Part shown: positions 1 to 64,000 of the stretch, piece after piece
How the letters are laid out: the number at the start of each line of letters is the position of its first letter
Position numbering within the stretch: position 1 is the stretch's first letter
Source of the DNA: Xiphias gladius
Lineage: Eukaryota > Chordata > Actinopteri > Istiophoriformes > Xiphiidae
Reading direction: 5' to 3'
DNA length: 64,000 bases
NCBI RefSeq assembly: GCF_016859285.1
Contig: NC_053414.1
Span: 8,692,517-8,756,516 of the forward strand
Position numbers and translations under genes: made by a program
Notes under the pieces: generated by a model
Database searches by the model: none
Told to the model about the DNA's origin: nothing
What the model saw: the letters and a program-made list of their open reading frames with translations, nothing else

Positions 1-2
1 TG

Positions 3-1018
<1,016 letters not shown>

Positions 1019-1580
1019 ACAGACTGTCAGTCCCCTCCCCCAAAACACACACTGCTACAAATCCAAACGACTGGCTCTGCATACACGCCTACACCAACAC
1101 ACTGGTGTATGCTGAGCTCACAACACCTCTTCCCATTTCCCTCATCACTATGGCTATGGCACCATGCCCCCTGATGGGGAGAAACTCTGCTGGAAGTACA
1201 GAGCGTCCCAGGCGGTGTGAATGTGAGGAACATGATGTCCATTGTTGTGTTTGTGTAGGTCATTCCAGATGTCTTTGTTCACCACCTTATTTGCCTCTAT
1301 GAAGGTTTGTTCTCTGGTGGGCCCACTGCCCAACAGACCTGTAGTATTGCTTAATATGTAAATTATGTAATCTGAAACTTGTTTGTTTTTTTTGTTTTTT
1401 GTTTTTTCTTTTTTTTTCTTTTTTTGTACTTTCAGCCTTAAACGATACTTGGTCCAGTTTGTTTTTGTCATTATGCAAAAGACAAAGCTTCTACCTTGTA
1501 TGGAGGTGTATGCAGGTTTGTGCTTGGGGCTTAAAGCCCCTGGTGTACACAACAACCCAATAAAGCGCACATGTCTGAGA
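1019..1580 (+). other. actb: actb 3' UTR with poly(A) signal
   Basis: After the actin stop codon the sequence is T-rich, with a long T/G run at about 1380-1428, as is usual for fish actin 3' UTRs. A consensus AATAAA lies at 1559-1564 and is the likely main cleavage signal. A second AATAAA at 1671-1676 could give a longer form. The exact end is inferred. Confidence 0.75.
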
Positions 1581-1679
1581 TTCCAGTCTGACTACTTGGT
1601 CTTTATTTATCTTGACACACAATCAAAGGAACTTCATTTTGTTATTGTATCCAACTGAACTTTAATGTTTAATAAAGGT

Positions 1680-3480
1680 TAGACAGGGTGCATATTAATA
1701 GGCTTGGAAAAATCACATTCAAGTAAAGCTCCAGGAGTAGTAATGTGTGTGGGTGGAGTGTTTTTTTTTTTTTTTCCCTCCTCCTCCATGGTAGACTGTT
1801 TCACATGTTGCAGTAGGTGACGTTTTACTAACGGCTGAATTCATTTAGCTGCTTCAGTTTCAGAGTCTTGGTACTGTGCATGCTGGGACAAGGGAATAGA
1901 ATGGAGCCATTTCTTAATGTTGAACACCTGTACTTTTACTACTGTGTCAAGTCAATCTGCTGTTTGAAAAAAAAAAAGGGCCTCTAATGAGCATGAATCT
2001 AACATGTACTGTATCATGTAATTTAAAGGCAATCTCAGCCATGCATTGTCAAACTACTGTAAACTGCTACTGAATTCTGCAATTTCCTCAATGGATTTCT
2101 TCAGTGATGTAATGAACTTATGAAACTATTAAAAATCCAGGATTCTACTGCAAAAGTATTTTCTGAAGTTTTTAATGTTTTGAATTTTTTTTTTTTTTTT
2201 TTTTTTTGGTGTCTATAAAAGTTGTCACCACTGGAAACGATCAACTGACATAAATCAGCCTGATCGTTCTTACAGGAGTGAAATGGCAAACGTTTTACAG
2301 CCACCTGAAGTGTCCTACTCTAAACACAGACTCTGGAGTGTCACATCACTATGAAAGTTTTCGTTATAGTGCCATCATGTGGATAGATAAATTAATGTGC
2401 GGAAATTCTTAATCAGCATTATGAATTTTTAATTTGTATCAGTAATGTTGTAGACCGGCTACTTACAACATGGTTTCACAAATGGTTGTAAAATTGAAAA
2501 AATAATGGATCACAACTCTATTTCATTAAAACGTCACATTTATTATTTTTGTGGTTTGAACAATTCACGATTGTTATTTTTTTTTTTATCTTTATGGCTC
2601 CCCCTGTTTATGTGGTCACTCGGAACACTTACTGCTCATTACATACTATACAATTTCTATTTTCCCAAGAATAAATATCCATCACAGATTTTGTGAACAA
2701 ATGAAAGCGGGGGTCATTCTGTCATCATCACATATTGGCTGATATTTTATTATTTTTTATTTGTGTGGAATAAACATTTTTAAGCAAGCGGGCCAGTTAA
2801 ATGTGGATAGCAATAGTGTATAACAGCGTTGCAAAACTAAAAAACTACAGTAGTAGTTCTTAGTTATTCGTTGATGTGTTATATGCTGGTTTGTACATTT
2901 TTCTGTCAGAATCTAAGAAACTACACATTACATACATACTGTGTATTCACAAAATAAAGCAAAATGCAATAGACATCCAATCTTGTAATTATCGTAGCTG
3001 AATTGGTTTTTGGCCGATTAAATACACCAAAAAGTATTTTTGTTTTTCATAATAATCTAAATCTAAATATGTTAAAATCATAAATCTTGCAGCAATTAGA
3101 AAACCATACATGTTGTAATAAATATTACATTCAGGTCACAAGAAGTTGCGCACAATAGTTCGTCTGTCTCATTACTGTTATAATATATTATCTCCTTTTT
3201 TGAAATATCTAAAAAAATATTTAATTTAGCCTATAGTTTACTAAATATTACTCTTTACCTTCTGTTTTATTCCCTGGCATTCTTGTGATGTTTTGCACTT
3301 TTGTGCGAGAAATTGTCATTTTATTTAGCAAAACAAAACAAAACAAAAAACAAAAAAACAAAAAAACAAAAACAAAAGCGATTGGACCGACAGGAAGCGT
3401 GTCCGTCACTGTAAAATCTTCCGTCATTGTGCAGCAGCAAACAGCGTCCGCCGTGGCAACAGTTTGTTCGCTGTAAGGCA
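1680..3480. other. Intergenic DNA between actb and fbxl18
   Basis: This stretch is AT-rich. It has poly-T runs at 1759-1776 and 2186-2207 and an A-rich simple repeat (units of aaaac) at about 3330-3378. I see no coding exon. The last 150 bases before the fbxl18 start become richer in CpG (for example 3379-3455, with an attgg box at 3380-3384) and probably hold the fbxl18 promoter. Confidence 0.5.
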
Positions 3481-3534
3481 GCTTCGTGGAAACATGAAGC
3501 GCTGGCTGGATGAACATTTAAAATCTTGCTGATC

Positions 3535-6500
3535 ATGAGTGGGACAGCGAGAGGCATTTCAGAGGACATGGATCGACAAATTGTGCAGGTTGGTGGACCG
3601 ACAACACCTCGACGACACGTCATTATTTCCTTAACGGTAACGCAGATCGGACCAGCTGAAGTGTTAGCTAATGTTACCGCTAAGTTAGGTCGTACCAGAC
3701 TTCACTCAAATTTCCGTTAACTTTTTCAGCCAAGTTTGGTCAATACTCCTAGGCAGTGCGGTAGAATGAAGTGTGTTTTGTGCATCTATTCAAACGTCAA
3801 GCCTAAATTAACCTGCTGATAAACAAAAATACAGTTAACTTGTAAATGAGTGGACAGACAGAGACACTTCTGCTGGTGGTAATACTGGTATTCTGTCTAT
3901 ACATTTTTTGCGTTTCTGCGAAGTGTCTTCTGTCAGGATACAAAAAGCTACGTCCTTGAAACATTCATATCTGTACTTTCTAATCAACTAACGACCTTTT
4001 CATTATTGATAAATCTGCTGATTTTTTTTATTTTTTATTTTTATTTTTATTTTTTTTTTTTAGATTTACCGATCAATAGTTTGTCTAAGAAATGCCAGAA
4101 CATAGTGAAAAATGCACGTTATAATTTCCCAGAGCCCAAGCTGAGGTCTTCAGTTGTCTTGTTTTGTCTGACCAACTGTCCAAAATCCAGATATTCAGTT
4201 TACTATCATATGTGACGATGAAAAGCATCAAGTACTTATATTTGAGAAGCTAAAAACAGTAACTCTTTGACATGTTTGCTTGAAAAATTACGAATCGTAA
4301 TGTCACTATTGTCATGATGCATTAAATTTTCTGAAAAATAAATTGAGAGAATTTCACGGATGAAAAGGCTGGAAAGGATGTCTGTTTTCGGCCAATACAG
4401 CAGATTAAATACTTGAAAAATAACCTGAAATTATTACAGAAGGTATCTAAAGAAAGTCCAGTATTGCCATAAAGTAGTCCTGCTTATTGATTTGCATTTA
4501 TTTCCTACAATTACCTAATACATCGACAGATTTAAAAGCAGAGATATCACCATAATTTCTGGTGCATTTTATTGTCTCCCGGTATAAATTGTCATATCGC
4601 CGAGCTATAATTAACTGTCTTAATGACAGCCTCTTTCTCTGAGCTGGACCCTAATAAGGAAATTAGTAATTGCCACCGGACATTAAACAATTTGTAGCAC
4701 TTCAGCCATCTTGGTGATTCCTCCCAAAGGCTGACTGAATACACAGAGGGTCCAATAGCAACTAACCGTGACACTGTTTGCTGTTCGTCTCAGGCGGTAT
4801 TCGATGAGGACACAATGTCGTCTACCTCAGTGGGTATGTCAGATTTGTCTGATGAGATCCTGCTGTGCATCCTTCGCCACGTTCCGGTGTGTGACCTGCT
4901 GCTGAACGTGGCAAACGTCTGCCACAAGTTACAGACGCTGTGCCGCGATAAGACCCTGCTCGCCCACGTCAGCCTGTCTGAGGAGTACCTGGTAGAGCTA
5001 TTGAAAAAAACCTTGTTGTTATCCTTTGCAATGATTTGAGGCATGTTTCACGATTGTTTTAGTAAAGATCTCTATCACAATTCATCTATTAATCTTTAAG
5101 TTCATGCATGTGTGTGGAACCTTCTGTATATTTAAAACCGTTTCTTTAACAAGATAGTGGACATGCTTGTCGCTTTTTAACAGATGGAAACATATAATAC
5201 ATTCTGTTCCTGTTTGTCCTCTAGGCTGATGATCTTTTGGTCCGGCACATATTGAAGCAGCTGGCCAATCACGTGCAGTCTCTGAGCCTGAATGGTTGCT
5301 ACTGGCTCTCTGGCTCAGTCATGGAGCATCTTGCTCGCTGCAGAGCAGTGACGCATCTTGACGTCACCGGCTGTCGCCTCACTTCCATCCGTCTGTCCCG
5401 TCTCCTCTCCTCCCTCTCTCTACTCAGATCACTTGCTTTTGATGTGACCCCGGGTTTCAACTCCGCTCAGCTGAGTTCAGAGGCGGTGGGTTCACTGAGC
5501 CGCCTGTCAGAGCTCAGACAGACACTGTTGACACCGAGTTATGGTGTGGTGCCATGCTGCGCCCAACTCCGCAAGTAAATATCTGTCAGATTACTGATAT
5601 TTCATACCGTGCACTACAGTACACATACTTTCGTCCATTTTTACATGACTATCAAGTTACCAGCTGTAGAATTTATGCACCATCTAGTAGCACTTAACAC
5701 AAAGTACAGCTGAGGCGGATGTGAATGCCATTAGTCTCACGCAGGTATTTGGTCATAAACCAAAGCACTGGACACAGGGATCACCAAAGCGCATGGCTAA
5801 AAATATGAACAGCGCTGAATTTGTGTGTCCGTGTTTGTGTGCTGCAGGCTGATGCTACAGTTTGACATCCCGGATGTGACCAGGGAGGGTGTTGGTGTTT
5901 GCTGTCAGTTAATGGTGGGTCAAAGCAGTGTGCCTCATTACCAGCAGCTGGAGGAGTTCACCGCAAGGCTGGCTCCAGGAGAGGTGCGCTCGTTAGTATG
6001 CATGTACACGTAATACGTTCCCAAACAGTATACCTGCGATATACACAGTAGTACTGTGCATAGTGTCTGTAACTAGTGTATCTGTGTGTCGATGTCGATA
6101 GGTAAACCAGACTTTGCTCCTCCTCTACCTGGCAGTGTTCAGTGTTCATGTTCCAAAGCGTCTCAGAGTTTTCCTCGTCTCGATTCCTGGCCCAAACCCT
6201 GCCCACTGGCCTGCCGCCCCCTTGCTGGCACAGAGCTTGGGTCAACGCGGCGACCTGGAGGCCCTGCAGCTCCCCCGGTCCTGGCTGGACTCCTTGTCAC
6301 TAAAGAGAGCTCTGGAGGGAAACAGTCCAAAGCACCTCAGCTTCAGCCGCTGCCCGGCGTTGTGGCCGCAGGTGTTTCAGTCGCTGCTGGAGGGAGGGGT
6401 CCGGGACGCTACACAGCTGACCAGCCTGAACCTCAGCGGGATCAACCAGGTTCTTTACTCAGAGTGTAGGAATGTGGAAGATCACCTGGTTTCTGGGACA

Positions 6501-8106
6501 ATGAGCCGGTTGGCAGTTGGCTGTTCCAACATTAAACACCTGAACCTGATGCACACACACTATCATCATGAACACTCCCCTGTAGTGGGTGGGGAAACAC
6601 ACCTGTGTGCCAGCTTGATCAAATTCAGACACCTGCGCTCTCTCACTCTACCTGCCTGTGCTCTGTCAGACGGCTTAAACACACATCACATCTCTACAAA
6701 CAACAAATCTCCCTCTCCGCTGTTCTTGGGGCTAAAGAAAGCTCCACGTGTGGGGCTCCAGAATTACAAGCCTGATTCAGAGTCGTCTTTGTCGGGGGAC
6801 AGCACCTCAGGGCTTGCTCAGCTCTTAGCTGGCTGCCCCTTTTTAGAGACCCTAGAGCTCATTGGCCCAGGTTTCGTGTCTGCGCTGCCTCGACTTGAGC
6901 CCTGCTCTCGTGCCAGTGTGGAGCCCCGTGGTATGTGTGCGTGGGCTCGAGGAGTTGGCGATGCGCATTTAGCCGCGCTTGAGGCTTTGCCTAATTTATG
7001 TCGACTGACTCTGGCTGGGCTTCCTGGGGTCTTAAGGGGGACAGGGCTGGTCCAGCTGGCCAGGCATTGCAAAGACCTACAGGTTTTATCCCTTGCCAAC
7101 ATGGGGTCATTAAAAACCATGAATTACACCCCTGCCTTGCTGGACATGCTTAAACAGTGCTCACAGCTGCAGGAACTCAGGTTAGAAGTTGCCTTTGTGT
7201 ATCCTTCATTTACTTCAAGAATAAACAGTGACCATCAGTTAGATCCTACAGTTATGCCTATTACTATATATCCCTTCAGTTAATAGATTTTCCCTCTTTT
7301 CAATAGAAGCATGCATTATTAATTGATTCTAATATTTAATTTATTAATTGAACCACGTTTTTCTCATGTTTTTCTCTTTGGGATGGTAAGTAGATTGAGG
7401 AATATTAAATGCTTGGCTAACTTTGTAATAACATGAAGAATCCAACCATTATATCTGGGTAGCTTTTATTTGGTGGGTTTTCATATATATATATCTGTCT
7501 TTTAGTGGGATGCAATATTTTTTTTTTTTTTAAACGAAGAATTATATAATTCTTTTTTTTGTCATGAAAGGCCATGCCTTAAACTCTTCCAACACACACC
7601 TTTGCTTGTTTTTTTGACCTAGTTGAAAATGGTGTGTCTGTTTCCTAGGTTAGAGCAGCCCTACCTGAATGCAAACACGTCATTCTTTGAGGCGCTGTCC
7701 TCCTGCTCTCGTCTGCAACGTCTCTGCCTAATCTCACGCGGCGGGACCTTTGACCCATCAGCCACAGAGACCTTCATGGAGCGATGCCGCCACGTCGTCA
7801 TGTGCCACATGTTCATGGGCGGCACCTTGGTGGCCTGTCGCACACTGCAGAAAGCTCTGCTGGACAGGTCAGTGATTGTGCGTGTGTGTTCGGACATACT
7901 CTACACCTGACATTTAATTGTGAGACTAATCAGTTTTTCTCTCTGTTAGGTTTTCAGTTGAGCGCTCAGCTCTGAGTGTGGTCATCTATCCACTACAACA
8001 TGAAGACCTTCCTTCAGTCATCAGAGATATCCCACTAACGCTGCTGGATCGGATAACTTTGTTTCAGAGCCATGTGGCCCAACCACCACATTTATCACCG
8101 CTGTGA
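3535..8106 (+). CDS. fbxl18: F-box and leucine-rich repeat protein 18 (seven coding exons)
   Basis: Coding exons are 3535-3588, 4794-4991, 5225-5574, 5848-5983, 6102-7180, 7649-7867 and 7950-8106, with stop TGA at 8104-8106. Phases agree at every junction and give about 730 residues, near the human length as recalled. FBXL proteins are substrate adaptors of SCF (SKP1-CUL1-F-box) ubiquitin ligases. The F-box is in exon 2 (about residues 34-75, including LSDEILLCILRHVPVCDLLL). Leucine-rich repeats fill exons 3 to 6. Diagnostic matches to the recalled human protein are LSLNGCYWLSGSVMEHLARC, QTLLTPSYGVVPCC, LMVGQSSVPHYQ, LQLPRSWLDS and RDIPLTLLDRITLF near the C-terminus. The start ATG at 3535 was chosen because its 18 codons join exon 2 in frame. 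An in-frame ATG at 4815 is an alternative start. A poly(A) signal follows at 8527. Confidence 0.93.
3985..4290 (+). repeat. Degenerate copy of the 'gctgcaac' dispersed repeat (family A), in fbxl18 intron 1
   Basis: Core landmarks of the family are present: tttcccagagcccaag, a tgtctgaccaactgtccaaa block, and atatttgagaagct. The left end is replaced by a T-rich run (4022-4062). The same landmarks recur in at least ten other places in this window (see the other family A entries). Confidence 0.6.
5670..5815 (+). repeat. Short copy of the 'gtacagctgaggc' repeat (family B), in fbxl18 intron 3
   Basis: Shared blocks are aagtacagctgaggc, ggtatttggtcataaacc, ggatcaccaaag and gcatggctaaaaat. They occur in the same order as in the longer copies at 9190-9460 and 44085-44806. 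The middle is deleted. Confidence 0.6.
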
Positions 8107-8526
8107 CATCACCAGAAAGCTTCAGTGTGATTGGTGCTCATTAGCTGAGGTGCTCAGACTTTTTTTTTTTTTTTTTTTTCAGCATGAAAAAAAACCCAAA
8201 AATTCACAAATGAAAGAGACTGATTGTCATCTGCGCTCTGATTTATTTGAGATCTTGTGTGATCTGTTACACCAACAACGGTTACAACAGTACAATGATG
8301 CTTGTTTACATTTACATGACTCAGTAATGATGGTCTTCAAAGGGAAACTTACTTCAGCTCACCTCCACAGGGAGGTCAGAAAGCCAGGGTCAGCTACAGA
8401 TTGATGCTCTGGAGCTGGTAGGGATTTTTAGTCTCTCGTTCCACGACGTTTCATAATTGGTGCCACGAGAGCCCAAATTCTGGCTTCTCAGTAAACGATG
8501 TATTTGTTCTGTAACTTCGATGTTGT

Positions 8527-8532
8527 AATAAA
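8527..8532 (+). terminator. fbxl18 poly(A) signal
   Basis: A consensus AATAAA lies about 420 bases after the fbxl18 stop codon. A poly-T run (about 8160-8180) lies in the 3' UTR before it. No stronger signal lies between the stop and this site. Confidence 0.6.
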
Positions 8533-9189
8533 CTCCATATAAATTATTTTTTAATTCTTGTCTGTGTGGCAACAACAGTAATGGCACAATTGTCCTGTGG
8601 CCCAGTCTCCTATTGTATCAAATAAGTGTAACACATACGCACATTGGTACTTTCTCCTTCATTGTCATGTACTTCTATCCTCATGTATCCATGAAATGTA
8701 AACATTCTTGGTTTCGTTTCAGTTCACTGTCTCAGGGATCAGTTGCGGATTTTTTTTTTTTTTTTTCAATTATCTTTTTTTTCCAATTATCAACTGAAAA
8801 ACGTTTACAGCAGATTTGCACCAGTTTTTACAACCAGTTACTCCGTTTCCATACCACTGTTAGTTCTGTCTTTTAGTCCTGCAGGATACTGCAATTCAGC
8901 CATTCTGCAATGGTTTCAATGGTGATTTACTCAGATTTACTCGCATTTTGCTTTAGAAGTTTTGAGAAATTTTCAATTAAGTAAAATGTCCTCTTTTGAT
9001 TCAAAACATAACAAAAGACAAGTGTGAATGTGTATTTTTAAACAAAGTACCCAATGACATTTTCATTTGTTAATGTCTGAGTGAAAATCTGATAAATTCT
9101 GAATCATTTTTAACTATAGTTATGTAGAGTTGTGTGTTTACCATAACAAATCTGAGACTTCTCAAGCAGAGAAGAGAGACTGCTAACAT

Positions 9190-9460
9190 TTCCTAATTAG
9201 CACTACACACAAAAGCCAAGGCTGATAAACCAAAGTATTGGAACAATGTAAATTTTGACGCGATGATGGCGCTCGATGAAAAGTTAGGGGATCGCCAACG
9301 TCATCTGAATTCTTCCACTGGGGACCATGAATGTCTGCTCGACATTTCATGGCAATCCATCCGATAGTCGTTCAAATATCTCAATCTGAACCAAAGTGGT
9401 GAACAGATCAAGCAACTGACATTGCCGTTCCTGGAGGCACGCCACTAGCATGGCTAAAAA
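9190..9460 (+). repeat. Copy of family B repeat downstream of fbxl18
   Basis: Landmarks are gatggcgctcgatgaaaagt, ggatcgccaa, ggaccatgaatgtctg, tttcatggcaatccatcc, aaccaaagtggtgaac and, at the end, agcatggctaaaaatgg. It matches the 44085-44806 copy block by block. The surrounding DNA, 8540-9745, holds no coding exon that I can support. Confidence 0.65.
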
Positions 9461-10437
9461 TGGAAATGTGAAGTGAAAATTATTCTTATAAGATACATTA
9501 TTGTTGTGATTTGTTTAAGTCTGACAGCCAAATCAGCATTGTCACAACTTTTCTGATTCCTAAAAAATGTATTTAAAAAAAAAAAATTAAGGCTTTGTTT
9601 TTTGCTGCATCCTGCTATGTGGCTTGATGTTTTGTGGCATTCACCATCCTGCTGAAAGCCATGATGCTCATCCCCACCGCTGTCCAGTGTCACCAGTGCA
9701 CCAACATTTGCTGACATGAGACAGACTGGACACATATTGGCCGGAACGGCTACTCCGGGTCACACAGCCGGGCGCTGCCTGCGACCCACAGCCCGGGGTA
9801 GAGCAGCTGTGTGAACGCGGTCTCGACTCTGTGCATCGGCTGCAGCATCGTGTCACAGACGCAGTAGTAGGTCAGAATGCCTGCCTTATGATCCAGGTAC
9901 ACACCGACCCTGGAGGACCGAGGCTCCGGCACGGCAACCTCCTCATCGCTGTGTCTGAAACACTTGTGGTTTTTGTTTAAGTCTAAACTCCAGGACTTGT
10001 CGTTGCAGCCAAACGCACACTCGTCATAATAGCCTGATCTGCCGAGATCTTTGTACGCCACTGCTATTTCAATAGACCCTTCAAACTCCACCTCCCAGTA
10101 ACAGCGTCCTGACAGGCCCTCGTTACACAGCACCTGAAAGAGGTGAGAGAACCTTTCCGGGTGTTCAGGATACGTCTGGACCAAATCCGTGAGCTCTGCC
10201 TTTCTGTTGCCCTCAGACAGGCGCAGCTCTCTGTACGCTGTGTTCGCGTCCAGGGTGAGGTGACAGTAATCTGGAGAGGAGAGGGAGAAGTGGACAGATG
10301 TACAAAACCCGTCGGATCTTTCATTTACACACCTCATGCCATTGTGTGACAGTATTTTACCCCAGGAATACAGCTGCAGTCTCAAGCGGGATGATTCAAA
10401 ACTTGCTATTGGAACGGTGTTCCCACCAGATTAGTGT

Positions 10438-10921
10438 GTTTGAAGGAATAGGCTCACATTTTGAGAAATACACGCATTTGTTTTCGTGTTGAGAGATGGA
10501 TGAGAAAATTGAAGTCGCTCTCATGTAAATACAAAGCTACTGTGAGCTTATCTTAGCATAAAGACTGCAAACAGAGGGAGACAGCTAGCCCGGCTCTGTC
10601 CAAAGGTTAAAAAAAAAAAAAATCTTGACTACCACCACCTTGAAAGCTCAGGAAACACCTTGTAACTTCCTGTTTGTTTAATCTGTACATAAACCAAGGT
10701 GTAAAAATGACACACTGTGCAGGTCGCTGTGCCTGGCCAAGAAGCAGTCCAACACATAACCCCCGTAAACCATAACGTCACTTCAGTTTTTGTACAGATT
10801 AAACAAAAAAACAAAACAAAAAAATCAGAATTTTTCCTGTACAGACATCAAAGTGGTATCAATCTTCTCATCTCAATCTAAATCTCAGTGTGTTTCTTAA
10901 AATGCTGAACCGTTCCTTTAA
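10438..10921. mobile_element. MITE-like repeat with long imperfect inverted ends (family C)
   Basis: The left end reads gaaggaataggctcacattt then tgagaaatacac. The reverse complement of the right end (10886-10921) reads aaaggaacggttcagcattt then taagaaacac, so the termini are inverted copies. The interior has a tgagcttatcttagcataaa block and a gacatcaaagtggtatcaat block that I recall from a common teleost repeat. It has no coding capacity and lies in the intron of the B30.2 remnant. Confidence 0.6.
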
Positions 10922-10950
10922 CTGACTCATCCACTATGGAAAACGAGAAC

Positions 10951-11814
10951 GGCCGTGGTTATCTTGGGCTCGTGGTCTAATTATCTTGTTAACTCTTGAA
11001 AACAAACAGCTGTTTCCTTCAGATAACAGGATAATTATCACATTAACTCCAGAAATAACATTTTGTCATTTTCAACCAAGATAATTTTACGACGACGTTC
11101 TTCCTCATTTAAATTAGAAGATTGTACATTCGTTGAAAATTCACAGAGGAGTGTGTTTCAGTCATGTTGCTGACATTGTTAACAGAACACTCCTTGAGAG
11201 GTGCAGATTAGCTGGATTACGTGTTACTTTGGGGCACAGGCTCTAATTTCTTGATTCAAGACACAGGTGGACTGTATCTGATGCACACGCAAAAGTGGTC
11301 GCGACACACTTGGTGGCTGCACTGTGCATCTAGAGCGCATGTGACAAGAGGGCTTTATCACACTATGAAAGTTCTTTCTTCACCGATAAACTTTACATTT
11401 AGATGTTATTGTTTTGTTTCTTTTTTTTTTGTTTATCTCACCAGCAGAATCCTTTCTTTTACGTTAATGAATTATTATTTTTTTTTGTGTGTCTTGTTAC
11501 TTGTTCAAACACATTCACTAAACTAAACTAAAATTCTTACTGGGTGTATTAAAAGGTCAACAGTTCCCAATAGTGATCATCCCTAACCACATCCTGCCCT
11601 CCCTTGGTCTTCAAATGCAACATACTCCCCTTACAACGAACCACTAAAAGTTGGAGGCAGGGAGTCCAACACCTTTAATTAATACAGATTATAAAGTCCA
11701 ATGCTACTGAGCGACCTTCAACCCTTTATCGTAACAAATGACTCGGTTATCCCAAGATGATAAACTTGTGATCTCAAGATAATGGGATCAAATGAAATTA
11801 TTGCAACCGCGGCC
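10951..11814. mobile_element. MITE-like element with GGCCGYGGTT inverted termini (family D)
   Basis: It begins ggccgtggttatcttggg and ends aaccgcggcc, a 10-bp terminal inverted repeat with one mismatch. Subterminal blocks taattatcttg / agataatgggatc and gataaacttgtgatctcaag also mirror each other. It is about 860 bp and no transposase is visible. It lies next to the family C element in the same intron. Confidence 0.55.
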
Positions 11815-11987
11815 TTTCTTGGCCTCCACACACAACTGCATGTTCAACACATATCCTAAAGACCAAGCACTGTATTGACAAGAATTCACATGACTCTGAT
11901 GACGCTGTGTTTGGTTTTACTGCAGATAAAGAGACTCACATTTTAAGAAGTCAGCTCGGGTCTGAGGTTCATCTGTCAGTGAATCAT

Positions 11988-12346
11988 CTGCACACGCATG
12001 CGCACAAAAACACGTAAACAACAAATTCAGAGTCTTGTTTTAAAAAAATAGAGCTTTAAATGACCATTTTGGCAGTGAATTATCCCTGAGGAAAATGTAT
12101 TGTCAAAACACAGAATCACTCACTAAATAATCAAATTAAACAGTTTAATTCAAACAAAAAAGGTAATAAAGTTTTTTTTGGTTTTTAATTACAGCTTGAT
12201 CAAATCCATTCATATGCACACGAAATTTGTAGACATGAAAAGATCAAATTATACTGATATGATTTGACTAAGTCTGATAAATGATAACACCTACTGAAAT
12301 AATAATACTAATATGTTTTTTAGTCAAATGTGTAGCTGGTGCATTT

Positions 12347-12400
<54 letters not shown>

Positions 12401-14612
12401 CACCAGGAGGAGGCATGGCATTGGACACAGGACAAGCGCGTGGAATTTGCTGGTCTTGTTCGAGGGCCTGTAAAAAAATCATATATATATATTTTTTTAG
12501 ATGGTATGTAATGTCCCGCTCTCTGTGACAGAAAATCATCAAATACCGTGACATTAAAAGGCCTTTTATTGAGGTATACAGTATATTTATGATTAAATAT
12601 GTGGTGAACAACGTGAGGACCAAACATTCGCCGTGACCGTCGTATCTGTAATCTCTGTAATCGCAAACAAATGCAAAGTTTGTGACTGAGAATTCAAGAG
12701 AACATTTAGAGGATGCCACTATACCAACACTGTGACTACAGCAACAGGTTAATCTCACGTCTCTAGTTTTCAGTCCGGCTTGTGCAGTCACGACAGTCTG
12801 GCCCGTAAAATACCAAAGTAGGGGTCAGAAGCCGTGAAAAGGGTGGTGCATTTTTGTGTATTCTCAAGGACTTTTTGTATACTTCCAAAGTTTTCATACA
12901 CTCTCGGGGTATACAAAGAATCTTCACGCGACCGTCGCAAAACGTAAGCTTCAAATCCTAATGGATGCAGACAATCTGAGGAGAAGTGCTGTACCTGACA
13001 GGTTCCCAGTTTGATCGGTGACTTAACAGTCTGCTGTTTTGTCAGGATACATTTAGTAGAACTGGGGAGGATTTTCTAGGTGACAAACAAGTGAGAGCTT
13101 TTCCTGAACCCAAATTCAGTTGGGTGCCAAAAGTAAAAACAGCAATGTCAGGAAATAAAGGTCACAAACAGCAATGTAATCAAATTCTGACCTCTGGAGC
13201 GCCACCTTTTTGGTCCTGACGGTGCTCTTCGGAAATACAGTAGTACTTGCAAGGCCACGTCGGCCCTGGCTGCTCGGGTCATTAAATACCACCAGATTCA
13301 ACAATGTTAAGGAGATCTGTAACTTGACCGCCTTTAGTTCTGGGAATTCTTACGATGTCCAGGAAAGTTGGGACAAAGACTGGGAGCTTTACTCCCATGT
13401 TTTCCAAGCCTCAAAAATATACGAAGAACTCGATGAAGTCAACTGGTGAACTGGTGACCTTCAGTTATCACGGACCAAACTGCAGGCTGCTCTTATTTAG
13501 TGAGTGAAGTTTTAATCACTACAGTAAAAAAACAAAAACAAAAAAAAAAACTTTCCATGTCTGCGATTAAAATTAAAAGTCAAATTCTTCAATTGAGCTC
13601 TGGAGCCCTCTGCTGGGACAACAAAACGTCGATATCTTGTTGGATGGTTTCCCCTCGCTACGCGGTAATAATGTTGACAGCCCACTTCTGCACTCTGATA
13701 TTTATCGACTGGCCGTCGACTGACTGACTGACTGACTGACTGATTGATGAATTAATCGCTTGCTCTCGAGTGTGAGCCTGGAGACCTCGCGAGGGCTCGC
13801 AAACGCACACTTGATGTTGGCAGGAATTGACGGAGACTCGAGTTTCAGAGTAACACAGTGAAACTGACATGACGGGGGTGCACATTCTGTCGCGTACAAA
13901 TCTACGCGTCAAGTCACGTCTGAATATTCGCGAGAGTGAAACAAGCTGGATAATATCAGATGAATTCCTGCTTTACTCATTTCTAAAGTGTTTTTTTTTT
14001 AAATTTATTACTTTTACCATCTTCGGTGATGATGGCTGTCCAACTCCGTCCACCAGTCACCGGAGCTAAAGTGAGTAATCCGTGAAGTCTGCGTCGACTC
14101 TGAAAGCCTCGGCGGTTTTCTAAATTAATCAGAGTCGACTTCTGAAGGTCCCCGTTGGGTCTCGGCTCACTGCCCTCGCCTCACTTCAGTCCAGGAAGAG
14201 ACGCAAAGCTGGTAAACCCGTTTCATACCAGCAGGGGGCGGTGGCGCTAATTTAGACCCCAAACAAGTGTGAAGCCTTTAGCGGCTCTGGTTATAATAAT
14301 CTATCGCCGATATAGACGATCGGAGAGCTACATCCTTACCAGATTAGATGAAGCGTTTTTTCCCAACAATTTATGTAACCCATTAATAGACATCGATGTT
14401 TTAATTCGAATAACGGTCTTGTCAATACTCCTCGGGGACCAAGACGACAAAACAGGGCGCTTGATAATCGTCGTTCGATATCTACTATTCAGGTCTTGCG
14501 TCGTCTGGATTGAAACATCGTGGTACGAAACATGTCAGAGGCTTCGGTCTAGCGAGCAATGAATGCTTTTCATAAACCGGGTAGTTAGCTCGATAAAAAC
14601 TGTTGGTTAAAT
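11988..14612. other. Intergenic DNA between the B30.2 remnant and ptcd1
   Basis: This stretch contains a (GT)n microsatellite at 12348-12393 and a short (gact)n tract at about 13719-13742. CpG density rises from about 13620 to the ptcd1 start and probably marks the ptcd1 promoter. I found no exon that could extend the B30.2 remnant and no recognisable protein in either strand. Confidence 0.45.
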
Positions 14613-16000
14613 ATGTTGACGTCCGTCGCCAGCTCGTGTGTGCGAAGCGGGAGGAAAATCTCGGTCCCCGTAGCTAAATTCCCCTTCTTGTCAACGGCTA
14701 GGAACTCGCCCAGAGGCCCGACGGGGGTACGAGATTTGTCCCAACAGCGGTCGCCCAGGCTCCTCACACCGACTCCCCGGCAGCTGCCAAGGGGACTAAC
14801 GTTCAGGTCTGTGTCCCTGTCAGCCGCTTCGCGGGGGGACGCGGACCCCCTGGCCGCGCCTTCGGTCCGAGATGACAGGGAGAACTTCGGCTCCCTTTCC
14901 GCGGACTTTTCCTCCAGGAGGTCGTTCAGGAAAAGCAACCCCGACATCCGGGATCTACGGCACCGAGAGGACGACGCCTTGGGGGAAGAAGAGGTGGAGG
15001 AAGACCCGGTGAAAGCTCGCAGGAGGCCCGGGAGGAGAAACACACCGTACTGGTACTTCTTACAGTGCAAGAAACTGATCAAAGACAACAAGGTCAGTTG
15101 TCGGCTGAACTGTTATGTCCGTCTTGCTTGCTTCTCGCGTTGATAAACATACTTTTGCCGCCTCACAGCTGCAGGAGGCTTTGGATTTGTTCGGCAGAGA
15201 CATGCTGCAGGGAGAGAGGCTGCAGCCGGAGGAGTACAACTACACTGTCCTGATAGGAGGCTGTGGTCGAGCTGGACAACTCAAAAAGGCCTTCAGACTC
15301 TACAATGATGTAGGAAGATTTCATTCATGTACTTTTATCATTGTTTATATATTCGCTTAAGCATTTTCATCATCATCGTCATTTCAGACTTTAAAGTGAT
15401 GAAAAACTGCTTAGTCAGTCTGATCATCAGCTAAAAAACAACAGTCCTCAATGGTATTTTTTAGATATCGGGTTACACAAGTTTTATACCAAGTCACCGA
15501 GTTAAAACTAAATCCAAGCTAAATTAAATAATTTTCAGTCAATGACTTAAGTAATAGATCAGTTATTAAAATCTGAAGCAGCTCATCACTGTCCCTTAAA
15601 TAATCAAATATTTGTTATGTAGTTACATTACATATTTGTTGTAAGTGTGAGGTACATTTTATTAATGTGATGGCTATGCTGTGCACACAATGACCTGTTT
15701 TTAGAATTTGCTACAATCATTTTTCAGTTACTAGATGTTCCCAACTAAGTTTAGTCATTTTAGTTACTACTAAAGTTGTGACTCTGACCAGTTCATTTTA
15801 AGTTCAGTTGTCTCAAATGTGTTTTCTTGTGTTTATTTCAGTTTCCAGTCATAGTTTTAGCTTTCGCTTTAATTTCCAAGTTGTACTTTTAGCCAAAAAT
15901 AATTTGCTTCACATCGTCAAATACATCTTTTTCATATGAAAATTTCTTGAGGGTTATACACAAACACGGGCCTCCTCAGATCTTGTTATAATGTGTGTAA

Positions 16001-16064
<64 letters not shown>

Positions 16065-19000
16065 GCGCGTCTTTTCCAGATGAAGAAGCGAGGTCTCGAT
16101 GCTATAGATGCTACCTACACCGCGCTGTTCAATGCCTGCGCTGAGTCACCTTCAAAACAAGCCGGTCTTCAGCAAGCGCTGAAGTTGGAGCAAGAACTCC
16201 GTCGAAAAAACTACCCCCTCAGCACCATCACATACCACGCTCTCCTCAAGACACACGCCATCACCAACCACCTTCAGGCCTGTATACACACGCTCAGGGT
16301 ACGACATTTGCGTGGGTGTACGGAAAGGAATCGGTCCATTGAAGTGTGTGAGATTTCTGTTTATACATGCGTTTGTGTGTGTTTGTAGGAGATGCTGCAG
16401 AATGGACATGTTGTAACTCAGGAGACGTTTCACTACCTGCTGATGGGCTGCTTGAAGGACAAAGAAACAGGCTTCAGACTGGCTTTACAGGTAGATAAAC
16501 GTTGACAGGAACCTACTAATGTGTATGAAATCTTCTAGAGCATGTCCATGTTAAGCTTGCTAAATTTAAAAATCAGTCTTTTGGTTCTGCAATTTATGAT
16601 TTTTTCTTTTTGCATTATTGATTTACCTGCAGATGATTTTCTAGATTACTCGATCAGTCATCTGGTCCATGAACTGTCAAAATATAATGAAAAAAACTGC
16701 CATCACACTTTCCCAGAGACCATATGCGTGTTTTCAAGTAGCTTGTTTTGTCTGAACAGCTAAGACTAAGAACACCTGCAAATGTTTATATTTGATAAGC
16801 TAGGAACAGTTTTTTTTTTTTGCATTTTTACTTAAAAAAATGACTTAAATGAATAACAGATTACTAAAATAATTGTCGATGAACTTTCTGTCGATCAACT
16901 AATCGATTAATCCAATAACTGCTTTTCTCAATCAAAAACAGAGCTCTCTAAAAACACTTTCCAGAGTGGATAAATCTTTAAAACTGAGAAAGTGGCATTT
17001 TAGTGTGTATAAGGAGAACATTAGCTTTTGCAAAACAATGACGTGGTGACCACACGTGATGCCAAGCCATGGTTGGGGGTGTGTTTGGCAGTTGGTTCTC
17101 TGCGATCACTCATTTTAAATGTTAATATAGGCGACTGCAGAGCACAGCTGTTGTCACTTACCTCTATTCATGTTTCAAATCAAATCACTATCTTGTACGT
17201 GTTCTGATATCTGACAGCAGAAACAGAAATATCCATGAGTGATGTTGGCTGCCATGCACAGTGTTGTTATGTGCCACCCGAAAAGTGGATGATGAAGAAG
17301 AGATTTAGCTGTTTTTCTCTTTCTGAGATATCAGAGTTGGCAAAGATCTGTTTTAAAAAAGAAAAACAAGGGTGGAAGAATCTGCTTTCACACGTAAACA
17401 GTGTTTTAAGAAGCAGACATCCCAGTGTGGACGTAGTCTAAATCTGTATCTGTTTCAGGTTTGGCGCCAGATGCTAAAGTCGGGGATTCTTCCAGACTCC
17501 AAGAACTATAACCTGCTCTTGAGAACTGCAAGGGATTGTGGGATTGGTGATCCTGCCCTGGCCACTGGCATTCTTCTTAGGCCTGAGTGCGGGGGCCAGA
17601 AGGAGACAGAACATGTGTCAAGTGTCAAGTCAGAGTCCAGATGCAAGGATGTAATAGACATTGACCTTCTGGAGAGGCAGTTGTTTATCCAACCAGATGC
17701 ACACAGAGACGGAGAGGAGCCCTTTAACAGGCAAGAATCAACCCACCTGATACCAGTAAGACAAAAAGAAAACACCGCCCTGCCTGTTGACTTAGTGAGT
17801 TCCACAGCCCCAAATCTGCTGGACCTTTTTGAAGGGAGGAAGGGTGCTGTGGTCTCCCTCGGCACTGTGGATGGATCATCTGATAGGCTCGCCCTGATCG
17901 GAGGAGCTAAGGGTTTTCTGGAGAAAATGGCAGCTAACGGACTCAGTCCAGACCTCAGAACTTTGACCCTGTTGTCCGATACGATGGAGCCGGGCTACCA
18001 GTCTCTGCAGATGCTGCTGAGGGTCGCGAAGCAGCATCGCGTGAAGCTCGATGTCGCGTTCTTTAACTCTGTGATTCGCAGAGCAGCCAGAGCTGGTGAC
18101 CTGGAGGGGGCAAAGGTGCACGCACGCACGCACGCACACATACAACGCTGGCCTTTCTATTTTCGAGAGGACACTCATTGACAATACATTCCCTAGCCCT
18201 TTACCTTAACCTCAACCATCATACCTAAATGTAACTAACCCCAAACTTAGCCTAAACCTAATTTTAACCTTAACCATAAAACCATGTCTTAACCCTCCAA
18301 CAGCCCTTTGAAGAGTTGAAGATGACCGGCCAAAATGTCCTCACAACGATGGTTTTCCACCAAAATTTTCCCACATAACCATAGAAGGACATGTACACGC
18401 GCTCTCTCTCATTCTTGCCCATTCTCAGTGAAACCACAATTACATCACTGAGCAATGTTTTTGGCATTAAAGGATCAGTTTACCCAAATTGCCAAAAAAA
18501 AAAAAAAATTCTCACCACCGTGTACCTTTTTCTCTTTATCACCACTTCTAGTGGCCAGTTTTCTTTTTGACAACATCTCTTTCCAGAACTATGCAGGCTT
18601 AAAGAGTTCGAAACTGAATAAAAAATAAGACATTATGATATGAATAAAAACAAACTATACGTCATATTGTATATTTCAAGCAACAGCCAATGAAATGTTT
18701 AATTATCAAATCAAACAACGACTGGGGAAAATGGCAATGTGAAATAAAAACAGACTTTGGAAAACCACTATTGTGAGCAGATGCAGCATTAATGAAATTA
18801 ATTAAAATTTTTGGGGTTATTACACAATATCAATGTATTTATTTTGTCCTTATTATATAACAATTTATTTCATAATGTATACTTCTTTATTTCAGTTTGA
18901 ACATTTGGGATCGTCATGTAGACTCAGTATGTGGATTACTCTGAATAATGCACAGACGTCGCCAAACAGTTTTTGTTGGAACTACTCTCTACTGAAGGAA

Positions 19001-21488
19001 TGTTGATAGTGTGTCTGTGGGTTATTCAGACCAAAGCGGAGGCTGTTTCTGGAAACAGATGTTAATGTGATTATTTTTTATTTATTTATTTTTTCTCAGT
19101 GCTTTGTGCGCCACAGGCCAAATTCTATTCACCTCTGTTGAATTGGGGTGGAGGCAGAAAACTCGGATGGGTATTTCAAATCTAGGCGAATTAAAACAAA
19201 AACTTTCTGGATGGCATACACAGCACAAGAACTCAGGGAGAAAGTGCTTCTTTTTGTGGTTTGGGCAAAGCAATGCTTTAAATGTGTGTATGTGCAGGTT
19301 TTTGATTCGTTTCCTCCTCTTTCCAGGGTGTGTTGAGTGTGATGCGACAGCGCAATGTAAGCGTGGACGTACAGACGTTTGGAAGCCTTGCTTTAGGCTG
19401 TGAGCGACAGCAGGACGGACTGCAGCTGCTAAAGGACATGGAGGTGATGAAACACACATCCTAAAAGTCAGAATAGATTTTTCCGATTCATGTTTGTTTA
19501 ATGTTCATGAAAACATAAAGAAAATGCTGTGTATTGGCTGGAGTAGTAGATGAATAATAACATAGTAAGTACTACAGTAATATCAGTATTCATATCAGGA
19601 GTAGTAGTAGTATGAGGGGAAGACCAGTATTGTGTGATTTGATAGCTTTCTGTCATCTTCACATGCCTGGCTCTTTGTGTTTTTCTGCAGGAGGCGGGAC
19701 TCAGGCCTAACGTCCAGGTGTTCTCTGCTTTAATCGGCCGAGCAACCGGGAGACTGGATTACGTCTACCTCAAAACAATCCTTAAAAGTATGAGTGACAT
19801 GGGGGTCTGGCCTAACGAGGTCATCATCAGACAGCTAGAGTTTGCTGCACAGTATCCTCCAAACTACAACCAGGTGAGCATAATGTATGTTTAGTACATG
19901 ACGGCACAAGAGTTTCCCCCTGGTGTTCTGTCAAGTCAGGACACACCTGAGTGCGAGTGGGTGTAGATTCTGATCTCAACCAAAGACCTCGCAGACTCTC
20001 TTGTAATCTTCATGGCACAATAACTTTGGTCGAAGTGAAGGAAACAGATTTCAAATGAATGAAACACAGGTTTCCCAAAGCTTCTTGTACCAGAGACCTG
20101 CACAGGCTGATGAGAGCTCTCAGACATTTTTCTCATTTCAAAAACCTTACTGTTGCAATGACGGTCAAAAGGTGTAGATGTGTGTCAGGGCCATGCTTTA
20201 ACTGAGCTGTTTGGATACATTTATTCTGTCTTGTGCCAAGAATGGTTCCAGGCATCGTAGACTTCGAGTATGTGAAATAATCAGTGGCAAGGCCTCTCAA
20301 AAAAAATTGATATTTAAAGCTGCACAAATAAATATCTGTATATCAACAACAGAGGAAATGACTTTGTATAATGTGAAAGGGGTCACAATTTAGAGTAGTT
20401 GCATTTTTTTTAACGCATGACTATGCAGTTCCCGTCAGCTGTCCAGAGGATTTTAGCAACTTTCAGCCCATTGTTTTGGTTTTCAGGCCCCCAAACTCTG
20501 CTCTCGACAACCCTGTTTTCTGCCGCAGCAGGCAGCTGTTTTCAGAGAAATGGCTCTGATAAACCCACTGTACAGTATCTGCTCAGCACGTAAACATCAG
20601 ACAGACACAGTTAGTAACTAGTTGGTGGATATATTGGAGCATTTAGCTGCTAAAGAGACAGTAGTCAAGGAGTAGACTTGCCAGATGGGCAGAAACATGA
20701 TTCTAAGTGAATATCCCCTTTTCTTACTGGAATTGTAAAACTTTAAACTAATGCATTAGACATAATAATTTTATAAAGTGAACGTTGTGTTTACAGCGTA
20801 TTTCTCTGCCCCCAGATGGCCAAAAAATCAATTAATGCAAATTTAAAGGAAAAAAACTCTATGACTTTGTTTTATGTATTCCGTCCCAAACATGTAGCTC
20901 TTTGTTGTAGACCAACCAAGTCCAGATGCCCTGGATTCAACTCCTCTTGGATAACCATGACCTGGATGACTGAGAATCTTCAGACACATGAGCAAATTAT
21001 TTGCTACATGTCTTATATTGTGTTGAAAATGGCAATTTTCTGGTAACTAAACAGATGCCTGATCAGTGTTTAGGGCTGATTCGTTTAAAGCAGAAAATGG
21101 ATTTGCTTCAGTTGCAGATCAATGGATTCTGGATTGATTCATATATGTTCATGTTGCTCCTTTTCTCTCTATTCCCCTCTTTTTATTTCACCCCCATAAC
21201 CTTCCTTCCCTTCCATTCTTCTCTGTGCTTTGTCAATCCCAGTACAAGTCCAGAAACAACTACCTGGTCCACATTGATGGTTTTCGTGGTTACTACCAGG
21301 AGTGGCTGAGAGCCATGCCTGCTCAGGATGCTGAGAGTGAGCGGGCAGAACTGCAAACTGAAACAGATGCTGCAGAACTGAAAACAGAAGCTGCCGATGG
21401 ACTGGTGCAGGCGCAGAGGAACCAGAAAGCAGCAGCGAGGAGATATAATTCTCGTAACAGGGACAAGACAAGCACCACTGCTCCTTAA
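14613..21488 (+). CDS. ptcd1: Pentatricopeptide repeat domain protein 1, mitochondrial (eight coding exons)
   Basis: Coding exons are 14613-15092, 15169-15309, 16080-16298, 16389-16490, 17459-18115, 19327-19443, 19691-19873 and 21243-21488 (stop TAA 21486-21488). Every exon is a whole number of codons, giving 714 residues; human PTCD1 is about 700 as recalled. PTCD1 is a mitochondrial-matrix RNA-binding protein linked to leucine-tRNA levels and 16S rRNA/large-subunit assembly. The N-terminus ([20 protein letters not shown]) is rich in basic and hydroxyl residues with no acids, like an import signal. PPR units are visible in exon 2 ([20 protein letters not shown]), exon 3 ([12 protein letters not shown]), exon 4 ([13 protein letters not shown]), exon 5 ([17 protein letters not shown]) and exon 7 ([20 protein letters not shown]). 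Exon 5 also encodes a long non-PPR linker. The C-terminal [20 protein letters not shown] stretch is typical of the family. The all-phase-0 structure means most single-exon skips would stay in frame. Confidence 0.92.
15990..16070 (+). repeat. (GT)n microsatellite at the 3' splice site of ptcd1 exon 3
   Basis: About 34 GT units end 9 to 20 bases before the AG acceptor at 16078-16079. Only a short gcgtcttttccag pyrimidine tract separates them. See findings for a possible effect on splicing. Confidence 0.9.
16600..16930 (+). repeat. Family A repeat copy in ptcd1 intron 4
   Basis: Landmarks are tttcccagagacc, agcttgttttgtctgaacag, tgtttatatttgataagct and a right end with gtcgatcaactaatcgatta. The rest of this intron (16930-17440) is unassigned. 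It ends in a cccagtgtggacgtagtc block that may belong to another repeat. Confidence 0.6.
18116..18415 (+). repeat. Low-complexity 'taacc' repeat with (acgc)n head in ptcd1 intron 5
   Basis: The ptcd1 exon 5 donor runs straight into cacgcacgcacgcacgcac. A run of taacct/taaccc-like units follows at about 18200-18300, then a taaccctccaacagcccttt block and a ccggccaaaatgtcctcac block. I recall this as a common vertebrate satellite-like repeat. It is not telomeric: the units are irregular. Confidence 0.5.
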
Positions 21489-22329
21489 CAGCACTCTGGA
21501 AAATATCTATGAATTCTCTCCGTGGTCCTCTGGTTGTCTGTTTGCAATCAGCTGTGTAAAACTGAACAGAATGTGTGTCGAAGTAGTACCTCATGTACCT
21601 TCTATCGGTTAACTCTGTGCAATTTCATTTTACACAAAAGATAAATGATTATAACTTCATATATATTGCAATTAAAGTAAATAATTTAATTATTGAGAAG
21701 TTAAACCATCTTGGTTTTCTTCTACATTATCTTTCGTTTTGAAACATTGATTTCTGGGCAATTTGCTGAGACAACTATGGCGTAATGTCTCAGTTAACTG
21801 TATTTGTGATACAACTTTAAAAATGATTCGATCATGTTCACTTGCTCTTCAACAGAGAAAGAAAAAAATTGTCAAAAAAAGGGGGGGGGGTTAAAAAAGT
21901 TTCTTCAAAATGAAATATGTTTGTATTCTAAAACAATGAAAGCAGGAACTTTAAAACTGTTTGTTGGTAATGGTAATGAAATTAGGCATTTATAGAGAGA
22001 TTTTTCATTTCCAGATTGGTGCTTAGCAGGAAGATGCTATTAAACTGACCCTCTGGGGGGACTGAGGACTGACCTCCTGCATGAAAACTCTCAGAAAAAT
22101 CCAGATAGGTCACCTTTTGTTTAAATACTCAATTATGACATTAAATAATAACCCCCTCCAGGCAATAAAATGGACTAAAGAGCTATTGACAAGCTAATTT
22201 TAAAAAGTTGAAAAAAACCATTTACCTGCAGCAAGTATCTGGTTCTCAGCTGCTGTAAACCCTCAACAAAGGAGAAAAGGTAATAGAAATTAAAATGAAA
22301 AATATTAAACTATATTTAATAGGCAGGCA

Positions 22330-23008
22330 TCCATCTAGGTTATTTGATTATTGTGAAATACAGGAATCAGTGGAACATTTTATATGTCAGGGTCAAAAAT
22401 ACTTAAGAAGTGATAGAGTAAAAATAAGTATTAAATCTTGTTTCAGGGAGTTATAACTGTCATTTACAGACTGATAATTACAATCTGTTTTTTAATATAT
22501 CTTTATGGGTTAATAATGATTGTGTCCATACTCCAGAATAGTGGTTGGCATTAAAAGGGAGAAATTTAGATAACACCTTTTTTGATCCTCAGGAGAAAAT
22601 TAGGCATTAAAGCAGCTTAAGAAGAAGGAGGCCACACACAGTAGGTGCAAAAGGGTAGAGCAAACACAAATAAAAACTATAAAAATGGGGGAAAACTGCC
22701 CATAAATCCAACTGGAATTGAATCTATATTCAGATATACAAAAAGTAAACAGCAGTGGAGAACAAACTGTACAACAAGTTGAAATAAAGCTATGTATATG
22801 TGCAAGAATGACAACCATCAGTGCAGTTCCTCTCATTACTGAGAGAGGTAACAAAGTGGAATATCATATTATATTATATTACGATATAAACTGAGAATTT
22901 GTATTTTTTCATTCATTTACCTTAAGCTCCAGTCCATCTTAGTGGGTGGCGGTAATACACTTATAAACTGGTTTGTCAGTCGCTAATAAAGATAACGAAG
23001 AAGAAAAC
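22330..23008 (+). mobile_element. 5'-truncated L1-like LINE fragment with gaagaag tail
   Basis: Positions 22362-22450 read in one frame as EIQESVEHFICQGQKY and on, resembling the C-terminal cysteine/histidine region of L1-like ORF2 proteins. Downstream frames are broken by stops. The 3' end carries the block agtgggtggcggtaatacac, then cagtcgctaataaagat and the tail aacgaagaagaaaac, which I recall as a common teleost LINE 3' end. It is sense to, and directly abuts, the first exon of the next gene. The region 21490-22330 before it holds the ptcd1 3' UTR and AT-rich DNA without other recognisable content. Confidence 0.5.
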
Positions 23009-23009
23009 T

Positions 23010-23088
23010 CGTCAGATCGGGTGCCATCAGATTTGAGAACCCCGGCGCGAAAAACAACATATTTATTATTGGTTACTCGACAACAAAG
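23010..23088 (+). promoter_or_regulatory. Probable promoter and noncoding first exon of the unnamed gene
   Basis: A short CpG-containing stretch (ccccggcgcgaaaaac) with an attggtt box lies right after the LINE tail and ends in a good donor (acaaag|gtaggatc at 23088). It can splice to the STPR exon at 24519, or skip it and join 25478, where an in-frame ATG lies at 25487. Confidence 0.45.
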
Positions 23089-23394
23089 GTAGGATCATTC
23101 TGCCACTCACGAAACTTAACAACAATTTAAACGTATTCTAATATGTTAACGATACTAAACCTTGTAGTAAAAAGTAAAACGTGAACACTTAGACACAAGC
23201 GGCGACTGTTGTTAGACGCATTTAACTTTCTGTTTCCTGCCTTGGAGGAAGCTAATAGCTAGCTTCTTTAAAACAAGCAATAAATAAATGTGATTTGGTT
23301 TGGGCTGGGTAGGAAAGTTAAGGCTACAGAATAACGCAGCCAGTTTTGTGACAAAGACTCGGTTCATCCTGATGACATGTTCTATATGTTTTTA

Positions 23395-23885
23395 TTGACA
23401 CGAACCTCTCGAATCTAAGTATAAATGGAGAAATCTCTGTCTGTCTGTCTGCCTTTCTGTCTGTCTGGATTTCCATTTTCTTAACAACCGCTCATCCGAT
23501 CGACATCAAACTTCGCGGGTGTATTGCCGTGCGAAGTTTTCTGGATGAGCGGTTCTCGAGAAAGCTCGAACCATCGCTGTTCTACATGTTACATGACGTG
23601 AGGAAAAAGGCGGAACTACACTACTAGGACCGTGCAGGAACCCGGACACTTTACAGCGCGCACACGCCAGGGTTTTAATGAAGGCGGAACTCAGCTGAGA
23701 CGGCACTGTCTACGCCGTCCCCCCTGACATTATCTGAGCTGAGCTGAGCGGAGCGGAGAAGTCGACCCCAGCGGTTACAAAGGAGACCCCTCAGAAAAAG
23801 CCGCAAGCTGGATCAACGGGGGCCTGGCAAACAACCCCTACCTACAGGCACATTTCAAACGGGCACTGCACTAGACTGTGTAAAA
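23395..23885 (+). mobile_element. Helitron-like element, copy A
   Basis: It starts with aatggagaaatctctgtctg, runs through a (tctg)n tract and the block aacaaccgctcatccgatcg, and ends aaacgggcactgcactag. The last 300 bases (23575-23885) are repeated at 25011-25295. The CTAG end fits the CTRR 3' terminus of Helitrons, but I did not find a clear terminal hairpin, so the class is tentative. It contains no STPR exon. Confidence 0.5.
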
Positions 23886-23989
23886 CCTACGAAACCACCC
23901 GACAGAGGGTTAATTGACATCACAATTGTGTCATGGAATGTGTCGCAGGAATTTGACATCATGGAATGTTGAACCCTGAGATCATAAAT

Positions 23990-25295
23990 GAGGAATCTCT
24001 GTCTGTCTGTCTGTTTTTCGATTTTCCCAACAACTGCTCATCCGATTGACTTCAGACTTTGCCGGTATATTGCTGAGGACCCAAGGAAGTGCAGTGTCAA
24101 CTGTGAAGTTTTGCTGAGGACCCAAGCAGGTGCACTGTCCACTGTGAAGTTTTTTTTTGGATGAGCGGTTGTAGGGAAAATAGAAAATACAGACATAAAA
24201 TAATCTATAAAAATCCCTACGAAACCATCCAACTGACAGTTGTGTCCGTGATTATGTCACAGAAATTTGACATCACCGAAATATGCACTGTGGGATGATA
24301 ATGAAAGACCATCTGACATAAACTACGACATCATCAGTAACATCATGAAATATTGCACTGAGAGATCATAAATTACGACCCAACGTTTGACTTACCTCAT
24401 GTAAGCAGTTTGAAATGTGATTATAACCAGCACTTCATCTTCCGTTGTGGAAAGTGGACGGTAGTTCACGGGGCATCAGGGTTTAACCACTGACTTTGAC
24501 ATCTAATCTTTCTTGCAGACCACATTTGCTGATTTCACCATGCCTAAAGATAGCCGTGCAAAGCGGGAGCGTATGCGTGAGGCAAAGCGCCGCGCACGTG
24601 CCGCTGAGTCAGATGAAGCACGAGATGCACGCCTAGCTCGGGATCGGGCAAGCCACAGACGTTCGCGAGATAAGGAGACGCTGGAAATGCGAGCGCAGCG
24701 TCTGGAACGTGACCGCCAATGTCACAAGCGCACACGAGATGAGGAGAAGCTGCAGATGCTAGCGCAGCGCCAGGAGCGTGACCTTCAAAGTCACAAACGC
24801 GTGCGAGAGGAGGAGACCTCTGAGCAGAAAGAGGTAAGTAACGCTAGGCGCCATCAGGAACTACACCCTGCACGACTGGAAAAGGCGCGTAATGACGCAT
24901 CCCCGCATGGTGCGATGATACTGTCTTCTTACAAGAGGAGCTTTATGGTGATTACAGGCAGATGCTCAGCAAGACCTAATACGACGCTTCAAAACTTCAG
25001 ACGTCGATTTTCTACACGTTACGTGACATGAAGAAAAAGGCAGAAGTACACTACGAGGGCGTTGCAGCACCCGGACAATTTACGGCGTGGACATGCCAGG
25101 GATTCTAAGAAAGGCAGAACTCAACTGATGCAGCACTTACACCGTTACCCAGACACTATCAGAGTGGAGCAGAGCAGCCCACTCCAGCAGTGACAAATGA
25201 CACCTGCTCTCACGAAAGCTCCACGCTGGAATAACATGGGCACAGCAACCAGCCCCTGCCTTACAGCCACGTTTTGAACGGGCACTGGACTAGTC
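23990..25295 (+). mobile_element. Helitron-like element, copy B, carrying the STPR exon
   Basis: It opens with the same aatgaggaatctctgtctg start and caactgctcatccgatt block as copy A. It contains the 24519-24833 STPR exon and ends in a 285-bp segment parallel to copy A (ggaacccggacac versus gcacccggacaat; aaacgggcactg versus gaacgggcactg, then gactag). A partial internal duplication (aggacccaag, about 24077 and 24118) is also present. Such STPR-bearing ORFs occur in fish Helitrons as I recall. The exact ends are uncertain. Confidence 0.5.
24519..24833 (+). CDS. STPR-repeat exon, probable first coding exon of the unnamed gene below
   Basis: ATG at 24540 opens 98 codons to a strong donor (gag|gtaagta); a strong acceptor (tctttcttgcag) precedes the exon. 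The protein is very basic and contains three full 23-residue repeats after residue 17, starting [30 protein letters not shown] and [15 protein letters not shown], and a partial fourth ([10 protein letters not shown]). This period and pattern is that of STPR domains, first described as a DNA-binding repeat in silkworm FMBP-1. It ends in phase 0 and so does the next acceptor at 25478: the join reads [15 protein letters not shown]. It could instead be only a transposon exon that is never spliced to the host gene. Confidence 0.6.
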
Positions 25296-28200
25296 CTCCC
25301 AAATCAGACATGCAAGCCTGCATAGCTTTCACTGAGCAACAAAACATAAGGGTCTGGTTTGTGAGTGACGAAGACCAGACTGACAACTTACAGAAGTACA
25401 CTTTGGTGATATTTTGACTATACTGGCTACATATGTGTGTTGATGATGGCCTTGTCTTTCCCTTTTTTTTGTGCTAGGCATTTCTGATGTGTACAATTGG
25501 GGACGATGGGGAAATCATCATCCTCAGTGATGATGATGATGAAGATGACATATCATGCAGTGATCCCTCAGTTCTCATTGTGGAGGTGGAGGATGTGAAG
25601 AAGAGTGGTAACAACTGTGTTTGCCTTACACATTTTGCTCTATGGGTCCGATTTGAAGGTTCTCAATATTCACCAGCTGCTCCTCCTCTGTGTTTCAGAT
25701 TTTGTGTTATCTCAAAGTGCCCTGGATGAAGACCTGGTCGTAACCTTCTCCCGCCGCGCCGAGGTGCTACCTCACGCACGCTACGACTGTCCCATTTATC
25801 CTTTCACGTGAGTCAGTTACCCCACATACTTGTGAAATATTGCCCTCCAGTAGAGCTGCTCACCCTTCGTCTCTTCTGTCCCGCTCAGGGCTACAGATTG
25901 TGAGATTGATGCCCCTGTGGCCAACAACCAGATCATTTGTGATCAGTGCTTCTGCTACATCTGCGACAAGCTGGCGTCGGCGGTATGTGTTGATGCCGGG
26001 GAAACCACTCGCTTTTCAGCAACTGTTGCTTTTTTTTCTTGTCAGTTTGGGTGATTTGTGTGAATCGTCCAGATCTGATAATTTTTTGAAATGGAGGGGG
26101 GGCAAGGACAGAGTCGGGGGAACCACGCCCTCTCACTTGTCAAAAAAAAAAAAAAACCCACAACCCCTGGCTTCTGTGCTTGGCACGTGCACTGCACCAG
26201 AGAGGAGTAAAAGAGTGACGGCTGAAGAGGGCCGGCTCTGGGAGGCCAGTTTTTGACTGACCGCGTGTCAGGAATCTTACAGTAGCGTTACGATAATCTT
26301 AACTCATTTATATGACAATATGTCAAGCTTGGGACTGTTGATTAGTAGTGCTGGGGGCAAGTCGTTTCACTTAAGTATCGCAATTAAATATGGATTCCTG
26401 AATCCATATTTAATTTAATATTTACACTGAGCTAGCAGTTAACAGTTAGTCCGGGAGTTAGCCTGTTAGCATCGGTGCCTGAACCGGAGAAGCTGTTAAG
26501 TTTGCTGATTTCCTGTCACAGTAAATAAATCCTCACGTTTAACGGCGCCACTGACTGGTAACAGCTTAACTTTCCGCTAACTGCTAACCGCTAACCGCTA
26601 AATGTTGTTGTCCGACTGTTGACTGGAAGCTTCAGGTGCACTGCAACTACATCAAGACTTCTGGCCCGAGACGAGCCGTCTGCTTTAGAATAAAAGCATC
26701 AGTGCTGCCGCTTTGAAGCATTCATTATAACAGTTCTTTATATGACTTTATTATAACAGTAAGTCATTTAACTAACAGGTAGATTAATTATGTATTGGCC
26801 TATGGACTACCGACCTCTTAAGTGATATTCCTAATGACAGATTTTTCGTTAGCATGGCTTTAAGACATGCTGCTGAAATAAAACTCAGAATGTCTGACGT
26901 GATGTGCATTGTTTTTGGAAATATTGTATAAGTTGTAGTGGTTGTGAAAGGTTGCCTAAGGTTCTTTTTTTTTTCATCAGTAAATGAATGGAGCAGAACT
27001 TGAAATCTTAACTCATAAGCCTTTTTAGTGGAACGTTTTCCCCTTGAGTTACAGACACTAGCACATGTTGCGATATATAGTGTCACTGTCATGGGCATAT
27101 GCTGCACCCTGTCATAATAGTGAGTTAACCTGTGAGTCTCGGCCATATCTCTTAATCTGAACATTTGAAGCTGCGCGCAGATGATGTTTTATTGTGCTGT
27201 GTTTAAATTTAACTGTCACATTTCTGTGTTATTTTGGAACATAAAAAGCATTTTTCTCCAGCTAACGTGTATCTGATGGAATTGAACTTACTGGTTGAGC
27301 GTGAGTGCAGGAATTGAATTTACTGCCCACAAAGAGAGCTTCAGTAGCGTGTGTGTAAAGCAGGTGCAGATAAAGAAAATTTCAGGTTTTGCTTTTTTAT
27401 TTTTTGGCAAGAAATCAATTATTCACAGCTCCATTAATGCAAATCGCTTCTGTTTTTCACTCAGTGTGTAATGTGGTGTCACAGCGGCGTGTGTCACTGC
27501 AACAGCCACAAAAGGAGCGACTTCTGGAACACCCTGAGAAACAGTGCACTGCTGGGAGGACTGAGGACTTTCAACCTCACTCTGTCTGAAATAGATGCTC
27601 ACCTCCGACATGCAGGTACTCGCTCTCATGCAAAAACTGTACGTGGACATCACGGTCACATTCACATTTGGGAAAACCTCAGACTGAACCACTTGTGGTT
27701 AAGCTGTTAATCACGCGCCATGTCACTGCCATTGAGTTTTTGTTTTCCTCTTGTCCAGAGATGATGCTGCAGAGCTTCAGACAAGAACTCTCTACACAGT
27801 TCTCAACCTTTCTGAAAGGAAAAACGTTACAGGAATATGGGCTGAACCTACCAAACCAGCAAGGCCTCATCTATGAGTGAGTTGCACAGCAGAGCTGTCC
27901 ATAATAATAAAGACAAAACGTCTATCCACCCTCAGATGATCTTACACCGTTTATATATCAGTGAAAGTTTATTTTAAATACAGGACAGTCGTTAGGATCC
28001 ATCCTTACCGATGCATAACTACCAAATACACATTCAGTAGTTGTGAGGGCCTCCATGTGACCAAAAGTATGTGGACAACTAACATCACACCCACTAATGA
28101 TTGCCGAACATCTCATTCTGAAACCATGCACCTTCATCTGCTGCTGTCACCGCCGCCGCTCTTGGGCAAAGGCTTTCTCCAACATTTTGAAACCTGGCTG

Positions 28201-29634
28201 CAGAGATTTAGTGTTGGTGAGGCTGGGCCATGATGTTGGGCAATGAGGTCGGCCTCCAGTTCATTGGATGGGGTTGAGGACAGTGCTCCCCGCAGGCCAG
28301 TCAAGTTTTTCCGCTCCAAGTTCAAGGTGATTCTTCCTGCACCTCACTTGGTGCACAGGGGCATTGTGATGTTCAAACAGTAAAGGCTCTTCCTCAAACT
28401 GCTGCCACAAAGTAAGAAGGACTTTATTGTCTAAAATATTATTTTATGCCCCATCTTTAGGATTTCCCTTAAAGGTGCTCCATGGAGTTTTCTTCTAAGT
28501 TAACAAAGGTTATGTTTACATTCTGTGTTTCACCAAAAAATACTGTCCTAGAGGTATAACAAATGTGCTGACTGTATTTCCTTCTTCATAATATATTTAC
28601 AAAGATTTGTTTAAACATGTATTTGTACACACATTGTGTATTGTTTACATTCATGTTTACTTGCTAGCAATCTTCTTCCTCACTTTTTTTTTTTTTGGTG
28701 CAGTTCTACCTTTCTTTGCCCGTTAGCACCAACAACTGTTGATCAGGAAAAAGGCGTGTAACCATGGCAGCATGTGAAATGTGCCTTCTGGTTGCTTGTG
28801 TGTCCTTGCACGATGCAAATGCAGTGGGGAGCCAATAGTAAAAGCATTGCTCTGTACTGGTGTTACTATTGTTGCTAAATTTCCTAGGAGAGGATGAAAG
28901 GACAGCATTGTAAGTGGGGAATAACGGGTGTTGTAGAGCGCCTCCTCTGTTGAGGGATGGTTTCTCTACTTTAACATAGACAGCCTCCTTCACTCCTCTT
29001 TGAAACCCTCTGTACTCCTTATCCAAAATATGTAGGTTGTTGTTCTTGAAGGAGTGCCGGTTTCCTTCAGGTGTAGGTAAACTGCAGAGGAGTCTGTGTT
29101 GCGTTTGTGTCGGTGTTGAGCCACGTGTTTCTTCAATGGTTGTTTAGTTTCTCCAGCATTTAAGTCTGTGCATGCCTCACCGCACTGGGCTGCACACACT
29201 AGATTGCTTTTCTTGTGTTTGGGTGTGCGGTCTTTCAGATGGACCGGTTTCTGAGCTCGTTACGGGGGTTTTAAAAGCACAGGGAGTCAGCCGTGGATGG
29301 GTGGTGAAGCGTCGTCAAGACCTACACCCAAGTCCAGGTGGCGTTGATTCGACTCTTCATGGACAGGATTGTACACACACCTTGGCCATATAGTTTTTCA
29401 GTCTGGCTCAAAGCCTCAACGTATATCTCGATCTGTACTTCTGACCGTATTAACACATAAAAAGTGACGGCAGTGACATTTCAACATTTAAATTTTCTTT
29501 ATTCGCAGTTACACCCCGGTGTACGAGTGTGTGTCATCGTTCCTGAACAAAGCAGATAAACAGGACGGCAGAGCTGCTGCCATCATGAGACTGGGAGCTG
29601 CTGAAGACTTTATTAGACATTATTCCGTCTCAGG

Positions 29635-29681
<47 letters not shown>

Positions 29682-30337
29682 TACATATATGAAGCATTTT
29701 CTGTGTATCAATTTTCTTTGATTAATATGATTCTCTGCAGAGATTTCATCCTACAGTCTCCCATGGCCAATGCAGATGAGGCTAAGGTGGTGTTACTGCA
29801 GAGGTAAACACATGCTCATACACAAACACAACGCCGTCATGTGTTATATCTGTAAGTGATTCACCGGGATATTTACCTTCTCCTTCCCTGTGTCCTTTGC
29901 GTGTTTGCGTTTTTTTTTTTTTTCAGGGTTGTAGCATCAGTGCAGAGTCAAATGGTGATGGCTGATTTTACTCCAGAGTTCACCCACAAACTGCAGGATT
30001 TTTACAAGAGATTCTGTTTTCCAGCTGAGCTGAAGAGCATGAGGAACAGGTAGGTGTGTAGGTGTGTGTGTGTTTTTTCATTTTTATCCCTAAGGTTACA
30101 CATTAAAGCCTTCTTGTGTTTTATTATAACTTCACGTTGTTGCGCTGCAGCCTGTGTGTTCGTCCCTGGGATGACGTCCTGCTGGTGTCTGTGCTGAAGG
30201 GGCAGAATGTGTCGGGCGTCCGCAAAGACAAAGGCAAGAAGGACGTCCTGATTGAACAGATTTCTATAGTTCTACTGAGAACAGAACTTCTGCAGCGACA
30301 GCACAGGTACAAAATGGATTTACATATACTAATACTG

Positions 30338-30388
<51 letters not shown>

Positions 30389-33300
30389 TTGGCTTTTAAA
30401 ACCAAACTTGGCTGTGTCATGGCTGCAGGTACAGAGAGTTGTGTCGCTACCTACGAGTCGTCCAGACTGATGATTCCAAACGGTGAGTGTTTATAACCAA
30501 ATAACCACAAATACTTCACATGCTCTCCTGTTTTTTTGTGGAAAGAGTTAAATGTGTGCTCAATTTCACCTTTATTTACTAAAGATGGTCTTTAGAGAGG
30601 GAATTGTTTTAAAATTGACTGAGCATTGTTCAGACAAAATTTTGTATATTCAAAATTTCGTAAAGTGCGTTAGAGCTGCAACAATTAATTAATTAGTTAA
30701 TCAACAAAGTTAATCAGCAACAATTTTGATAATTAATTGTTGCTGTAACTAACAATTATTTTTATTATCGATGTAATCTTCATTATTTTTTGGATTAATT
30801 GATTAGGTGTATGACAGAAAAAAGTGAAAAATGAACGTAATAATTTCCCATAGCCCAAGGATATGTTTTCAAGTAGCTTTTTGAATTTTGACCCATACTC
30901 CAAAACCCAGAGATATTCAGTTTATTAGAGCATAACAGGTTTTTAAATTAAAGAAATTGCAAAAATTTCCAGCTTCTCAAATCTGAATAGTTTCTTGTTT
31001 CTTAGTTTTTATTATGATAGTGAACTGAATATCTTTGGGATTTTGAACTGTTGGTTGGACAAAAATGAGACATTTTAGGAAATTACAATGGGCTCTGGGA
31101 ACTTCTGTTGGAAATTTCTTGCTATTTTTTTGACATTTTATAGACCAAATGTTTAATCAGTTAATCAAGAAAACAATCAGTAGATTAATCAATAATTAAA
31201 ACGATCACTAGTTGCAGCCCTAATCTGCATATTTTCGGGCTCTGTACTGTTGGTCAATCAACATGATCAACCTGTGCTCTAGGAAATTGGGATGGGCACG
31301 ATTATTCGTATCAAGAAAATAGGTAAGTAAACATAGGTTCAGAAATCAGAATATTTAAACTCTTAATATCTTTTGAAAATAAAATCTCATGCATAGATTT
31401 ATATGTTTAGACATGATTAGTAATGTCATGTTGCTGACTTGCTGCATCGGGTTTACGTCTCTGGCAGCTTCCAGCCAGTTCAAGACCTCATCCCCTTCTT
31501 CACGTGCATGGAGGGAGACTTCACGTCAGCTTGCCACAGTTTGTTCCCCTCACTCAACGCCCCCGCCTCCCGCTTCACTCCGCTCCTCTTCCTCTTTTAT
31601 CTCTGCGTCTTTGAAACAGCGACAGCACCCAAGCTGACGGTCAGTCAGCCGGCACAGCTCTGCTGCTCTGATGCGACATGGGGGCCAATTAAAGGTCAGG
31701 CAAAGATATTCTGTATTATAACATCAACCATTTTCGCTTAGAAAAATCTTGAAAAAAAGGACAACAAAAAAAAATTCTTATAAGCAGTCAAAATCCCTCC
31801 TCTCTGCAGATGCTGTTCCACTGAAGCGCGCTGAGCTGGTGAAGTTCGCTCTCAGGGTTCAGAGATGCTGCTCCGCCGTCTTCACTGATGCAAGTCTAAA
31901 GCACTCATCGCTGTTCATTTTGCTTTTTAGGAATCTCATTCTCCTTCTTAATGCAAATCTCAGTTTTAACACGAAATCGACAGAACATCAGCTTTTTATT
32001 ACTTTAATATATTTCAAATATATATTTGGACACTTGGGTTTTAAAAGAGTTAGACACAGATAGGGAACACCGTTCTTTCTTGGGTGTCGTCTTTGACATG
32101 TGATTAACAGTCATTACTCTAAGTAGCGTTGAGACTTAATGCGACTTTCTGCCTTGGGTGAGGTGATTAATGTACCGTCTTGGCATCTAATCCTCCGTGA
32201 GGAACATTTGAGTAAACTAAATTGGGATTTTTATTTTGTTTTTTAGCAGTTATTTTAGGTTTTAGGTCATTTAAAATACTTCCCTAGTATGTTTTTTTTT
32301 TTAAGGTTTTCTCCATGTTTATGAAGCAGTGAATAGCCTTGCACATACATAGTAGGCCCAGGACGTGACCGAAGCTACCCAGACTTCTCAAGTCATCAGT
32401 CACTGCTCCTCTAGGGGTCAATTCGGAGTCTGGTGAAGCTGTGTTTATTTTATAAGCTCCCAGCTGCTGGAATGGCCTCCTTGAAGACTTGAGATGTGCA
32501 CAGACCTGCACGTTTTTGAAACATTTTTCTTTTTTGTTCTTTTTTTTGAATGACTTAATATTTTCTTTCAGGCATTTAATACATTTCGTGTGCAGTGTTT
32601 CGTATGCTTGTTGTTACAGTGGTAGTGAATGGCCTTATTTCATTTTTATTTACATTGAAACTGCATTGAGTTTCCCCACTGTGTATGAGCTGTGTTTATA
32701 TAAATAAAGTTTTCCTTTGTTTAGCATTTTCCAATGTGTGACTGTGTGTCTGATGTTTTCCTAATCCAGTCTCAGTGTTGGACCCGTATACTCACAGTTG
32801 TAAACACACCTTGTGGTTCACTCACCGCTCTACCAGCACCGAACCCACAGTTCCTACATGTAAGTATTTATAGTTTATTTAAAACTCATCTATTTAATTT
32901 TTTTGTAATTTTCCATTTATTTCTAGTAGTTGTTGTTTTCACTCTGTATTTTCTGTCCTCCGTGTCTGGACGTCAGGAAGCAAAGGATGTTGTGAATTCG
33001 ATACTGCTCAAGCCGCACGGGTCAAACATACAGATCCCACGATTCTTTCAGGAGGTAAGTATGTCTGGATGCGCACATCTGCATTGAAGCGAGTGATAAT
33101 AGACCGTTGATAAGTGTTTGTTTGTGTTTACAGGTGTACCCAGATCAGGCCTTGTTACTGTTGGCAACAGGGGCTTTAGGTTTAAGAATCCTCAGTGCTG
33201 CTCTGAGTCCAGCGCTCCCAGTGCTCAACACTTATAAGGTATTTTCCTCTTCCCATCCATTTTAGATGTCACATCCCGTTTGTGGACATTAAATCCAAAC

Positions 33301-35198
33301 AGCTGACTCTGTGACTAGGCATTTCACTGACTTTCACAGTTTTCATGTTCATTCCTCAGTTCTCAAATTCTAATGAAAGAAAACGAATGGTATCAAGGGA
33401 TGTATCACGTACAGCACCGTGTTTTTTTTTTTTTTTTAAACAAGGCTGAAGCTCAAAATATTGTTTCACTTTCAAGCTCGTATTATTCTGCCAAGAATTC
33501 AAGCTGTCATGATGTGTTTAAAGACTCCAGTGATTTAATATACTTAATACATCAGAGTGACGAAAAAAACTATTTTCTCACTACGCTGCCTTGTGAAAAA
33601 TGTCTGGATGAGCCAGGAAGCTGAAACCAGGATCCAGACATTTTTAACCAATAATGTCTCTGTCCCTCAGGAGAATGTGTGGGCTCTCCGGTGGCTGTGG
33701 GACAGTTTGTCCTCCAACGCAGAACGCCGCAGCTCTTTCTTACAGGAGATCACACAGGAGATGGAAAACACAACAGGTGTGTGGGAAACTCTAAATAAAG
33801 AGTCCAGTGCACTGAACTCTCAACATCCATTATCTGGGGGTTAAATCAACAAAAATAGCTACTTGGAATGTAGCTTAATTATTTATTAAATATTTATCTC
33901 ATGCAAAGATGTTTTGGGGTCATCATTTCTCAGCTTGAATTCAGCAAAAGGGAAAAAAAATTAAAGAGGCTGACAAGTTATTTGCAACCTTCAGCGACAT
34001 CTAGTGGTGAAATGTAGGAACCGCCTCAACATGCAACATGCAACCAACAGCTCTCTAACCGTACAACCGTCTTGGTGACGTGAGCCTCCAAGCTGTTAAC
34101 ACAGGAATCTGTCCCATCTCTGTCAGTGAAGGTGGCATCATTTTTCACACAACAACTTCAGTCACGTTTCGTGGTAGAGACGTGTGCAACGCACGAATAC
34201 CCTCGAGGAGAGGCCCTTCGACTTTGTACAATTCACCTCGTCCGGTCCTGTCAACTGTGGACGATCGAATCGGGTTTTTAACACTGTTACCGAGACGTGG
34301 TGGCAGGACATATTGTACAACCTAGGTCGTTTGAAGCACATCAACACCTTGACATGCATATTAAATACATATCTTCCCTTGAAATTATTCAGAGCCTTTC
34401 ATTTGCTGCCTTAAAACCTGCATTTTTTTTTTTTTTTTTTTTTTTTTAAACACACCTTGAGGTTATCATGGTCAGAATCATCTTCTTCTCAACTACCATT
34501 TTTACCTCTTCTAACAGCAGAGATCTGTATCACGTCACCTCCTCGCTCATGAACGTGTGCGTCCTCGTGCAGGCATAGATGGAGCACGAGATGCAAATAC
34601 AAGCATCCATCCATCTACAGCGCCACTAGTGGTGAAAAACTCTTCGGTGTATCTGTAAATGAGGATGAAACAACTCGTGTGTGCGAAAAACAGCCGCTTT
34701 GTGGTACAACGCAGCAGCATAACGCAGTATCTCTTTGTTTCTGTTCAGATGGGGATAATTCATTATCCTTTCTTCGCTCCATCATACCCACTCTGTCTTC
34801 TTCAAAGGAGAACTGGGACCAGTGAGTCATAACAAATTTATAACTTGCTGCAACTAAAGCATGACAACCTTGTGATCTAGGAAATCCCAGCTGTAGAGTT
34901 ATTTTCCTTTTTTATAGTGGATTTTAAAAGGCAGTTAAGAGGCCGTGGATCTGATCTATTGCCTTTTTTTTTTTTTTTTTTTTCCTTCCTTCTTCTTTTC
35001 TCCCATGTCCTCTCCTGATGTGGTGGTGATCAGCACCTACTGTAAGTTGCTCTGTCACATGTGGTGATTCTTCACTATGCATCTTGCCTGCTGTGGTGTC
35101 GATTTTATCCCTCTGTGTCTTTTCCTCCGGCAGGCAGTCCAGCAGCTGTTAAACTTTACTCCCCCAAAGTGAAGGCCCCGTCACAGTGGCAGCTGTAA
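24540..35198 (+). CDS. Unnamed protein: STPR repeats, SUMO-interacting-type motif, Cys/His module, long helical C-terminus
   Basis: Coding exons: 24540-24833, 25478-25607, 25699-25807, 25889-25982, 27465-27615, 27759-27876, 29509-29634, 29741-29803, 29927-30049, 30151-30306, 30429-30482, 31468-31694, 31810-31889, 32770-32859, 32977-33054, 33134-33238, 33671-33776, 34749-34821, 35034-35041 and 35134-35198. All phases agree, giving 749 residues (651 if it starts at the ATG at 25487). After the STPR exon comes an acidic SIM-like motif ([13 protein letters not shown]). Next is a Cys/His module over exons 3-5: [11 protein letters not shown], then [19 protein letters not shown], then [17 protein letters not shown]. 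The spacing resembles an uncharacterised plant family (RIN13-like) as I recall. The remaining roughly 500 residues are leucine-rich and probably helical, with no enzyme motif seen. A nuclear, SUMO-linked role is inference only. I do not recognise its gene name. Confidence 0.8.
26382..26415. repeat. Perfect palindrome with 16-bp arms
   Basis: The arm aattaaatatggattc is followed by two bases (ct) and its exact reverse complement. It lies in the 1.48-kb intron 4 of the unnamed gene. The rest of that intron (26000-27460) has no recognised content. Confidence 0.85.
28045..28480 (-). mobile_element. Degenerate Tc1/mariner-type transposon fragment
   Basis: On the + strand it opens with gaccaaaagtatgtggacaa and runs through gatgttgggcaatgagg, gatggggttgagg, gcaggccagtcaagtttttc and actgctgccacaaagt. 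These are blocks I recall from the 3' end of common teleost Tc1-like elements read antisense. The minus strand therefore carries the end of a broken transposase; its DLNPIEH-type motif region is present only as degenerate sequence. It lies in the unnamed gene between exons 6 and 7. Confidence 0.65.
28700..29340 (-). mobile_element. Penelope-like retroelement fragment (GIY-YIG endonuclease region)
   Basis: The minus strand reads, in two frames, [13 protein letters not shown]-like and [20 protein letters not shown], then a frameshift and [20 protein letters not shown]. This order matches the C-terminal GIY-YIG nuclease part of Penelope-like elements as recalled. The expected YIG triad is changed to NAG, and the frame is broken near 29000-29020, so it is inactive. 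Confidence 0.6.
29637..29680 (+). repeat. (CA)n microsatellite starting at the donor of unnamed-gene exon 7
   Basis: The donor at 29635 reads gtacacacac and continues as about 20 CA units. The whole intron is only 106 bases. Confidence 0.9.
30338..30388 (+). repeat. (CA)n microsatellite in a 122-base intron of the unnamed gene
   Basis: About 24 CA units, with one aaac interruption near 30375, fill much of the intron between exons 10 and 11 (30307-30428). Confidence 0.9.
30670..31226. repeat. Family A repeat, long copy with both ends, in the unnamed gene
   Basis: It starts gagctgcaacaattaatta and ends gttgcagccctaat, an inverted terminal pair. The interior carries both orientations of the core (tttcccatagcccaag near 30845; gaaattacaatgggctctgg near 31079). 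This suggests a self-complementary or composite copy. Confidence 0.65.
35034..35041 (+). CDS. 8-nt microexon of the unnamed gene
   Basis: The sequence is CACCTACT between tggtgatcag and gtaagttg. Exon 18 ends in phase 2 and exon 20 starts needing two bases, so only an exon of this length class restores the frame: Gln(His)-Thr-Tyr-Cys, then [20 protein letters not shown]. Without it, reading continues past the exon 18 donor to a TGA (34823-34825). Confidence 0.65.
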
Positions 35199-36458
35199 GT
35201 GCCATAACTCTCATCAGCTGTTCATTCCTCTAAGCCTTTGTTTTTAGCGTCTTTTTATTATTCGCAGGGGACAATGTACTTTCATATTTCCTTAAAAGCA
35301 GACTGTAACTTGAGGTACCCTGTGGAGTTGTCACTCAGTATTTGTCACAAAAACATGTCATGTGAAACCTTTTTTGAGTCCTCACAAATATGTTGAACGC
35401 ATTTACCATCCTCATAAACCTGCTGGCAATCAATTTTTTCTTAAACATACATTGTTTATACCTGATAACAGTTTCCCTCTTTCCTGCAATTTGCTATCGA
35501 TAACAATTCTTAAACCTAAAGAGATAATGTTAGGTGATTATGTAGCGCTAATCCCACATGTCTTTGCATTTTTAATTCAAAATCTGTGTTCCGCTCTGTG
35601 TGGAAGTGATTGAGATCATTCTAATATGTATAAGGTAACAAAGCTGGAAATACACATCACTTCTGTGGAGTTGTTCACACACTAGCATTGTTCTTAGACT
35701 AAAATTAAATGATGTTAGTGCTGCAACGATTAGCTGATTTAATCAATTAGTAAATTTACAAAAGATTAATCTGCATCTATTTTGCTAATCAAATAATTTT
35801 GTCATTTTTTTTAGAGCAAAAATGCCCAGTTTACAATTTAATTCTTTTCTTTGTCGTACATGATAGTAGACTGAGTATTTTGGGTGGGGGACTGTTGCTT
35901 TTCCTCTATTTTCTGACATTTTATAGACAATCAAGGAAATAATCTGCAGATTACTCGATAATGAAAATAAACATTAGTTGCAGGCTTAAATGATATTGTT
36001 TTCAATCGAGCCGATAAGTGATCTGTTCAACAAGTACAGGCTTGATGCTGACACGATCCAAATTTGTAATATGGGACTTTATAATCAAATGACTGAAATG
36101 AATGAGTCTAAAACTGATTGACAGCTGAAAAGTTTTAAAGTAATTGCTGTACTTCTTTTGTTCTTTGGTGGTTGCAGCTTGTCCTGATTGCACATCGATG
36201 CTCCTGCCAGACTCGTGAAAGTCCTGAAACACCGTGGTCGCCCTGCTACATGTTGTTTTAGTCTTTAATGATTTGATCAGTGTTTGTTCAGTGTGCTGGT
36301 GGCCTGAACAGGATACAACTGTGATTTTTTTTGTTTTTTTGTTGTTTTTTTTTTAAAAGCTTTAATTGAACAGTGTTTATGTTTGTTTCTTTCTTTCTTT
36401 TTGGATATATATTTTTTTTTTTTATCGTAAATGAGGCAATTATGTAAAGGTAAATAAA
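35199..36458 (+). other. 3' region of the unnamed gene
   Basis: The TAA stop at 35196-35198 overlaps a consensus donor (ct|gtaagt at 35195). A good acceptor (ggtggttgcag) ends at 36177. Splicing there would replace the stop and end the protein in two further residues (Leu-Ser, stop 36185-36187). Poly(A) signals lie at 36453-36458 and 36609-36614. A family A repeat sits in the intervening DNA. Confidence 0.5.
35715..35990. repeat. Family A repeat copy near the unnamed gene's 3' end
   Basis: It starts gtgctgcaacgattagctga and ends cattagttgcaggctt. The interior retains gcaaaaatgcccagt and the gtagactgagtattttggg block in reverse orientation. Confidence 0.6.
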
Positions 36459-36734
36459 TGAAAAAAAGTGACAGCTTTATGAACTACTTTAACCAAGTTA
36501 CAGAAAAGGAAAATAATGTCTTGATTGATGAATTATTGCTTAAAATTTATAATTTCAAAGTAAAGTAACTTTATTTTTTACACGCTAAAATTGGCTCATA
36601 TTTGCCTCAATAAAACAACAAACAAACATACAGTGTTTAACAGAAGGAGGCTGTTGCTCTGTCTCAGCTGCAGGTTAGATTTTTAAAAGCAAAGTTTATG
36701 AGCCTGTGTTGTCTGGAACAAACTGCGGTGGAAG

Positions 36735-37725
36735 CAGTTCTCAGATTTTTTTTACTGAAGTAAAAGTATCAATACCACAGTGCAGAAATACTCTGTTACA
36801 AGTAAAAGTACATAAGTAAAGCTACATGTATCTACTTAATATACTGCGGGGTCGCTTCATCTATAACAACACATCAGAATTTAACAGATTTATATTTTGT
36901 ATTAATATTCTGAATCTGAAAAACAAAGGTTTAACATCAGTTTAGTTAAACCAGTGATTAAATATTAAACCAGTGATTTCCAGCCTTTTTGTCTTGTGAC
37001 CCCTTCCCAAAAAAGGGGGGGGTGTAGTTGGGGCTATTTGTCATGTTTCAGATCTGTGTTTTTAGTTCCAGCTAAAAGAGATCTCCCCTCTAACCAATAT
37101 TTCACAAAAATCAAAGATTAGAGAAGTCTGAAAAATTAAAAACTTGTGAATATTTTAATATATCAGTCACTGGGGCCTTTTTACAGTGCAACAAGTTCTT
37201 TAACTCTAAATACTTTAAAGGGGACCTCCTGTATTAGCATAATTTCCAGCTCTAGATTTTAATTCTGGGACTCCGCTACAGTAGCTTTGCGTGATTCACA
37301 GTTTAAAAAAAAAAAAAAAAGGCCTCCTTCATCTCAAACTGTCTGTTATTCAGCCCCTCAGTTGAGCGTCTGACTGAAACAGGAAAATATTTGTACACTT
37401 AACGCCTATAGAACTACTCAAGTAGAACGAGCTGTGCTTGGAGCAGATGACCGTATAAAGACGTCAGTGATGTGAAGTAGAAAGAACAGCAGGAAACCTA
37501 CCCATACAAACATCTGAAATTGTAACACTATATAATATAGAGAGAGAAAATAATGAAAAGCATAATAGGTCCCCTTTAAGTGCGTTTGGCTATTGATATT
37601 TCTGTACTTTAACTTCAGTGTAATCTTGATTGATGGACTTTTTACTTGTCATGGGGGATGTTTACATTGTGATACTGATGCTTTTACTTAAGTAAAAGGA
37701 TCTGAGTACTTATTCAAAATTAAAC
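36735..37725. repeat. 'acttaagtaaaag' repeat (family E), near full length, between convergent genes
   Basis: The left end has ctgaagtaaaagtatcaata and gttacaagtaaaagt. The right end has its inverted counterpart, ttttacttaagtaaaaggat then ctgagtac. Inside is the block agtgatttccagcctttttg, shared with the copy at 49930-50560. No coding sequence. Confidence 0.6.
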
Positions 37726-38475
37726 TGAAAAACCTATTTAAAAAAAAAACAAACAAAAAACAGTAGACCGTAGACGTTCTTTACCATCTGGCATGCACTG
37801 GAATTGGATGTCTATTTTCATACATCCAGATTTAGCCTCAGTTCAGTTGAACCAGTGCTCGTTTTAACAGAGCAAATGACGATACACCCTGAAAGAACAA
37901 ATTTAAATGAACCCATTCTAAACTGCAGCTAAGCTGGTTCAATGGTAGATGACAAAGCAACAAGGTTTTATAAAAGTCCAGAAGTACTGAAGCACTGAAA
38001 TCCAACATCTACAAACCTCAGTACCAAGCTGCCTTCACAGCACTCAGATCTACAAAAGGGTTTGTTTTTTTTCATTTAAATTTCACAATGTACATAGGTG
38101 GCTCAGTTATCTAAAATTACAAAGAGTTCACATGTGATGCAGTGATAAGCCTACATTTAAAAAAAAAAAAAAACACCTTCAATACTTCAGCTGCAGGCTG
38201 CCAGCAGGTGAAAGTTATTTGGTGCCAGAGAGGCACTAGTGCACTAATGTACAGTAATCCGGAGATGCAGGACCGAAAGCATGATGGAGCAGGAATCATG
38301 CATACACACTAACGTAATCACTGCAGATAAAAACGTTACGAGTGTGATTCCTTCATCTTCACATGTCTAGAGAGGCAGAAGATGTACAACCTTCTGCATC
38401 AGTCAAAATCAGAGAGAAATCTGCATTTTGTTTGAAGGTATCAGAATCTTTTGTTCATCCAGTGTCTTTTGGACT

Positions 38476-41400
38476 CTATGTTGTATATGTATTTCTGTGG
38501 AGCTGCACTGACCTGTAAGAGTATCGTAAAAGCGGTGGTCCACGTCCTGCGTGGCGCTGTTTGATGAGATCAGACAGGAAATTCATCACTCTCAAATCAT
38601 CCTGACTGCTGCAGAATCCTCGTGTGTACAGGAAATCCTCTCCCTCTGTACCGTCCTGCCCTGCAGCAGCGTTTGGATGCTGCAAAGCAGGATTAAACGT
38701 GTACAGCAGAGCCTGGTTGGCCAGCTCAGTCAGGCAGCTCTCCAGGTGCAGCAGGTAGGTGATGCCTCGGCTGATGCCAGTGTGAGGTTCAGCCAGTCTG
38801 CTGACGAGAGAGCCGGAGTACGACGGACAGCGCAGAGTCCTCTGGTCCAGGTCCAGCAGGGCCAGATATCGACTATAGCGTGTCAGAGAGTGAATAATGC
38901 TGGAGGAAGAGCTTGAGGTTGTTCTGGTCAAGAGGAAAAAGAGATGTTATTTTAAGGTTGTGCCTATTTGTGTATTAAAAGCAAAATTTAAAGCTTCATT
39001 AGTTGAATTTGTTTTTTTTCTTTTGGCCAACTGGCAGCTGTGTATGAAAATTTTTGTACTGTTGTCATTCAGAGCCTGAAAAATTCCTGACTTGCTTCAG
39101 TGTTTTTGGCTTCTTTTAGATGAAACAAATCTTACAATGTGTTCTTTCACATCTAAAGATCTTTAGTGCAAAATTCACCATAACACATAGCTATTGTCTT
39201 AGCTACCCACACTGAATTTGTCACATCTACTTTATTCAAAATGGCAAAAAGTCTGGAACAGTCTCAAATTTAATTCAGTTATAAAGATGATTACAAAGTC
39301 ATCAGACTGCAAAAATAAAGACAAGACATTAAATTATAGTTGAAATTGTGTGAGCACTGACTGCTGTAACCCAACTGATCAAGCAAAGTCACTTGCTCCT
39401 GTTTTATCAACTTTTCAGTAGGACGGACGGACGGATGGAGTGTGTAGACGCACTGATGGGTCTTGAAATAGTAATGCAGAAAGGTTTAGAAGGGTAAATG
39501 ATTGGCCAAATAATGATTCTGAGAATCATTCCACCCACAAAGAGCCTCTGAAGAACCCTGTTTTTGTGGCGCTGCGAACACAGCATTATGAGCATCACTG
39601 GGCAAGATGGCAGCAGGGAGAGCAGAATTCCTTTGGAACACCTGTCTGGTGACTTTTGACCCACTCTGGCACATGTACAGTAATGTTTATCCAGCGCGCT
39701 GCCCCTGTTGAATTAACCAGGAATAAAACTGACACTTGTGGGGAATGAATTGCCCTAATGTAGATATGTGCTCTACGCTCACCAGCTAATTGCTAACTTT
39801 ATTGTTTGGTGCTGGGCAGGTTGCGTATAGTGGGTTTACCGGAGATTCTGAGCTGCTAACAACGGCCTGCTGCAGATCAGCGCTGAGCTTATTGGCCGGA
39901 AAGCTACAACAATGAACTAAAAAGGAGCTGAGGGGACCTGCAGAGACGGGTGATAATTCTCTGTGGATTTGTCACTACAAGTGACACCTGTAACATCACA
40001 AAGTCACTTGATCAATTGTTAATATGAAAGATATTGATTTGAATGTTTTTGAACTGATACTGTAAATGCAAGCAAATATTTCATTTAGTGCTGTATCTTA
40101 CATTGAGTCTTGGTGAGGGGTCTATTAATGACCATTGTTGCTCCTCTTAGCCGACGCAGTTTTCCCGTGTTTGGCGCACAGTACAGTATGTTATCGCTTG
40201 CTACCAGCAAGGCATAAGATGTGCCAGAATTTCAAGCAGCAACTACACAAATCTCAATTATAAAGGCAGCTTCACAGCAAGGCTCAAATTAGCAAAAATC
40301 ACACCACCATACCCAACATTATCAGCGTCACACAACTGGTATTAACTATCTGGCTATTTTATTGTAGTCTCTGTGTTATTCTGTCCAAGCCCCGTAGATA
40401 CACCTCTGTTAAGAACAGTTAACAAAAGGGCCTTACCAGTCAAAAAAAAATATACAAAGAAAATAAAAACAACAGAGAAAGGATGGCGGGACAACTACAC
40501 ATAAAAATAGGGATTTTGGAATTAAAACGAGGATAGGCAGGTAATCGTCATTTGGCTGTGTGTCATGGCGTACCTGTGTATTCCTATCAGTCTCCAGGTG
40601 AGCAGGTCGGTCAGCTGAAGTGCTGTGGACAGGCACGGCATCACAGCGTTTCCATCGGGACCGGGATCAGGCAGGAAGAGACTCAGAGCGTCCACCAGCT
40701 TCCTGACCAAAGGTTCGTCAGCGCCGATGACAACCAGCGGCCGGCCGCTCAGGAGGCAAAACACAGCATGCTGGGAGAATGAGTTCTGTTTGAGGAACCT
40801 GAGGGCTCTGAGTCCAGCCTTCCTTCTCCTCCTCTTATCTAAACGCGTGCAGCTGTGGATGTTTTGGGTGGGAGAAGGGGGGTCCGATGAGCAGGTGACG
40901 CTGATGCAGTCAGACGCCTCTTCAACACTCAGCAGCCTGAGAGGAGCGCAGGGCGGAGACCAACGGCCGAGCTCCGCCAGCGCGACGGGAGGGGAAAGGT
41001 TCACGTGGAGGTCAGGCGCCAAGTACGCCGTCTGATGGACTTCAGACCACTTCGGCATCAACTCCACTGCTTGTTCAACTGTGAAGTAAAAACTGTTTTG
41101 TTACATCTTTTTAACATGACATTGAGACTGTAACTTTCCACAGTAATTCATAAAAAGATCAATCTGACCACAAGATGATTAACAAGAAAGTAAAGAAGAA
41201 GTTTGCTACACAAAATTATATTTTTTCAGATTTTTCTCAAATCTTTGCTTTTTCTTCTGAAACACTGCGGAGTTTAATGTGAAAATGAAACAATCTGAGA
41301 GCTGAACGTTACTCTTTGGCTGAACTGTTGACTAACTCACTGACATACACATCGTTAAAGGACCAGGACGAAATCTGTATTGCTCATCCTGGATCCAAGG

Positions 41401-44400
41401 TTCAAGAATCGGTTGGAGCCTCCTTTCCGGCACCCTGGTACAAGCTTTCCCAGTGAGGCTGAGCAGTGTGCCACCCCAATAACTGGAGCACGTCCCTGGC
41501 TCCCCTTTTTAAAAATGAGAAGCACCGCCACAGAGCTGCTGCTCCCTCGTGTCGAAAGGAGCAGCTTGAAGTTGTTTGGGTCTGATCAGGATGCCCCCCA
41601 GGTGGCCTCCTTTGAAGGTTTTCTGTACACATCCAACTGGTAACAGACCCCAGGGCAGACCCACGAACACGCTAGAGAGATTCTGTATCTCATGTGGCTT
41701 GGGAACACCTCGTGATCCCCCAAAAACGTTTAATCAATTTTACCTGAATTAAATTTTAGACGTTTTTTTTTTTTGCCAATTTGAGGTCAAAGTTACAAAC
41801 TCAGTCTAGCTACATGTTAAGGTGAATTTTGCCTTCAGGAGCTTCAGCTAAGAGAGAGCACATTGTGAGATTTGTTTCAAATAAAAGAAATCAAAAACAC
41901 TGAAGCCAGTCAGGGGTTTGAAGGCTCTGAATGAGAACAGTACAAATAAAACGACAGTTACTTAGTCACCTTGCAACTATTTATATCTCTGAATTTGTTA
42001 ACTGAGATGCAAAATGTTATTAAACGTGAAGTCCCATTTGGATAGGATTTATTTCTCAAGGGAAGGTGCAGTGATACATTTATGAGTAAGATTTCTCTCC
42101 TGCCCCCTCTACCCTTTGACTATATATTTTATATTACATATTTTATATTATATTGTCCAAAATTACCCACTGTTTTTCTTGCATGTAGTAGCTGCCCCAT
42201 AATTTAAATCCTGTCAGACACCTCGTAATCTAAAGTGTAATTTAAAGTGTAATTTAAAGTGCACCATTGCACTGTTAATCGAGGGGGTTTTCCTGTGGAA
42301 CCTATTCTACGGATGACTTACCTTTTTTGGCATTATAACTGTGCCTCAGTTCTGAGCACATAATGGGACCTTTTGAAAACAATGCATGTAAACTTGATAA
42401 CAGAGCGGGACATTTGAGACGGGGTAAATGAGTAAAAGTGAGAGGTCATTATAGTGCACTTACGTGAATAATAGCAAATGTGAAAATAAATTCATTGAGC
42501 ACGAAATACACTTTTGTTTGTTCAAATTAATTTATTCTTTAGATGATAAAATACATCCACAAAATATAATATAATCTGTGCTTGCAAAAACCTGTTTCAA
42601 ATTGGTCCATTGTGCGATCAGAATTGGGACGCAAATATAATCGCATTCTTCCTGTGATTTGGAAATGATGAAAATAACTTTCACAACAGCTGGTGTCGAG
42701 TAAGAATTTTCTGAGATGCAGAGGAATAATTTTATTATCCACCTCACTCGGAAACTAAGACTAAATCCAAGCTAAGACGGGTACATTTGAAAAACACATC
42801 TTGTTGGACAACTTTTAAAACACTGGCCTCACATGTTAGTGTGGAGATATCCACTGAAATGATCTGTCAGTGTGGATATACGTTGTTTTCACACATAAAA
42901 GACCTAAAATGTGTTTAATAGGGGTTTAGAAAATCAGTATAATAGCAGATGTAGTTATTACCTTGCAGTAGTTTGGATGTCTTCTCAGGATAGTTCTCTT
43001 CATGGCCTTGACTCCTCTTCAAACTCTCGACGACCGGTTCCTCTTTGAGCATGACGCCGCCACTGACAGTTGTTTGCTTTAAAGCCTCTTCTTTATCAAC
43101 ACAGCTGTCATCTCTCTCAACAGGCAGTTCATTTTCCTTTTCATTTTCTAAAGTAGCAGCGTTCAATGTTTTCTCCTCCTTAGGGACACTGTCGGATTTA
43201 CACTCTGTCAGTGTTCCCTCCTCATTGTCAAGGCCATTGCTCACAGCTTGGTACTCCGCTTCTTCCTCCGTGATGGCGGTGAGGTCGTCAGGAAAGATGG
43301 AGTCGGTGGTGCTCAGGACCTCGATGCTGTCCTCGCTGTTGGCTCGCGTGGCGTACGCTCGCACACGTCTGACGCCTGCTTCTACTGCTGCTCGCCTGAC
43401 AGAGGTGTCCATCGGCATAACTGGAGTTTCTGCTGAAGAGAGTAAACTGTCAGCTGGTCCTGTTGTAGGAGAGGAATGTTCGAGGGCATATTCTGTGATC
43501 GGCTGCAGCTATATTGATTTTTTTTTAGTTAATTAATGTCATCTATAGAATCTGAAAATAGGGAAAACTGATCATCACAATTTCCCAGAGCGTAAGGAGA
43601 CGTCTTCAGTTGTTGTTTTGTACGACCGACAGTCCAAAACCAAAAGATTTACAAAATTCATGATGACAAACAACAAAGAAATGCCAAAATGATCACATTT
43701 GAGAAGCTGGAACCACAGAGTCTTATGCATTTTTGCTTGATAAATGACAAACAATTCATCAGTTATCATAACTGTAGTTGGCTTCTTAGTTGGCCAACGA
43801 TTAATCGACTAATTGTGTCACCATTTCACCGTAGTTAGATAACATTAAAAGCTTTCGGAGTTTAAGCTTAAACACTGAAAGTACAAGCTCTAAAGGTTAA
43901 TTTTTACTCTTTCTGTTAATCCCTGATTGTTACCTGTGTGTATAGATGAAAGAAGATACTGCCATTTAGGGCTGCAACTAATGACTATTTTCACTAATAA
44001 ATTTGTTGTTGTTTTTTTTCCCCCAATTAATCAACTATTTTGTCTGTAAAATGTCAGAAAACAGCTAAACAAGAGACTTCAGCCATGTTAGCAGGTCAAT
44101 GAGGCTGTACTTGAGTTAAATGCTAATTTCAGCATGCTAACATTCTCACAATGAAAGCTAGCGTGTTGATGTTTATAAGGTATAATGTTGACCATGTTCA
44201 CTTTGTTCGTTTAGCATGTTAGCATGCTAACATCTGCTAAATAGCCCTACACACAAAGTACAGCTGAGGCTGATGGGAGTGTCACTAGTTTTGTGGGTAT
44301 TTGGTCGTAAACCAAAATATTGGGAATTTTGACCAGATGATGGCGCTAGATGAAAAGTCAGATGAACTACAGAGAACTAAACTACTGAACTAAAAAGTTA

Positions 44401-47400
44401 ACCACATGGTGGCGCCGGAGAAAAATTCTGAGGATCACCAAAGTCAGCAGGATACATCGTTGGTATCTGTACCAGATTTCGTGCCAGTCCGACAACGCAG
44501 CGCGAGTGAAAACTCTGACGCCACCAGCAGGTGCATCACCAAAGTCGTTAGAATTGATTCTGTTGTAGATTTCGTGGCAACCCATCTAACCACAAATATC
44601 ACCATCATAGTGGTGCGAGTGTACAAGTCGGGAAATCACCAAATGCTGCAGGCTTCATCCTCTGGGGGGCCACGAGTGTCCGTACAAAATTTGATGGTGA
44701 TCTATCCAGTTGTTGAGATACTTCAGTCTCGACCAAAGCGGTGAACCAACCGACAGACTGACATTGTCATCCCTTTAGACACGTTGCTAGCATGGCTAGA
44801 AATACACAGCCTCACAGAGCTTGTTTCAGATTGCTTGTTTTGTCTGACCAACAGTCCAGAATTCAAAAGTATTCAATATACAATGATGTAAAATTAAGAA
44901 AAGCAGCAGATTGTCACATTTGAGAAGCTGAAACTAGCTAATGTTTGGTATTTTTGTTTGATAAATGATATAAACGATTAATTGACTATCTGTCAGTGGA
45001 CATACCTCTGCTGTCAGAGCCAGCGGCAACATGCTGCGTCCGATATGACTTCTCAGTCCCGAGCACCTCAATGCTGTCGCTGCTGCTCACGCTTCCTGTC
45101 ATCTCCGTGGCAACCCTGGGGTCAGGGGTCAGTGTCTCAGCTTCTCCTGCCTCCAGTTTGATCGGGATCTCCTCCACGCAGGAGCTGAATGACTCCAGGC
45201 TCATTGGTTCTGACTGAAACACCTCGACACCGCTCTTGCTCCCCGTCGCCCTCTGTAGCTCTGCCTCAGCGCTCTCCCTCTCCTCCTCCTCTTCGTCCTC
45301 TGGGCTCCACAGCTCAAACAGGAAGTTGGTGAGCGTAAGCCTCCTGGACAGCGAGTGGGAGACCCGAGCATTTCGCAGGACACTCTTGTCACCGCGGAGG
45401 CGCTGCTCTGTGTCTGCCAGTTGCTCCTTCATTAAGGAGAGGAAGTAGGCGTTGCAAAGCTCCTGCAGCGGCTTCAGACGGTGCTCGGACCTGCAGGAGG
45501 TGGAGGGGGGGGTGGAGGGACAGGGCTCAGGAGGCAGCAGCGCAGTAGGATCAGTAAGGGAGTCAGCTGGGTCGTAGGGCAGAAAGTCGGGCTGTTTGAG
45601 CTTCCTGTTTGGGTAGGATGTGACCTGGCGGAGGAGGTCTCTGTGATTTAAGATCGAACGCTCTACAGCTTCAAGGTCACCGGCTTTTTCTCCGACTTCT
45701 GTGAGCCCATTTACCGTCGTCAGACATTCTGTCTCCTGAAGCAAAGCCAATCGCGTGTACCTGAAGCAGAGAGAGTTATATTTAGTCAGCAGACTAAAAG
45801 AGTAATTTTTCACCAGGCTGAAAAGTAGTGTTTCACCGCCCTCTCTGGCTGAAAGCTTCAAAGCTTCATTTTACTTCAGACCACACCCAGGTTGGGCGCT
45901 CTGTCTGCTCTATACCTTGATGTGGCCGATTGGGCTTCTGCTCAGAACTGTGGGGGTGTGTAGCCACTAAACTTGACCGACATCACTCTCACTGTCCTGT
46001 TAGCTTTGTCGCATCTGCTAGTGCGGGACAAATTACACATTTACCACATTTAATAATTAACAAATGAAGTCTGGTCACTTCACATATTCCCAGCAAAACA
46101 CAGGTGTTTTCACTCAATCTGTCTAGTCAGACCTCTGCTAAAAGTGCAGTCTCATTACGTGTCCGTCCCACGGTGCGCAAGAGCGAGGCTGCAGTTTGTA
46201 CTCTGGTAGTGTGATAATGTACTAAATATGGTAATGAAACAAGCTACAATAACAACTTCTACATTTTCAAACACAGTGCAGCACTGTTTCTACTGGCCCA
46301 CCAAGTGCACCCGCCTGGTTAAAGCTGAACAAAGGTAAACCCTGACCTGCATGTCCACAGGAGCTGGATGTAGGTCGCTTGAATTTAGCTTCCCCAGAAC
46401 TGAACGGGAAGTGTAATGTGACAAAACGTTAAGAATAATCAAGGTTTAATTTCTCCCCTCTCAACAGGTGAAAAAAGCTAACAAGTGAGTCTGTTCGTGA
46501 GCTGCAACGATTACTCGATTGATTGACAGAAGAGTAATGGAACAACTGTCTTTTTTTTTTTTTAGCAAAAAATGCCGAACATTTCCTGCTTCAGGCTTCT
46601 CCAATGTGAGAATTTTATGCTTTTCTTTGTCGTACATGTCAGTAGACTGAAAATTATTACTACCATTATACATTGTATATTCAGGACATAGTATATCTAT
46701 GGGTCTATCTTTAAGCTCTATTTTTTTCCTCTCTATTTATTTATATTAATTTTAATTTTACACTTTAGTCTATTTAGTTGTTTTATATAATTTAGCCTAG
46801 ATCTATCTATCTATCTCATATTCTCTGGGTTTGGATGGTTGGTCGGACCAAAAACAGGTATTTTTTTGCTATTTTCCTACATTTTATTGACAAAATAGAT
46901 TAATCGAGAAAATAATCAGCAGATTCATTGATAATTAAAACAATCGTTATTTGCAGCCCTAGTCTGTACACACAAACACAGTCCTTTGAGGAGGGCTAAT
47001 CAGTCAAAATAAGTGAAATCTCTTGTGTGGGTGGACCATTGGTCTGCGCTGCCTTTAATATGTAGTAGAGTCCAATGGATACTGGGCTCTGCTACTTGGA
47101 TTTTCGAGGCCAATATTTGTTATCTGAGGTTTGGCAAGAATTTTTAGTGCTCTCTGGTTAACAAACTATGTAACTGAGACACTGTATCTAAATTACCTGA
47201 CAAATCTCTTTGGTATTTCTGTACTGCAATTTCTTATTACTTAGCAGCTAACATATTTGCCAATTTGGATATATCTCTGATAAGCCAACATCAGCCAAGT
47301 AACAGGTGGTGGATGCTGATGTATCAGTCAAGCTCTAATATTTATATTAACCTGAATGTATTGTTATTGCATTGTAGAACACCCTGATCTTACTCGAGCT

Positions 47401-50400
47401 CGTGCAGTTTTCTCTGCAGCTCCATAGAAAACGCCTGTCTGTTTCCCGTCTTGAGGCTGTCAGACGCCTGAGAGAAGCACGACGACAGTTCGGAGAAGTT
47501 CTCCATCAGCTTCGCCTGGTCCGAGCACACATAGGCCATACAGAAAGGCCGCACCATGCCCCGAGCCTCCAGGTCGAACAGGGTCATGTGGTGAACGTAC
47601 GCAAAGGCGTCCTCTGCTGAATCTCCCAGGATCACTTTGGAGTCCTCGCTGAAGTTGAGGCGGGGGCCGGGGGAGGCATGATGGGTGTGGACGGGGCCGG
47701 ACGCCTGGTAGTCCACAGACATGATGCGGACGGAGAAGTGGTTGAGGTCAAAGGAACCGATGACTCTGGGGTCATCCGGTATCGTCAACACAGGCTTTGG
47801 ACCCACCTGAAAACACAGCAGAGGTTTGAAGAGATGCAGTACAATATAAATATTCACCGCCAATAATGACTATTTTAGTATATAAAAAGAAAATCCGAAA
47901 ATAAATAAATGCCAACACTTTTGTCAATCAACTGTCAACACTGAGCTATAGTAAAAGGTCGGGTGTAGGGTTGAAACTATTAGTCATTCAACACACAATC
48001 CATTGCCAACTATTTTGATAATCAATTAATTGTCTAAACCATGTTTAAAGCAAAAACACCAAACTTCAGGTTCTCCACTGTGAGGATTTGCTTCTGTTAT
48101 CTGGTTTATAATTGTAAACCGAATCTCTTTGAGGTTTTGCACTGTTGACTGGATAAAACACACATTTCATCAGTCACCTCAGGCTCCGGGAAATTGTGAT
48201 GGACAATTTATCGGGGAGAAAAAAAATTGACAGATTTGTCCTCAATGAAAATAATCATTAGTTGCAGCCGTAATCCTGTATGCTCGTGCTGTAGCCGCTC
48301 ACCCAAAACTACGAGACACCATTTACCAAAGTAGACAGCTATCACACTCATCAGTGTGAATTATATGAAAAGGCCGAATGCAGGGCTAAAACAATTAGTC
48401 GATTAATTGATTTGTGATGTGTCAGAAAATTAATCAGGAACAACTGACATTTTACATCTCAATGACTAATCAATAAAATATTCAACAGATTCATCAACAA
48501 TGAAAAAAAATCCATGCTGTAGTGGCAACCTGTTGAAGCAGTGTCCATAACTGACAGTGTGTGTTTTTGGATTTTTTGCACTCAATATACAGGATTTACT
48601 AGATTCATACTAACCAACTACAGAATACTACCAGGCGCTATCATTGTATATATTTAGAGTACCAGTAAGGTCCTTTTCAGTTTTAGTTCAGTTTCTAGTT
48701 AAAATCCCTTATGTTTATTCCTTACACAGCAATTTCAGCTCTATCATCATTATGTCCTGGTTGGATTTCATCAGTAACATGTCAGAGGCATCGACACAGC
48801 TGTGTTTTCTTTCACGACACCTTGATATCTGAGTTGCTGACAAATTTAACATCTTCTGTCGAATTCAACGTGAATAACCATGACACCAGATCAGAAGAGA
48901 AATTAGCTCTAAAACTTCCTCATACCAACTCTGAACTGTGGAAAGGTGCAATACAATGTGCCTTCAATTCACACTGTACTTGTATTTTTATTACTATTTG
49001 TGATTGTTCTAATTTATATGTTGGTGTGTGTGATGCTCGTTTATGGACTCAACATCTTGTGACAAGTATGTATGTAATTTGTTCTCAAGTCTCTCTTGCA
49101 AAAAAGATGTTAATCTCACTGAGACTTCCTGAATAAAGTCCAACTCACTATCAGTTGCAACACCATTACCATGAAAAAAAACCAGCTACAACAATCATTT
49201 CACCAAGATATCTTTTTCACAACATAGCCACTCAATGTGTATTTAAAAACAAAAGTAAAAGATATAAATAAATAAAACGTATTTCAAATTCAAAAGCTTC
49301 TTTGGATTTTTATGAACTTCAGTGCTTTGATAAAATTAAATAATAAAACCAGCGTTAATTCACGTATGTGAATGTTGTTTGGCCAAATAACGAAGCAATG
49401 CATATCATTATTATTACTGGATCCTACAAGGTTACACCGCAGAACTATGAAACTATACTACACCACTTTATTGTACGACATATTATCATTATACACCTTA
49501 AATCCTAAAGTTGTTATTATTTTCTATTATGTTCTTCATTTATAAGGAAACCACACTATTGGTTAAAGGCCACTTTTTGCACATCTACTGTATTAATGCA
49601 CATTTTTGTAACTCGGCCTCAGGTATTGTACTGTGAATAGCTTTCTTCTTTGGATTTCTTGTGTAATATTTCTACTTAATCTTAATCTCTTCTGTATCTC
49701 TTCAATCTATTTTTGATTTTTTTTTTTTTTAATTTTTCTCAATTTTCTTTGCTCTGTTCTTATCCTTTTGGTATATTTATCTTATTATATCCCTTTTACG
49801 TTATTTCATACTTCTTCTCTACTACATTTCAATATTATACTTTTGTCTCAACTTATACTATACTATACTTTTGACAACTTTAGTTAATAGTTACTTTTCA
49901 GATTTAATTTTAATATTAAAAAACATAAGCTTATAAAAACAATGATTATTAAATATTAAACCAGTGATTTCAAACCCTTTTGGCTTTTTAGCCCTCTCAA
50001 AAAAAAAACAAAAAAAAAACAGTGTCTAGATTTAGGCTGCTGGTCATGTTTCAGATGTCTGAGTTGTCAGCTCCACCCAAGAGAAATTTTCCCTCTTGAC
50101 AGCACGTGTTATCCAATATTTCAAAAATGACAGCAAAGGTTAGAGAAAAGTCTGAAAAATTAGAACAAATGTGTGTGTCAGAACTGCGTTTTTTCTTCTC
50201 TCTTTTTCAATTAATCATTGCATAAACCCTCAAAATTATCTTGGGACCCATTTTCAGGGCCCAAAGAGGGACTAAACTACCACACTTTATATAACGAGGT
50301 CAAAACCAGCTCCACCTCAACCAGCTGCTTACATATAGATGCATCAGTCATTATATTAATCTAATACTGTCATATATAATGATTTATCAGTCACAGGGGC

Positions 50401-50794
50401 CTTTTTTTTTTTTTTTGCGAAATGAGCACTTTTACTTTTGATGCTTTAAGTACATTTTGCTGATAATACTTCAGTACTTTTACTTGTAATTGAGTATTTT
50501 TACACTGTTCTACTGGTACTTTTAGTTAAGTACAGGATCTGAGTAGTCGTTCCACCACAGACAGAAAGCGCGGCAGCGTTTTATCAAAAAATTAAAAAAC
50601 ACCCTGACCTCCTCTGAGAATTCAGCCACCAGTATGAAGTCTCTGTGAAACTGGGCGGCGGTGGTCCAGGGGTGGGACGGGGGCAAAAGGGGGACAGAGA
50701 GCTCCTCAGGTAGACCCTGAGCCCCCTGGTCCTCTTCTCCTTCCCCGAACCCTTCGGCGCCGGTGAAGGCCAGCAGGTCCGGTGACCCTATCAT
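38476..50794 (-). CDS. smcr8: Smith-Magenis syndrome chromosome region 8 homologue (six coding exons)
   Basis: Minus-strand exons are 50794-50609, 47806-47394, 45760-45006, 43432-42962, 41078-40574 and 38923-38476 (stop TAG). They give 925 residues against about 937 in human. SMCR8 pairs with C9orf72 and WDR41 in a cytosolic/lysosomal complex with longin and DENN folds that acts in autophagy and as a GTPase-activating complex for small GTPases. Longin-part matches are FHRDFILVAEFSEE|VGPKP, RIMSVDYQAS and VILGDSAEDAFAYVHH. The arginine finger of human R147 is kept at about residue 144 in LFDLEARGMVRPFCMAY. The middle exons keep only short islands (SDSIEVLGTEKS, EDSIEVLSTTDS) in fast-changing acidic sequence. 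The C-terminal DENN part keeps LLSGRPLVVIGADEPLVRKL, LTRYSRYLALLDLDQRTLRC and LVSRLAEP. My recall is that mammals have most of the coding sequence in one large exon, so the extra introns here are notable. Confidence 0.93.
41370..41725. mobile_element. LINE fragment with internal inversion (reverse transcriptase piece antisense, 3' tail sense)
   Basis: 41370-41530 read on the minus strand gives YWGGTLLSLTGKACTRVPER then RLQPILEPWIQDEQYRFRPG, the reverse transcriptase core of a teleost LINE as recalled. From about 41548 the + strand instead gives the same element's 3' tail (cgaaaggagcagcttgaag, tctgatcaggatgcccccca, ccccagggcagaccca, cttgggaacacctcg). Stops and shifts show it is dead. It lies in smcr8 intron 4. 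Confidence 0.65.
43500..43825 (+). repeat. Family A repeat copy in smcr8 intron 3
   Basis: Landmarks are cacaatttcccagagcgtaa, gacgtcttcagttgttg, gaccgacagtccaaaacc and cacatttgagaagctgg. The right end is ggccaacgattaatcgacta. Confidence 0.7.
43968..44995 (+). repeat. Family A repeat split by an inserted family B repeat
   Basis: The left part, 43968-44062, starts agggctgcaactaatgacta and stops after tgtcagaaaacagctaaac. The right part resumes at about 44812 with agattgcttgttttgtctga and runs to the ttaattgactatctgtcag end. The 44085-44806 insert is the longest family B copy here, from aatgctaatttcagcatgct to gctagcatggctagaaat. Confidence 0.7.
46495..46965 (-). repeat. Family A repeat copy, reversed, in smcr8 intron 2
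   Basis: It runs from gagctgcaacgattactcga to cgttatttgcagccctagtc. The core reads in reverse (ttctccaatgtgagaatttt). A 46680-46830 A/T-rich insert with (tatc)n units interrupts it. Confidence 0.6.
47965..48500. repeat. Two adjacent family A repeat copies in smcr8 intron 1
   Basis: The first copy (47965-48275) starts agggttgaaactattagtca and ends attagttgcagccgtaatc. The second (48380-48500) starts agggctaaaacaattagtcg and is truncated. The rest of this 2.8-kb intron is AT-rich without recognised content, including 48650-49900. Confidence 0.55.
49930..50560. repeat. Family E repeat copy beside smcr8 exon 1
   Basis: The block accagtgatttcaaaccctt is shared with the 36735-37725 copy. The right end reads acttttagttaagtacagga then tctgagtagtcgttccaccac. 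The element ends about 45 bases from the smcr8 exon 1 donor. Confidence 0.55.
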
Positions 50795-51400
50795 CTTCAG
50801 GCAGTGAAGGGGGGGGGGTCAACCCATGGAGGATCTTAACGGCGGCACAAAGGGGGGCTCTGATCTACGCCCGGCCTTTAGTCGGTGAGTCAGCTGTTCA
50901 GAGCGGGCGCAGCGACAACAGCCGTGCAGTTAAAAACTTGTTGCGCAGTTGGCCACAGGCATGAGGCGACGGGCAATGAAGACGCGCCACGTTAAAACTT
51001 CAAGGGGTTCATCCTACCGGCTCCCTTCTCGACGACAACTGTCGCGTAAACAAGCGGCGTTTTCGGGAACAGGCATCTGAGGAGACCTAACGGAGAAGCG
51101 AAAGTTCCCCGCGGGCGGCAGTCACACGGCTAGCTAACTTTCGTCCCAGGATTCGTGTTCCTCTTTTTTCTCGTTAACAGTGAGACAGCTCTCTGCCTTA
51201 AAAACAAAAAACAAAAACTCGTGCCTCGGAGTCACGTATTTGACCGGCAAAAAGTGAGCCCTCTTCACCCTTATTTAGCCATGTGACAGACACCGGGCTG
51301 CTGCCGCGCCGGCGCCGCTCACTTGTGTCCCAGAAGCGGCGCTCCGTGAAACTCAGGTTGGGTTAATGAGGACTTCCGGTCGTCAGTTTCAAAGTAAAAT
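50795..51400 (-). promoter_or_regulatory. smcr8: CpG-rich smcr8 promoter and 5' UTR region
   Basis: CpG density is far above the surroundings, for example gacgacaactgtcgcg (about 51031), gcgaaagttccccgcgg (about 51097) and ctgccgcgccggcgccgctc (51300-51319). A C/G-run lies just upstream of the smcr8 ATG (50808-50819). The transcription start is not resolved. Confidence 0.6.
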
Positions 51401-51929
51401 AGTTTTTTTTTTTTTTGGAACATCCGCTGGAAATACACTCGGGGGGCAGATAATTAGGTACGCCTTATTAAACTAATGCAGTCTGACAGAACGGTCCTGC
51501 AATAAACTTTACCCCCACGAAGGCTATAATGTTCATTTATTTTACTATTTTAAAGAGGTGTTGATTCAACTGTATGGTTCATTTCGGAGGATACAGGCTG
51601 GATTACTAACCGGGCAAAGTGAGCAACTGCCCCGACAGCCCCAGGCTTACTCCATATCATGTGTCTACATAATTTGATTAATTGCAAATTAGTTTTTTCA
51701 GCTTCGCACAACTGAAGTAGAATATCAACTCTCCGTCTTATGGTCCTGGTCTTGTGGAATGATTCTGTGTCAAAATCTTTAAGACCATAAGTGCTTTATT
51801 TCTTTTTGTTGCTCCTTTGTTGTGAAGTTGAGTTTTATCAAATTGCTTCAGTTTTTTTTTTCTCTGTGTCACGTAATTAACACACAGGAAACCTCAGGCC
51901 AGGGACTCTTCTTCGATAACAGGAGAACT

Positions 51930-52245
51930 GTAAGAGTGCAACCAACAGTTATTGTCATTTATCAACACATCTGACAATTATTTTCATGAATAATCGATTG
52001 TTTGCTCAGTGTATAAAATGTCAGAAAATGGTATTCATATTTTTTCTGGATAGCTGTCAAAAAAAATGTTGTTTACCATTATAGAAAACTGGGAAACTAA
52101 CAAATATTCATATTTGAAAAGCCAATACCAGTGAATTTTTTAACTTTTTTGAATTAAAAAAATGACTTATACAATCAATCAGTTGTGAAATTTTTGTTGC
52201 AAATTCATTTTCTTTCATTTGACTAATCAATTATTTAACCTCTAG
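51930..52245. repeat. Family A repeat copy upstream of smcr8
   Basis: It starts gagtgcaaccaacagttatt and keeps aaaatgtcagaaaatggt and tatttgaaaagccaatacca. The right end is tttgactaatcaattattt. Confidence 0.55.
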
Positions 52246-52529
52246 AGCAGCGGTCGGCTTCTGTATTTTGCAATACAGTTCAACATGACCAACTAACTAA
52301 CTACATCCTCCAAAACGACTATGAATAAACAACTCTCTAAAACAACTTCAACAAAAACTAAACATTACAACCTTCATACAGGTAGGACTGTTATATAGCC
52401 TAAGCCTATAAGCCTATAGCCTTGTATAGCCTAAGACTGCATTATGTTTAGCTAGCTGCAGCTAATAAACTGGAAAATGCATGCATACTCTGAGTGACCA
52501 AATAAAGAGAAACTCCTGTACTTGCAAAG

Positions 52530-52860
52530 TATTCAGTGGTGGAAGAAGTACTGATTTACTTAAGTACATATAGCAATACCACACTGTAGGAATACTGTGC
52601 CGCAAGTAAAAGTCATGCATTCAAAATTTTACTTTAAGTTAATTTTAATTATTACTTTATATACTGATGGGTAGTGTGTAAATTTCTCCCTGGGGATCAG
52701 AGAAGTTTTATCTTATCTTAAACTATAATAATATATCATAATTCATCTGTTTGGATTTTGTATTATTAATCTGAATCTAAAAGCTAACAACAGTAACTAA
52801 GGTTATAAAATAAATGTAGTGGAGTAAAAAGTACAATAGTGCCTCTAAATTGTAAAAAAA
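52530..52860 (+). repeat. Family E repeat copy, right end replaced by GC-rich DNA
   Basis: The left end cagtggtggaagaagtactg and gcaagtaaaagtcatgcatt are clear; gtagtggagtaaaaagtaca marks the right part. A GC-rich block follows at once (52860-53050). Confidence 0.65.
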
Positions 52861-53060
52861 GAAAAAAATGCCATCAGGCACCTGTGCTCTGAGCTCTGCG
52901 GCACCGCCTGGCGGTAGAACCAGCCGCCCGCGAAAAGCAGGGCCTCCGGCGGCCACCGACCGCCACCCCTCGGCCGCGGAGGACGCATGAAGAGCAGACG
53001 CTCTCTGCCGGCTTGAACACGAGGAATGAGGACAACGACCACTAGCTCTTTCACTGTTCA
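52860..53060. other. Isolated GC-rich block in AT-rich intergenic DNA
   Basis: About 190 bases are strongly GC- and CpG-rich (cctccggcggccaccgaccg, cctcggccgcggagga), with sharp edges against AT-rich flanks. A minus-strand frame is open through it, but I recognise no protein. No promoter partner is obvious. The flanks 53060-53770 contain nothing I recognise. Confidence 0.4.
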
Positions 53061-53392
53061 CATGGGGACGTCTGTATTTTTTTTTTAGTAAGTCTAAGTC
53101 ACTGCGTCACATGTTAGCCTAAAAAGCAGAAATGAATGGGTACTATCAGCTGATGGTAGTAAAATTACCCGCCGGCTCTATTATACAAATGAAAGTCACA
53201 TGACATGATTTCACCGTTATGATCAATGTTTCCCTAATAGTTGCAAAAAGTTGAAAGATTTTCTATTGTAACTGTAGTTGTATGGCTCTCCCCGGGTAAT
53301 TTCAGGGACTTAAACACTACAACGTAAGGGAAAGAAGAAAAAAAAAAAGTTGGAGCAACTGAGTGAGAATCTAATTTTTAATTTAATTTAAT

Positions 53393-54329
53393 TTTTATTT
53401 GTAGTTTCACTGTTCAATCACAGAAAAAACCCACTTCTCTTACACCCAGCAAAAGAAAACTGAAGAAATGCCCGCATTCATACTGTATTTAAAAGCAACT
53501 GCATAAAATTATTAGGCAACTTTAACCATAATTTAAAGGGTTACTTTACCCAAATAGGATTGGCAAGAGACTGAACACTATACAAGACAAAAATACTGCA
53601 CACTTCAACCGTCAGTATGATAAAATATACACGCTTTGAAGTTAAATAAGCCCAACTCAGATACGCTGAATAGTTTAATAAGTGCAGCAAAACCTGGTGG
53701 GCTTCAGCAGGTCATTATTTTTCTGCATAGTAAGAATATACTGAAGGAGATTTAGGAAAATGATGCAGAGCACACTCAATCAACTAGAGGATAACTGAAG
53801 CAATAAACTGTACTCACCCTGCTGTTAATGCCTATACTGAACCCTATGTGGCCATGTTGACCATCTCTGACTCCCTCTGAAAAATGATGATCACACAACC
53901 TTAAATGCAGACTCAGCTGTGTGCGTCGGGAGTTATGATCACGTATATCCCAAAGCCTCATTTCAAACATTTGGTTAACACTTCCTCGGCTCCTGTCCTT
54001 GGCACGTCTCCTTTTCCTCTGGGCGATTTGTTTAGTTTGATTATCATTTTCACATCTGCAGCCTCCTCGTAGCTTCTTCTCCTCCTCCTTCTTCTCCTCC
54101 TCCTCCTCCTCCTCCGGCGCAGACATCAGTCCATGGTGCCTGCCATTTTGTCACTGTAACCGTAAACTTTTCCCTTTCATCGGTGCAGGATGGAGAAGCT
54201 AAACGAGGAGAGTTGGCAGTGTGAAGAATTCATCTTTGCCTTTAACCAAACATCACGGATGATAAAAGATTACTCCTTGGATTTGTGTGTGTCAGAGCTT
54301 GAGAAGTAAAGTGCTGTGTGTGCAGAGAG
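53393..54329 (-). other. mief2: Probable mief2 3' UTR
   Basis: Reading minus, an AATAAA lies at 53398-53393, about 930 bases past the stop. The region includes a (GAG)n-type tract (54065-54115, ctcctc on +), which creates a spurious glutamate-rich open frame. The end is inferred. Confidence 0.4.
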
Positions 54330-59612
<5,283 letters not shown>

Positions 59613-60894
59613 TGCTTCCTTTTTTGCGGTTAGCCTTGGGAAGAGAGAATGCATAAATTGGGGGAAGCAGAAAGTGACACAAGACATGACAGTCGGGTAG
59701 AGGGAAATGAACTCTACTTGCAGAATACTTTATCCTAGAAATCATGGTAGAAAACTGCAGTTCTGCATGACTGTTATGAAGGAACTAGCATAATATGGTA
59801 TTTTCATTCCAATTAAAATTCAATTAAAAAAAAATAATAATACCGACTACAATTTTTCTAGCAGCATCATATTTAATATGTACAGACAGGTGACAAACTA
59901 GAGGGTTAGGGTGTCATTGAATGGTTTGATTAGTGTGAAAATGATGTGAATTATTTGTTATGGCCTTCACTTTCACAAGCTCCAAACCCAACTGAACACC
60001 TACGTACAGATTTTGGAGCGATATGTTATGCAGCAGTCCACTTGCAGAAACTATAACATTGACCACTGAAGCTTTTCAGAATTCCCTTGATAGCCGAACA
60101 CCTTACAGGGACATTTTACTTAGCTTTTTCCTTTAATTTTTTCCCCCCATCTGTATGTCTGTAGTTGTCATTTGCACCAGTGGGAAGCCACAGAGGATTA
60201 GTCAAGATAACTAAACATGTTTTAATCTTCCTTACAACACCATCTTTTTCAGTTAAAGAACCGCAGAGTTTGTCAGAAATTACTTGGATGTTAAACTGCA
60301 TTAATTAAACAAACATGGTTATGACTTGTTACTGAATTATTGGGAAACCAAACAGCTTTGTTTTTAATATGGGAGCGTCAGGCCTTTCCTGGAAACAGAT
60401 TGAATGCTTTTAAGTAGCTTGTAAGTGTAGTTTCAAAACAGTCCTGAGGAGGATTTTTCTTTCATGGATTAAAAAACGCTATTTAATTGTTAAGCCTCTT
60501 GAGGCAATTTAAGATTTGTAATATTGGGTGATATAACTGAACTTGACTCAATAATGAGTACAATCTTCCTATCATTCATGACTTTGTTGACAGCTTTAGT
60601 TTTGGGAAACTTCCCACTCTGCTGCAGTCTCTCAATGGCATTAAACACAGTGAATTTGGGGTTATATTTTAAGCCTTTAACAACAATGATAAATATTGTT
60701 TTTAAAAACAAGAAGCTCACAGGATGAATAGAAATGCGTTCCAGTTATAAATAGAGGGTTGGATACCATGATGTTGGCTTGTTTCTCTTGACTGCCTCTG
60801 TGTCCAAAAAAGAAAACTGTTCATGTTGAAAGCATTGAGTGTGAAGAGGTCTCTTTCACAGCAGATATTCCGATGTCATGGCGGGAAAGTTACA

Positions 60895-61000
60895 GGTGTA
60901 ATTAATAACATTAATGATGACTCTCTTCAAGTGTGTCTCATTTAGCATTAAACCAAATGGAATTCATCCATCGTTAATGTTATTAATTATACCCTTGATC
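60895..61000. repeat. Inverted repeat with 25-base arms
   Basis: The arm ggtgtaattaataacattaa (60896-60915, extending to gatg at 60919) is matched at 23 of 25 positions by the reverse complement of 60969-60993. The loop is about 50 bases. It is not part of any repeat family recognised here. Confidence 0.7.
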
Positions 61001-61944
61001 TACTTTCAGGGCCATATCAAAACATCTATCCGGAAAAAGCCCTAATTTTACAGCTGCTCGTGTGATTAAATGGGCTGTTATGACGGGCAGTATGAAACTG
61101 CAGCAGTGAAGTACGTTTCTCAAAACTAAATCCATCTGTAAGGTTAATTAATGATGGGAAACAACATTTTAATTTGGTCTGATTTAAAGACTGTGAAGCG
61201 ATTCTTTAAGCATTCCAATTTCTGGAGCAGACACATACAGTATGCGCGTAGGATGTGTGATACCGGTTCTTTTATTTTGCACGAAAGCGAACATGTGCGC
61301 TGTGCTTATCATATTTAGCTCCCAGCACCTGAGACCCAGAAATAGCCACAGAACATCTCTCCAAGCAATTTCAACAGAGTGCCTGCCCTCTCTCCTTGCC
61401 AGAGGTACAGGGTCCCAAGAATGGAGACATGTTTTATTTATAGACCCAATACATGCCTGAGTCACACTGGCCGGATCATATATATAAGAACTTTCTTCGT
61501 CAAGGCACGTTGAACATCAGAGCAGAGTTCACTTTTCGGTTCAATTTTTGTTACATTACATTCAGGGAAAAGGCAAAGGGCACCACTTGTTGACAGATGT
61601 TACCCAACACTGGTTGAGCTGATTGTACATGCAAACAGATGGAGCAACTGATAAACGTATAGATCAGTCAATCAATACTGCTGTTGACCAATATGCTGTT
61701 TGTTGATTCCAACCTGCGCAATTGTGCCTTATCAGACCAGCAGTTACAAAATGGGATTTATTGTGCAATATGAGCTTAAAATATAACAAATATTTCAGTG
61801 AAGCAGTGACAAATTTATAGCATTAGCAGCATCATACACCACCAGGTTGTTACTGTCAATGAGGGGACAGCCAGCCTCTCTACATGGGACAGTAACAAAA
61901 GAAATCATATAAATAATGGACTGTTTTCTCTTGTGTTTGTGGCA

Positions 61945-62305
61945 TACTGCACCAGAGCTGAAAGGATTAGTTGATTAATTGATTAGTCAATCGACAATGG
62001 TAATAGGCAACTAATTTGATGATCGGTTAGTGGTTTCATACATTTTTCAAGCAAAAATCGTAAAAAACTGTTTTCATTTTGTCAAATGAGCAACTTTGCT
62101 GCTTTTCATCATCATAAATCACTGTTAACCAAATTTATCTTTGGGTTTTGGACTTTTATTTGAACAAAAAAAAAGAATTGTGAAGACATCACCTTGGGCT
62201 CTGTGATGCTTTCACGGTTGTTGTTTCACAATTTTTAATTAAATCGGAAGAATAATCGACTGATGAATCGATAATGAAAATAATCGTTTGTTGCAGCCCT
62301 ACACT
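61945..62305. repeat. Family A repeat copy in the mief2 5' intron
   Basis: It starts agagctgaaaggattagttg and ends aatcgtttgttgcagcccta. The interior has agtcaatcgacaatgg and a catcaccttgggctctg block in reverse. Confidence 0.65.
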
Positions 62306-62967
62306 GAACTGACCAAAGGTGGCGGCAACGCGGACAACGGCGAGTTGTTACCTTAGAAACGCAGAAAAAGAGTATTCTGACTTTTCCCTCTGGGACCCAA
62401 AACAAAGGAGTTTTTAAACTTGTCTTGCGATATAAAATCGTGACATCCTCCTGGCTGGACTGCTGACATGTTCGGCTTCACAGATATATCTTTAGCATTC
62501 ACCTGCTGATCATTTTTCTTGTGATGGTAACGCCTCCTCTCCAGTGTTTCCATACAGACTGAAGATCTAACGCCAAAGATAAACTAACATTACAGTTAGT
62601 AACATAACGCGACAGATGTGCATCCAGCTAACCGACATGGCCAATTTATTGTAAGGTATCTTAAGCATGAGGTGCAGCAGCAGCAAACAGATGAACGGCT
62701 GCCAACTCCTTCGAGCAGCTAACGTCAGTTACTGAAGCTAGTCAGGTAGTTAGTTAGCAACATTAGCAGTCAATGAAAACTATCTCTTCACTCTCCTGTT
62801 GATTATACTTACCACTCAGTGCGGGGAGAAATACAACAGTCTGACCCCAAACCATTAGCGTTTGTTAAAATACGTGTTTCGATCCCTTTTTATCAAAAAA
62901 AAGTGTACTATCTGTCGCTCAACGCCATAGGCTAAATATAGCTCGACCAGCTAGCTAACAGCTGCGG

Positions 62968-63055
62968 TCTTCCTCTTCTTCCTCTTCTTCTTTTTAATTG
63001 CAGTTGGCACTCAACCCTAAAGTGCAGTAGCGCCCCCAGCAATTACCCCAGGAAC
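62968..63055 (-). mobile_element. L1-like LINE 3' tail upstream of mief2
   Basis: Read on the minus strand it gives ggggtaattgctgggggcgc, then actgcactttagggttgagt, gccaactgcaatt and a (gaagag)n tail. This is the same 3' end type as at 22930-23008. It is sense relative to mief2 and ends just before the presumed first exon. Confidence 0.55.
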
Positions 63056-63561
63056 TAAGACAACAATCTTTATTTTATTCCCCCCTCGATAATTTCTTTA
63101 AAATTTACTGGAAATAACCATGTAGTTTGGTACTAATAACAGAACAGAGACAAAGTTCTGACACTGTAGTGTTGAGTTTATTATTGAATCCAAAGAGAAA
63201 TAAAGAAATTCTCCATTTAAACCCAGTGACTACATAATAGCCATTCATTTATTATCGGAAACTCCATTCCTCATATGTGCTGAATTGTATGTTTGTTTGT
63301 TGCACACCTAGCCCACCCGCTATCTTCTGAATAAAAACCTCAAGGTTGTGCTAGCTTAGCATTTAAAATAACTGGAAATGTGCCAACTGATCACTCTCAA
63401 TTTTACCTATAATTATACCAAATTATATGGTTCTCTCCAGGAAGCATTTTAGGAGATTACTAGAAGTACATTGGAATGTACAGACCCCTAAAATAAAGTG
63501 TTACCAATAATCCCACTACAAAAAGGGTCAACAAAAGATACTAATAGATCTTGTGTTGAGG

Positions 63562-63607
<46 letters not shown>

Positions 63608-64000
63608 AAACTACTGATTCCAAGCTCAAGAATAAACTATGAACTGCTACCACAGGAGCCCCTTTCCAAACATGCTGCCAATTAAATTGCCAATTTTTCT
63701 ATAATTTTTCTTCCTTCATTGTCAGGACCCAAGGCGTTACAATAGTTCTATAGCTAAAGCCAAATCAATTCATATATATTTTTGATTTTATATAATCAAA
63801 AATATCCCAAAAGTTTATTGGTGGAATTTACCGCACTTAATATGAATTCATCAATAAAAGAACTGTGCCCCAGCTAGAAACTCCTAGATTTCCATTTGGA
63901 TTAAAAACCTGTCACTGCTGTGCTGCAAGCTTGGCAGTAAACTGCTCAAAGTAGTCTACGATAATAAGAAAACATTTAGACTTTTTTCAGTGAGCCTCCG
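63056..64000. other. DNA upstream of mief2
   Basis: AT-rich, with a (GT)n microsatellite at 63566-63605. I see no exon or recognised repeat. Confidence 0.4.

Follow-up and report, generated by a model that had tools for sequence, protein, structure and literature searches.

Transposon exonization is a known type of event, and STPR repeats are familiar from the proteins FMBP-1 and ZNF821. Among Helitrons, HelibatN3 is described as forming NUBPL-promoter chimeras (PMC4778049) and the silkworm as having Helitron-derived exons (PMC3789558). The locus studied here, in a window of 64,000 nucleotides from Xiphias gladius (the whole stretch of DNA that was analysed), resembles these exon traps in that a Helitron within or close to a gene would provide a host exon further downstream with a donor and 5′ sequence. 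It differs in what is offered, which here is RepHel coding sequence with a DNA-binding-type domain and in those cases a captured promoter or noncoding exon. F-box A2, which carries a Tc1/Mariner HTH (PMC12062965), likewise has a transposon protein part fused to a host domain, but the source in the present case is a rolling-circle element, and the fusion here is a candidate.

The locus very probably holds a RepHel-derived Helitron fragment that lies inside a host gene's first intron and is splice-ready in phase. If this fragment is used, a rolling-circle transposase coding sequence would have become an in-frame domain of a vertebrate gene, a source unlike a captured gene piece or promoter; if it is unused, the locus would cleanly illustrate how an open frame, ready for splicing, can be left next to a gene by a decayed transposon.

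Termini of the Helitron copies

Helraiser has the ends 5′-TC and CTAG-3′ and an AT target (PMC4778049), and the ends in the window, as read from their terminal letters, match these: the first copy, E1, starts A/TC at 23414, and the second, E2, ends CTAG/T at 25293 (slashes mark boundaries). E1 (23414-23874, + strand) is a complete-looking nonautonomous Helitron unit running from A/TCTAAGTATAAATGG to GGGCACTGCACTAG/A; its 5′ end is common to other loci, and its layout equals that of a further unit (L036, 991-1517). The 3′ motif AACGGGCACTGNACTAG, carried by the 3′ end of E1, has 27 exact sites in the genome, against 0 for the reversed control. There follows a segment (23875-23983, + strand) with a diverged repeat at 24216-24378 within the composite element (direct repeats D3, D4, and D8), and then the Helitron 5′ terminal sequence for a second time (23984-24112, + strand), recognized from genome copies and their consensus, in which the TC end is not intact. 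The best other copy of this block, among 40 scored of 450 first-look candidates, has 86% identity, and the block differs from the consensus at 14 of 129 sites. E2 closes with a Helitron terminal block (24991-25293, + strand) that ends GGGCACTGGACTAG/T and is off its consensus at 25 of 208 sites (40 scored of 100 first-look candidates). These shared 5′ and 3′ ends and the many genome copies bear out the sequence-only reading, which had placed copies of one Helitron-like sequence on both sides of the exon discussed below.

Outside the window, homology stops at CTAG and the next base is T in 20 of 25 reads, corresponding to 19 of 24 distinct sites, with three sites lying within one tandem array. 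At the 5′ side, 13 of the 16 loci inspected by eye show A/TC if a shift of 0-2 bases is allowed, and L035 shows it with a shift of 17, which brings the number to 14; it is absent in L012 and L033. Two details count against our preferred explanation, namely that E1 is followed by A at 23874 and that the inner 5′ piece of E2 is without an intact TC end. A small hairpin lies 10 nt from the end of E2 (−5.1 kcal/mol as DNA, z −1.7, with 16 of 200 shuffles equally good); of four folded ends, it is formed by those of E2 and of a relative (z −2.6) and is missing from those of E1 (z −0.2) and of a second relative (z 1.0). The A/TC and CTAG/T ends are shared with the canonical Helitron (Helibat1/Helraiser), and such a hairpin near the 3′ end may be a further likeness in some copies here.

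Four stretches of viral contigs bear the 3′ end motif; a search of these four for STPR protein gave no match, and none of the viral contigs carries the 5′ motif. Assignment to Helentron/Helitron2, our first idea, taken from a CTG-rich microsatellite near the 5′ end, was ruled out by the A/TC and CTAG/T ends. The criteria for that group include subterminal inverted repeats and a TT or T-rich target (PMC4067079); an inverted pair is present in the window (23470-23497 and 24159-24186, 86%), but it lies away from the element's two ends.

A putatively splice-ready open frame in the first intron

The candidate exon, a putative coding fragment from the RepHel N-terminus that bears STPR-type units (24519-24833, + strand), is stop-free over 105 residues and belongs to a stop-to-stop open frame (24507-25031, + strand) that extends beyond the proposed donor. 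Its first ATG, at 24540 within TTCACCATGC, has A at −3, and the 98 codons from there to 24833 (+ strand) encode a segment with a pI of 10.5 and, as predicted from the single sequence, one long helix. Searches with the candidate exon found no match among PDB sequences and no relative among the viral contigs.

A strong acceptor and a near-perfect donor had been proposed for this exon, and the splice scores agree. By approximate matrices, not fitted to Xiphias gladius, the donor at 24833 (GAG/GTAAGT) ranks 2nd of 3888 GT on the + strand and the acceptor at 24519 ranks 43rd of 3936 AG. When acceptor-donor pairs spaced 50-400 nt apart were compared by summed score, 6 on the + strand, the candidate included, and 1 on the − strand scored at least as high as the candidate exon; 3 of the 6 use one and the same acceptor, that of host exon 29927-30049. 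On these scores, the splice signals of the candidate exon match the quality of real exons in the window. The join from 24833 to 25478 is in phase 0 and in frame with the unbroken host frame, as had also been claimed, with the codons AFL, from 25478, preceding the native host ATG at 25487.

We propose that an internally deleted Helitron copy (composite 23414-25293) stayed in the first intron of the host gene, where a start codon and open frame persist. With an acceptor ahead of this start codon and a potential donor, GTAAGT, within the former coding sequence, the fragment would be a ready-made optional coding exon. Upon inclusion (23088^24519 and 24833^25478), translation would begin at 24540 and the native host Met would be preceded by 101 added residues, which are basic and probably helical; upon skipping, the host protein would begin at its usual ATG. 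Use of the candidate exon in some mRNA, probably in an isoform that is minor or alternative, is a prospect slightly below even.

The host gene

The proposed noncoding first exon or promoter-side region of the host gene (22900-23088, + strand) ends AAG/GTAGGA, with a putative start of transcription. The CpG o/e is 1.16 across 22900-23100, no ATG was found in a scan of 22880-23088, and the donor at 23088 ranks 27th of 3888 GT. Host exon 2 (25478-25607, + strand; acceptor rank 22 of 3936 AG) contains the AFL codons, the native start, and a SUMO-interacting-type motif recognized by eye. The later host exons (25699-31888, + strand) are 25699-25807, 25889-25982, 27465-27615, 27759-27876, 29509-29634, 29741-29803, 29927-30049, 30151-30306, 30429-30482, 31468-31694, and 31810 to about 31888; all boundaries were picked by eye, and exon 2 and the later exons join into a single unbroken frame of 476 residues.

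In the genome, residues 1-240 of the host protein match only their own locus. A Pfam scan of the protein returned no families, phmmer against PDB sequences a single chance match (E 1.7), and NCBIfam one weak, unrelated match (E 0.018). A plant RIN13-like Cys/His module was considered and dropped, as a literature search yielded nothing useful. We suspected the host gene to be SIMC1, an identity that stays a guess because the PDB search, in a sequence set that may not include SIMC1 itself, lent it no support. SIMC1 combines SIMs with an Nse5-like domain (PMC9708086).

STPR-type units in the candidate exon

The candidate exon encodes three consecutive 23-residue units, with pairwise identities of 8, 12, and 15 of 23. 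We took the STPR consensus and a home-made 23-position HMM from a ZNF821-like gene of the Xiphias gladius genome (L003). The identity of the candidate exon to this consensus was reached by 0 of 20,000 shuffles in any register, and the HMM gave it 55.1 bits, against at most 41.2 across 2000 shuffles. A Pfam scan of the exon and of the longer frame returned no family, PF21107 included, at E up to 10; the control, the ZNF821-like gene itself, scored 22.8 bits with PF21107, under the curated 27.

The units share with STPR proteins (silkworm FMBP-1, ZNF821; PF21107) their 23-residue tandem layout and richness in Arg, and units 1 and 2 retain Glu1, Glu4, Arg9, and Arg12. A Glu4-Arg9 pair is expected in each STPR unit (PMC4821344); units 1 and 2 have both residues, unit 3 has Gln4, and unit 4, cut by the donor at 24833, has Ser in place of Arg9 in its continuation beyond the donor. 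Further differences from STPR proteins are that only three full units precede the donor and that the exon is absent from the Pfam scan results. The earlier reading of three STPR units held for the 23-residue units, but not for where the repeat ends, since unit 4 continues past 24833. We infer that the added STPR segment would bind DNA.

The sharing of the exon by hundreds of genomic copies, named earlier, together with absence from mRNA, as a possible refutation, did not appear: a genome DNA search with the STPR segment gave 1 match, itself, a result that is not proof of rarity because the search skips very common words. A genome protein search with the candidate exon returned itself and three weak matches, and such searching of the Xiphias gladius genome turned up no further STPR-bearing Helitron. 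Our literature search on Helitrons and STPR repeats found nothing on such a link, a statement confined to that search.

Probable continuity with RepHel coding sequence

A stretch spanning the donor (24782-24977, + strand) shows homology to the N-terminal linker in the RepHel of L059, a decayed Helitron on C18 (3821-3616, minus strand), with 70% identity over 210 alignment columns. Along a single strand, L059 presents first a 5′ sequence of the same family (84% to window 24030-24112), then the linker, a PF14214 match, and a PIF1 match (E 3.6e-32). It is a decayed autonomous-type relative of the window copy, in which the linker sits between 5′ and 3′ blocks of the same family. L059 shares Rep and PIF1 segments, with an N-terminal region before Rep, with the canonical Helitron; the window copy differs in being without Rep or helicase and in bearing STPR-type repeats in its N-terminal region.

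Within the exon, the alignment is confined to its end (24782-24833), from where it continues into the DNA beyond, and STPR units 1-3 are linked to RepHel through the continuous frame, without a homologous copy. In L059, the same-family 5′ sequence and the linker are about 1.7 kb apart, with unrelated sequence in between, so that each could have inserted on its own. Searching the genome with the L059 linker protein recovered L059 itself and two chance-level matches, the window being absent; STPR sequence was sought in 8 RepHel neighbourhoods, where L059 gave the linker match and two others gave matches at chance level. Most likely, the STPR block belonged to the N-terminal region of the RepHel of that Helitron, a reading that ties STPR repeats to the N-terminus of a Helitron RepHel protein.

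Judged by the same alignment, the donor at 24833 lies within former RepHel coding sequence and not at a Helitron intron boundary; a transcript spliced there would represent exonization through a cryptic site. Because the L059 RepHel frame matches across the donor, a transposon-to-host direction is supported; of the earlier suggestion that the host gained a transposon domain, the origin is upheld and the gain itself is a candidate. The reverse, also raised earlier, would have a Helitron capture the STPR exon from the host's own first coding exon or from a ZNF821-type gene. Helitrons do pick up gene fragments (PMC4778049), and an STPR gene is present in the genome (L003); the frame, however, continues straight into sequence homologous to the L059 RepHel linker, which strongly disfavours capture, and even the best match to a cellular STPR sequence is weak (48% identity over query residues 9-69, E 0.11). 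We regard this direction as highly improbable.

Past the donor, the window frame is out of register with the L059 coding sequence. This speaks against an independent small gene with its own promoter within the Helitron, which would end inside the element and make no host join. Such a gene would have its own ATG, with A at the −3 position, and a frame to 25031, but nothing in the present data points to a promoter of its own, which would be hypothetical, and we consider such a gene very improbable.

Decay and possible selection

Two further readings differ from our preferred one, an optional RepHel-derived exon, in what has become of the fragment. In the first, a decayed intronic RepHel fragment is never spliced, and its frame, donor, and phase are coding leftovers and chance. 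The phase would fit by chance in 1 of 3 cases, and the open frame would be inherited from transposon coding sequence. The E2 blocks stand about 11-12% from the family consensus, and the modelled chance of the frame staying open is 0.4-4% at that age and 6-18% if half as old; across this range (0.4-18% at divergence 0.06-0.12), the chance is not negligible, and the frame was chosen for being open. Because decayed L059 also holds 170 open codons, with no known host use, an open frame is weak evidence. Against an inert remnant, both splice signals rank among the window's best, so that the splicing machinery is less likely to bypass them altogether. We judge it a substantial possibility, somewhat short of even.

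In the second reading, selection has conserved the STPR exon within a host isoform, where it serves as a DNA-binding N-terminus for a SIM/Cys-His protein. In its favour, the 98 codons are intact despite the divergence of the E2 blocks, and frameshifting differences relative to L059 start only past the donor, although this comparison sets 52 aligned bases before the donor against 144 after it. The lack of Glu4 in unit 3 and the truncation of unit 4 count against it. The case for selection on the candidate exon is weak to moderate; a selected function is unlikely, and the domesticated domain as a whole is similarly improbable. That a vertebrate SUMO-interacting-type nuclear protein gained a RepHel STPR DNA-binding arm as an alternative N-terminus is quite unlikely; if true, the host may use the element's arm to recruit SUMO-linked factors to extrachromosomal DNA or to that of transposons, and STPR repeats would also belong to a DNA-binding N-terminal domain in this Helitron lineage.

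CpG content bears on both readings. Counts of CG against TG+CA are 30 to 47 for the exon, compared with 27 to 142 for other parts of E2 (Fisher p 1.5e-4), and this greater decay of the flanks argues against an inert remnant. The DNA after the donor, at 8 to 21, is not significantly less CpG-rich than the exon (p 0.36), so that retention is unchanged at the donor, as an inert remnant would have it; CpG retention was accordingly ruled out as an exon-specific sign of selection. The CpG index of the candidate exon is 0.39, near the 0.41 of the ZNF821-like STPR DNA and above the 0.09 of L059 coding DNA, as a domesticated domain would suggest. The E2 flanks keep 7 of 21 putative ancestral CpG columns.

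A candidate STPR-type exon in the proposed first intron of the host gene

The exon that the sequence-only reading had placed at 24519–24833 is a genuine feature of the sequence, translating into 105 residues with no stop codon and enclosed by a 174-codon open frame (24507–25031). From residue 24 onward, the translation comprises three 23-residue units and then a partial one. Written in the FMBP-1 register (PMC4821344), units 1 and 2 retain Glu1, Glu4, Arg9, and Arg12, unit 3 has Gln4 in place of Glu4, and unit 4 is interrupted by the proposed donor. None of 20,000 shuffles, in any register, matched the identity of the three units to the four-unit consensus of a control gene from the same genome.

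This control, which we take to be a ZNF821-like gene (L003, 1267–2328, minus strand; C1:18707344–18707529 region), carries four STPR units, and a small HMM built from it scores the candidate exon at 55.1 bits, against at most 41.2 bits in 2000 shuffles. The Pfam STPR family PF21107 lists the control gene at 22.8 bits, under the curated 27, and does not have the candidate exon among the scan's listed matches; by that test, the exon is not a called member. A protein search of the genome listed four matches: the exon itself, the control gene (E 0.11), and two unrelated frames (E 3.8 and 7.6), leaving the control gene as the sole other credible STPR match among those listed. From the single sequence, AlphaFold predicts one long helix (pLDDT 94.9, pTM 0.51), as would be expected of such a charged repeat.

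Probable origin from Helitron RepHel coding sequence

The Pfam family PF14214 (Helitron-like N-terminal region) has matches at eight places in the genome, seven of them above the cut-off and six with stops. One of these places, a decayed Helitron on the minus strand of contig C18 (L059, C18:8814000–8823900), has sequence of the window's own Helitron family, with a 5′ stretch 84% identical to window 24030–24112. Its order is a linker (the N-terminal stretch of the Rep and helicase protein, RepHel), the CxxC motif, the region matched by PF14214, and finally a segment of PIF1 helicase (E 3.6e-32). Window 24782–24977 aligns at 70% with the L059 reading frame ahead of the CxxC motif, and the window translation past the donor pairs with EQQEDRQVCDTMHHQEMHRVRLGKAR. 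Because this alignment crosses 24833 without a break, we read the stretch past the proposed donor as transposon coding sequence and not as an intron of a Helitron gene. The STPR units share its frame and would therefore be the N-terminal part of RepHel; for units 1–3, which have no match in L059, this placement is based on frame continuity. Such a position fits what is reported for Helraiser, which needs its first 489 residues to bind single-stranded DNA (PMC4778049). An origin from RepHel coding sequence is well supported and quite probable, and we rate it no higher because a genome search with the L059 linker protein did not have the window among the matches listed, and because ~1.7 kb of unrelated sequence, which may be an insertion, an intron, or the gap between separate elements, separates the same-family 5′ stretch of L059 from its linker.

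A canonical Helitron family surrounds the exon

The Helitron-like copies noted earlier on either side of the exon correspond to blocks 23574–23874 and 25004–25293, which are 73% alike and have the CTAG end in common. The former belongs to a whole nonautonomous unit (23414–23874), which resembles another genomic locus (L036); the remainder of the composite ends at 25293, followed by T, and has an inner 5′ piece at 23984 lacking the TC end. As segments 23875–23983 and 24216–24378 are diverged repeats of one another, the composite contains an internal duplication.

For the 17-base end motif, a genome-wide search gave 27 matches, compared with none for the reversed control. Outside the window, T directly follows CTAG in 20 of 25 reads, or 19 of 24 by distinct site, three of these sites lying in one tandem array on C14, and 13 of 16 displayed loci start with A|TC (5′ sides aligned by eye, with a shift of 0–2 bases). 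The TC 5′ end and CTAG 3′ end are shared with Helraiser, whose described ends are 5′-TC and CTAG-3′ with an AT target (PMC4778049). Given this agreement of A|TC and CTAG|T with both ends and target, the element is assigned by its termini to a canonical Helitron family; a Helentron identity, compared using the features in PMC4067079, was rejected on the same ends.

A query holding the 5′ 129 bases returned at least 450 first-look candidates and the 3′ block at least 100, with 40 scored in each case; these copy counts are lower bounds, as the first look was loose and skipped very common words. The prospect that the exon is common to hundreds of genomic copies was not borne out within those bounds: the STPR DNA had one listed match, itself. 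Family ends recur every 1.4–1.5 kb with nearly identical downstream flanks at C14:26498883–26503167 (L022–L025), forming a tandem array. Four copies of the 5′ end lie ~10 kb apart at C940:43313–72994, on one 77 kb contig, which suggests a larger tandem repeat.

Splice signals and the join to the host frame

Scored with approximate consensus matrices, the donor at 24833 ranks 2nd of 3888 GT and the acceptor at 24519 ranks 43rd of 3936 AG on the plus strand of the window. The summed score of the exon is reached by six acceptor–donor pairs on the plus strand (counting the exon itself; three of the six use the acceptor of a single host exon) and by one on the minus strand. From these ranks and the few pairs that reach its score, the predicted signals are exon-grade, in keeping with the strong acceptor and near-perfect donor claimed by the sequence-only reading. 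Its phase-0 join likewise stands: the candidate exon closes on a complete codon (phase 0), and exon 25478 begins with AFL, then the native ATG at 25487. In its anatomy, this is a splice-ready, in-phase putative optional exon. Since 22880–23088 contains no ATG, the predicted first AUG, if transcription starts there, would be at 24540 with the exon and at 25487 without it, and inclusion would add 98 + 3 residues.

Age, constraint, and possible use

In the remainder of the composite, two blocks differ from the family consensus, one at 25 of 208 sites and the other at 14 of 129, near the medians of other copies (36 and 61 copies). Under neutral simulation, the 98-codon frame, picked here for being open, stayed open in 0.4–3.9% of cases at 12% divergence, 1.6–8.3% at 9%, and 6–18% at 6%. 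CpG sites are better preserved in the exon than in other parts of the remainder (CG to TG+CA, 30 to 47 versus 27 to 142; p 1.5e-4), base composition differing among the compared regions. Of 21 putative ancestral CpG columns, the flanks retain 7. The difference between the exon and the 144 bases past the donor was not significant (p 0.36). Frameshifting differences from L059 fall solely past the donor, in a short comparison of 52 bases before it and 144 after, and L059 itself retains 170 open codons despite decay elsewhere. Support for constraint on the exon is weak to moderate.

Inclusion of the exon in mRNA is a real prospect with chances slightly under even, and its being a selected domain is unlikely. 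Exonization of transposons, Helitrons included, has been described (PMC4778049, PMC3789558); a RepHel-derived putative DNA-binding segment serving as an exon would, if true, be an unusual instance.

The host gene and neighboring frames

Exon 25478–25607 and eleven further exons, with boundaries picked by eye, give one continuous frame of 476 residues. The protein starts with an acidic, SUMO-interacting-type stretch and also has a Cys/His-rich module (DCEID..., 25889–27615) for which Pfam lists no family. The host protein as a whole matched no Pfam family and gave one weak or chance match each in NCBIfam and the PDB. A search of the 691 Mb genome with its first 240 residues matched this locus alone, in six pieces, and thus revealed neither a paralogue nor a spliced retrocopy of that part. 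To judge by its reading frames, the gene content of the window points to a teleost. Other gene-like reading frames lie at 4698–8000, 15000–18200, 40500–48000, and 59400–59730, presumably resembling FBXL18, PTCD1, SMCR8, and MIEF2.
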